Below, in pieces: positions 1 to 64,000 of a DNA stretch of 64,000 nt. The notes beneath the pieces were generated by a model. That model saw nothing but the letters and a program-made list of their open reading frames with translations. It had not been told where the DNA came from and made no database searches. The stretch covers positions 3,708,517 to 3,772,516 of the forward strand of contig NC_090956.1 in NCBI RefSeq assembly GCF_040807025.1, read 5' to 3'. Numbering within the stretch: position 1 is the first letter of the stretch; each line of letters opens with the position of its first letter. This DNA is from Struthio camelus. Lineage: Eukaryota; Chordata; Aves; Struthioniformes; Struthionidae. The translations under genes and the position numbers were made by a program.

Positions 1-557
1 CTGCGGTGCCCAGCTGTACCTGAGCCTGGTTGGAGCTGCTGCGCCCGCAGTGAAATTGGGCATGACCTAGCAGGGCCTGGTGGCCATGCTGGGTGCCTCC
101 TGGGCAGGGGAGCATCTATAGGGCTGAGTGAGGGCAGGATGAGCTGGGGGGCTTGTTGGTAGGTCAGGGATGGGGGATCCGCAAGCAGGACCACTTCCCT
201 TCCCCTAGCCCCAGCATGGGCACAGCACCAGAGGACACAGCCATACCAGTGCCTTGGGCAGGGGACAGCAAATGCTGCGTGAACAACCTCGTGTTTCTCC
301 CACCTGCTTTTTGCCTCCCCAGAGGCAGACCCACGTGCGAGTCCGACACCAGCCGTGCTGGCAGCCAAGCAGAGCCAAGGGGGCAGTGAGATACAGGCAG
401 CCCAGGACCAGCACTGGGGTCCAGGGCTGGGGCTGGGTCCTGATATGGGGCTGGAGTCCTGGGTCAGGGCTGGGGTGAGCCACAGTGGCACCCCCAGGAC
501 AGGGAGGATGGGAGGGTTGGGGTCGGACATGCACGGATGTTGCTTAGCATTACTTAC

Positions 558-3500
558 TCTTCCAGAAAGATTTCCACAAATTTCCCAAACCTGCTGGAAT
601 TGTCATTCCTCACGGTTTTGGCATTGCCGAAGGATTCCAGCAAGGGGGTTGCCTCCAAGATCTGCCCGCAGTGGACATGGAGAGCCATGGCATGAGACTG
701 CAGTCTGGGCACCCCAACACGCCATGGTCACAGGTTGTCCCCCTGGGGTGAGGGGGACCATGCCACCTTCCCAGCCGTGCCACCCTTCCTGCCACTTCCT
801 GTCCAGAGCAGACAAGCTGGGGGCAACAAACGCCAATGTGTGCAACACTGCGGGGCTGTGCAAGGATGTGGGACGGCACAACGACCCCATGCACACACGC
901 ACAGGCAGGATCCTACACCCATAGTCCCCGTGCGGCTGGGGTGATGTGCTGATGATGCCACCATGACACTCAGCTCCCTTGAACAGCCCCAGCCCACGCT
1001 TCCCCCTCCGGGTACCTCTATCTGCCATGGTCCGAGTGGAAGCATGAGGACAAGGAGAGTGGCAGACATGAGCGCAGCACATCAGCAGGGTGTAGGGACG
1101 GGGACATGCCTGCCACACGTGCCCAGCCGCATGGAGGTACGCTACCTGCTGAGCTGTGCTGCGTTTCTGACTGACGGCTGCCAGGTAGCGCAGGATCAGC
1201 TTGGTGGCTTCTGTCTTCCCTGAGCCACTCTCCCCGCTGAACCGAGGAGCAGAGACACAACCGGGGCCATCACCAGCCAAGCACAAGGGCCAGGGAACAC
1301 ATCCACCCCGAACATATCCATCCCGAGCGTGTCCAGCCCAAGCATGTCCAGCTTGAGGGCATCCATCCCAATTATGCACCCACCTCAAATGTGTCCATAC
1401 TAATCATGCATCTACCTCAAACATGTCCATCCCAAGCGCATCCACCTCAAATGTGCCCAGCATTGAGCATGTCCATCCCATGTGTCCATCCCAAGTGCAT
1501 CCATCCCAAGAGCAGCCAACCCAACCCAACGCAACACCATCGACCCCAAGGCTGGGCTATGCTGGTGGGAGATTATGCTGATGCTGGGTGCCGACACCCA
1601 GTGTAACGTGCAATCAGTGCAGCGCTAATTAAGGACACCATCTTAGCAGCCTGGAGGGATGCCAGCCAGGAGAGGGGTGTGCAGGGGGAATGGCACATGT
1701 GGGTCCCAGCTGCTTCTCACCTGATGACGATACACTGGTTGTGTTTGGCATCCATCATTTTAGTGTAGGCGACGTTTGCAATCGCAAAGAGGTGCCTGGC
1801 GGGGGGCAAAATGCACATGGGGAATGAGGTGCAGCATGGTGGTGACCCCAGCACCAAGCAGCACTCAAGCACAGAGGTAACTGCTCCAGCATCCTGTGGC
1901 CAAGAGGCCTCAGTGGGGCCATGGCACTTGAAGGATCAGAGCCCACCCAGGGGCTCCTACAAGAACCTGGGGCACGGGCAAAGGGTGGTAGCCAGTGCCG
2001 TCATGGGAGCCCCTTTCCCCACCAGGCGTTATGGGGGTGCCCAGTGCCCCAGTACTCACGGCGGGTTCTCGCCCAGGGCCCTGCCCTCGTACTGCAGCAC
2101 CTGCTCCGTCCCGTAGATGTTGTACAGCCGATAGGGATTGACCGAAACCAGGATGCTGCCGATGTAGGTCTGTGGAGGCAGTGAAGAGGGGCAGGCTTTG
2201 GGGCAGTGGGAGCTTGGCGAGCAACGCTCCCCCTTTCAGAAAGACCCCCCCTAAAGACCCCGTGTCCAGCGGTGCACGGACAAGGCCCCAGCAGTGCTGA
2301 ACCAGGATGAGGACCCAGGTGTCCTGAGCCTCCCTGGGATGCCGCACACTCCAGTGGTGGCACAATGGCTCCCAAAGCCCTTACAGCCTCCACGGCCCTG
2401 GGCGCAGGGCACTTACATAGATGAGCTGGCGTTCGAACCGTGTCCGGATGTTGCTCAGCACAGCGGCTTCCTGGAGGTCCCTGGCGTGGAGCAGAGGGGC
2501 CATGTTACAGGGCCGTGGCAGACAGGCAGCTTCGGCTGTCCCCAAGAACATCCCCACCAGGCCCCAGCTGGCTGGTGGGAAGCCGGGGCTGGCATAGGCT
2601 CGGGAGCTGTCATGACCTTGCCTGTCACACAGGCACCTGCAGGGAGTTTCCAGCCCCTTCCCACCACCCTTCCAGCAGCTTCCTCAGCTAAGCTGGGTCA
2701 TGGCAGCCAAGGGGGGATGCAGGGACTTACTCCAGCTGGGTCATGTCCTCCAGCCCGTCCTCCTCCTGCTGTTCCTGGTACCGCACAATGGGCAGGCTGC
2801 AGAGGGACTGCATCTGCACAAAGCAAGCCCAGGATGGCCACGCATCCCTCAAGGCAACCAGCCAGCCCCCTCCACGGCCTCCCGCGTGTTTCACTGCAAC
2901 GACCTCAAAATCATTATCTCTGACCACAAACTGGGAACCTCATAACCACCGACCGCAACAGAGCCCCTGGGCAAGGATCCCGCAGCCCCAAGGCAGGTCC
3001 TCCGGCCTGGCAAGAGCATCTCATGTCTGGGGAGAAAAGAAGCACTAGAAATTGGAATAAAAAGCCAAGACATGATCTGGGCTTAAACCTTGTGCGGGAG
3101 CCCCAGGAAAGGCTGTTCCCACAGAGTCCTGTCCCACTCTCCACAGCCGAGCCACTTTTGCTGCAATATCCACGCGTTTTATCCAAAAACACCCTTTGGT
3201 CCTGCAAATTGGGCCTTTGCCCAGGGAGACGAATAGCAGGATGGTGCATCCGGGCGAAACGATGGAAAGTAGCCACGAAGGGGCATGGCGGTGGCCGGGG
3301 ACGGGGCAGGGCACGAGAGGAAGGGGCTCGAGGGCTGCTCTCTGTGCCCATACCGTGTCCCACGTGGCACCGGCAGCATCACAGCTGCACCCCGAGGAAA
3401 CCGGGAGCCACCACCGACCACGGCGCCTCGGCAGTCCCTGCGCTGGCGCCCGGCCAGGCCTGCGGGCAGGTAAGTGGATACCCACCGGGGCCGGCACGCT

Positions 3501-6500
3501 GCTCCGCTGCTCCGGCCCGGCTAACGACACCTCTCCTCCTGTTGCAGCACGGCCGCCCTGGAGATCGGGTCTCGCCATTTACATACTTGCTGCAGCCGGT
3601 GAGAGTCAAGTGTCCCCGCCAGCGGCTGTGTGCAGGGGGGCTATGCCTGCTGCCCCCCCGGCACGGTCTCCGCAGCAGGACCCCCGCCGGCATCTGGGAT
3701 GCGGTGGGAAAGCCTGCATGCCCGCGTCCTCTCTCGCCCACCCCGCATGCTGCAGCCCTCGCACCCGGCAGCCGGGGATGCTCCCGGCATTACCTTGCTC
3801 CGCCAGGGCTGCTTCGTGCCCAGGTACCCGTCCACCCAGGGGTTTCTGTCCCGCCAGGCGCGAGCGGGCGAGCGTTGGCTCAGGTAGCGGGCGATGTCGG
3901 CTCCTCGGGGGCTGGCCCAGCGGCGGAGGCGCTCGCCGGGGCGCTGGGCATAGCCCTGCTCCGCCGTCCAGGCGTCGGGCATCTCCTGCACCCGCACGAC
4001 GTGCTGCTTGGACCAGTGCTGCTTGTACATGCGGGACGCCCGCCGCAGGGAGCCCAGCCTCTGGATCTGCGGCGTCACCACCGCGTATCGCCCCGCGCCG
4101 TCCTCTGCCGCCGCCACCTCGCTCTCGTACAGCTCTGCCGGCGCCGCAGCACTGACGCCGCGGCGGTAGGAGCCCGGTGAGCCCGGTGCCCGGCCGCGGG
4201 CGGCCGCGAAAGCGGCATTGCGCCGCGGCGGTGGGCTCCGGCCGGCTTTGGGGGAGCCCGGGTTGTTGGCCCAAACGCGGCGCCCCACGGCTGGGCTCGG
4301 TGACCTGGCGGCGCTCCCGTCCCGCGAGGACGCGCGTCTCGCCGAGGAGGGCGCCGGCAGGGACGGCGGGGCCACGCTCGCCGCAAGCAGGGATGCCAGG
4401 GGCTGGCCGGGGCCCGGGCGCCCCAACCTCCCCGCGGACGGGCTCCGGCTCCCCGTTTCGGCAGTCCTGGCCGGGGGAGAGCGCTGGGCCATGCCGGCCA
4501 GGGGCTGCCCGATGCGTTGGAGGAAGGCTGTGGGGGCGGCGGGAGCGGGGCCGGGGGGTGGCGGGGGGTCCCGGGTGGCCCCCGGCCAGGGGGGCAGCTC
4601 GGAGCCGGGCGGCTGGTCCCAGGGGGGCGCGAGGCGGCGGGAGGGCGAGCGCGAGGGCGGCGGGGCGGCAGGCAGCGGGGCCGGGGGGCCGGGCGGGCGG
4701 CCCAACGGCTGCAGGAAGGGGGTCCGCATCAGCGGCTTCACGGCTTTGGTGGGGGGCTCGGGTTGCCGGGGCCAGGCGTGGGGCAGCGACGGGCCGGGGG
4801 GGCCGCCCCGCCGCGGCGGCACCGCGGGCGACGAGCAAGGCGCTGGCCCCGGGGGGGCCGGGCCGAAGCGGCGGAAGCTGGAGCCCATGGACGGTCCCCG
4901 GGGGCCGTCGCTGCCGCGGCGCTCAAGGGCCGGCGGCGAGGAGCAGCCGGGGCTGGCGAAGGGGTTGCGGAGCGAGGGGCGGCGCGAGGCCGCCGGGTCC
5001 CGCCAGGGTGGCGGGGAGACGTCCCTGCCCGGCGACGCTCGCGGCGGGTCCCGACCGCTCCGGCTGCCGGCGGCCCCCGAAGCTGAGCTGCTGCTGCCGC
5101 CGCGGCGGGCGGACGACGGCGGCCGCGCCGGGCCGGCTCTCTCCATGCCCGCCGGCCTCGTCCCGAAGCGTCCGTAGGCCGGCTCGGCCGGCCCCGCGTC
5201 CGGAGGCGCCTCCGAGGCGCCGGTGGGGCGGCCGCGCCGGGGCTGCGACAGCGACCGCTGGAGGAACTGCCCCAGCGGGCTGCCGCAGGCCCGCGCCGCC
5301 GGCCCGCCCCGCCGCCGGCCGCCCCCGCGCCGCCCCGCCGGGGACGGCGGCTCGTACTCGTCGTAGTCGTCCTCGTCGCGGTCGGCGAGGTGGGGGGACG
5401 GCGGGAGGGCCACGTCCAGGCGGTCCCTGCCGAAGAGCTTCACTTGGGGCCTGGGGAAGAGCCTGAACTTCCTGTTGAGGGAGAGCTTGGCCGAGAGCGT
5501 CTCCCGCATGCCCTTGAGGGAGGAGGCGCTGAGGATGGCGAAGGGGTAGTCCCGGTCCTCCTCCTCCCACTCCTCGGGCTCCTCGGCCTCGGCGATGTCG
5601 TCCAGGGCGGCGGCGTAGGGGTTGCAGGAGGACTGGGCGTGCGGCGGCCACCCGCCCTCGCTGTAGTGGATGCGGTGCTCGGGGTAGGCGTCCTCCAGGT
5701 AGCCGCCCTCGCCCGCCGCGGTGGCCGCGGGCCCGCCGAAGGCGTCGTACGGGTCCCCCAGGTAGCCGAAGGGCCCCGCGGGCTCCTCGGCATAGTCCAG
5801 GTCGCTCCCGTAAGGATCGTAGAGGTCGGAGGGGGAATAGCCGCCGTAGGGCCCGTACTCCTCATCCTCGGGCTCCCAATAGTGGTGCGGCAGCGGGTCG
5901 TCGGGGTAGTCCAAAACCCCCTCGTAAAAGCCGTACTCCTCCTCCACCTCGTAGCCGGGGTAGTCGCCGTAATCGGGCAGCGCCGCCTCCTCGAAGCCGT
6001 ACCGGGCCGGGTAGGGTGGAGCCGGCGTCGCGCCGTAGCTCTCCTCCTCGGCGTAGCCGTGCCGGGTGCCGTAGGGGCTGCCCTCCTCCTCGGTCCAGCC
6101 GTAGTACCCCGCCGGCGGCTCCTCGAAGGCCCCCCGCCGGGACGACCGCCGGGACGGCACACCGGGCCGCTCGTCGTTGCGCCGCGCGGCGCCGGGGGCC
6201 GGCAGCCCGCCGCCGCCACCACCGCCGCTGCCAGGGAGCCGCTTCATGTTGGCTCGGTGCCTGAGGATCTCGTCTTCCGCAGGGAACGGGAGCTTCTTGG
6301 CGCCGATGCGGGAGAGCCAGGCCGCGTCGGCCGGCCGGCCGCCCCCGACCAGCCGCCCGCGCTTGGAGAGCAGCTTCCTCGCCAGCCAGCCCGTGGCGGC
6401 GGCCGCCTTGCTCAACACCTGCGCCCGCGGCTTGAATTTCCTTTCCGGGCGCCGGCGGAAGAGGGAAGCGCCGGCCGCCTCCGCCGGCCCTCCCCGGCGC

Positions 6501-7264
6501 AGCAGCAGGAAGGATGGCTTTGCCGGCGGGCTGCCCGCCGCCTCTTTCCGCTTCTTCCCGACCCGCTTGAAGCGCACCATGAGGTTGGAGGTAGACTTCA
6601 GCACCGCCTTGTTCTTCTTCTTCTTTTTCTTCTTCGTGCTGTGCTTCTGCAGCCCCCAGAAGAAGCGGGAGGTGTTTTTGAACTGCCCCTTCTTGGGCCG
6701 CCGCAGACCCAGCTTCTTGAAGCCCAGGAAGAGCTTGGAGGTGCTCCGGAGGCTTCGCTTGACCCTGGCCTGCGGTGCCTTGTCCTCCTCCTTGGCCGGG
6801 CTGGCCCCGGCCTTGCTGGCCCCCTTCGGCTGGCCCGTGGCCTCTGCGCTCTTGGCCCCTTTCTTCTTCTTGGCGTTGTCGGCCGCCAGCCCTACCACCA
6901 ACTTGGAGGTGCCCTTGAGGTTCTTCTTTGCCTGCGTGGCATCGCTTTTGCCCTCCTCTTCCTCCGGCTCCAGCTGCACCTTCTTCCCCCGGCCTGGCTT
7001 CTTCACCGCCACCGCCTTGAGCACCCCCTTTTTCTCCTTCCCTTTCACCTTCTTGGGCTCTTCCACAGGTGCCTCCTCTTCCTTCTCTTCCTCCACCACT
7101 TTGGTCTCCTCGCTCTCCTCCGTCTTGGCCAGCTCCGCATCTGAGGGCTCCTCCGACTCGCTGAGCGCCTCCTTCTTGCCCTTCTTGGCATCCTTCCCTT
7201 TCCCTTTGCCCCCCTTGCCCTTGGCATCGGCATCCTTTTTGGGCTCCCCTTTCTTGCCACCCAT
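558..7264 (-). CDS. MYO15A: Unconventional myosin-XVa, 5' part (7 coding exons; 3' part lies left of the window)
   Basis: Actin-based motor of hair-cell stereocilia; in the known family it carries whirlin/EPS8 to stereocilia tips. Coding exons in transcript order are 7264-3794 (giant N-terminal exon), 2813-2731, 2480-2417, 2169-2060, 1795-1721, 1236-1146 and 661-558. All junctions are GT-AG and the frame is kept throughout. After the giant exon the protein reads into the motor domain: EDMTQLEDLQ, then [12 protein letters not shown], then the P-loop GESGSGKT at 1236-1146, then [10 protein letters not shown] (switch I) at 661-558. The next exon is not visible between 1 and 557, so the gene leaves the window. 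At the 1146/661 junction this model lacks two residues (Ile-Lys) that I recall in mammalian MYO15A. It does match MYO7A-type spacing, so either loop length differs or a microexon was missed. The noncoding first exon was not located. The gene lies downstream of DRG2 on the same strand, as in human. Confidence 0.95.
1300..1513. repeat. Short-unit degenerate minisatellite (about 15 bp) in a MYO15A intron
   Basis: The intron between the exons at 1721-1795 and 1146-1236 is largely filled by diverged copies of a unit close to CATGTCCATCCCAAG, for example around 1313, 1423, 1468 and 1497. There are roughly a dozen copies. No coding role is apparent. Confidence 0.75.
3794..7264 (-). CDS. MYO15A: MYO15A giant exon encoding the 1157-residue N-terminal extension
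   Basis: A single exon of 3471 bp, exactly 1157 codons, starts at the ATG at 7264-7262 and ends at a CAAG|GTAATG donor. It corresponds to the large exon 2 of mammalian MYO15A, which distinguishes the long isoform from the short one. Visible layout: a Lys/Glu-rich head (residues about 1-115); four copies of a short Thr-Ser motif (about 116-232, see findings) with a poly-Lys stretch near 211-217; a Tyr/Asp/Glu-rich low-complexity region (about 400-640); the well-conserved block [20 protein letters not shown]; then a long Pro/Arg/Ser-rich region. The C-terminal part contains [20 protein letters not shown], like the human GRFAVVMPRVQKLSSF. The exon is extremely GC-rich, so long antisense and alternative-frame open stretches occur here by composition alone. 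Confidence 0.93.
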
Positions 7265-10150
7265 GCCGGTGGTGGCGGGTGCTCATGCTCTGGGTTTCGC
7301 GCCTGCTCCAGCAGCCCGGCCCCAGGAGGGCCCGCACAGCAGCGATGCCCTGTGCCGGCACGAGGCGGCTCCTGACCCGGTGCTCCCACCGCTGCCGCGT
7401 GGCAAGGGCTCTGCAGCAGCCCAGCTGCTGGCAAGGCCTGACCCCGCGGCCCCCACGCCAGGTGCCTGCTGTAGGGGGGTATTTACCTGTGCCCAGTTTC
7501 GGTGGGGCACGTGCCCAGGTCCCTCGGCCGGCTGCAGCCCTCTCATGCTGGGGTGCCCGGGCTGCTCCCCGGTGCCACCCAGGGGACCGTGCGTGGCATG
7601 TCCCTGGGGCCAGCCCCAGTGCCCGTGGCTCAGACTGGCCCTGGAGCTGCCTCCTGCCTCCTACAGCGTGAGTTAAGCAGCCGAGTTGCTCGCAGCTGGG
7701 CTACCAGCTGTAACCATATCTCCTGGGCTCACAGCCGTATGAATAATGCAAGGGCCACTCCTGCCTGGAGACTTTTCCAAAGGAGACGCAAGATGGAAGA
7801 CAAGAAACTGCCTCTGCCACGGGTCCCATGTGGTGCGGAGCATCCTGCTGCACCCCCGGCAGGGCCCGGCCCCTGCGTCCCCTCGGCTTTCTGCAGGACG
7901 CTGCGAGGTCTGAGCCCCCAGGCACAACCACCTCTGCGCCCTGGGAATAACACCCTGAGCCACAGCCAGCAGCTCTTTTCCAGGGGCTGATCCCAGCCAA
8001 GAGCCAAGAGTTTGCTCATCCTTCCTTGAGCATTTCAGACTCCAAGGCCAGCTCCAAAACTGGGATGTTAATGGCTTCATAAGGGTACAAGCATCATAAT
8101 TGAAAGTGACTGACCCAAAACCAGACCCTGTGATCTTCCTGCACCTTGGGGCACTCTGCTCCCTCTCCTGGGAAATCAGCCTCTTCTTAACTCGGAGGAG
8201 GACAAAGCACAAAGACCCTGTTTGGCGCCGCAAAGCCAGACCAAGGCACCAAGAAAAACGAGGCAATTTTGCAGGACCCAGGCACATGCCGCCCCTGGCA
8301 CTGGGATCATGGCCAAGGGGAGAGCCGCAGAGGAGGAACCCGATGCCGCTAACCTGGAGTGGGACCAAGCTGCCCATCCTTGCCAGGAAGGGGCAATGAG
8401 AAACGAGCTGGCCTGGCTCCTGCAGGCTGCGTGGGTGACACACAACAGTGGGTGCACCCTATGGCCCGTGTAGGGCTGGAACTGTGGAGGACGTGTGCAC
8501 GCACGCAGGGCACCATGCAAGTCTGCACATGGCTGTCGAGCGCGTCTGCGCGTGCCGCGTGTGCTGCACACGTGTGCCCTGCAGCAGTGCCGGCGGCGCG
8601 TTTGCATGCGCACGTGCCCAGCAGCAGGGTGACCACATCAAATGTTAACAGCAGGGTGGCCGACCACATCAAATGTTAATGCCAGGCCTAGATTCCCATG
8701 GCTGCAAATTCATGAAAGTTTAAGCAGTGGTGATGCGAGTTTGCTGCCTGTTTACAGAGGCTGGTGGCAAGTGGAGGTGGCATCTACTCAACCCCCTTGT
8801 GGGGGTAATTCAGGAGACTCATGGGATGAGGAGTAGGAGGTGAGAGCTGTGAAGGCAGCAAGGCAAACCCAGCAACCAGCAGCATCCTCTGGATCAAAGC
8901 CCATCAGCTGTGACCAGCCAGGACCAGGAGAGCCCCACTCTGGGGCAGTCTGGCTGGCATCAGCACCTCACCGCACCTGAGTCACCCCACGGAAGGGAAC
9001 CGCCGCGCAGCAGAGCCCCATCCCTCGCCAAGCTCCTGCTCCTGGCCAAGCCCTGCAGAGCCCAGAGCCTTTTCCCAGGGGAGCTGTTAGCCGCAAGCAA
9101 GTGGGGTCCCTGGGGTGGTGGGAAGCTCCCCTGCATCCCTACCTCCATCCCCGCTGCCCTGCATGTTCCCTACCTCCATCCCACCACCTCACGTGGTCCC
9201 TTCCTCCATCCAGCTGCCTTGCATGGAGCCAGAGAGCCAGGGCTGGCCAGGGAGCCTGGGAGGGAAGGACAGGGAAGGGCCGAGCAGGGACCACTGGTGC
9301 TCTCCGTGCCCTGTGGTGCCAGCAGGGCTCCCCCCGCCGTTGCCATGGCCGTGCCCATGAGCGCGGCAGTGCCTGCCCGCGATAAGAGCTCTCCAGGGGG
9401 AAATATTGAGATAGGCAGAGCAAGAGAGGGCGAGGTAGAGCTCACGGCCTGGCCCCAGCCCAGCCAGCTTAGCCCCGTGCAGGCACTGCCTCTCCTCAGC
9501 CCCAGAGCCCAAACACCCCCGTCCTGCCCTCCCCACCTCCCCGGGTCCCTTCGCTTCCCCAGGACAGCCAGGCCCCTGCCCTCCATCCACGGGTGCAGCG
9601 TCCAGCTCCTGCCTTTGCCACAGCTGCCCTGGCAGAGCTGGAGAAGGGCGCCCATGTGCCAAGGCACCTGGGGGACAGTGGCACAGCAGGAGCTGACTGG
9701 GGACATGGGTGATGCTGGATGTTGCAGTGGGTTCCCCGCAGAGCTAGAACACGCCACCTTGGCTCCACAGGCCATGAAACCAGAACTACACAGCGCCCGC
9801 ACCACGCGGCTGTTTCCGTGGTCCTGGGCACAGCCGCATCCGGCAGAGGGACCGAGCAGGGAGCTGGGGGAGGCTGCCAGCCCAGGGCAGCCTCACTGGG
9901 TGCAACCCCAGCACCGAAGACTCGCTGGGGTGGCAATGGGGACCAGCGCTTCGGGAGAAGATGCCACCAACCCCATCAACCCTGAACAGCACCAGCCATG
10001 GGGCCAAGCTGGGAAAACCCGCCCCAGCGCCCAGGCACCCTCGCCTCCTCGCCCCAGCGATTCGGCCAGGGCAGCGGAGCGCGAGGCTGAGCACGGAGAG
10101 ACAGGCAAGGCGACGCCGGCGCGCAGAGACGAGGGAGGCTTTGGCCGCTG
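7265..10150. other. MYO15A 5' flank or first intron, no gene recognised
   Basis: GC-rich sequence upstream of the MYO15A start codon. Open frames here show no recognisable family and no codon-level conservation signal that I can see. The noncoding first exon of MYO15A should lie in this stretch or in the CpG-rich block that follows. A roughly 30-bp duplication containing GACCACATCAAATGTTAA occurs twice at about 8629-8680. Confidence 0.5.
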
Positions 10151-10159
10151 GGTTCTTGC

Positions 10160-10600
10160 TTCGCCCGCCCCAGCGCGGCATGGCGCGACACGCGGCTGCC
10201 CGGGGACCGTACCTTTTGGCTCCTGGCATCGGTGAGGCAGCGCTCCCGGGGAGCCGCGCGGCATCGGAGGCAGCTCCGCCGTCTCCAGCAGGGCTGTGGT
10301 TAGGGGCTGACCCCGTGTCCGCTTACAGCCTGCTTCCTGTTACAGCCGGAGCGCGGGCGCCCGTGCCCGCTGGGACGGCCGGCCCTGCGGGAGCTCTGCG
10401 CACCGGCCCCTGCCCAGCGAGCCGGCCGGCTGCTGCTCCGGCCGCGCGCACCTTCGGATGCGGGATTTCTCAGAGCTGATGGAGCAGCACAGGATGCGCT
10501 GCCCCCCTGCCCGGGCATTGTAGTTTTGCCGCTTCTAACGCCTACGCGCATGCGGAGCAGCCCCGTCGCAGCTCTCACCTCTTCAGCCATGAGCTCCAGG
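10160..10600. promoter_or_regulatory. Orphan CpG-island-like promoter candidate
   Basis: A dense CpG block. It contains a ZNF143-type motif on the minus strand at 10510-10524 (ACTACAATGCCCGGG) and an NRF1-like palindrome core (GCGCATGCGG) near 10550-10559. A donor-like GAG|GTGAGAGC on the minus strand lies just to its left, at about 10571-10582. No gene start is recognised beside it. The best guess is the distal promoter or noncoding first exon of MYO15A, which is inference. An unannotated noncoding transcript is the alternative. Confidence 0.5.
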
Positions 10601-12680
10601 GACACCAGGGCCCCCAGGGCAAACTAGCCCCTTCCAGCATCAGGCTCTGCTGTTGCAGCAACACGATGGCAGCACAGCCCCCTGGCCGCCCAGGCGTCGG
10701 CGGGTCTCCGTGCTGCCCTGAGCATCCATCACACGGCTGAACCAGCGGCTCTGGGTCCCACGAGGAGCCCTGAGGGAGGGCACTCACCCCCAGCCCGGCT
10801 GCATCCCATCGCGGAGGCGCCTGCCTCCCACCACGGCCCCGCTCAGGCCCCGCTGGCTGGGCCCCTGCAGAGCCAAGCCCCGCAGGCTGGGGATTTTCTG
10901 CGCCGCTGAGCCATCTCCTCCACCTCGTCTGCGCCCCCAGGGAGAGCAGCCTGGACAGCGGGATGTGTCACCCTGCCTGGGCAGAGGAACTGCCACCTCC
11001 ATCTAATCTCCCCCCGGTCTTCCTCCCCCCACGGAGCCAGGGAAGAAGCGGGAGCGGCGGCGCCCAGGCGATGCACGCAGCCTGCGGGCACAGCCGTTCC
11101 CTGCCACCGGCTGCCGCTTGGACAGTGAAACCTGCCCACCAGGGAAGCGTTATCCAGGGGAGGGAGGTCGGCGCAGATGCTGTGGAGCGGTGACCGGCTG
11201 GGAGCGACGCATCCCGGCATTAGCACTAAACCATCTGGCCTGCCCTCGCCAAGGCCTGGCCCCAGAGCCGTCTGGGAACAGGTCACAGCTGTGGACCGTC
11301 TTCACCCCAACCACAGAGCTGAGCCCAGGGAGCCCTGCAGACCTCAGCGGCATCAGCCACTGGGCCAGAGAGGTTTCCTGGGGGTAAAACATCTCCAAGG
11401 TGAAAGGAATTTGGGGAAGGGGTGATAGGAGACAAGGGGCAGATGCTCATGGGTGAAGGATGGGGCCTTTAGGGAGGACAGTGAGGAGCTCTGCTTTGAA
11501 GGACTGTGGCAATGCTGCGGCTCTGGGGAAGGTGCAAGTTCGAAGGTGAGATGGGGGGTTAAAGGCTGCAAGGAGACAGGAAGGGACAACTGGAGGCGAG
11601 CGAGGAGGACATGACCTGATCCAGAGGCCTTGCCCCACGCTGCAGCGTTAGTGGAAGGCTTCCACCTCGAAGGCCAGCATCCCGCACAAGCTCTCTCCCG
11701 GCATCTCAGCCAAGCCATCGCGGCCTCCCCGAGCCCGAGGAACGCGCTGCCCGGCTCAAGGACCCACGGCCACTCACCTGGGGTAGCCTAGCTCACCCAC
11801 ATGGCGCCAGGCTGGCTGGGCGCTGCCCAAAGCCCCTGGCTTTGACGGTGTCACGCTCTTGGCCTCACTGTCCTCTGGGGACCGTCACTCCTCTGGTGCC
11901 CGCAGGACCACGTTTGCTGCAAGGCGGCTGCCGGCTGCTGCTGCCCGATGCATATTTGATGACTGCTATTATTCTCATCTCCACTCACGAGCAGAGAGAC
12001 GGGAGCTAATCGCCCCTGTGCAGAGCCAGGGAATATCAGGGATGGAGCGGCTGGAGGAGCGAGGGGCAGTCAGCTCTGTCCCGGTCCCTTCCTTCCCAGG
12101 GACGCAGCTAGACGGTCCCGCAGCCCCTTCCCTCCTGGGGTGTAGACAGATCAGCATCATCTCTCAAGGTCACGCACATCGTCACAAACAGCTGGTGAAG
12201 GGCCCTGACCCACTCCTTCCCCTCAGCTGAAGCAGATCTGGGAAGAGAAATCACAGCACCCCACGCATGACCCTCTCCAAAGGAGGGCAGGACCGGACGG
12301 GCTCTCCAGCCACCCCCAGGCCTGGCACAGAGAAGGGATCTAGATGGAGGCATCAGCTCCCCTTATCTCGACAGTACTGGTGCCCTCTCCACCCTGGGAT
12401 GAGCAGAGTGTTTCCCCGCTGCCACCTTCAGCCTGAGATCAGCAGGCCAAAGAGCGTTTGAAAAGCTTCATCCTCCTCCCCAGCACTGGGTCCTGCTTCA
12501 TGGGGCCGGGACCGTCAGCCGGGAGCGAGCGCTGCCGGCACGGGGTCCACAGCCTTCCACGCGCTGGGGCACCGGGAGCGAGCGCTGCCCAGCCCGCGCC
12601 GGGAAAATCTCAGCTTGCTTTTCCTTTCTCCCCAAGGGGCGAGCCCCAGCTCAGGCTCCTCCAGGCAAAGGCGAACTCTG
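10601..12680. other. Intergenic stretch, nothing recognised
   Basis: Moderately GC-rich unique-looking sequence between the CpG block and the AT-rich island. I see no exon with recognisable protein similarity, no RNA gene and no clear repeat. The subregion near 11935-12010, with GATGCATATTTGATGACTGC, has an enhancer-like feel but no firm evidence. Confidence 0.4.
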
Positions 12681-12689
12681 AGCTGCATC

Positions 12690-13215
12690 CCTGCAGCTAT
12701 GCGGTGGGTATTTATTATGCTGATTCCTCAGAAAGCGAGGGCTTAACTGCAAATTACAATCAATAGCCCCAATCCCCAAGGGGCGGGTTCATCATTTAGC
12801 AGGCACAACCAGAGGAATTCAAAAGTATTTGCCAGCCATAAATCCTCCTCTCTGGCTCTACACAACGCGTGATGGCTGGTTGGGGGTGACCCTTGTCAGC
12901 ATTTGAAACAATTAAGCTGTCACTGCGGATCGTGACTCTTATATACAGCCCTGAGCAGCGCTTTAAGATGTCAGCGTGATGGGGTGAGGGAAGCTGGCTG
13001 AGGCAAGCCCACAGCAGTAACTGTCTCTCATTGAATTAAATGAATGTATTTGGAGTCAGAGTCTCTTTTTATTACCTTGCAAACGATTCCTGACTAAATT
13101 AAATTATAAAAGGAGTGTTCAGCCAATCAAACCTGCTTGATTGCCTGGAACAGGCATTTTAAACAGAGCACGCCTTGGGCCTTCACTGTTTCCAGGACTA
13201 GATGGAGGGTAGCTG
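12690..13215. promoter_or_regulatory. AT-rich candidate conserved noncoding element
   Basis: An abrupt switch to AT-rich, non-repetitive sequence inside a GC-rich neighbourhood. It is dense in homeodomain/POU-like words: TGCAAATTACAATCAAT near 12749, AACAATTAAGCTGTCA near 12907, TTGAATTAAATGAATG near 13031 and CTAAATTAAATTATAA near 13094. No coding frame is evident. It lies between DRG2 and MYO15A, so an enhancer for the hair-cell gene MYO15A is plausible. Conservation cannot be tested from one sequence. Confidence 0.35.
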
Positions 13216-15923
13216 ATGGACTGTGTCAAATCCGATCCACTCCACTTCACACCTGGAGCGTCACTCTGCAGCGACGCGCAGCTGCGCTCCACAAACAAAG
13301 CCGGCCCAGGGACAAGGCGGGAATCAGCGCAGCCCTTCGGGAGGTGGGCACAGTGCTAATGAAACCAGAGCAAGCTGAAAGAGCAGAGAAACGGCAGAGG
13401 GCTGCAATGCAGAACAGCAGCCGGCAATCCAGCCAGGCTGCTGAGGGCAGATCTGCCTCCTCGGAAAGTCTCATCCAGCTAAGCCTTCCCTTCTGCGTCG
13501 GAAAAGGCAGCATCGTGCTTCTTGGGGGGCAAAACCACAGCTCCTGCCCGCTAGAATGAGCGGCACCCCCTCCTCCTCGATGGGAAAGAGCGCTTGCTTT
13601 TCCCCAGGAACGCTCAGCAAAGGGTCTCTGACCGCATCCCCCCTCGCTAGCTCTCTCACGCAGCTAACAAGGGGTCTGACCGATTCCCATCGGCCTCAGG
13701 AGGCGGCTCTAGGAGCTAAATCAGGCTCTGAAGCAATACTAACGCTGGAGTAGACTTTCCCCCCTCAGTACCTTGCTTCTCCAGGATTGGGAGAGATCTT
13801 CAGGCAAAGCTGCTCTTGCACTGAACTGCAGTGTTTGCAGCTTTTAATGTCAGTGTGTAGAGCACTTAGGGAAGCCGTCTGGAAGAATGAACACAGTGTG
13901 CAATTAAATGCACGTATTTCCAGATACAGCTTCAAACTTGTCTGCAAAAAAAAAAAAGCTACTCTTGCTTAAAAAAAAGAAGTTAGCTTCTTTGATTTAA
14001 CTATTTTTACTCCTTCCCTATACCAAGTTTAATCACACATCAGTTCATTCTGAACAGGATAAGAAAACGCCTAATTTCTTAAATGAAGAATGAGGCTAAT
14101 TAGATGGAGGTTTTTAACAACGGCCCACTGGACCACTCAATTTGAAACTGGAGCACGCTGAGAGGTAGGTACTAACTGAATAAGAACATGTATTAGAACA
14201 TAATACTTTGCATTTCAGATTCACGCAAGCATCATCCATTTTCCCATTCTACACACTACCTGGCTTGAGGATGAAGCAGAGTTAGCAATTCTGGCTGTCC
14301 GTTTCTTACGCTGGGCCATTGCAGGCCCCTTGGTTTGGGGTTAAAAGTCAGAAACTCAGGGACAAACTGAAACCAAAAGAACTCTTTGTGCAGGAAGCTC
14401 TGCCTGTGCAACCTTCACAGGAAATTTAAAGGGCAAGTTAATGTGCTGGAACGGCATCCCACCCAATTCACACAGAGAAGCGCCTGCTTTCTAAAGTCAG
14501 CTCAGGCATAATGCAGCTAATTTGGAGCTCATTCTCCGCTAGGTTCCACCACGGCCGGGATTTGCTCTGCATTCCAGCTGTGAGCAAAGTCAGGAACAAC
14601 AAAGGGAAACTACAGAGTTCAAAGTCACCTTCTTAGCTTGGGTATTGTGTATATTATCTATTTAGCTCCCATCACACCTCATCTAGGTCCTTTCCAACCT
14701 CAGAGCCACTCTCTCAGCCACTGCACAACCTATTCCACCCTACAGCCTCTTGCAACAGCATCCAGGCAGGGTTCCTCAGTTGACCAAAGGTAGAAAAGAG
14801 ATCTAGAAAACACAACAAACTATCTAACAACTGCAGGTAGACATGTACAATTCACATGAAATAGCAACTTTTATTTTCTCAAATAAAATATTCCTTCCAT
14901 TTCTGTTTGATTACTTTGGGAAGGGTGGGGAGGAGCACAAAAGAGAGGGAAGGGGCCCGGCTCAGACAAGTCTGCTATCAGACTTGTCCTCGCAGTTAAG
15001 AGCCCACATCAGACTGAACCCTTTTTCAATGAAAGAAAATAAAAGCTATGTGCAGCTCTTGATCCTAGAAGAAAAGAGCTGTTCTCTATCAGGCACTCCA
15101 AACTGGTAAGCATCAATATTCAATGAAAAAGCATGATTAGAAAAATCCCCAAATTCCGATGAAAAAAATCCATACAAGCAATATTATTTAACAGGGCTGG
15201 GGTGAAACCCTTGGCATGGGATGGTACTTCAGGCTCAAAGAGCTGTTACCGGAATTTAGGTGCATGACTGAGAAAGAAGCAGATCTCCAGCAATACTCTT
15301 GGGGACTAATGGACAGGATAAGAGCAAAGTAGTAAACTCCCAAGGTAACTTCTTGGACCAATGATATGCCGGAAGTAAATCCTCACTGCAGCCTATGGCT
15401 CTTTGATCGTACCTTGCTGCAGTTTGGCCAGGTCAATCATTCCTTAGCAAGGTTTCATTTCTCACCTCTCTTGGTAGTACCAATCGGACCAGATGTCCTA
15501 TAAACCTTACTGCAGAGCTAACACGAGGCACCGAGTGCCAGGTTTTAATATAATTGAGGTGAGACCATTATCAATTAGCTGAGGGTCGTCTCAGATACAG
15601 AGACTGAAGTCGCCCTCGGTGGAAGCTGTAGAGGCAACATGTCCAGCGAGCAGGGGAGGGAGAACTTTGTTTCCACTTCAGATATTTCCATTTCAAATGC
15701 TTACATTAAATGAATGGACACACAGCAAAACATCAGTAACACTCCCCCAGTCCTGGTTTCCCTGTCCCAAAGCACCGGGCCAAATTTGCTCGCACAAACC
15801 CATAAACTTCCCACTGGTTGAGCAAACCACTGGAAGGTTAAAAGATGGACACGCATGCAAACCCTGCTAGGGGCAGGAGGTTGTTAGCTCTAGGCGCTAT
15901 GTCCTAGAAGAACGGGCTCCTTT
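13216..15923. other. Intergenic stretch downstream of DRG2, nothing recognised
   Basis: AT-richer unique sequence between the candidate enhancer and the DRG2 3' end. There is no recognisable exon or RNA gene. A short stretch near 14675-14705 (TCTAGGTCCTTTCCAACCTC) resembles the 3' end of CR1-type LINEs but is too short to call. Confidence 0.4.
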
Positions 15924-15929
15924 TTTATT
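15924..15929 (-). terminator. Candidate DRG2 poly(A) signal AATAAA
   Basis: AATAAA on the minus strand about 260 bases beyond the DRG2 stop codon, a plausible 3' UTR length. It is the nearest canonical hexamer I found downstream of the gene. Confidence 0.5.
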
Positions 15930-16186
15930 TAGGAGATATTACCTCACTTGAAACGCTGCAAGATGGAAACCCATCTCTCCCATCCCCACCTGCAAGTAGA
16001 GTAGCCTCATTCTCTGCCTTTCTCCAAGGGAACGAGCTTCACAGAAGCATTCTTGCTTTCTTGGCTGTGGAACACATCTCCCTTTTTTCTTTTTTTTCTT
16101 TTTTGTTTTGTTTTGCTTTTATGTGGTCAGTTCCAATTCTAGTGATTAAGACAAGGCCAGGCACCAGCAAAGAGCAGCAAAGAGGG

Positions 16187-19100
16187 TTACTTCTTGACAA
16201 TCTGAATGACATCTTCATGCTCCATCATATGAGTTAAGCCCACTCTTTGAGGACTGTATTTTGTGCTTGTCCCCTTTAAAGCAAAAGGAAGAGGGGGTTA
16301 GGAGCAAACCTGTCAGAGCGGCAGAAGGACAGGGATTTCACTGGCTGTTACGCACTTACCCACACCAAGGCATATTTGAACTGGCTGGCTAATGATCTGT
16401 GAATTCGATGGCACTGCAAGACAGACAGACAGATTATTAGACAGTTTAGTGATGCTATTTTGCAAACAACTTGCTTAATACCCAGGAACTAGAAGCAACT
16501 CAGATCCATGTCAGAAATTACAGCAGTGACTTTAGGAGCCAGTTAACTGGCTTTTTCCAGCACTTTAAAGAATACAGAACAGAAATACAGGAATTACTAG
16601 TCCACATAAATCCCCATTCACTACTTCCAGGTGCTTTTTCATTGGCCTGCATTAAGTAGCTTTTGTTCTCTCCCATTTATTACAAACATTAGCAGCTAGG
16701 AAAGAAACCCAAGGCAGATGAAACAAGTCAAGATAACAAAAGGAGAAGCCCAACAAAATATTGACACATCCCAACCTTTACAAAGCACAAATATACCACA
16801 GCAGACTCCAAGAGGATCCTGCCTTCTGCTGCCAAGTAAATGTAAAAGATACGAGAAATTACCACATGCTCCACAGAGGCCCCTTTCCGTAGAATAATGG
16901 CATCTGTGAAGTCTGGTCTCTCTATGGGAAAGCAGAAGAGAGGGGAAAAAACAGCACTGGCTTTCCATCAAACGTGTTCTAACATGCCGACACCATCTCA
17001 CGTTGCTTTGTGCTTAATACTCCCAAATTCCTCCTCACTTGCGAGCGGCCTCCCAGACAGAACAGCCATCCAGGTACTTGATCAAAGCATCAAACTGGTT
17101 CTGTAGACACTCCAGTACCCACAAGCACGGTTACCCATATCACACAGTCAACTGCTTCCTCACAATTCACCTGCTCCAACTCCATTCCAAATACTTGTCT
17201 TAAACGACAAGCAAAAAAGCCAAAGTCAAAACACACAAGCCTAAATTAAACGGAACCACTCGGGACTTTTCTGTAAAATCCCCAAGGTTTCACAGCTTAA
17301 CAAGCTCACAGACAGTTCCTTACTCTCCTCACATCCACCCAGTTCAGAGTCACAGCCACCCACAACCAAACAGGAGAAAGGTCTTTGAAAGGGAAGAAGC
17401 TATAGATGTGCCTTCACCACTAGACAAAGCTGCAAGTGAGCTGTAAAGCAAAAGAAGGGTTCAAAGGCACGGCTGAGCCTCAGGAGCCCAGCATGGGAAT
17501 CACCAGACCTCCCCCCGAGGGAACAAGAGACCTTTTCTGGGTAGCAATCACCTGCACAGCTCATCACAGAGTGTATATAATAGCTATTCAAAGAGGGAAA
17601 ACAAGAACTTGCAAACTTTATTTCCTTATGTTATTATCATGCAAAGTCTTGTGAAAATTCAGCCCTTCTACTGTTAAGAGAGAACAGGAGGGCTGTAATG
17701 GGATACACGCAAGGCTGGGTCAGATGGAACAAAAGCATTTCCCAAGAGCTAACGCTGAAGACTGGTCAGGAGAGTGTAATTGCAGCACCTCCAAGACAGA
17801 AGAGATCCCAGACAGCCAGGCATTCAAACACCTCTGGCAGCCTGTGCGTGCTTGGTGCCCACCAGCCCTTTGTGCTTTTTCAAACCCTCAGTTCAGCTAA
17901 CGTCCGCTTACGTCCTCGTTTCTTGGTGTAGATGCAGGTAAGCGCAAGGTATTCCCAGAGCTTCTCCAGCAAGTAATCCAGATTCAGTTTCATGCCACAG
18001 CTGCAAAACACCACAAACATCTCAGTGTTTACTGCTGCTGTGATTTAGAGACCCAGAAGAGCAAGCTGCAACAGCTTATTAAAGTGCTAGGGAACAAGGG
18101 GAAAAGTGTCTAATGAGGTCAGTAGAGGAAAAACACAAGGTGAAACAAACAGAGCTTTCAGAGCGGAAAGCAGCTTTGAAGCAGCAAAGCCCCAGTCAGA
18201 TATATCAGTACTTCTAAGGGAACGAGCTAGACTGGTTTATTCTGGCCTGCAGACAGTGTGAGGCAGCCAGGCAGCCTCCCTCTCCAGGGGAAGGCAGCCC
18301 TGGAAATGCTGCATTGCGGCCCTCTATTTCTCGCCCCAGCAGCCAGAAGTGGCCTAGGGAGAAGCTCCTCCTTGGAGGAAAAGCTAGAGAAAGGGGTGTG
18401 AAATGAACGACCAAACTGTCTGGGCCAATGCATAAAACAGCCATAAAATGCCATAAAACAGCCTTATGACAGCCATAAGCAATCCTACCTGATTACAACA
18501 CTGTGGGGTCTCCGAGCAAGACGATCCACCTCCTCCATAGATATCTGGTCAATCTTGTTATAAACCTAAGCCAAAGGAAAAACAATATAGCCTTCAGGAA
18601 ATCAATTCAGCAACTCTATAAGGAAGGAAAACGCGTACATGCAAGTGTAACAAGGCAGTTCTGGCATTTGGTACAGAAACACAGATCATGCCCAACAGAG
18701 GGTGGGCCAAGGTTTTTAGTAGAATAAACTGCTAAGGCTCAGAAGCCTAAACATAAGTTTGGGCCTTCTAGAGTTCTCTGCTTGGGATGGCTTGGGATAT
18801 ATTCTCCAGCATCTTGGATTTCATTATAAACCCAGCCACTATCAAGCAGCATCGTTAAGTGAATTCCGGCACACAGGATCGTTCATGAAAAATCAAATGC
18901 AGAACTTGCAGCAGCACCTGTGCCATGCAAGCAAACCCCATGCCACCAACACACACAGCTCGCTGCTGCTCCACGGCAATCAGCCACAAGAGGGCACAGG
19001 GAACACACATACAGTGCAGCTGCACGCGTAAAAGTTAGTAAAAAGCTCCCTGTTGAGTAGTGTTTTCTACCTCTTTAACCCTCAAATGCTACTGCTTTAG

Positions 19101-22100
19101 GAACCAGGAAGGCCTAGAGTTTACTTCAGCAAAGAACGGTCTCGCTCAAGATCAGTCAGTGCCAGGAGATGCTTGGTGCTGTAGCAGGCAGGCTGTTTCT
19201 GAGATACTCACATAGAGGCACGGCATATAGACCCTGTTGCCTACAATCACGTCGATGAACTCATCAGGAGAACAATCCTCTCTAAAGAGAACCTCAGCAT
19301 TGAAGATTTCTGAGGTGAACGTTGTCAAGGCCCAGAACCCAACGCTTCTAAACACTGCTACGAGCCAACTGGCTGAGCTTGCTTGGACGACTGGGAAATG
19401 GAACAAGGAAGGGAAAGAACCAGCCAGGCTTGTTCTTAACCCAGCAAGCACCAAAGAGACACAGAAAGGCATAGCCCCACAGCAAGTACCACTTGACTCG
19501 TGAGACGCTGATCTGGAGCTCAGGAAAGGATACTATATTCATGGAGGATGAGTTGTACCAACTTTTCAGAGCACTGAGTCAACGTTACAGTCGAGTTGAA
19601 GGAGATGCCTCCACCCTTTTTCGGCTGCAGAAAGGGCATAAACCAACTTAAGAACGGTGCAAAATCCATAGCCCCCCTTCAGTCTGTCCAACACGAGGGG
19701 CAACAAAGAGTGATCTTGCTTTTGATTAGGCAGCCGGGCATAAGCTGTGGCTGCAGCACCTCAGGAAATCTCACCTTGAAATAGATATTTGGCTTGCTTT
19801 TGTTCAGCCGGATTCCTACAGACTCCAGTTCTTTCTCCAGCAGGGCCCTGCAGGGACACTGTACATTAGCACCTGTTATACTGAGCTCCGTTAAATGAGA
19901 GCCAGATGTTTCCTTTTTGACTATCATCTTTAGCTGAATATTGACACAGCCTTCACATAAACTTGCGCTGCAGCATACAACCACAGCTAATGCAGGAGAA
20001 AGTCTGTGGTGGAAATCTAGCATGACATCCTCATCTCTGAACAACCATCCTGCAGGAAGGATCCTTTAGCTGAGAAGCCTGAGACAAGACTCCTAGAAAG
20101 CACTGTAAATGCTGTTCCCAGTTAGCCAGCAGGCTTCTAATGGAGTACAACCTCCATCTCACACTCAAGAACTTAAATACCTATTCCCAAACGCGCACAG
20201 CTCGCCCCATTTCACAGAGCTGATGCTTTCTCTGGGCATATGGGAACCCTTGATCCTGGCCTGCCAACCCACAGTCTCACGCGCCCAGAAGCACATACTC
20301 ACCTCTGTACTTCACCCTTTGTGGCATCCAGCATCATAATAACAACATCTGCCGTCCTGGCTACCGCTATCACCTGCCGACCTCTGCCCTTCCCTGACAA
20401 GAGAGGAGACGACTGTTTATCAGGGAGGGAAAACAGCTATGAGTTCTTTGACAGATGGGGACTCCTACCTCACACAGCTGCTTGGAAACAAGAAAAAAGA
20501 TCCTGCAGTCCTGTATTGGCTGTAATCAACTGTTGGGGGGCGTATGAGGGAGCATATCTGGCCTGTTCCTGTTCTCTTACATGCAGCACAAACCCAAACA
20601 AATACTCTTTGCGGCTGCTGCTCCACCACTCATTACCCTCATTACCCAGACTAGTGAGTGTAAAGCTGTCTCTGTACAGCTGCACAGGTTGAGATGACAT
20701 CTCTGCCTGCAGAGCAGGCATTCGCAGACATGTGCGATCATAGCAGTTCCAGGTGGTAAAGACAGGTTACCCAGAAGAGTGATACGGGCCCAGGGTCCCC
20801 ATGCAGAGAGACTACACCTTCTGCTCAATTATTAACAAGGCCATATTCCTCCGAGAAGAGACCATTAGGAAATTTTCCTAAGTTTCATAAGGCTTCTTCT
20901 GACAAGACTAGCCAATGAGGCGACGAAGCAGAGGGACAAAGCTAACATCTCTTCCCAAAATCAGGAGTCATGGGAGGACTGGCAGAAACTCAGGAGATTA
21001 GTCAAGAGAAGCTACTGTTTAGCTGTAATTTCCCCCTCCGCCTCTCTGGTGTCTTTCTTTAGATTTCCTCTCTACCAGATGAGCAAGATAACATTCATAC
21101 AAGAAAGTGAGAAGTGACTGGCTTGCTTTGGCTCCCACCTCCAGAAAAGCATCTTTCTGCTACATTTAGAACCTTACATAAGCTCAGGGATAAGAACCGT
21201 GCCTCATTTTCAAGATCAAGAACTCTAAAATTTGGAAAGCCACTGCAGGAAGTGCTGGCCCAGCAAACCTGCTAACAGTTCACTATTGAGAGTAAATCCT
21301 TAAGTTGCATGAACATAGAGATCGGCCAACCTTGTGCTGCCCCTTCGATGATCCCAGGCAGATCCAAGAGCTGAATATTGGCTCCTTTGTACTGAAAAGG
21401 AAACAGAAGGATGGAAAGTTGAAAGTCTCGTGCAGGGCATCTAAACCGCTTTGAAAGCTCTAAGCAAGAACTAAAGTCCAAAGCCTGCAGACAGCGGAAC
21501 TGAATGAACCTGATGGAGCAGGGCAAGTTTGCACAAAGCTGATGAATGTATTTTGTGGAAGCAATCTCCAGAGTAATTCCTATTAAGCAGTTTTCAACAA
21601 CTCTGGGTCATACTGCAGTACGTTAGGTTCTGACCTCCTAAAGCGTCAGATGATTGCGGTTCAACAAAGCACCAGGGAACCGGCACAACACAAAAGTAGC
21701 ATTACCCTGAGTTGGTGAAATGGAAAAGAAAGAAAAAAACCAAAACTTACTTTTCTGTCTAACACATAAAGCACTGTAACAAGCAATGTCACCATCTCTT
21801 ATTGGTAGGATCAGAATTATTCAGCTGTGTTGCAGGTCTTACAGTACCAGGAAATAACGGGAGACTCTTCTTCATCAGAGCTGCAGAGCCATTCGCTTCC
21901 AAGCTACTGTTGTGGTGAAGCCCTAAGTTCTAGCAAGTGACTGGAGTTAAAGGTCACATTTGAACGTGTTACAATATTTGTATTCATTTTAATACCAATA
22001 GAGTTGCTTTCATTAGTCAACTTTGCTTTCAATTCTGATCCAAAATTTCCCATTACTCTTGGATGTTTTTCAGTTTGATGCCCTTTATCATTTGCTTTAC

Positions 22101-25100
22101 TGATGGATGCTTAGAGCATCACTAGTAAAACTCCTCAAGGACAGGAGTAGTTGTATTTTCTTTCCAAATTGATTACAGTACAGATTGCCTCTTTTAAAGC
22201 TTCATTAAAAACAAATCTGTCCAGGTTTCTAGCCATCTGGTCAATGGCGCCAATAGTGGTTATAAAAAATTCAGTTGAGAATTGTCTTATTGCTCTGGTC
22301 AGTCTAACTGCAGTATCTGAAATCTCAGTCAGGCAGTCAATCCTGAAGCGCTGTGTGGCCTATGGAAATGCTAAATCAGCACTGCAGGTTGCAGAGACCC
22401 TGATACTGCAAACACTCAAGACCGCCTGAAGTTTATAAAGTAGAAGTCAGCAGAGATCTTTGGACAACACTGCGCTTCTTATCTTCCGCTTCCCAGTGGT
22501 AGCACAAGTGTAACTGGTGCAAACAGACATGTTCACAAATCTCAGTTTCTTGCCACTATTAGCTTCTGCTACAGGGAGGAGACTCCTACTTACTTCTATG
22601 ACTCCTGGGATACATGTCAGGGTTGTGAACTCATAAGACGCAGCTTCACTGGCAGTTGAGGTCATTAAACTCAAAAACGTGGACTGAAATGCAAGATATC
22701 ACCATCACTAGAGATGCTCAAACAATAGCACTGGTAAACGTTTAGCAAAACATAGAATACAAAAGTGTTTATCAGCGGCACTGAGAAGACACCGATCGGC
22801 TTTTAAAAGCTGTGTTGTGGCTATTCTGGGCGCAGGGATGAAAGCGGTAACGTGGCTCAGCCAGGACTTTAATTGAATGAAAGACTGTTTTCATCCATTT
22901 TCTTAGCAGTGCTGTGGCTGGACAAGAGCAGGTTTCAGGCTGTACCACAGTGCTCCACACACAAGACAGAGGGCCATTTTCCCTCGCTCTAACTTTCAGC
23001 TCTCAGCGCACAATAACTTTCTTTCTGTTCACTAATGGAAAGAAAAGACAACTGACATTTAGAAAAACGCATTTGCAGTGATTGGTGACACCTGGAAAGT
23101 GCACATGGTAGAGGATTAGCTGAGATACTCACTGACCTTACCCACAGAAGGAAAACCAATCAGTGCCACCCTGGCATCTCCAGATTTCATCACATCAAAG
23201 CCCTCTCCTTTAGCTGCGGAGGATTTGGAGGGTTCTAGTAACTGAGCTCTGTATTTTGCAAGCTTTGCCTTCAGCAGGCCGAGATGGTACTCAGTAGCTG
23301 GAATAACACAAACACAACAGTTGGTTAACAGAAAGTTGCTGCTAATTCAGTTCTAGAAATAAGAGTCTTCACAAAAAGGAACACTGTGGATCTTAGCATT
23401 TTAGCTATTGCCGGGCACACTAACCTGCCCTCAGATATTCTACAAACTTTTGCAATGTCGGCCATCGAAAGCAAATCTGCTAATAACTTGCACAAAAAGA
23501 TCAGGCTTGAGGGAAACTAGCAGCTAAAAGGATTGCTGGGTAAAGGAGTAAACTAGAGGGAGACCAGGTGCAGGAGCAAACAGAGGTGAAAGGAGCCAGT
23601 CAGGGAGAACAAGACCACCACAGGGGGAATGGTCACTCTTGGGCAAACACTCCTTACACCAGAGCAAGACCACTCCTGCAATATTTGTCACTGCAGAAAT
23701 GGAAGATTTTTTTCCCCCTGCTCTTGTCAGTTTTTAAAGATACCTTTAAGTCAGAGCTGATACACATGAAAGCATGTTATTGACTTATTCCTAGCAGAAG
23801 ATCTGAATTTACACCTAATTTGGAAAAAGATAATTCAGAAAAAAGGTATTCCTTTGTAACAGAGAAGCAAAAGAAACCCAGGGCATTAGAGGATTTGCTA
23901 TTTTTCCTGTTCCGTTATTTATGATTTAAGCCTCCGGAAGCAGCAAAGGGCTGCGGCAGACAGCCCCGGGCCCAGGTGCCAGCAGCACGCAGGGTCCTTG
24001 CCCCAGCTTCAAGGACCGCGAGGGCGCTCGCAGCGCTCCCGCTCGGCGTCTCCTCCAGGCACGCGGCCCGAGGTTTCCCCACCAGCACAGGCCAGGCCAT
24101 CAACAGGGTGGAAAGCAAGGGGCTGCCCAAAGTGGCAGTGACCAGCCCTGACCCCCCAGGCTGCCCCAGGGGTACCCCTTCTTCCCCCACACCAGCCTCT
24201 AATCATTCCCCCGGCCTCCTCAGCCTCTCCCCGGCCTTCGGACTCTGCTGCTCCCTGACCTGCCCCCTAACTCCTCTTCAGCCCTTGCACCCCCAAACCC
24301 CACCTCAGCTTCCCAAACCACCCCCGCCACACCCGCATCTCTCCATTCCCAGCCCCACGCCCCAGCCGCCCCCTTGGCGCCTCGTATCCCCAATCACCTC
24401 TTCCCCCCGCCCCGAGCCCCATCCCAATGCCCCCAAATCGCTCCCCTCCACCCATATCTTTGCCCCACAACCACCCCCGCAGTGCCTCACCTCACCACAG
24501 CCAGCCCCCCACCTCAGCCCCCATACCCGATCCCCTACAATCCTTATACCACCCATCACCTCTTCTCTCTGTAACCCAACTGCCCCTTCAACCTCTTACA
24601 CTCCCAGTCCCCCCATATCCCACCCCACACCCGAGCCCAAACCTGCCTTTAAGTCCCCCATACCCCAGCCCGGTCACCCCATATCCCACACCACACCACA
24701 GCCCCCAACCTGCCCATCAGTCCCCTATAACGCAGCTCAGCCCCCAACCATCCTCCTCAGGCCCCCATACCCCAGGCCAGTTCCCCCATACCCCAGGCCC
24801 CAACCTGCCCCCTAGCCCCCCAACCATCCCCCCAACCATCTCCCTCAGTCCCTCATACTCCAGCCCAGTTCCCCCATATCCCACCCCACACCCAAGCCCA
24901 CAAGCTGCCCTCTAGCCCCCCAACCATTCCCCCCAGCCCCAGCCCAGTTCCCCCATATCCCACCCCACACCCCAGCTCCCAACCTGTCCCTCAGCCCCCA
25001 CACCCCAACCCAGCCCACAAGCTGCTTCTCAGCCCCCAAAGCTTCCCCTCAGCCCAGCTCCCTATGTCCCACCCCACACCCCAGCCCCCAACCCGACCCC

Positions 25101-25637
25101 CAAGCATCCCCCCAGACCCCAGCCCAGCCCCCTCATATCCCACCCCACACCCAAGCCCCCAACCTGCCCCCCAGCCCCCCAACCCCCCATGCCACAGCCC
25201 AGTTCCCCCATATCCCACCCCACACCCCAGCCCCCAACCTGTCCTCAGCCCCCATACCCCAACCCGGCCCACAAGCTGCCCCTCAGCCCCCCAAGCATCC
25301 CCCCAGCCCCCCATACCCCAGCCCAGCTCCCTATATCCCACCCCACAACCCAGCCCCCAACCAGCCCCCCCAGTCCCCCATACCCCAGCCCAGTCCGCTC
25401 ATATCCCACCACACACCCCAGCCCCCAACCTGCCCCCAGCCCCTCATACCCCAGACCAGTCCCTCCATATCCTACCCCACACCCGAGCCCATAACCTGCC
25501 CCCCAGCCCCCCATAACCCACCCCCTAACCGAGCCGCCTCCCCATCCCGCTCCCCAGCGCGCCCGGCCCGGACCTTTGTTCTTCTGCGTGCGGGCGATCT
25601 CCTTCTCGATCTCGGAGATCTTCTCCAGGATGCCCAT
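16187..25637 (-). CDS. DRG2: Developmentally regulated GTP-binding protein 2 (13 exons, 364 aa)
   Basis: Cytosolic OBG-type GTPase that with its partner RWDD1/DFRP2 associates with translating ribosomes. Coding exons: 25637-25574, 23297-23137, 22683-22594, 21391-21331, 20393-20303, 19847-19775, 19624-19534, 19309-19212, 18565-18489, 18000-17912, 16921-16863, 16413-16360 and 16273-16187. They sum to 1095 bp, or 364 codons plus TAA, the human length. Landmarks: start [21 protein letters not shown]1 GFPSVGKS at residues 69-76; G3 DLPGI at 115-119; G4 NKID at 246-249; C-terminal TGS region ending VIQIVKK. The G1 glycine-lysine codons end exon 2, whose true donor is GTCAGT just after an in-exon GTAAGG (see findings). 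Intron 7 is U12-type. Intron 1 holds a large C-rich minisatellite. Orientation upstream of MYO15A is as in human. Confidence 0.98.
19310..19533 (-). other. DRG2: U12-type GT-AG intron 7 of DRG2
   Basis: The donor after exon 7 (CATGAATATA|GTATCCTTTC) is the U12 consensus rather than GTRAGT. A CCTTGAC branch site lies on the minus strand at 19330-19324, about 15 bases before the acceptor CACCTCAG. There is no long polypyrimidine tract. The intron splits the lysine codon of EYKIFNAEV and keeps frame. Confidence 0.9.
24230..25560. repeat. C-rich minisatellite in DRG2 intron 1
   Basis: A strongly strand-asymmetric array: C/A on the plus strand, so G-rich in the DRG2 transcript. A unit built around CATATCCCACCCCACACCC, followed by CAGCCCCCAACCTGCCCC, recurs near 24614, 24680, 24875, 24952, 25063, 25135, 25209, 25333, 25400 and 25469. 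Typical spacing is 65-75 bp with longer gaps. The left third is a more diverged C-rich lead-in. The long proline-rich or glycine-rich open frames here are by-products of composition. Confidence 0.85.
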
Positions 25638-25830
25638 GGCGGGCGGCGCGGCCCGGCCCGCTCCCCGGCCCCGCACGCCGCCCCGCCGGAAGCGCCGCCG
25701 GCCGGTCCGCCCGCCTCAAGCGTCCGGGCCGCCTCCCGCACGGGCGGGGCCGGCGCACCTGCCGCGCCGCTCCGGCCGTTCCGGCCGCCCCGCGCCTCGC
25801 GTTCCGGCCGCCCCGCCGGCAGGCGGCGCC
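25638..25830 (-). promoter_or_regulatory. DRG2: DRG2 promoter region
   Basis: A CpG-rich block immediately upstream of the DRG2 ATG. ETS-type cores are visible: CCGGAAG near 25685, and inverted TTCCGG copies near 25778 and 25802. No TATA box is seen. The C-rich minisatellite begins directly upstream of it. Confidence 0.65.
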
Positions 25831-25831
25831 T

Positions 25832-27190
25832 GAGCCACCCCCGCATCCCCCTGCCGCCCCCCAGCCCGCCCTCACAGCCCCCTACCGCCCCCCCAGCCCC
25901 ACCGCCCCCCAGCCCGCCCTCACAGCCCCCCGAGCCACCCCCGCATCCCCCTGCCGCCCCCCAGCCCGCCCTCACAGCCCCCTACCGCCCCCCTACACCC
26001 CCCCACCCCACTTCACCGCCCCCCCAGCCCCTGCCCCACCACCCCCCCATATCCCCCCGCCCCACTTCACCGCCCCCCCAGCCTCTGCCCCACCAACCCC
26101 CCACATCCCCCCGCCCCCCCCACATCCCCCCGCCCCACTTCACCGCCCCCCCAGCCCCCGCCCCACCACCCCCCCACCTCCCCCCCAGCCCCACCCCCCC
26201 ACATCCCCCCCAGCGCCCCTGCCCTACTGCCCCCCCCACATCTCCCTGCCCCACTTCACCACCCCTCCCAGTCCCTGACCTGCCCTACCACCCCCCACCA
26301 TCTCACAGCCCCCTACTGCCCTTTCCAGCCCCTGCCCTGCCCCACCGTCCCCCCACCCCGCTTTGGCCTTTCCCCACATCCCCCACTTCACCGCCCCCCC
26401 AGTCCCTGCCCCACCGCCCCCCCACCCCACTTCACCGCCCCCCCAGTCCCTGCCCCACCGCCCCCCCGCCCCACTTCACCGCCCCCCAGTCCCTGCCCCA
26501 CCGCCCCACTTCACCGCCCCCCCAGCCCCTGCCCCACCACCCCCCCCACATCCCCCCGCCCCACTTCACCACCCCCCCAGCCCCTGCCCCCCCATATCCC
26601 CCCGCCCCACTTCACCGCCCCCCCAGCCCCCGCCCCACCACCCCCCCACCTCCCCTGCCCTACTGCCCCCCCCACATCCCCCCGCCCCACTTCACCACCC
26701 CTCCCAGTCCCTGACCTGCCCTACCACCCCCCACCATCTCACAGCCCCCTACTGCCCCCCCCACCCCCCATTCCCTGCCCCACCTCCCCCCCAGCCCCTG
26801 CCCCACCACCCCCCCACATCCCCCCACCCCACTTCACCGCCCCCCAGCCCCTGCCCCACTGCCCCCCCACCCCACTTCACTGCCCCCCCCAGCCCCTGCC
26901 CCACCTCCCCCCATCCCCCCACCCCACTTCACCGCCCCCCCAGCCCCCCCACCCCACTTCACCGCCCCCCCAGCCCCCCCACCTCCCCCCAGCCCCACCT
27001 CCCCCCCAGCCCCTGCCCTACTGCCCCCCCCACATCTCCCTGCCCCACTTCACCACCCCTCCCAGTCCCTGACCTGCCCTACCACCCCCCCCCATCTCAC
27101 AGCCCCCTACTGCCCTTTCCAGCCCCTGCCCTGCCCCACCGTCCCCCCACCCCGCTTTGGCCTTTCCCCACATCCCCCACTCCCCCCCCC
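25832..27190. repeat. C-rich minisatellite between DRG2 and GID4, with internal duplications
   Basis: About 1.35 kb of nearly pure C-rich tandem sequence lies upstream of the DRG2 promoter. Basic words are CCCCACTTCACCGCCCC and CAGCCCCTGCCCCACC, in units of roughly 30-60 bp. A 60-bp stretch starting GAGCCACCCCCGCATC recurs at exactly 100 bp (25832 and 25932). A longer block of about 170 bp near 26217-26389 reappears almost unchanged near 27012-27182, and about half of it appears again near 26655-26765. The array ends in a short CA run near 27193-27208. No gene is visible inside. Confidence 0.9.
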
Positions 27191-27726
27191 CACACACACA
27201 CACACCAGGCACCCCCTTAGCTCCTAAAAAAGCAGGGTGGAAAAGGAAGTAAGGGAGCACAGCCCGAAGGGGCCTCGGCACGCCGGCTGCTCCAGGCGGA
27301 GGGACACAAGGTAGGGTGAACAGAGGGACACTGCTCCCCATCCGGGGGGACGCCCCACGACACCGGGGGGCTTCGCTCCCAGGAGAGGCGGCAGCAGAGG
27401 AAGGCGCCCGACAGCTTCTCTGTTTACGGGCAGCAAACTTGGAGGGAACCCAGAGAGCAACCACCAGCCTTTCCCTGGGACAGGCAACACGCTCGGCCCA
27501 GCCAGCCCCACGCCGTGCCGGCGCTGCCCGCCGCGCAGCCCCTGCGTGGGTGCGGGCGCCGCGGGCTCCCCGCCAGCACTGCCTGGCTACCAGGGTGCCG
27601 AGGGAGCGGGATAACTGGCGATACATATCATTAGGCAGCGAGATGGAGCATACTTCTTCCCTCGAACCAAGAAGCGCTTTGGTTTACAAACACACATGGG
27701 CACAGACCCTGTAAATACAGTTCATT
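27191..27726. other. Intergenic spacer between the C-rich array and the GID4 3' end
   Basis: GC-rich, non-repetitive sequence. No exon, RNA gene or known repeat is recognised. Confidence 0.4.
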
Positions 27727-27732
27727 TTTAAT
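27727..27732 (-). terminator. GID4: Candidate distal poly(A) signal (ATTAAA) of GID4
   Basis: ATTAAA on the minus strand at the far end of a long AT-rich stretch that follows the GID4 stop codon, which would give a 3' UTR of about 2.8 kb. An AATAAA on the minus strand at 29761-29766 is a nearer alternative, giving about 0.8 kb. Transcript ends cannot be chosen from sequence alone. Confidence 0.4.
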
Positions 27733-29392
27733 TTGGACGTTGATAGCTCTGCAAAATACTTCTTCCAGTCCCTTTTCCATATTCCATCCATAAATATACT
27801 AATTCTTCAGCCAACATAGTTTAAAAAAAAAAAACCAAACAAACACAACCTTTTCAAAAGACTCAAATATCCAGTTTCTTACTTCCTCTCCCCAGAATCT
27901 CACCTAGTTAATCTTTCACCACAATGCAACATACTTAACAGCTCTTTGTAGCTTATCAAACAATTTAAAGAAAAACAAAATCAAAACCAAGGCTTTAGAG
28001 AAGGAAAGTTCTGAAAACAGAGAGCCCCTTCAAACCTTTCAGCTGTTACAACTGGTGGTTTGGCTTCAAGACCTGCTACGAATCCATGGCATGCGTCTTA
28101 CAAAGAGGCATCGATCTGGTGATTTTGGGTTTCAGCTGAAATATGCTTCAAGCTGGTTGGAATGAGACGAGCAGAGGGAGAGCGAAAGGACTCCTTCCCC
28201 ACCCCTCTCTCAAAATATCAAGTCTCAGTGGCTCAGAGAAAAACTTTAGGAGAATTTTTGGGACAGATATACATATTAAATACCCCAGGACCCTTCCTAA
28301 CCCAGTTTCTACAACTGACCACAGTAGTACTTCAACTAAAACAACGCTAACAATCTGACTGTAACACTGGCATTGTGACAATCCTGGGGAGCAAAGGAGA
28401 CTGGTGTCACCACCAATATTGCACACAGCTCCAGAGACATGTAAACAATCCACGGCATAAGAGCATCTACATTTGCAAAGCAGTCTTTTGGAACTGTCTT
28501 GGAAAAGACTAGTCCCTTCACTTCTTTAAAGCAGAAGAGCACCATCAGTTTTAGTCTCTAAAACCAGGACATCTCCCAGTACCACTCAGTAAGAAACATC
28601 TCACCTTCCCTCACCTCCAAAGGGTACTAGTTTCTCTGAGGGGAACAGAGTAAAAAAGGGAATCTTTGTTTCTAAACTACTCTCTTCCCAGCTGTTCTGC
28701 CCTCACGTTGGCCCTAGAGAAAGCCCCTCTTCCCTCCACCTCCTCTGGAATCGCTCTCCTACTTGCCTTTGAGCTGCTCTACAAATCTACCAGCAATGAC
28801 CAACACAACAGCACGCGCTTCCTTCATCGCTAACACGGCAGGCGGCTTCCCAGCCTGCAGAAAGGCCACGTATCCTGCCTTCGTGCGTAAGCAGGTCTCT
28901 CTCCATTTGTTCTGGGGAAAGGATTCATCTGCAACAAACAGCACGCAAAAGGAGGGTGCTTTCAATACTGCATCATCTGGTGAGACCAGCCCGGCCACTT
29001 CTCCAACAATGCAAGATCCCAATTTGGAATATAGGAAACGGGCTCACTGAGACCTGAATACTTTCTTGTTAAGGCTTAAACTAGAAATTCAGCTGCTGCA
29101 ATATACCAGACAGACACGCCGCAAAAAGGAAGAAAGTTAGTTAACAGAAGAACCAAACAACCTTAGCACTATAGGTATGCAGAGGGCTTTGCTTTCCTCT
29201 CACAGGCAGCAAACCAATTCTCATAACTCGCCTGGTTGGTGCATAACACAAGCCTGCATTAAGGGGGTTGTTTTTAACAGCCAAAAAAAATTGCAAACTA
29301 AACTCTCACAAAAGCCCTGCAGGTGTGACTGTCACATTAAATATACAACTGAGGCCAACTTTTAAAATGCCTTTAAAAAAACCGCACGCGCA

Positions 29393-29411
29393 TACACACA
29401 CACACACACAC
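29393..29411. repeat. CA microsatellite in the GID4 3' UTR region
   Basis: A short run of about nine CA dinucleotides, read directly from the sequence. Confidence 0.9.
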
Positions 29412-30554
29412 TTTGGCACACAAGCCTTAAGTTATATCACTTGAAACATTTCAAAGTCAGAGGAGAGCTACTTTTTTTGTTTTTTGTTTTTTTAACCTTT
29501 TTTGCCTTGTAAAAAGGTATCAAGCAGTGGTGTTGGTGTAGCATGAAGGGTTAAGTACAAATGCTGAACAGTTCTAGAACTGTCTGCAATGCTGTTCAAC
29601 ACTTATACTCCAATTACTTTCCCAAAGCGCTAGCTGATTACATACACATATATAAAAACTAATGTAGACATTCCCTGTTTTCAATGTGAAAACAGGGAAA
29701 TGTAATCGAGTAATTGTGCATTTGCCATAGGGTCCTTGGGAAAAGGAACCATAAAAATATTTTATTTTTTATTAAAAGTCTTTTTTTTTTTTTTCCACCC
29801 TTAACTTAAGTAAAGAGCAAATATACACCTATAAGCAGAGTTCAGATCCACTTTACTGAGAGCCTGGAAGTCCATATATCAAATTAATTCCCAATGGCAT
29901 ATCAAGACACCGGAACAGTTCCCAGCTCCAAAGGGCCAGCGTTCCTGAAAGATCTGCAGCTCTGGCTAATCTCGTTAGCCAGTGTGAAGCAAAGATTCAT
30001 TCAAGCCTCATCTGTCTCAGCCACCACTCCCCCAACAGACTCTGCAGCTGAGCAGTGCTCTGCTAAGCAGAGCCTCACCAATACGGGACCGTGCCTGGCT
30101 CTGGGAGCATCAGAGCTGGCAATCTAGGCAACAAACCTCAGTCCTGGCAATTTCAACCCATATCAGGCTGTAACAATGAAATTATAAGCACCAAACTTAT
30201 ATTTTCTCATTACTCAGAGGAAGGACCACTGATTCCAGCTACTGAGAAATAGCTTCCAGAGGAGGGCCAGGAAGAATTTCAGTGATAGAGAAACTAGCTG
30301 TGCAATAAGAAAGTGCATTTAAAGGTAGCTTAAAACCAGATTAAAGACCAAATCGCCACTCGACAGGAGGGAGAATCAAGCTCCAGCAGCCACACTCCTT
30401 GGGCTGGATGGGTTAACATTCAGGCTCTCTCTTGCAAGTCCGAGGGGCAGGAGAGAAGCGTGCACTCCCATGCTCCGACAGGGACACGGTTCTCCTGGCA
30501 GGCCATGCTCTCCTGCCCGGTTTGCTTCTGTGCAGTATCAGTTCTGGACAGCTG

Positions 30555-33500
30555 TCATCGAAATTCATAGATAGGAGCACTGTGCTCAGGAACGTGAGTT
30601 AAATTCAATGACTGATACCTGGGAGAGAGGAAAAAGATGGGAAAGCATTACATAAAACAGGCCATTCTGTGTGTGAGGCCTCCCCTAGGATTAATACCTC
30701 CTCTCTGACAGGTTACAGACATCCAGATGCCTGGCTTTTCAGTTACCCTTTAGGGTCAAAGTCTCAAAGGCGTTTAGGCACCTAGCACCCATTTACCAAT
30801 GGTGCCAAAACCCTATGAGGGCTCAGTCTTGCTTCACATTTCCATTCTCATGCCTTTGAGCTACCTGCAGCCAGACTGTATTTGAGGTAGGCTGACTATG
30901 GTTTTAGGTTTAAGGTATGGTTGAACAACTTTCATGTTCAAAAGGTGTTTGGTACAGCTGAAAACCTTGCTCAGGTCTTTCAAAGCTTAGCTCAAGCAGT
31001 TTTGTCTGAGAGCCTTCCAGGTACCTTCCCTCCCTCCGAGAGCTTCCAGACACCCTACAGATTTTGCTTGCTGTGTGACAAATCCCATTTTTGTTTACTC
31101 AACTCAGAGGGAGGAGAGCTCTCCAGAGCTACTTGTCAGGTGGCTGCAAAAAGAAACCAAATCAATTAAATTTGACTGTTCCCTGTGCCTTGCAGCAACA
31201 CTCTGAGGACCTTGGACTACAAAGTACTGGCCTAACAAGATTCCTGCCTACAGGGAGCAGCAGCAGAGCTGTTACAAGCAAGTCAGCACAGAGCTCCTCC
31301 TCAAAGGCTCCTCTGATACCCTCTGAAGGGATGCTGGCCCAGGCATGGAGAAGCTCAAAGCCTGAATCAACTGAGCAAAGTGCAAACCGATGGAGTCCAA
31401 CCCTGCACATGAGACCAGGCCGCCTCACACTTGGCTGTCCCCATGGAAAAGCAGGAACAGGCAGGCTCTATCATCAGCGTTTGGCTCAGAGACCAGGGTT
31501 CAGCATACTTTTAGTGAACCACAGCTGGCATCTGCCTCCCAGTGCACCTCTCAGACGCACCAGCCCTTACTTTGACAGACCACAGCACATCTCCAGTCCT
31601 TGCAGCTCCTCTGCACTACATTGCCAGCCTGATCGCCACCAGTCGTGCAAACAGGCAGCGTTTTATACCATACAAAGGGGCTGCGCTGGCCAAACGCAAC
31701 ACAGGCGTCCTCCCTCCCCACCCAGGCTTAAGCTGCCAGACTGAAACTTTTCCCCAACCTAGAGAAGTGCTGCGCGGACTCTCCCAGGGCTGCAGACTAG
31801 CAGAAGAGTCATTGCTGGTTTGAGGAATCACCCTTCAGGCTGCGCAAGGAAGGAAGCTTCCTTACCATTCTGAACTCCTATGGTAGTAATAGCCCTCTAT
31901 AGACGCTGCTGACTTCTGGAAACAGATGTAGTAGAAACCAGCAAAGGAAGCACCACTGATGTCTTTGATAGTGTGATCTGGGACTAGGAACTGTTCCTGC
32001 ACACAAAACACAGACTGCATGAACATGTTGGTCAAACACTTCCCCCCACCCAACCTCCTGCAATCAGCCCTCCCAGACTGAGTATTAGCACACGTTAAAA
32101 TAAAGGAGCTCCTGGCTGAGCATTCCCTGCACTTGTAGCAGCCCAGACCACAGACAGCAGCACATTCTTTCACCACCTGGCACTGTAGGCATCTTACAGG
32201 AAAAGAGACAACTCAGAACAGAACCGGTGTGAAAGAACACACAGGATCAGTTTCAGTTCAACACCTGCTCCTTCCAAAGCAAAGGCCAATTGCAAAATCA
32301 GAAATCAGAGCTGCCTGATGATTTCCTCCCCTTGCAGCTGCACAAGGCTCACGTAAAGGAGGAAGAATTGATGCAGCTGAAGAGCAGAGAATCAGACTGG
32401 CCAGTCTGCATCAAAAGCACAGGCCCAGCACAGGGACTAGAGACATCAATTCTCTCATCCTTTGTAGCATCACCAAGCAAGATTTTCCTGTTGTGTTTTT
32501 AGGCATGACCGCAGCCCTTAAGGATGCAATTAGCTGGCTAGACAGGAGTCACAGTGGGATTGGTAAGCACAGTAGGTCACAAGGTTTGTAGGATGAGATC
32601 TTTCATTAAATCAGCAGCAGTAGTTGAAAGAGACAAGCTTTCAGGGACAGTCAGTCACTTGTAAGCAGCTCGTCAGGGACGGAGACGCATCGAGCTTACC
32701 TTCCATCTCATGAAGACATAGTCACCATTTTTCAGATCCTCATAATCAAAGTCATCAGAGTTAAATGTTTTTGCATACTGGTAAAAAGCCTGGAACTTTC
32801 CCTAAAACAACAGGGAGGGGGGTGGAAAAAAAAAGAGACAAGATGCTTATTCCAGGAGTAGAGCTCACTAGTACCGGCTACTGTTTAGGAGGGAAGAACT
32901 GCTACAGAACAGGACTTCTGCTCCAAGGGAGCTGCTGTTTCCTTGGAGCACTGCTAAACACACACTCCAGGACAAGCACTGGGGAACACAGAGCATTGCC
33001 AGACATCCACAACCATATCTGGCCCTGCTGAAGAAGCCCCTACACTTCCAGGGCAAGTTATTTTGATAGAACAGTAATAAACATCAAAATCTGGCAAACA
33101 ACAGCAAAGATCAAGACAAACAGCCGGCTCCTGCGGCCCTGACCCAGGGCACAACGGTAGACGTGCTATCCTGAAAAAAAGGGCTGAAGTAGCCGGTACC
33201 TCGGCTGAGACACAGGCAGCAACTACCCTACCCCTGTGTCAGATGGGCACCTCTTCCCTTCTCTTTTTGTTACAAGGCTTCAAAGTAGGCAGGGCATTCT
33301 CCTGCGGGGGAGCAAGAGATGGGAATCAGTCCTGCTCCCTTCCAGCCCCAAGCCCATGACCTGGAAAGAAAGACACCCTCATCCTTTCTCAGAGATCACA
33401 GCCAGCAGCCTGCCAAAGAAACCTCTAGTTGCAAAGATCCCAGCCAGGGGAAGGAGGAAAGAAGAGGCTCCCAAAGGAGAGCTTTCCAGGGCTTTCGCAG

Positions 33501-36500
33501 ACCTCTCGCACGGGCATGCTCTGCACTGCACTTCTAAACCAGCTGCTCAGCCAGGAACGCACTAGATCTACACCTGCCTCTCCCCCACCCCAACTTATTT
33601 ACCCAGTGTTTACGATCCACATCTTCATCGGCATCCCACTTGCGCGTTAGGAAAGGGTGCTTTTTACTGATTATTTCCCCTTCAAAGAAAGTGGTGAGGG
33701 TTGGGTACTCCTAGGAAAGTGGAGAGACAGAAGAGAGAGTTAAGATGTCACCTAAACTCACACAGATAAAGGTGCACAGACTGAGCAAAAAATCAGCATC
33801 TCGCAGCAAGACCTTGAGGCAATCTGAGGCTGGTACACCTTTTAAAATCTGACTCGTACACGCACACCCTCCACCCTTTTACTCCAGTCGTCTTTTCACA
33901 CGCCCCCCACCCCCTTCACTTCATAAAATTAGAGGGAGCCATGTTAGAGCTGGACAGCTGGGAAACTCGTCTGGACGATCAGAAGTGACCATTTGGAGGT
34001 AGCACTGCTCCTGAGCTGAAACATGACAGCTAGCCGTGTGTTTGCTACAAACACAAAGTACAAAGGCTAGATTAAGCCACCTCAAAGAGGAAGAGAAGGT
34101 GCCCCGAGTAAGCTCTTTAGCTTTGCATTTGCAATGAATTAGGGGTTTGCACACAGGAATACCAGGCTCAGTTGAGGGAAGCTAACTTCTCCAAGCACTT
34201 ACCGGTAACTGTCTGTGCAGACACATAGTGCACTGCAGCTGAGAGAGTCTGGACTTGGAAAGACAGTCAGTATGAGAACCCGCATAAGATAATGCTCACA
34301 ATGTCCAACACCATAAGGAGATCTTAGTGGATGGGCATGGAAGGAAGGACTTAAAGATCTGACTTGTTTGTTTTATTTTCTTTTAGCAACACACCACCAC
34401 TGGTAGAGTATCTAAAGCTGACTTCAAGGTCAGATTCCTGTTCCACTCAGAGCTCAAGAGACACCAGATAAGCCTCCTGCATTCTCTCAGGACTCCCAGC
34501 GAGGCCCCTGATACTAGCTTTACACTCCAAGAACAACAGATTGAAGCTATTAGACTACCTAGTGGTCAAATTTACCGTATACTTGATCCCTCCATCCTCT
34601 ATTTCTGGTGGCAACTTCTCCCCCTACCAGGAAAAAGGAAAGCCTTTAAACAACACCTTTTCTTATGGTTTTGCAATAAACACTCACCTCTGTAAGGCCT
34701 TTAATCTTCAAGTATCCACAGAGATAGGAGTTTTCCATATCCACATGCTAGAAGAGAGTGCAAAGTCCTAACATAAGCATGTGCATGAAGGCACCCAATG
34801 GATCCAAAACAGTTTCTAAACCTGTGGTCCTCCAACACTCAATTCTGCTTAAACTGGTACTGACTGTCCAGCTTACTGCACAATGTTCACACTGACATCC
34901 CCTTTCCCAAGGCTGGAAACAACTTGGACAGATCCTTTTAGAAGTGCCCAGCTCACTTCTGACAGCCTCCACGTCCCAGGCCTGACGACACCTCACCCAC
35001 TTTCAGCTTCTTCAAACTGAGGCAGCATCTTCTGTCTGGAGGTCTCCAGAGGGAGTAAATCCCCCTTCTCTACCAAGAAGGAACTTGACTCCCAGTTTTC
35101 TCAAAGGGAGAGAGTATCACTGGCAGAATCTCTAACACACCCAGCCCTCACCTACCCCAGCCAAACCAGCAACCAAGAGGGGGAAGGGCAAAAAGCATAT
35201 TTTTACCCAAGACAATTCAGGCTAGAGGAAGAAAGCATCACCCTGAACTTTCCAGTCCACCTATTTAACAGGCCTGAGCCACCTCCTCTCTAACACGCTA
35301 GTCTGTACGCTCAGCCTAGTACCCAGGACTGGTGTGCCCCGTCACACACCAAAGCCTGTTCAAAACAGATGTCTCGTGTGTTTTGAAGAGGCCCTTCTCC
35401 CAGATCTAACGCTTTCATGTCACCCTTCTTTGAGTTACTTGGCTGCATCTTGCCTCTTCTGCTATGCAGAAACTAGGTAGGGGGCTGCTTCTATTCTGAA
35501 TGCCTTTAAAGTAAGAAGACTTTCCAAGTTTTTCCCCCCCAACATCTCCAGATGAGTTTTCAAAGCAAGAACTGAGCTATTTTGGGAAGTGTATACATCA
35601 GCTATAAGAAGATGGATCTTCCCCACCTGTGATCAAAGAGAAGCAACATTTTCCTGTACTCAGCAGGGGAAGAGCAGATAGCCACCTCTTCTCAGCTGAC
35701 ACGCGCAAAACAGTAGCAATTTTAGCACAAAGCTATAGCCAGTCTCTGGAACAAGGCAGCGTGCAGTGAAGCTGATCAGCCATGGGATGTCTCTACAAGA
35801 GCAAGCTGCACCAGGGACACTTGTGCTGTTGACAAGCGGGGGACCATATGTGAAAAGAGACAGTATGGATAAAATGCTACCCCATCTGTTGACCTTGGGA
35901 CTCTCACGTTACTCCACAACACTGACCCATGCATCAGTCTTTATCACTGCACTTGTTACAAGCTGCCAGGGTCCCACAGATCCTATGCCACCAAGTTGGG
36001 AACAAAGCCGTGACCTGCAGAGCACTTTATAGGAAAGCGTGCACCATATGTCTGGCTTGCCTATTTATTAGTAACCCCACACCTCGCCAGCTCTACCTTA
36101 AGCAATCATACCAATGTCTAGGACTAAAATTAAAGCACAGGAGGAGACCAAGACCGCAAAAAGGAAAGGGAAAGCTATACCAGCCAGTGCCCTGATTCCC
36201 CAGCACACCTGGGTCCAGGCACGTTCCCACTAGAAACAAACCACTGTGCTTTGCCTCAGGCTCCCTGCTCAGCCTGGGATCCTGGGGAAGCATAGGGCAC
36301 CACAAGGAGGGATCCTTGGGATCTCAGGTCCAGCAGAGCCCTGCTCTGCTAGCCAGGACCTGGATCCCTACTGCTTTCCAGCCAGGCCTGAAATACAGGC
36401 TGCCTCGCTGGTATTGACTCCTTGGGACACCACCCACTTTAAGCCAGCCTTTTGCCTATCCTCCCTGGGGCCCAGGGGAGCAGGGCCAGCCCAGGGCTTG

Positions 36501-37310
36501 AGGGCAATGGGGGAGACATCCAGGATCACAGACCTCAGCAGAGCTGAGGGCAATAGGGCAAGGGAGTGAAGCGAACAGACCCAAGGAAAATGAGGCCACA
36601 GTGGTGGGAGGTGGAGCAGAAGAAACAGGCCTGAGGGTAACAGGGCAAAAAGGGGGAGGGGGGGAAGAAACAGGCCTGAGGGTAACAGGGCCAAAGAGGG
36701 GGAGGGGAGAAGAAACAGGCCCTGAGGGTAACAGGGCCAAAGAGGGGGAGGGAGAAGAAACAGGCCCTGAGGGTAACAGGGCAAAAAGGGGGAGGGGGGG
36801 AAGAAACAGGCCTGAGGGTAACAGGGCCAAAGAGGGGGGGAGAGAGGAGAAACAGGCCTGAGGGTAATGGGACAAAAGGGGGGAGGCGAGGGGAGCCCGA
36901 GCTGAGCGCAACGGGGCAAAGCAGGAGGCCAGGCCTGAGGGTAGCGGCCCCTCGCCGGGGCCCGAGGGGGAAGGGAGCAGGGAGGCGGCCCCGGGCCGGA
37001 GGGACGGGGTCCCCCGGCGGTTGGGGGCCGCTCGCAGGCCCGGCCAGGCCCGGGGCAGGGGAAGGGAGGCCGGCCGGCCCCTCACCTGCATGACCACCTC
37101 CACCTCGTAGGCGTTACCCTTGCTGCGCTGCTGCCCGCGGAACTTGGCGCCGCTGTAGAGCAGCGAGGTGGCCACGCCGGGCTGCGCCGTGTTGATGGGG
37201 GGCGGCGGCACCAGGCTGCTGGCGGCCGCCCCGGACGACGGCGACGAGGCCGAACCCGCCGCCGCCGCCGCTGCCCCGCCCGCGCGGCACCGCTCGCTCC
37301 GCACCGGCAT
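30555..37310 (-). CDS. GID4: GID4, substrate receptor of the GID/CTLH E3 ubiquitin ligase (6 exons, 229 aa)
   Basis: GID4 is the beta-barrel subunit that recognises N-terminal proline and other hydrophobic N-degrons for the CTLH ligase. Coding exons: 37310-37086, 34747-34688, 33710-33603, 32801-32700, 31996-31866 and 30618-30555, totalling 690 bp. Recognised protein: MPVRSERC, a low-complexity Ala/Ser stretch, then the barrel domain from about residue 45: [59 protein letters not shown], and the C-terminus IYEFR. The ATG at 37310 is the first in frame: a TGA lies in frame at 37448-37446 with no ATG between. Human GID4 is annotated at 300 aa with a longer N-terminus. The gene is divergent from ATPAF2 across about 0.5 kb. 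Intron 1 contains a 45-bp minisatellite. Confidence 0.97.
36622..36895. repeat. 45-bp minisatellite in GID4 intron 1
   Basis: Six copies of a G-rich unit containing GAAACAGGC, then CTGAGGGTAACAGGG, start at 36622, 36667, 36712, 36757, 36803 and 36849, so the period is 45-46 bp. A decayed copy follows around 36930. Because 45 is a multiple of three, open frames run through the array on both strands; these are not genes. Confidence 0.95.
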
Positions 37311-37806
37311 CTCGGGCGGGTCCCCGGGCGCCAGCGTGGCCGGGGCTGCGCGCGGCCGGGGGCGCCGGCCCGGTCGCCCCCCCCCCTCCTCCCGCCCGCC
37401 CCTCACGCTGCGCCGCCGCCGCCGAGGCCGCCGCTCCTGCCTGGCTCAGGGCCTCCCGGCAGCGCCTCCGCGCGCTCCCATTGGCCCTCGCGGGTGCTGC
37501 GGGAGGGGCGGCGCCGAGCCGCTATTGGCCGCCGGCGCGGGGCACGTGCCCCTCTCCCAGCAGGCGCGGCCGCGGGCGCTCCTGGGAAGTGTAGTTTTCC
37601 TCCCTCCCTCCGCCGTCTCCCCGCAGGACGGGGCGGCCGAAGGGGCAAAACGCGTTCGCGGTGCGGATTGGCTCCCGCGGCGGGCAGCATGGCGGCGCCC
37701 GCGGAGCCGCGCTGAGGCGGACGGTGGCGACAGCGGCGGCGACTGCTCCGCGGTTCCCGGCGAGCGCCGCACGGCCGTTGAGTGCCTCCCGCCTCCTCTC
37801 GCCGCG
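37311..37806. promoter_or_regulatory. Bidirectional GID4/ATPAF2 promoter
   Basis: The CpG-rich interval between the two divergent start codons. Visible sites: CCAAT boxes in inverted form (ATTGG) near 37479, 37521 and 37667; an E-box in a palindrome (GGGCACGTGCCC) near 37541; a ZNF143-type motif on the minus strand at 37577-37595 (ACTACACTTCCCAGGAGCG); and a YY1-like CATGGCGGC at 37688. No TATA box is seen. The site set is typical of housekeeping divergent promoters. Confidence 0.8.
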
Positions 37807-40800
37807 ATGTGGCGCGGCTGCCGGCGGCTGCTGCCCGGGCGCTGCTCGCCGGCCCGGCGCCCCGGCCCGCCTCCTGCCGCCGGTGGGGCTGCGGTGGGGC
37901 CGGGCGGGGGCCGGGCCTACGCCCCGCCGGCAGGTGAGGGCGGACGGGCCCCTCGGGGGCTTCGGGGCTCCCTCTTGGGGGGTCTGGCGGGCCCCTCTGT
38001 TTGGGAGAGCCCGTTCCCTCCTCCGCTGCGGGGGGGAGGGGGTCCTCCCGATGGGACCCCCTTCCCCCCCCCTCCCCGGGCCCTGGAGGGCGACTTCCCT
38101 CAAGGTCACCCCGGAGCCCTCGCCAGCAGGACGAGTCAAACAGATGGAAAGCGATAAAACTCTCCGCGAGGAGGCTAACGAGCGTTCAAGCACACCCCTC
38201 GCCGGGTCTGGGGCTCCTTAAGCCTTTTTAGGTGCTGAGGTGACAGGGCCCCACACGCCGGGCCTCCCCCTGCTCCTATGCCCTGGCTTCAGCAGGGCTG
38301 TCACTGACAGCAGGGCTAAGCCCTTGGTGTATTGGTTTGTTATGGTTGCTATTGTGGTTTTGGTGGGTGTTAAGACTTTGTTGGGGGGGGGGGGGGAGCA
38401 CTCCAGGTGTGGTTCAGGCACACATTGGGCTGTGAGTCACCTCTGCAGGTCTTGCTGGAAAGGTGTAGATATGAGGACGGTAACATTAGTTTTGTTGCCT
38501 ATGAGAGGAGGCTGCAGGTTTTCAGGACATATATCCTGGGGCTCTTTGGCATCTCAGTGAAATGTCTTCTCTTCGGTACGTGTATGTGAATCTTTTCAAA
38601 ACTGTGCCCTAATAATTTGGCATTTTTTGAGGCCATGAAACTAGAGTTGGGTCAGCCTGAGCAGATCCTCTTCTGTTTCACTGGTGCTCTGTAGAGGTGT
38701 GGGAACGTGCTCGTATGGAGTGGCACAGAAAACAGACCTGCAGCTCAACCTGTTTGCATTACTGTTCAGGAGGTATAGATTTAGGGATTCAGGATTTATG
38801 GTCCTGTTGCTCTTGTCCGGGGAATGGTTTGCAGATTCTTCCTGCTTTGAGTGAGAGATGAACCTGTGAAACATCCATTCCCATGCAGTCCAGGCTCTCA
38901 GATGTCTGCTGGGAGTGTACGCAACAGTATTGCTACGAAAGGAGGCTGCTTGTAAAACAGTTGTAATTCCCTCAGATTCACCTTGCTGGTAGAGCAGGCT
39001 TTCTCCTGAGCAGAGCAGGAGCTGCCAGCGTGGGATGCGTAGGCTGGAGGGAGCCGAGGGAGTGGTTCCTCCCCTGGTGACTCATTTGTATGCTGCAATG
39101 TGCATGATGTCCCCAGCATGATCCAGCTGCTATGACATTGCAGGCTACTCTCCTGCAGGATGTCATCCAAGGTGAGAGATGGGGACTGCTGATTGCATGT
39201 AGCTCCTGTAACAAACCCACTCCTGTGGGTGACCGTGGTAGAGGGAGCTGTGCCAAAACCCCCGGTGGGGTGCAGTATCTTGCCCCATGCTCTCTGAGCG
39301 TGCTGGGAGCTGTAGTTTTTGCTGATGCAGACAGCCGCATCCCTCCATGTGGTGCATCAGCTGCAGGTGGCGGGTCAAAGCAGAGAATGAGCTAAATTCA
39401 CTGCAGGAGATTGCGTGGGCTGGAACTGTGTGGGTTTGGAGTTGGCAGGGGTGGCAAGGGACACTGCTGGGGCCTGCCCTGCCTTGTGATTCAGTTCTGC
39501 TGGGTTTCTTGTCACTCTGAATTGGAACAAGCTGGGAGAGGGAGTTAGCCAAGGCAGTCCAGGAAATTAATTTGTCAAACATGATTGTAATCAGGGAATT
39601 TTGAAAGACTGAGCCCAGAGTGAAACTCCATATGGACTGGGGAGGAATGACAAGATAGGTCCGCTTTAGAAACCTCCCCTGCCAGACTCTGTAGAAACCT
39701 GCTGAGGGTGAGTTGGAATGGAGCTGAGATCCCAGCCCTGGGTGGCAGAAGCAAAGAAAAGCTGGGCCCATTCACTTGCTGGTTGTGCACAGCAACACTC
39801 CCACCGGTTTCATGATGCTTCCCCAGTGGAGAGGAGCTCACTGAAATGATGTGGTGCTTGGAAGCTGTCTGCAAAAAACACTTCAGAGTGCAGTCTATGG
39901 CAGTGCCATATTTTTCTCCCTCCCTCCTTCCCCCAACAAAACTCTTGAGGCCAGGACTTCTCCCCCCCTCCCCCCACCATGTGCAGAACTAGACTGGGGA
40001 GAGGCTCTTTTGCCTGGGCACAGGCAGTGGCTAGGGGGTTGCCTGGTCCTCTTCTGGCGAGAGGCTCCCTGCAGGCCCCCAGGCTCAGGGTGTGGATGAA
40101 CGAGCGAGACCTTGTGACAAGAGGCCAGGCCATCTGGGCCTCGACACCACCGAGGGCTCCATCTGTTTTAAGCTGTAGTGGGAATCAGGGGAGGGGACTG
40201 AACTTTGCTCTGACTGCCCTTTGAATGGCTCTTGTTTTTGCCCCCAGAAAGGAAGCGGTTTTACCAGAACGTTAGCATCTCGCAAGGAGAAGGTAAGCGT
40301 GGCCACTGGGAGAGGAAGGAAGGACTGGGAGGAGGTGTTGGTCCCTGGGGAGGGGGTTATCACTGCTTCCTTAGCAAGACAGTGGCACACCTGCAACCCG
40401 TGTCATATGAGTGGGATATTTGTCACCAGCCTGCTTTGTCCTTTCCTCATTTCTAGCTAAACCATGTGGCTGGATTCCAGCTCTGAATCTGCTCCCTCTG
40501 TGGGGTTGTCTGTTGTTCCTTAGGGCATGCTCCTCTTTAATTCCCCAGGATTTCTACTCTGATTCTCCAGGAGGCTTTGAAATAAACCTGGACCACCGGA
40601 AGCTGAAAACGCCCCAGGCGAAGCTCTTCACTGTTCCCAGCGAGGCCTTGGCTATTGCAGTGGCAACAGAGTGGGACTCCCAGAAGGACACCATCAAGTT
40701 CTACACTATGCACCTGGTGAGCACAGCAGGCCGGGGTGCCCAGATGGCTGCACCGCTGCAGCACCTCAGAGGAGCAGAACGAGGTGTGCTTGGAGCAGTC

Positions 40801-43800
40801 AGAACAAGGAATGTGGGATTCACGGGAGGGACTCGGAATGCTAGGGGCTGAAGAAGGGTTAGCCAGGCCCGCTGGGACCTGCTGAGGGTTTCGCCAGCTG
40901 GCAGAACGGATACCAGGGCAAGGTTTAAGAACCAGTTTGGGATGTAAGCCGTGCTCTGGAGCGAATAAGATGAGGGCAGCTCCTGAAAATGTTTCCTTTT
41001 GCATCCTTCCTCCCACAGCTTTTCTGAGTATTTGCAGTAGAACTGAGATGGCTGGGTCTAAAACTGAAGTGACTGTGTAGATATGAGAATGGTCTCCGAG
41101 TGCAGAACATGGAGGAAGCAGATTGTCCTAATGCCAAAGGAAATGGGAACAAGAGATCAGGACCTTAGTTGTACACTGAGGAGAACCTTGCAGCTCCGTG
41201 GGCAGTTAGATGCTGCCGGGGTTACTGCCAGGGAGGGGAATCTGCCTCACGGAGGAGTTTGAGAAGGGGCTGGGCAGCATTATAAGGGATGGCATGGGGA
41301 GGGGGTGGAGGAGACTGGATGAGCTCTGGAGCAGTCTTGGAGCCCTCTGCTCTTGGTTTGGTGAGCCTGCCCCAGCAGCATCTGAGGCCAATGAGAAGAA
41401 TCCTATTGCATGAGCCAAGCTCTGGCTCTGCATTCCCCTCTAGCTGAGCTCCTCAGTTCCCTCAACTTATCCTGAATTCCTCCACTTCTGCTTAGCCTTG
41501 TGCTATGGAAGCTAGTGCTTCCCCATGCCTTGAATAACAGTGGTTTGTATTGCTTTTATCCTACAGACCACATTGTGCAACACAGCTTTGGACAATCCTA
41601 CTCAGCGAAACAAAGTACAGCTGATCTGTGCAGCTGTGAAGTTCCTGGAGACTGACACTGTCTGGTAGGAGACCGTCAGGGACCCTCTACTGGAGAGGCT
41701 GGGCTATCTTATTGCAGTGTGGTTTAGGAAAGGTGCCTGGAGGATTCAAATATGACAGGAGGGAAATGTCTACTGTAACTGAGTCCTTGCAGGGCTCTCA
41801 CCTGTCCTGGTTTTGGCCCAAGGGTTTGAATTAGTTGAGGCCAGCCCTACCTTTGCAAACCTGGTGGATCTCCACGAACTTAAAGGGTACAGGTATGAGG
41901 GAGAAAAGGGACCAGGCATTCTGTTGATCTCTGTTTTGGGCACCTCCATGCTGGGCAGGGGCAGAAGCAGCAAGAAATGAAGTTTTCCATGGGAAAAAGA
42001 AAACAGCTCTCAAAGGCATTGGAGAATCTGTCAGCCCGGTCTTCTGGTCCTCCTGTACTGTGCAAGGAGGAAGGGGAGCTCAGATTACTTGTACCAGTAG
42101 CTAAATGCTTGTTGGTCCTTAAAGTCTCTCTGCATTGCAGGATCAAGCCTACTCCTGCCCCAGCTCATCTCTTGCAGTCCCAGCCTCCAAGGTGTCCACT
42201 GGAAACTGCTCGACCCCTGTGGGTAGAGGGGAACAGGACACCCCCCCACTTGGGCCTGTGGCTTTGGTCACAGTGGGCTGGGCTGGGTGGCAGCTGGCAC
42301 CAGGGAGTACTGAGCCGAGCAGCTGGGCCATGGTGAGGGAGGAGGAGTGGTGCCATGTAAATAGTTCCAGTGGGATATGTCCCCTGCTCTAGTCACTAAA
42401 CCACACTGCATCCCGTGGCTGGCTTGGGGCTATTGGTAATTTTCTGTTGACTATCTTGCTAGAAAACAGACGAGCAAACTAGAATTGTCCTTTCTAGGAC
42501 AATGAAAGGCTCCGAATTCAGGGAAGAGTCGGGGGGGATTGTTCCCGGTCAGATCTGCTGTTGCCTGGGTGGAAAGCAGGCCAATGCTCCCCTTCTTTGG
42601 TCTATGTTGGGGATGGCTTTCCTCCCAGATGTGTGCCCCAGCCTGGCAGGGAGCGGTCTGACAGCTTGCAAGTGAAGATCCAGTGTGGTTTTATTCTGCA
42701 ATGTCCCAGCTATCGTGTGGAGGAGCCAGCTGCCTTGGCAGAGCTGCAGAAGAACGAATGGGATCCCATCGTTGCCTGGGCTGAGAAAAGGTGAGAGGTC
42801 AAAGATATTTCTGTTTCCTTATACCCTGCCCTCCTGTGCCGCTAAGGCAGCATAGTGCTGTGATAACTGGGACCAGTCATGCTGGCCCCAGCATGTTGCA
42901 AGCTGTGCAAGGCCAGTAGCTCCAGCACTTGTGACTGTCAGAGCTGCAATGCACACAAGCCCTGTGCTTGTCTAAGGGACCGTGTGATCGTTGCAGGTAT
43001 AACGTGACAATTGGCTCCTCTACCAGCATCACAGGGCCAAATATCCCAGCCAGCACCAAGGACACCTTCATCAGCCATCTGGCGTCTTACAACATTTGGG
43101 CTCTGCAAGGTGAGAGAGACTGGGCCGTGGAGAGCCCTCAGCTCAGGCTGTATGAGTGAAGGAGACAGTTCCCTTCAAAGTGAGAGAAGATAGACTATAA
43201 TGTTTCTCCCTTCTTGCTGATGTGCTGAATGTCCTTAGCTTGTACTGCTGAATGAGACCTAAAGACAAAGAAATGGAGTGATCTGTTTGCTTTGCTCAAG
43301 TCCTCAAATGCAAGACTTGCATGAGCAGCAGACAGTGAAACCCACAGAAGATACTAGCTTGGCAGCTAAGGAAAGTTAACAATGTTGATTTCTAGTATAG
43401 GACTTAAGCCTTTCCTTTCCCCCGTAAAGATTTTTTTTTGATGAATCATTTCCTTTGCTCATAGTTTGTAACGTAGGAAGGCATGGTGCAAGGGAAAGGC
43501 ATGCGTGTCCCTTGGGGAAGGGGAAAGCTCTGGGCGTTCATCAACTTAAGACCTGAAATCAAGGTCTGGCCTGGACTGGTACTGCAGGATGAGTCTGACT
43601 TCACTTCCTTCCTTAGATTCTGTGCATGTATGAACACCCCCACTTCCCATCAGTGTGAGCTGAGTCACAAGTGCTCAGCAGCTCGGAAGTTCGGGCCCCT
43701 CTTTCATCGTCCTCCTCCCACCTCTGCATGTTCATGGGATTTGCGCCGGTCCCTCAGCCGTCAGATGCTAGCTATTCCACCCTAAAGAAGGGTGTCTGGC

Positions 43801-45279
43801 CAAGCTAGTGTCTGATGGCGTGGCAGGGAAGAGCTCCACTGCTTCGGTAGCCCAGCCCAGCAGCTGTGTCCTATGATGGCACAGTTCCTCCAGGGCAGAG
43901 CACACCACACACATATTCCACAATGTTTTTCCAGGAGTGATTACAGGTGTGGACAGCTCTTTTATCACCAAACAATGTACTTGTCCCTCTCATCCTGAGG
44001 GCTTTCAGCTGAGCTCCTTTGCAGTGGACAGACTACTGGGGCCTGGATGGGTGTCTCTTCCCTTTGTACAGCAAAGGTTTCTGGCAGAACAAAAGGCGCG
44101 GTTTCCATGGCATAGCCTTTGTCGCTGCACTGACAATCGCCAGAACAGCACTTTGTGTCTCCCGTTAACTGCAGATCTGACTCTTAAGTACCCAGATGCA
44201 AGTGGGGGGGGGGGTATCACTGGCCCTGCCAATCTCCCTGACTATGTACCGTACCCCAGCTGTCCCTTACCACACCCTGACTGTCCCTTCAGAGTGTGTG
44301 AGATGTTGCTGTAATGCTGCAGAAAACAACCATGAAAATCTTGTTTGTTTTGGGTTTTTCCCCTCCAGGTATAGAATATGTAATCACCCAGCTGAAATCT
44401 CTGATTCTGTCCATGGGTCTGATTGACAGGCACATTACAGTAGAGAAAGCCGTGCTTCTGTCTCGCCTCGAGGAAGAATACCAGGTAAATTATGTTACAA
44501 AACAACCCTGTAATTCAAATAACAATAATCTCAGCACGACAAACGCTTCTCCCACCACAAGCAACTGGCAGTGAAAGCGTCTGCTATTACAGGAGAGGTT
44601 CCACTCTGCCAGTCTCCCCGTTTGAGAGAGTTTGGAGTGTGCTGCTTCTAGAGCAACACGATGGGTGCAACAGCCCGGAGTGCTCTTGGGGCTGCCAGTT
44701 TCTTTTTGCAAAACCCACATTGCTGCTTTTCCCCCCTCTAATCTGAACTGCAAAGTCATGGATGGCTTCTCTTGCTGTGGGTTATGCAGCCCAGAGGCCT
44801 TGCTAGGCACTAAACTAATAACTTCCTTGCTGTGAGAGCACAAACTGGAAATTGTCCTGGCATGAAGCTCTCCCTGACCTCAAGGCAGCTGAAGTTGATG
44901 GGAATCTTTTCATCCCTCCTTTAAGGGGCTTTGCCGTAGACCCCAGTACAGATGAACCATGCTCTTCCGCAGCACTCCTCTGGAGATGTCCCTACCCTGA
45001 TAATTGGTGTTCAGCAACGCTCTCTACAGCTCCTGGGGGGTTACTCATGTTTCACAAACATGAAAAGGGAGGCTGAGAGTTGCTGAGCAGCCCTACATAT
45101 AATCCAGTTCTGAACTGACTTGTGTTCTTCGTCTCCCCCAGATTCAGCGGTGGGGCAGCGTGGAATGGGCCCATGACTATGATCTGTGTGAGCTGCGTGC
45201 TCGTGCCGCAGCTGGGACTCTCTTTGTTCACCTCTGTTCAGAGAGCTCAACTGTAAAACACAAGCTGTTGCAGGACTAA
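37807..45279 (+). CDS. ATPAF2: ATP synthase mitochondrial F1 complex assembly factor 2 (8 exons, 287 aa)
   Basis: Mitochondrial matrix chaperone of the ATP12 family. It binds free F1 alpha subunit and prevents its aggregation during F1 assembly. Coding exons: 37807-37933, 40248-40292, 40571-40716, 41567-41664, 42710-42790, 42997-43109, 44369-44484 and 45142-45279, totalling 864 bp in frame to TAA. The Arg/Pro/Ala-rich N-terminus (MWRGCRRLLPGRCSPARRPG) suits a mitochondrial presequence of about 40 residues. The ATP12 domain follows: RKRFYQNVSISQGEGGFEIN, KTPQAKLFTVPSEALAIAVA, NEWDPIVAWAEKR, GLIDRHITVEKAVLLSRLEE, with a C-terminus HLCSESSTVKHKLLQD. Human ATPAF2 is 289 aa. All introns are ordinary GT-AG. 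The gene is divergent from GID4 and convergent with DRC3. Confidence 0.98.
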
Positions 45280-45753
45280 GGCTGTCAGGCTGCTGAGTTG
45301 GGCGCAGGAGGAAAAATGCCCAGCTGTGAATTGCTGGCACACCCCAGAGGATGGTGACCACCACCCTGCCACCACATCTTCCCTGGGATCAGTCTCACGC
45401 TGAGGGGTTGAGACTTTGTGGCGATTCCTCACTTGAACTGATTCCTGCAGCGCAGCACCAGCAGTTTTGAGCCCATGAGGAGGAAAGGTCAGGGTGAAAT
45501 CCCTTTGCGTACTCAAGATAACTGCCCTTTCCGTTGCTAGTGTCGTCTGTAACTCATTAGAGGAACACCCACCAAAGAAACAGCTTCCTGGACAAGGCAG
45601 GGCATGGCACAGACATACCCAACATATGCCACATGTCTTCATAGCTGCCAGCTCCTGACACACACTTGTTATGGAAATCTGAAAACAGACTCCACTGCAT
45701 CTGTTCTCCATCCCTCAGTGTGCCTGTATGTAACACAAGGGTCTCCATGTTTG

Positions 45754-45759
45754 ATTAAA
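45754..45759 (+). terminator. ATPAF2: Candidate ATPAF2 poly(A) signal ATTAAA
   Basis: ATTAAA about 475 bases after the stop codon. It is the first good hexamer variant I found. An AATAAA farther on was not seen before the convergent DRC3 3' end. Confidence 0.5.
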
Positions 45760-46745
45760 GGCACATCCCTGCTAGGTACTGAAAGCTAATGCATCTGAGT
45801 ATTTCTTTGTTTGAATAACCAAACCATGGTGTAGCCCGAACTGCCAGGCTCTAGGCAGGTGCTGGGATGGCTGCAGGCAGAGAAAGACAGGGAGCAGAGC
45901 CGAGCAGACGCTAGCTAGCAAACAGATTTGCCTTCTCTGAACTTCTGTTTGATTTCCCCCCCCCACCCCACTCCCCACCATGCTAGGCGCCCTGTCCTTG
46001 CAGCCAAGGAGTAGCAGGGAGCTGACTGCAGCACTGGAGCAAGAGAGGGGGGAACCTAGGCACCAGCCATCCTCAAAAACCTAAGCCTGTGTACAGTCAG
46101 GCAGCCTCAGCCACAGTGCTTTCAGAGAGATCTCTCTCTTCCCCAGAGTGCATATGCAGCCGTGCTTTCATTTAGCCTTCCCACCTTTCTTGTCGCTGCT
46201 TGCTTCTAGCAGTACCACACTGGCCAGCATCGTTCCTCAGAAGCTGACCACATGCGAGCGTAGCAGCTGCTGTCACCGAGCAAGGAGGGGAATTAATGAC
46301 TCCTCGCTTGGCTGTTGTGAGCAGCAGTGTGTGAGCTCCAGTGGAACCATTGATTTCCCTTCCTGCTAGCTGGGGGCTGCTCTGTTCATGCTGCAGAAAG
46401 CTGCCTTTGCAAGAGGCGGTGAGAAGACAAGGCTCCCCAGAGCACAGAGCCTCAGCCAGCTTCTGCTTGCTGAGCTGGAAACCTGCCATTATTTTGGGGG
46501 TGGTTTGATGGAGAGCACTCTTCTCCCAGGCTGCTGCTGTGTGCCTGTGGCTCACAGGTTCCTGCTGCTGTGCTTGCAGGTACTAAACCTTTCAGGCATG
46601 ATGTGCTGCGATGATTTGGTTCAATCAGCTCACAGCTGATCCATAACCCCTTGTGACCAGGTCTGAGCTCTGTCTAAATGGGTTTCATGCCAATGTGATG
46701 GAAAACACAAGGTTTCAGGTGCTTTTCCACAGTCAATAAGCATCT
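45760..46745. other. Spacer between convergent ATPAF2 and DRC3
   Basis: About 1 kb of unique-looking sequence between the two candidate poly(A) signals. No exon, RNA gene or repeat is recognised. Confidence 0.4.
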
Positions 46746-46751
46746 TTTATT
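46746..46751 (-). terminator. DRC3: DRC3 poly(A) signal AATAAA
   Basis: AATAAA on the minus strand about 140 bases past the DRC3 stop codon. Position and sequence are both canonical. Confidence 0.75.
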
Positions 46752-46889
46752 TGCAGTTTCTGGTGGGATGGAGGAAGGAGCATGCCTCTGGCCAGACAGT
46801 TGAGGTATAACTGCCCCTGTTAGGTATTCTGCTGCTGGGGGCTGTCCTGTGTGCACCCCAGAAAGGCACCTGCCCAGCCCATGGCATAC

Positions 46890-49800
46890 CTACTCTGGCG
46901 GCTCCAGGGCCTCCATGTTTTCCAGCTCCTCTTGGAGATAGTCAATGTACTGAATGATCTCTTTGACACGGTTGCGGTTTCTGTCAATCTCGTTTTGGAG
47001 AGCCTGAACAGATTCAAACCAAGCCCTGAATCCACAGCATTCTCAAGGTCACTGGCTGTAGCACGCAGGGGCCCAGCGAAAGGGAGGGTGTTCTTTCCTA
47101 GCAGTGTCCTTGCTGCTCAGACCCGACCTGGCACCCCCTGACCAGACCTGTCTGTGCCTCATCCTCACAAGAACAGGAGGATCCCTTACCTTCTCTGTCA
47201 CAGAGGCCTGCCAGCGATGTACATTGCTGAGGATGTCACCCTCTCGGTTATCAATCTTCAACAGGTGGATGTCGTGGGATGCGTTCACTGCGTTGACAAT
47301 GGTGTTTTTGTCCACAAAAAGCTAGGAGGTAATGTGACCAGATCAGGGGAGGGGGGAGGCGGGTGTGCAGCAAAGCAGCAGAGCTCAGAATTAGCAGTGC
47401 AGTAACTGCTCTGCCTGGGGGAAGAAAATAAGACCGCTGTGTTGTACTGACGGAGCCCTAGTCATTGGGATGAACCCAGTGCTTTATCATTTGGAAGTAT
47501 GTGCCCAGGCCTCGCTACAGCTGTAAAGGAGTATTAACCCTTGTACAGATGGGGAAACTAAGGCAGCTCCCTTGCCCTCACCTGCCTGACAAGCTAGAGC
47601 AGAGAGCCAATGCCTGCTCCTGCGCGCTCTGCTGCCTCGCAGCACACGGCAGGCCCCTGTGGGCAGCTGTCGTTGAAGCAAGGCTGCATATGCTCCAGCA
47701 TGCCTAGCCCAGCAGGTGCGGGAAGTGGAAAATCACACTTGGAAGGGTCTCTTGAACTGGTGGCACTGGCTGTAAATCTTCATTTTTGTAGAGCCCTAGC
47801 TTCTAATAGAGGCAGCGACTTCCCCCGTGGTTTTAAATAGAGGGTGGCTTCACTAAACCGTAATGACTCTCCTCCTGCAGCCAAGTGCAGCTGTTGAACA
47901 AATGAAGATTGCTTCTCCATGGAAATGGATGGCGGTGAGGCAAAATGGGTGCACAGCAGCAGTGCGTAACCACAGCCATCTGCACAGGCTATAAAGCAGG
48001 GAGCTCCCCCAGGGGGCTGAGGGGTCTGTTTTGTGTCTGTCAGCTTGTGATTACCCAGAGTAAGGGGGGGGGGAGGGGGGGGCTGGAATAATCTGGACAG
48101 AGCAAAAAGACAGTGAATGCAAAACTTAAGTCAATTAGCTACTAAATGAAAGAATAACGGAGGAAAAAAGGTCAACAATGTTGCTGACTGGAGCACTGCA
48201 ATGATCTTTGTGCGTTTCGAAGAGCTCTTGGGATCTTTAATATCACAGCAAGACTAAAGCCTCAGTGGGTGAACCCATTTGAAAAGCCATGTCCTGCCTC
48301 CAGGACAGCTAAGAGGCTGGGAGAGCTCTGGGAAGGGGTTCTGAAATCACTGAAGCAAACAGAATCCCAGGGCAAGGGAGTCACAGCAGTGTTTGGATTC
48401 TCCAGGAGTGGGCAAGGCCTTACAAAACCAGCTGAGTGCAGCAAAGAAGATGCCTAAATGCCTGCTGGTTTGGGGCTGCCTGGAAGTGAGCCAGAGAATT
48501 GAGTTGTGCTGAAGGTAGGAGAGAGATTTACTCGGCACCTCTCCTGGGCTGCTGCCACCAGCTCTTGCAGAGCCCAGGGAAACCTGCAGTGCAGTCATGC
48601 TCTTTCCTAGTCAGCAAAGATGCCCAGCAGTGCTGTAGTTCAGCCAGGCAGCTGGGGCCATCTGGAAGGAAGTTAAGCTCTAGTTTAGACATAGCTCTAG
48701 CTATACTAAGCCTCCCTAAAAACCATCCCTTCTGAGAAGAGGCTGTGGCCTCCTTTTATTGCTCGCTCTCTTCCAGAGCTCCATTTTTTTTGTGTCCTCA
48801 CCATTCGAACGTCATCTGGCAAATTCTTGTCAAGCTCGTTCTTGACGGATTTCTCCAGCATGTTGACTGAGATCTCTAGCAGCTTTTCATGATGACGGTT
48901 TTCCAGGTCTCGGCACTGGGCCATCGTACAGATGATTAAGGAAAAGGCTGACCACATTGTTCACTTTGAGATGAAACTTGACCTGCTATAATTAAATGCT
49001 GAGACTCAGAAAGAGCAACATACTGCATAAGAGAGGGCTGCTAACCCTAATGCGGGTTTGCAGAAAAGTGCTCTGTTGCCTTGCGTCCTCGTTGCAGGCA
49101 ACACATCAGCAATAGAAAAGAAACTTAAAGAGGAATTGTAGGTATTTCATTGGCTACTATGTCAGGAACGCATACAGAAAACAGTCTAACCAGATTTTCC
49201 AAGAGTTGTCATGCCTGCCTGGAGAACAAAGGAAGTCTCAAAGGGTAAAACGTTGTCCAAGTGCTACAGATGTTCAGCAAGGGAGAATTTAATCAGAGCC
49301 TCTTATGCCTTCTAGAGACTCCCCAGAAAGAAGTTTGGCACCTGAAATTTCATCCCCCTGCTACTGTTGATCTGGGAAGCATATGGCACTTGTATAGTTT
49401 GGCTAAGAAAAATACAGAAGACCTCTGGGAAAAGCTGGGAAAAGGCCTTTTCTATTAATGAAAAAAAAATCCAATTCTATTCTGATGGCTCAATTCTGGA
49501 TTTAGAAGTGCGGTATACGTACCTCACTTGGACATCCAGGCGAATATACTTTCAAAAGGATATATCCCCTGAACGTTTTCAGTGAATGTTGACACTAGCT
49601 CAGCAATGTTTCTTTCAAAATCCTTTATTAGTTCCTTAACAGAGGGAAAAAGAGGAAATGTTGTAATGAACACTTGCATCAACAGAGAAGAGAGTCTTGG
49701 AATAATCAAAAATCCATTATAACTTGGATTCACTGTTGTTATTAGTGAACGAGTATGAACTGCCTCAAGCACATGAGCTGTTTTGAAAGTGCTGCAGGAG

Positions 49801-50357
49801 TTTCTTTTCTGCATTGGTATGTGACAGACAGAAAATCAGAATCGATTTATTGGAAGGAAGTTGATTGAATGATACTTTCACCTGGCCTCTGGAGGAAGCC
49901 AGCTGATCACTTCTTACCCTCATATATAAAATGCACAGAGAATGCTGTATTTCTGCAAACTGCCATGCTGCAGTCTCCTTGCAGGTACAAGGAGCCTCTT
50001 GTCAGAAGCATAACCAACTCCCAGGCTTATTGCAGCTTTTGTTTTAGTCCTCAGATACTAAACCTGCTGCTACCTATTACCTCTCTCAGAAACGGCTGAT
50101 GGAGAATCTTTTAGGTCTTGCACTTAACATCTCACTACAACAGTTCAAATACAGCCACCAGAACCTTGCACATCCAGAAGGGAACGCTTCTGATCTTTCC
50201 ATCCGTGATCGTAAATACATTAGGACCAATTCAGATAACATTAAAAGGCACAGTCCTGATGTATTGAGGAATCCATTTGGAGCTCTTGCTCTCTGTCATG
50301 CACATTCACAAACTAGCAAGCAGGAGCCCTTAACAGATTACTAAAAAAAAAAAAAAA

Positions 50358-50388
<31 letters not shown>

Positions 50389-53300
50389 AAGATGCCCATT
50401 TGCAGCCCTGCCCTAGTTTTTGAGGGAAAGTCTGGGAAGAAAAAAGGCAGCCATTATGCAAACAAATGCAGTAAGCTGAGCAGGAATGTGTGCTATGAAT
50501 TGCTAAGATTACAAAGATCAGCTTCAAAGAATTACACCTCTAGAATCCCAAATGAATATCCTACACTATGCAGCAACTTTTGTACACAGACCTATGAAAT
50601 GACTGAATGACCTCAAGTCCTTTTCTCTGAAGTCTAGGAAATCAACTAGGACAGATGTGAAGGAAATACTGTACTCAGCTCTGAGAAACAGAAGTCTGTT
50701 GCAATGTATCAGTGTCCAGGGCCTGACTCTCACACTGATGACCCTGAGCAGGGAAAGAATAAGGTGGAGAGAAAACATGAGCCTGCCTCGTAAAACTATA
50801 TACTCTCCTAGTACCATGGGCTACTAAACAGAGGGGTGCAGCAACAAAAAAGGACACACCCCCCCACCACCACCGGCGTTCTAGATGTGAGTCTTAACAG
50901 GTATATGTCTGAACCTTACCTCCAGCTGGTCAACTGTCCGCATTTCCAAGGTCATGAGCGTTTCTGACAGCTGAAGTATGTCCTCATTGTACTCAGCTAG
51001 CTTAGACTCAGCGATATCGTAACTACTGACGTCCTGAATCTCATCCAGCGTCTAAACACAGAGATACATAAATTACTTATAGTTTGTGTTCAGCACTCCA
51101 TTGCAATTTAATTAACTTGTTACACATGTGAGAAAAGTTCTGCTGCTGATTAGCTGAAACGAAATGTGATGATTCAGTAAGTCTCCAGATTTACATACTG
51201 GGTAGTCAAGTGTGCTGAGGTATGCTACAATGTTAACAATCCAATAGCAATGCAGTGAAATCAGTGAAAAACTCTTGCTCATGCTCCAGTCAGCAAATGA
51301 CTTCTCCTCTCATGCTTCCAACTTTGGCTCCCCTTTTGACACATTGCGAGGGAAAAATATTAGATTCTTGACATTGCTGGCCATAAAAGAGAGATTAACA
51401 ATTACTTCTCCGAAAGAAACGCAGGCCTAAATCTGGATCCCCTTGAAGTGAAGGAGAATCTGGATTGACTTCCATAGGGTCAGGATGTAGTATTCTGCAT
51501 ATGGAATACCTTTCACATCCTGACTTCCTGTTACAGCAAGGAAGTATTGCCCTTCATTTTTAAATATTGATGTCAGTTTTGTATCAGACAAGATTTATTA
51601 TTTCTTGAATCCAAAAAATCCTCCTATGCTAAGCAATGTATTATTTTCAAGCATGCTTAAAATAAGTTAATAATCAAATGTTAATAGGAGAGAAAAAAAA
51701 TGTTTTAAGATGTCTAATCCACTCTTCCTTAGAGGCAATGGAATGGGCTAAAAGAGAGAATTTTGACCGGAATCATTGCCAAGACTTGCTTCTAAGAAGA
51801 GACTAGATTACCCAAGCTTTACAGTGTTTAAAGGGGGGGGGGGGGGAGAGAGCAAAGTATTTTCCTTTCTAATTTAAAGAAGTTAGGGGGCCCGTGAAAA
51901 ACTCCCAAGCAATTCAAGCCACACCTCTGGGATCAAAAACTTGAAAGTTCAAGGGCTGTAAAGCTTCTTTGCTCCTTAACTTTAGAGAGCAGAGCTATTT
52001 TACAAGCTAACCAAGCTTGCATGAAAGGATTACAGATAGACAAACACTAAGAACAGTTTACAAATGTCAGTCTGTTGGGACCTCTGCACTTTTTGAACTC
52101 CTCCATCACTTTTAAACAGCCAATCAGGAAATGCTGTTAAAAGACAAGTCTTCAGTTTTGACACCAAGCCCTCCATATTTATGTGAGAACTGTCACACTG
52201 ACCAACGTGTCCTATTCTAGCAGCTCGATCCATAGCTGAGCCTGTAAGCCATCAAAGACAAACTGCCAACATCTGACCTCTGCTATGTTTTTGCTGTGAA
52301 CATATTGGGAATTCAAGTGCAAGATAACAGAATATGCAAATCAGCCTTTATACTTTGCCTTCTAGTAAGGCTAGAAACTCGTTCCAATTAGGGTTAATAC
52401 AGTCTATTTGCCAGCATGAGTCAGCAAGGTTCAAGGACCCAGGAAGAGAATGACTCAGCAGGCTGCCAGCTTGTGACAAGGCACCTAAATAAAAGTGACC
52501 TGGTTTTCAAAGAGAGTGAGCGCTCGTGACTCTGCCTGCCGGCAGTTGTCAGGGCCTCGTTCTGCTCAGCTGACAGTTTTACCAGGCTTTAGCCTCCCTT
52601 ATTTTTCTGTGGAAACAACATAACGATCCATCTATTATACATGGTTAGAAAGGGATCCAGCTAGAAGCTACGCCTTTAACAGTCACAATGGATGACTGTA
52701 GTTGAGTCCCAGTAGAATGAAAAAGGATAGTCTGCTTAAAAAAAAGAGACTAGAAATACAATAAGTTTACCTATTTTTTCTGTTAAAATTCTTTGAGCTG
52801 TTGCTGTTGACAAAACAATTTGAAGGAAAACAACTTGCAAACAAACTGAACACTGCAATTTCCTTGGTTTTCTTCCCCCTTTTTCAGTGAAGGAAGAACT
52901 CTTGGAGGCCTCAGACAAAAAGAAGGGGAGTGGCATTAAAACCAAAGAATAGATTTTTTTTTTTTTCTTAAATCGATTTCATAAAAAATTTCAAAAGTAA
53001 AAGAAACAGTGAGCATTTTCATTTTCTTGAAGACCAGTAAGTTTTCCAGAGGACAGAAAAATGTCAATGAAAAGATATTTGACCACTTTTTTTTCTGTGC
53101 ACCTTGAAAAACTGCTATCTTTGTGGACAATGTGATAATGCCATGACACGTTAATTCTGTCCTATGCTGAATTAGCCATATAGATAAAGGCTGTCAGCGT
53201 TAGCTGGTTGTCGTTCGGCTAAAGGGTTGAAAACTCCATCTACTGATATAACTTTAAATCCCCAATTCCTTTCCTATGTGAACTACTAAAGCACTTTTAA

Positions 53301-56300
53301 CATTATGTTGGTTACTGAAATCATATTAGCTAACATAACATAATTGCTTAGTATAGGTCTATATTGTAAGAAACATGTAAATGGATAAGGAACCAAGTGC
53401 CAGTTCCTATTACAGCAGTGTAAATCCAGAATCATTTTCCTAATTTTAATGAAGTTATGCCAGTGGTCAGCAAAACTAAAATCTGACATGCGATGTAGAG
53501 AAATCACATCTCAAACTAAGTTTAGCAAAATTACCGTTCTGTTCCGATTTTCAAACTCCAGGATTATTTTTCTGCCTTGCTCTTGGTTGGCTGTTAATGC
53601 TTCATCAAGGCTCTCATAGAAATCGGAGACTTCAGCTTCTCGTTTTTCATACTGTTTCAGACCATAGTTAAACAGATTTTCACAAACTGAGACAAACTCC
53701 TTCCTGTACGTGACACCAGAGTCAAGGTATTTTGTTTGTTCAGTGGAGCAACATTCCTCTAGCTCTGCAAATTGGAGTGGTACAAGTTACTGTTATGTAA
53801 ACTCTGCGGTTCTTGCCTGGAGCAGGGTGCCAAGTGTTCTTCTGTCCAGCAGGACCGGGTCACCCATTCGCATTTTATGCGTAGGCTTTTTCTGTCTTAA
53901 GGGCAGGAGAAAGCTGTGGGAGCTCGAAGGGAAAAAGACCTTGAGAAAAATGGAAACGTGTATATTTCTCTGACTCTTTTCTGACACAGCATACAGAATG
54001 AAGCATACAACGCTATCTGTCTTTACAACTGTGAATACAGTGTCTGTGTAGTTAATAAATACAGCTCTGGAGCCTACAGCCAGGGTACAGAATAAACTAC
54101 TGGCTTGGTAGCATCACAAAAATAACATCAATTTTTCTTCTGCTATTATCTTGGCAATGGAATTGTTTCTAGAGTCTATTGTAGTTAAGCTGTGATGCAT
54201 TTTTCCCCAACAGCGTAATGCAATTTTAAGGAAGGTCAAGTTACTGGCCTTGACAATACTCTATTAATCTGAATGAGAAAAGAAAAAACAAAAGTGTCTG
54301 CTTTCTGATCCCTCGTGTAGGAGCAACGATCAGAAAAAAAGCGCTGGCCTGAAAACTTCATGTTGCCAGCTCTGGCAGGTTGTGAGATATGTGACTCGTA
54401 TCGTTCCGATTAGTCCGTTCCTATCTCCTACCACTTCAATTTCAGCATGATTTTAGCAACTGTGCTCTTGCAATCTAACCGACAAGAGATTTATCGCATA
54501 GCTCATTTTAAAGTTTAAAGGATTCCACACTTAAAGAAAGTACAAAGCCTTTTCCCTGAAAGGTCAGAAAAGAAGGCTACTAAAATTATGTCTGCTTCAA
54601 GTGAAGAAAAAGGAATATGGTAATTACAATGGTGAGAATTTAAAACGCTGGTACCTCGTGATTTGTTGGTGATAGAAGTGAGTGGTTATACAAATGGGAT
54701 GTTTCAAGCTGGGTCGGCCAGCTTGCCAACGGTATAAACCATTTGTTTGTAGCCCTCATATTTAAGGCCTGATATCTCATGAAAACTGTCAGTGGTCTCA
54801 CAGTTTTGCAGTGTTTTTTGGAACCATTCCAAAACTGAACACAGAAATTTCTGTCTCAGATCTTAGATCAATGTAGCTTTCAGTCCTGGACAAAAGCAAC
54901 AGATGAAGAGCCCCTGTTGATGCACCTCCTTCTTAGCTCAAGTCATTAGGTTTTAGCTCTAGGTCTTCTAAACCCAGGAAGGATATGCCTGCAGCAGGTC
55001 ACCCACTCCAGGGAGGTAAGCCAGTTTGGCAGCTTCCGCATCCTCTTCATACATACTCTCAAAGAGGAAGGATCCATTCAGGTACTCGACAAAGGCTGTC
55101 TTTGAAAAGAATCAAAAACAACGCAAGTAAAATAAAGAGTACCAACCTGCTGCCAATCCTTAGGATGTATCTATACTAGAAGCACTTTACTAGCATAGGA
55201 ACACTGGTGCAACGTACAAGTAAAGCTCTTCCATGCGGTCACAGTTACCTCAACACAATGTTTATCCCCAATCACGAAAGCACCCTGCACTTTCAGTGGA
55301 AAACATCTTAGTTCACATGTGGCTTTGCTGCTATAACTGTCTAGCCTAAGGAGAGACAATACCATTTAATCTAATATAAAACATTATCACATACAACTAC
55401 ACACTGCCACGCTTGTTAAGCCTTTCAGATAAGGAGTCAGTGGACTTTGGGGAGGGTCAGAGGGAAGAGCTGCAGGTCTCCTTCCTGCCTCCTCTTCCTG
55501 CACTTCAGCCAGTCTGATCTTCTGGAGGCCTAGGACACAGATCCAGACCACAACTGGTCTTGTTTTCAGTTCACAGGACTACGGTGATCTCTGAAAGCCC
55601 TGAAGAGTTTACCATAAAACTAATAAAAAGCATTAAGTTAGTGTGAAGGAGAAAACAAGTCACTGCACCATGAAAATACTAACAGTTCCCTCAGACCTGT
55701 AATTTTCTTCATCTAATGTCAGGCTGATAAGAACCTCAAGAATGCTTTACTATTTAGCTTCTCAGTGTTTATATGGGTAATGTCACTGTTCAGCCAAAAG
55801 AGTTATGTTCCTCCATGTCATGTATTTTCTACAGCAGTTCCTGATTTCATTCAAAAGATGAGATTAAGAGATTAATCCTAGTCTCAGTTTTAGCATAGTC
55901 AATGTTAACCCCTAATTAAATCTTCAAGCAGGTTAAAAGAGAAGTCAATATCTGTTGCACTTCTTTCCCCTGGGACAACCAGCCAAGGAAAACATACCTT
56001 GTGGTACTCCAGTTCATTCTGCTTTGCCTGCTTTTCCTCCAGCTGAGCCAGAGCCTGGGCCTCCACCTGTTTCAGTGGTTCAGTAGAATACTGGTACTTT
56101 AAAACTGCAGCTTCTCGCTGAGAAATATAAAGAAAGAAAATATTCTGATTAGGTTATCCAGCACTGCCAAATAAATCTAGGCACAAGCAGTCAGTCTTTC
56201 TGTAACATGCATCTGAATGACATCCACATCCCCACTCTTTTCTGTGCTTTATATTAAACTGCCTATGACGTTTCTAATCCGTTCCTCATCCCGCTTTCTG

Positions 56301-59300
56301 TTAGCGTATTACTCGGCCTCTGCATTCAATGCATCTGAGCTGATTTGGACTCAAGAAACTTTCCTCTCTCGATTTCCCAATTTTTTTTCTCTTTTTTTAA
56401 GCAAGAGGCCCTGTTTTGACTTTTAGAATTTGAGCTCTGATTTGATCAGCTAGTGGGTTTAATACATTTACTAGGGAGGAGATGGATCTTTTGAGGAGTG
56501 GATGGCAAGGTAGCAGCAGGGGCAAGAACCTAATTAGTTTTAAACTCAAGCTTGACAAATTTAAGTACGCGACTCTATGACATATTGTCTGCATGAGCAG
56601 GGACTGGACTCAATGACCTGAAGAGCCCTTCCAGTCCTCTGATAAGAGTAATATATATTCCAAATACAGCTCCTGTTCTGTGCTAAGTAAATTTCAAATT
56701 AATCATGATCTTTGGTTATTAAAATTTTTTTCTGTGTTCCTTTGAGCCTTGGGACCAAAAAGCAGTCACATAGGCAACCACAGCTGACGGACTGTTCTGT
56801 TCTAAAGAATCAGGAATGGGAAGCCCATTTGGATGGCACCTGGTTGCCTGGATAACCTGTCAGTCAGCTACTGAAACGAGCAGGACCACCAAGCTTGTTT
56901 TTCTGGATTCGTGTCTCAAGATTTATCTCCTCTGAGATTCCCTGTTCTCTAAGAAGTCTTGCACTCACACTGCAGCCTCTCTATAGCAACATTAACAAGG
57001 CCTCTCCCCCACACTCAGGCACCGATTTTCACAAAACCTGTGAGAACATAATACGTTTGACACCTCTGCCTCTGTCAGATTTGATATAATTTGGCCCACA
57101 GGTTCAGAGCTGTTAGGCAAACACAGAACACACACTGCATGATTCCAAAAGCCTAATTTCTTCAGGGAACCAGACTGAAACGCTAGGATATTGCGGGCAT
57201 AGCAACAAAGCAAAATGCTCTATGTGGTGCTGGTACCCAGTTTCACATGAAGAGAACGCAGAAATACTTACCATAGTGTCACTCACAAGCTTGAAGTCCA
57301 AGTATACCAGCTCTGGAAGGTGAGCGACTGTAAACGGTGCATACTGCTCATTGTCACAGAGAGGGTTCCCCATGAGATTCAGTGTGCGTAAGTTTTTAAA
57401 CCTCCTGAGATAGATCACCTATGCCAAGAGGAAAGAGGTGCTGTACTTCGCAGCGTTGTGGAAATACACAGCTTTGAAATTTGTTGCACTTATCAGAACT
57501 ATGCTGCAATACGTATCCTGCTCAACTACCAAGCATAGGTGACATTAAATTACGAGTTTCTAATGGTTTTATTTGGGAAAGGAAATGCTTATAATTCATA
57601 TCATGGATATATAAATGATGGGTCTGGAGAGAAGGCCTTTAGCTGGGTGGTGGACAAGTCAGGGATCATAGATTAGTAAACTGCTCTCAGAGAGCCCCAA
57701 ATAAATCCTAGCCTCCGTTCCTTCCTTTTCTGATAGCTACTTATTCCTTTTCCAGCTCTCATGGAAACTGATAGGAATTTTGCTATGGATGGCAACAGCA
57801 ACAAAGCCAGGTCGCCCATGAGTGAATAATCTAAAAGAGAAATAGCTGAAGTAAGCACTTCATACCTGGATAGCTTACCAAAACCATAACTCAGTCTACA
57901 GAGGAAGTGAAATCCTAAGGAGAATTTTCTCCTCTAAGGAGGGCTCAGATGTAGTGGCAAATGTCAGTTTAATAATATTTGATATGGGACACTTGGAAAG
58001 CCAGAGGCACTCACGTCTTCTAAAGTGGCCAGGTTATTCTTTCCTATTGAAAAAATCTGTAGGTCTTGTAACGTGTCCATGTGCTCAATTTTAGATATTC
58101 TGTTATTGTAGAGGCTCAGGTCCTGCAGTTTAACAAGGGTATCCAGGCCCTCAATGACTTCAATATTATTGAAGGACAAATCTGTGGAAGAGTTTAGAAA
58201 GCAAGAGTTTTACAAGCACCAAGTCAAGTTAGCTGTAGTAGAACACCCCGACTCAGACCCTGCATTTAGCCTGACTCTTGATTTTAGAATTTATATGGAG
58301 TATCTTCCTCAGGGTTGCTCAGTGTCCCACAGAAAAGGCTCAGCATAAAATCATCATTCTTTGGGTCAGGAAGCAATAAGGGAATCTCCTGCTTATGACT
58401 GTCCATGCAACTTGTAACTTAGAGGAATTGTTGCAGTCAGTCTATGCGAGGACTACACGCACAACCTGAAAGTGATTTCTACCTTAGCGGGAAACCCAAA
58501 ATACAAGAAAAGAGGTAAGGAAATGCCCCTAAAGAGGGTTTTCTGTGACCAATTTGACCCCACTTGCCTTGTTTCTTGCCAACTCTTGCCTGCCACACCA
58601 ATGACCCCCAATATAGCAATTCCCATAGGGCCAGCATATGCCAGTTCCATGCTCATTAACTGCCCTGTTGTCAATGGAGATGCACAAGAGCATACGTTCA
58701 CTATAGCTATTTCACTTTTTTATAGTCCCTCATCTTATTCTGCCTGAAAAATCTATCCTAACACTTCAATTCATCATGACTGAGGGCAATATTTACCCTC
58801 AGGCCAATACCGAGTGCTTTGGGAACCCAAAGAGGGCTGATGAGGTTACCAGCTGTCTGCATCATCCCAGTGCACAGACGGCTGAGACACTCATGCAGCT
58901 GGTGCTGAACCACCAGAACCTCTAGGCAAACTGAAACTCACGAGCGTGCTTCAAAACGCTCTGCTCCCACTGCAGCGATGAGCTGTTGATTCACAAGTGC
59001 ATTAGTCATCTGTGCAGCGGGACGGGGCAGACAACTGGGGGGAAGGACATTTCAAGATGTGCTTAGGAACCAAAGCCCTACATGCTGTTTGCACTGGTGA
59101 CTTAAGATATATTTACACTGCAACCCAGTAATGTGGCTGCAGTTCACAGAGAATGCTTTAAGCTGTGAATCTGTAGCGGCCAGGCCACAGGCCTGCACCA
59201 CTGTATGACACTGCTATTAGTACCCCAATGTATTAGTTGAAAGAAGTCACATAAGACTACAAAGATGGTCGCTTCTTGAAACAGCAACAAAGAGGAGCCC

Positions 59301-61380
59301 TCAAGTGTGCAAGGGTAAAGGCACCGTTGCCTTTCTGCGGGTTCTAGGCTCTGAAGTGCCTGTATTACCTCTGAAAACAGAATACAGGCTTCTGAATCAC
59401 AGAGGTGTTTTCGTAAGTATTTCTGAAAGTTACCGCTGTACAAACCCTGGAAACAACTATGAATTCTTAGCTTGCTGTTCCTGCCACACCAAATACATTA
59501 AAGCCATTTTTTTTAAATAACATTCATGCCTTTTGACATTTGACAATCAAATCAGGAAACACGCAGACAGCTGACAGCCATCCCTGGGAAAGCTCCCATC
59601 AGTTGTATTTGAGAAGGAATGTGACATCCTGGTTTAACTGCAGGTTACTTTGCACCTGTGAAGGCATCCAACCTCACATGCCTGTATCTCACCAAGCCAT
59701 AGAAGGTGAACCAGACTCTCTAGAGCTTCTATCTTCTCAATGATGTTGTTGTCCAGCTGCAATTTAGTCAGATTCTCAAACTGCCACAGATTATCAATCT
59801 GCAGAATATCTAAAGCCACAGGAAAAACAAAACAAAACAAATCTGCTTTTTATGCGAGGCAGGTTTCAGTTTAGCGCACACACTTTCTTACACCAGCAAA
59901 ATAGGTCAGTCTTGCCTCCAAAATGATTTTCAGCAGGCTACAATAGCGTGTGATGACTGCCCTGGCGAGAGCTGAGAGGTCCACTGGCTGGATGAGGATT
60001 TCAGCGCAGCAGCCAGGTTAACCTCAGTGTCCTGCACCAGCACACACTGCTAATCAGTGATGCCAATGAGTCACTAAGGCGGTGCTGACTACAGCACTGC
60101 AGTCAAGAGCGGCTTTATGAATCTACTACCAGGAGGCCTTGACATTCATTTTGCTTTCCAGCTCCAAGAGCGAGGTTTGGGATGAACCTCTGCTTTCCTC
60201 TGCATTTGCAGGCTCCTGGCAGCCAGCTACTGCTTTTGTAAGTTACTCTCCTGCCCCTGAAATTCTCATTACAGGAGAGCAGGTCGGGGACTACTGTTTC
60301 TGTGAAGGCTGCAGTTCAGAGCTGATCAATATCACTGCATTTAGCTTTCTCCAGAAACTCCATCACAAGGGCAGGCTGTTAGGCATTACAGGAAAACACT
60401 AGAACCAAGGTGACAAAATATGAAACATTCTCACCCCAATTCTCTTTATGCCAATGAATTCCCTGAAGATTTTGTTAGGTGCTATTGTTTAGCGAGTGCA
60501 ATGTAAAGCAAGGAACTGCATGCATTAAATACTCACGCAGTGCCATGTTCTGATTTGCACACAAATGTATGCAGAATCAAGTAACAGGAAGTGCGTGTAT
60601 CCTCTGAGTTTCTTAGTACACATTTTACTGGAGCACACAATGAATAAGCAAAAGCAGATTTTGTCCATGAAATTACGTACCCCGAAAATACTCAAATAGT
60701 GAGCCAGATGTTCTTCTTTTTCTTTTTTCTTTTTTTTTTTGTTTTTTGAATGCAAGTTTATGTCTGGTTTGACAGTAAAAGGCAAGGTGGCCTAATGCTA
60801 TGGGTGGCCAGGGGAGGCCACTGAATTGAACTGTCATCGCCATAAGCTACCAAATAGCCCTCACGTAATAGCCAGCGATGGTCACTAACAGCTTGGCCAG
60901 CATTTGATTTGTCCACATATAAAAGGGCCCAACAGGCCTATGGCCTGTAGGTGTCACCACAATATAAATGTTAAATAAGAACGGCAGTGACAATAATAGC
61001 ACAAAGTTAAGCAGCTTTAAAGTTATCAATCAGCAAAGCCCCCCAGCTCTCTCTACTGAAACTACTTCATACAAGTATGACTAAAAATGTAAGTCCAGTC
61101 CCTTACTATTCATATACCAAATCCAAGCTAATCATGATTACATAATTGCCAGTTAGCCACTCAATGCTTAATTCTTCTACCCTCTAATAAATAAACATAT
61201 AATATATATATTCTGATACTCACTTCTAAAACTGAACTGTAGCTCTGTGACGTCTTTAAAACTAATACCTTCCCTTTTGGCAAGCTGCCCTGCCTCATCT
61301 TGACTTTGCTCTTCCACAGCTTTCTGAACCATTTCTTCGCTGATCACATTTGGCTCAATGATATTGTATAATTGACTCAT
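46890..61380 (-). CDS. DRC3: Dynein regulatory complex subunit 3 (LRRC48; 12 coding exons, 522 aa)
   Basis: Axonemal protein of the nexin-dynein regulatory complex in motile cilia. Coding exons: 61380-61224, 59809-59693, 58181-58015, 57418-57272, 56117-55998, 55099-54987, 53709-53535, 51051-50920, 49634-49564, 48925-48802, 47321-47190 and 47003-46890. They total 1569 bp, or 522 codons plus TAG; human is 523 aa. Residues about 50-200 are leucine-rich repeats (NLWQFENLTKLQLDNNIIEK, LSFNNIEVIEGLDTL, IYLRRFKNLRTLNL). The rest is mostly coiled coil (VEAQALAQLEEKQAKQNELE, KNTIVNAVNASHDIHLLKID). A spliced 5' UTR is indicated by an acceptor (CTTTTAAG) ending at 61398. Introns after exons 6 and 9 are AT-AC U12-type. 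The promoter is shared with TOM1L2. Confidence 0.97.
48926..49563 (-). other. DRC3: U12-type AT-AC intron 9 of DRC3
   Basis: The donor reads CAGGGGAT|ATATCCTTTT and the acceptor CATCTGTAC|GATGGCC. A textbook U12 branch site, TTTTCCTTAATC, lies on the minus strand at 48945-48934, with the branch adenosine about 10 bases before the intron end. No GT or AG alternative joins the exons in frame. Joining at AT-AC gives ENVQGMMAQCRDLE, against ENVQSLMAQCRDLE recalled for human. Confidence 0.95.
50343..50390. repeat. Poly(A) plus GA microsatellite in a DRC3 intron
   Basis: A run of 24 A followed by about ten GA dinucleotides, read directly. I see no target-site duplication or retroelement body beside it. 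Confidence 0.95.
51833..51846. repeat. Poly(G) run in a DRC3 intron
   Basis: Fourteen consecutive G. Similar short runs occur near 38383-38396 and 48065-48083. Confidence 0.9.
53710..54986 (-). other. DRC3: U12-type AT-AC intron 6 of DRC3
   Basis: The donor reads CTGCAGGC|ATATCCTTCC and the acceptor GGTGTCAC|GTACAGG. A CCTTGAC branch site lies on the minus strand at 53727-53721, about 12 bases before the intron end. The join gives LLQAYRKEFV, aligning without gaps to LLETYKDKFV recalled for human. The GC and AG dinucleotides nearby would break the frame. Confidence 0.93.
56440..56650 (+). mobile_element. Possible old CR1-type LINE 3' end fragment
   Basis: Near 56606-56640 the sequence GGACTGGACTCAATGACCTG, followed by AGAGCCCTTCCAGTCC, resembles the 3' untranslated end of amniote CR1 elements (GGACTNGATGA, then TCCCTTCCAACC). 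The 5'-ward part is weakly similar. It lies in a DRC3 intron in the orientation opposite to the gene. It is too decayed to subclassify, and only a repeat-library comparison would settle it. Confidence 0.45.
60714..60742. repeat. T-rich simple repeat in DRC3 intron 1
   Basis: Interrupted poly(T) run on the plus strand; no associated element body is recognised. Confidence 0.8.
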
Positions 61381-61398
61381 TTTTAGATGATAAGCGCC

Positions 61399-62560
61399 TT
61401 AAAAGAAAAAATAAATAAATAAAGCCACTGCCTGGCTACCATTTCCAAAATTTATTGAAATGGCATAACAGTTCCAAAGATAACAAAAACATAGCTGGGT
61501 ATTGAGAGGATTTAATACCTCACGGATGATATCAAAGAGGTATTTTACTTTTACCACAAAGTCACTGATGCTACGCTGAGCACAACCGTACAGGCAGGCA
61601 ACTTTAGCAGGTTACAACAGGCAAACTTCACACCATATTTGAGAGTTTTCCATAAAGAATGTAAATATTTGGCCAGATAAACAGAACAGCTAAAGGAGGC
61701 CCTGTGCCCTATAAACAACGAGTGTTTTGTACGGAAGGATCCTTCACATGGCAGTCACTTGTTGCTGAAATCCATCTTTATGGAAATGGCCTATTCAAGG
61801 CTCTGTATACCACATAAATCTAGTTTTGAAAGGCAAGTTTACCATTATAGGAAGGTTTGATTTATAGAGTAAGAGACCATATGTTAGTAACAGCAGTTTG
61901 CTAAATTTTAAACACTGATTTCATAATGAAAATAAAAACAAATTTGGGGAAGGAGGAAAACTTATAAACAATAGCAATGATTCGCTAAAGCAAACACTGA
62001 ATAGAGATCCACAGTAAGGGTCATCTGACCGAGGCAGTGTATTTCAGTCAATATATAGCATTGAACACTTATACGTTCACTCTGACAACTGATTTAGGAA
62101 ATCCACAATTCCTAACTCTCTGCCCTTGCTTTGTTATTTAAATATACCTAACGTTTCCCTGGAGGCAATGAGGCTGCTTGTCTTTCTGGAACTGCGCACA
62201 GACTCAGTATGAAGGACCTGAATCTTCAAACCTTCACTTCATGGAAAAAGTTTGGCTGATTTCTCTGCATAGGAGCACAGGAATGAGAAATGCTTGAATT
62301 TAGATAATTCCATCCTAACCATGCTTTTAAGTAACAAACCAACTCTCTATATGACCATGTTCAACACAGCCCAAGGAATAGCAGCACATCATGGATTCAT
62401 TCATCTGTGACCTGCTGGACTTTCCACTGCCTTTTCCTTGCATTTGTCTGTCATCTCTTTAGCTAATGTTAGTGCCACAGATCTAACCAAACCGTCAAGG
62501 TCTGCAGCCTGCTGACACTCTGCAGGAGCAATCTGGGCACTGCGGAAATGAGAGCAGTGG
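61399..62560. other. DRC3: DRC3 5' UTR intron
   Basis: Sequence between the inferred acceptor of the ATG exon and the GC-rich promoter region. No coding exon is recognised. A CTCATTTCCGCAG acceptor-like word on the minus strand near 62543-62555 could border a noncoding exon, but nothing else supports this. Confidence 0.4.
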
Positions 62561-62879
62561 ATGCATCACCCAGACAAGGTGCTGCTGCTCACCATCGGCA
62601 CAAGCCCAGGCCTGGGAAGCAACTCCGCATCCCCCAACACCCCCAGGCGCTGCAGGGCCCAGGACGGTGCCTCTCACCCTCCCTATCCAGGTGACACTAA
62701 CCCAGGCGGGCTCCCCTCCTTCCCCCTGAGAAGGGGGCTGCTGGCCGCTGTGGCTGCCTGCAGGGACCAGAGACCCCAGGCCCCTTGGCCTCCCCAGGCC
62801 CCATCCCAAGCCGTCCTGGGGCCTCAGCCCCACGGCTGCCCGGCCTCCAGGCCCCGGTCCTCCAAGCCCCCGGCCCCCC

Positions 62880-63441
62880 GACCTCTGCGGCGCCCCAGGC
62901 CCCCGGCCTGGCCCCCTCCACCGCCCCGCTCCCACCTGCGCCTCAGCCCCAGGCCTCCAAGCCGACTGCTACGGAAGCCCAGGCCCGTTGCTAAGCAAGG
63001 CCACGTGACAAGCTGAGCCGCCAATGGTCAGGGAGTGGGTGGGAAGGCTGTCTAGCAATCAGAGCGCGAGAAAACGGTGTCAGCCAATCAGAGCGGGCAC
63101 CGTGCCCTTGGGGCGGGAGGAAGCACTTGTGATTGACGTGGAACTTGCCCAATAGTCTTAGAGAACGGTTTGGCAGTTGCCCAATGGTGAATGCCTATAG
63201 CGATATCCCTGCTGTCGATCAACTGGAGGGCGTGGATTACCGACGGGGCGGGTCCTTCACTTGACAGTGATGGACACGCTCTTTAACCTGTGAGACCACG
63301 GGGAGTGCAGTCTCGGCCCAATCGGATGCAAGGAGGCGGGCCTCGCCTGGCAGGGTATGCTGCGGTTGGTGGGGGCGGGTGCCAGTCAGGGCGGGGTGGG
63401 GGAGGGGGGGCCGCCGGGCCGCTGTTTGTTGTCATCCCAAG
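62880..63441. promoter_or_regulatory. Bidirectional DRC3/TOM1L2 promoter with X-box and CCAAT array
   Basis: The GC-rich divergent interval. An RFX X-box-like palindrome GTTGCTAAGCAAG lies at 62987-62999 (minus strand CTTGCTTAGCAAC). A CACGTG E-box is at 63002-63007. Forward CCAAT boxes start at 63021, 63084, 63149, 63181 and 63318. The word CAATCAGAGCG occurs twice about 30 bp apart near 63058 and 63085. No TATA box is seen. The X-box fits ciliary DRC3, and the CCAAT array fits broadly expressed TOM1L2. Confidence 0.8.
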
Positions 63442-63493
63442 ATGGAGTTTCTGCTGGGGAACCCGTTCAGCACCCCGGTGGGGCAGAGCCTCG
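63442..63493 (+). CDS. TOM1L2: TOM1-like protein 2, first coding exon only
   Basis: TOM1L2 is an endosomal adaptor with VHS and GAT domains that binds ubiquitin, Tollip and clathrin. Only the first 52 coding bases are in the window: MEFLLGNPFSTPVGQSL, then a split codon before a CTCG|GTAAGG donor. These residues match the start of vertebrate TOM1L2 almost exactly (human MEFLLGNPFSTPVGQCL), just ahead of the VHS domain. The gene continues beyond the right edge. Its position divergent from DRC3 is the same as in human. A 40-bp minisatellite fills the visible part of intron 1. Confidence 0.95.
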
Positions 63494-63626
63494 GTAAGGC
63501 CGGCTGGAGGCCGCTGGGAGCTCGGGGCGGGGGAAGTTGGAGGAGGCTCTGAGGGTTACTGGGGACACTGGGGGTGGTGAGGGCCTGTGGGGGTTTTGGG
63601 GGATTGCTGCAGGGAGGGGGGCTTGA

Positions 63627-64000
63627 GGTAATGGGGATCTCCGGGCGTTGATGGGGGTCTCTGGAGGCGATGGGGCCTTCTGTGGGGGTTAATGGGGGTC
63701 TCTGGAGGCAGTAGGGGAACTAAGGGGATTAATAGGGGGCTCTGAAGGCAGTGGAGGGCCTCTGGACATTAATCGGGGTCTCTGAGGGCAGTGGGAGGAT
63801 CTGTGGGGGTTAATGGGAGACTCTGGAGGCAGAAGGACAACTGTGGCATCAACAGGGGACTCTGGAGCTAATGGGGGATCTGCAGGAGTTAATGGGGATC
63901 TCTGGAGGCAGTGAGAGGCCTGTGGGTGTTAATAGGGGGCTGTGGAGTAGTGGGAGGTTTCTGGAGGTAGGGCGGATCTCTGGGGATTGGTGAGGTCTGT
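63627..64000. repeat. 40-bp minisatellite in TOM1L2 intron 1, open at the window edge
   Basis: Diverged units close to GTTAATGGGGGTCTCTGG, then AGGCAGTGGGAGG, start near 63647, 63688, 63728, 63768, 63809, 63848, 63888 and 63928, so the period is 40-41 bp. The array seems to continue past 64000. Confidence 0.92.

Follow-up and report, generated by a model that had tools for sequence, protein, structure and literature searches.

A stretch of 64,000 nt of the ostrich genome (C15:3708517-3772516), hereafter called the window, was analyzed. Its minus strand carries a gene for which the following coding features were obtained:

46890..61380, minus strand: predicted DRC3/LRRC48 coding region with start and stop codons; 522 aa in 12 coding exons
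49564..49634, minus strand: DRC3 exon 9, 71 nt
48802..48925, minus strand: DRC3 exon 10, 124 nt

The coding sequence, read from 61380 to 46890, was 1569 nt long and specified 522 residues and a stop codon; the twelve exons counted in the initial annotation of this DNA hold if coding exons are meant. In a phmmer search, the DRC3 chain 9fqr_Qv was the best match to the ostrich protein (E 1.5e-192, residues 1-517), and another solved DRC3 chain, 8j07_3, matched it with an E value of 5.8e-186 (residues 1-517). The chains 8glv_Em, 8th8_C ('LRRC48 protein'), 9e5c_1i and 9y6s_8C were remoter matches. The only Pfam domains found were leucine-rich repeats (LRR_4, LRR_9 and LRR_8), and these were N-terminal. 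Judged from the full-length relation and the N-terminal leucine-rich repeats, the gene is DRC3/LRRC48. An exon-like stretch on the plus strand (40411-40851) gave a Pfam match to ATP12 (E 1.7e-17), which points to an ATPAF2-like gene located downstream of DRC3 on the opposite strand. Presumably, DRC3 and ATPAF2 are adjacent in human also.

Nine of the 11 coding introns of DRC3 were GT-AG introns, and the other two, introns 6 and 9, were AT-AC introns. U12-type introns have the consensus RTATCCTTT at the donor and TTCCTTRAY at the branch site. The following features were located in intron 9:

48926..49563, minus strand: DRC3 intron 9, AT-AC, very likely U12-type; 638 nt, phase 2
49555..49563, minus strand: U12-type donor ATATCCTTT; 0 mismatches to RTATCCTTT
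48935..48943, minus strand: branch motif TTCCTTAAT; 0 mismatches to TTCCTTRAY
48926..48927, minus strand: AC acceptor; intron end 10 nt past the second branch A

The first base of the intron was 49563, the A of ATATCCTTTT, with which it opens, and its last base was 48926, the C of CTGTAC; the intron closes with TTTTCCTTAATCATCTGTAC. An intron had been placed at 48926..49563 in the initial annotation, and this placement proved right to the base with respect to the minus strand, the gene model and the gapless protein. The donor, the branch motif, the CTGTAC end and the distance of 10 described there were likewise confirmed. Counted from the second branch A (the first A gives 11 nt), this distance is slightly below the optimum of 11-13 nt between the branch and the 3' splice site given in a review (PMC3584512). 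The 12-mer of the branch region was TTTTCCTTAATC. There was no separate polypyrimidine tract, and only TCATCTGTAC followed the second branch A. Each of the nine GT-AG introns of DRC3 deviated from the U12 consensus at 2-7 donor positions and at 2-4 positions of the branch site.

The junction between exons 9 and 10 was in frame, in phase 2 (GGG AT/G ATG GCC). Across it the protein reads ...TENVQGM-MAQCRDLEN..., and the solved chains 9fqr_Qv and 8j07_3 read ...ENVQSLMAQCRDLEN... without a gap. Both AT-AC junctions, those of introns 6 and 9, were gap-free in the alignment to these two chains, a result that demonstrates continuity of the protein and is by itself no evidence of intron position.

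Alternative junctions were enumerated as the in-frame, stop-free choices within 75 nt of introns 6 and 9, and also in a narrower version by dinucleotide. The AT-AC junction 49563/48926 had a protein score of 229, the highest of the 3983 junctions enumerated for intron 9, and was tied only with its own one-base slide. Three U2-like GT donors were found within intron 9 in the stretch 49517..49549 (minus strand), at 49549, 49527 and 49522, which matched the U2 consensus MAG/GTRAGT at 6, 7 and 7 of nine positions, respectively. The donors at 49527 and 49522 could be used as cryptic sites. The donor at 49549 (AAA/GTATAT) can be combined with an acceptor at 48948 (GTCAG/CC) into a U2-type GT-AG pair adding 12 residues:

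48948..48950, minus strand: CAG shortly before the branch motif; gives an in-frame 12-residue insertion when paired with the donor at 49549

This pair was in frame, contained no stop codon and, with 207, had the highest score of the GT-AG junctions near intron 9. However, its score was 22 lower than that of the AT-AC junction, the 12-residue insert was missing from the three chains with listed alignments, and its use would leave the perfect U12-type donor and branch motif without explanation. Splicing through the GT-AG pair instead of the AT-AC junction is therefore considered extremely unlikely.

Intron 9 had been described as the second AT-AC U12 intron of its gene, and this also proved correct, the first one being the intron at 54986-53710, which is likewise AT-AC with U12-like signals:

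53710..54986, minus strand: DRC3 intron 6, AT-AC, apparently U12-type; 1277 nt, phase 2

Its donor, ATATCCTTC, starts with AT and had 1 mismatch to the U12 consensus. The branch motif, TACCTTGAC, also had 1 mismatch and was located 12 nt from the intron end, which is AC, the whole layout being ATATCCTTCC...TACCTTGAC-12 nt-AC. For this intron, 4515 in-frame stop-free junctions were enumerated within 75 nt. Same-length slides scored 216-216.5 among the junctions listed, which did not include the AT-AC junction itself, and the best GT-AG pair scored 210, with a donor matching the U2 consensus at 3 of nine positions. Because the GT-AG pair was nearly tied on protein score, it is the U12 signals and not the protein alone that decide at intron 6. 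This intron appears to be a genuine, though weaker, second intron of the AT-AC U12-type class.

The frequency of these signals was compared with chance expectation. Two copies of the 8-mer ATATCCTT were present in the window, both strands being counted, versus 1.18 expected in shuffled sequences. Since this is about the chance frequency, the 8-mer alone carries little weight; both copies were located exactly at DRC3 exon ends. Exact matches to RTATCCTTT occurred twice on the minus strand (in intron 9 and at 19533) and not at all on the plus strand of the window, and TTCCTTRAY occurred once on the minus strand (in intron 9) and once on the plus strand. A separate set of exact-match rates was not used as controls because the real sites supplied the donor rate largely and the branch rate wholly. 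When the gene region was represented by a first-order Markov model, the donor RTATCCTTT had a probability of 1.0e-5 at a given point, and TTCCTTRAY had a probability of 4.3e-4 of occurring at one of the 14 placements preceding such a point; assuming independence, the chance of both is approximately 4e-9, or approximately 1e-9 when the whole minus strand was taken as the Markov model. The U12-like signals might still be a chance resemblance at a misplaced exon boundary, or reflect an assembly artefact, and the expectation of about one ATATCCTT per window would fit such a view. Against this, the donor, branch, distance, AC end, frame and protein were concordant at two introns of one gene, and the probability of a spurious origin is considered practically negligible.

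The minus-strand match at 19533 is a solitary U12-like GT donor, GTATCCTTTCC. No exon was recognised beside it, and it is probably due to chance.

To establish the presence of minor-spliceosome snRNAs, the 1.45 Gb of the same genome were searched. One gene each was found for U11 (108.8 bits), U12 (150.3 bits) and U4atac (97.7 bits), all above the Rfam cut-off; these counts are lower bounds because only the best candidates were scored. In the window, no Rfam family was found at threshold.

L002, 1501-1629: U11 gene
L003, 1501-1649: U12 gene
L004: U4atac gene

Between the 5' end of U11 and the intron 9 donor, 7 consecutive pairs including one G-U could form, and between it and the intron 6 donor a run of only 5. 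Of the 12 positions of TTTTCCTTAATC in intron 9, 11 paired with the U12 of this genome (GAGTAAGGAAAA); the unpaired position was the second A, as fits a branch A. For intron 6, the run in the expected register was 5, and the longest run with U12 (7) lay elsewhere within the first 45 nt of U12. AT-AC introns removed by the major spliceosome are documented (PMC6717393, PMC8280824), and intron 9 could in principle be one of them. However, the U12 class is defined by the 5' splice site and the branch motif and not by the terminal dinucleotides (PMC3584512), and intron 9 has both of these in perfect form, with a branch motif that can pair with U12. Removal of this intron by the major spliceosome thus deserves hardly any credence.

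The U12 reading of intron 9 is very likely correct. It is based on the observed signals, frame, protein match, and U11, U12 and U4atac genes, and on the complementarity of the intron to U11 and U12. Very probably, intron 9 belongs to the ordinary AT-AC (A-type) minor introns and is of high quality, and intron 6 is a second, weaker one of the same type. Under this explanation, U11 and U12 would recognise AUAUCCUUU and UUUUCCUUAAUC of intron 9, U4atac/U6atac.U5 would then join, and the exons would be joined from 49564 to 48925 with the DRC3 frame kept. We infer that intron 9 is removed by the minor spliceosome and that DRC3 output depends on this. With two AT-AC introns, the correct DRC3 mRNA would require two minor splicing events.

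Each AT-AC intron, if retained, would bring a stop codon shortly past the exon. In the sequence, reading on into intron 9 adds 13 residues before the stop codon, at which point 3 exons are yet to come; for intron 6 the numbers are 6 residues and 6 exons. Minor-spliceosome inhibition yielded, in one study, exon-skipped transcripts that carried premature stops and yet escaped nonsense-mediated decay (PMC8034651).

The phases of DRC3 introns 1-11 were 1, 1, 0, 0, 0, 2, 0, 0, 2, 0 and 0, so that phase 2 occurred only at the two AT-AC introns, and seven of the nine others were in phase 0. Phase 2 at the AT-AC introns agrees with a reported tendency of U12 introns to avoid phase 0 (PMC7367187). Introns 6 and 9 flank exons 7-9, which comprise 378 nt or 126 codons. 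Because both introns are in phase 2, skipping of these exons by U12 splicing only would keep the frame. It is conceivable, albeit very improbable, that the minor spliceosome alone joins the intron 6 donor to the intron 9 acceptor, which would make exons 7-9 a U12-only cassette in DRC3. If so, an in-frame DRC3 of 396 residues lacking part of the C-terminal half would be made, by a form of skipping that is hardly ever open to minor introns, and the isoform ratio would be a readout of minor-spliceosome activity in ciliated cells. According to a review, minor introns seldom take part in exon skipping, partly since few genes have more than one of them (PMC3584512).

Taken as two AT-AC minor introns, introns 6 and 9 can be compared with known systems. 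Like other U12-type AT-AC (A-type) introns, they combine RTATCCTTT and TTCCTTRAY signals with 10-12 nt to the AC and a non-zero phase, and intron 9 shares with them the lack of a separate pyrimidine tract past the branch. No structural difference from this class was found; the host gene in this case codes for a subunit of the dynein regulatory complex. In human, AT-AC introns make up about 22% of the minor introns (PMC6717393). The initial annotation considered two AT-AC introns in one gene unusual. The arrangement is indeed uncommon, but its rarity was overstated, since 53 of the 714 human minor-intron genes have two (50 genes) or three (3 genes), and 50 mouse genes have two (PMC6717393). Like the genes of that catalogue, DRC3 has two minor introns among many major ones; it differs in that both are AT-AC and in phase 2. 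Given the signals, the frame, the protein and the catalogued two-intron genes, DRC3 may be regarded as a well-supported example of an established class. The AT-AC class, the two-per-gene pattern and the link to cilia are all already known. RNU4ATAC and cilia are reportedly the subject of a PNAS paper.

The loss of the minor-spliceosome protein ZCRB1 changes the splicing of ciliary minor-intron genes (PMC13216214). RABL2B and ARL16, whose splicing was altered in that study, are cilium-related genes like DRC3; the study dealt mainly with primary cilia, whereas DRC3/LRRC48 belongs to the N-DRC of motile cilia. A literature search, to which the gene lists of U12DB, MIDB and IAOD (which may well include DRC3) were external, yielded no statement on minor introns in DRC3/LRRC48. 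Lrrc48 and the minor spliceosome are both named in PMC9979489, but in unrelated passages, and the names DRC3 and LRRC48 are absent from the main text of PMC13216214, PMC8034651 and PMC6865273.

The initial annotation also proposed that DRC3 depends on the minor spliceosome and connected this with U4atac/U12 disease; both proposals are plausible. A sharper prediction for DRC3 than loss of U4atac or U12, which the initial annotation did not contain, is offered by the loss of CENATAC (PMC8280824). CENATAC depletion affected 92% of A-type versus 24% of G-type minor introns, and AT-AN minor introns were the subclass most affected (PMC8280824). If splicing proceeds as predicted, a motile-cilium gene would need the minor spliceosome twice, both times in this CENATAC-sensitive AT-AN subclass (PMC8280824). 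A missense mutant of mouse Lrrc48 had hydrocephalus, laterality defects and male infertility (PMC4978901). Considering this phenotype together with the two predicted minor introns, retention of the DRC3 introns would be a simple readout in the motile-ciliated tissue of minor-spliceosome mutants.

Repeats were also observed elsewhere in the window. C-rich degenerate tandem repeats with many periods of up to 436 nt occupied 24603-27148, and the GC skew over 24001-28000 was -0.58. Two minisatellites were located at 36618-36886 (45-nt unit, 5.9 copies) and 63643-63954 (40-nt unit, 7.8 copies).
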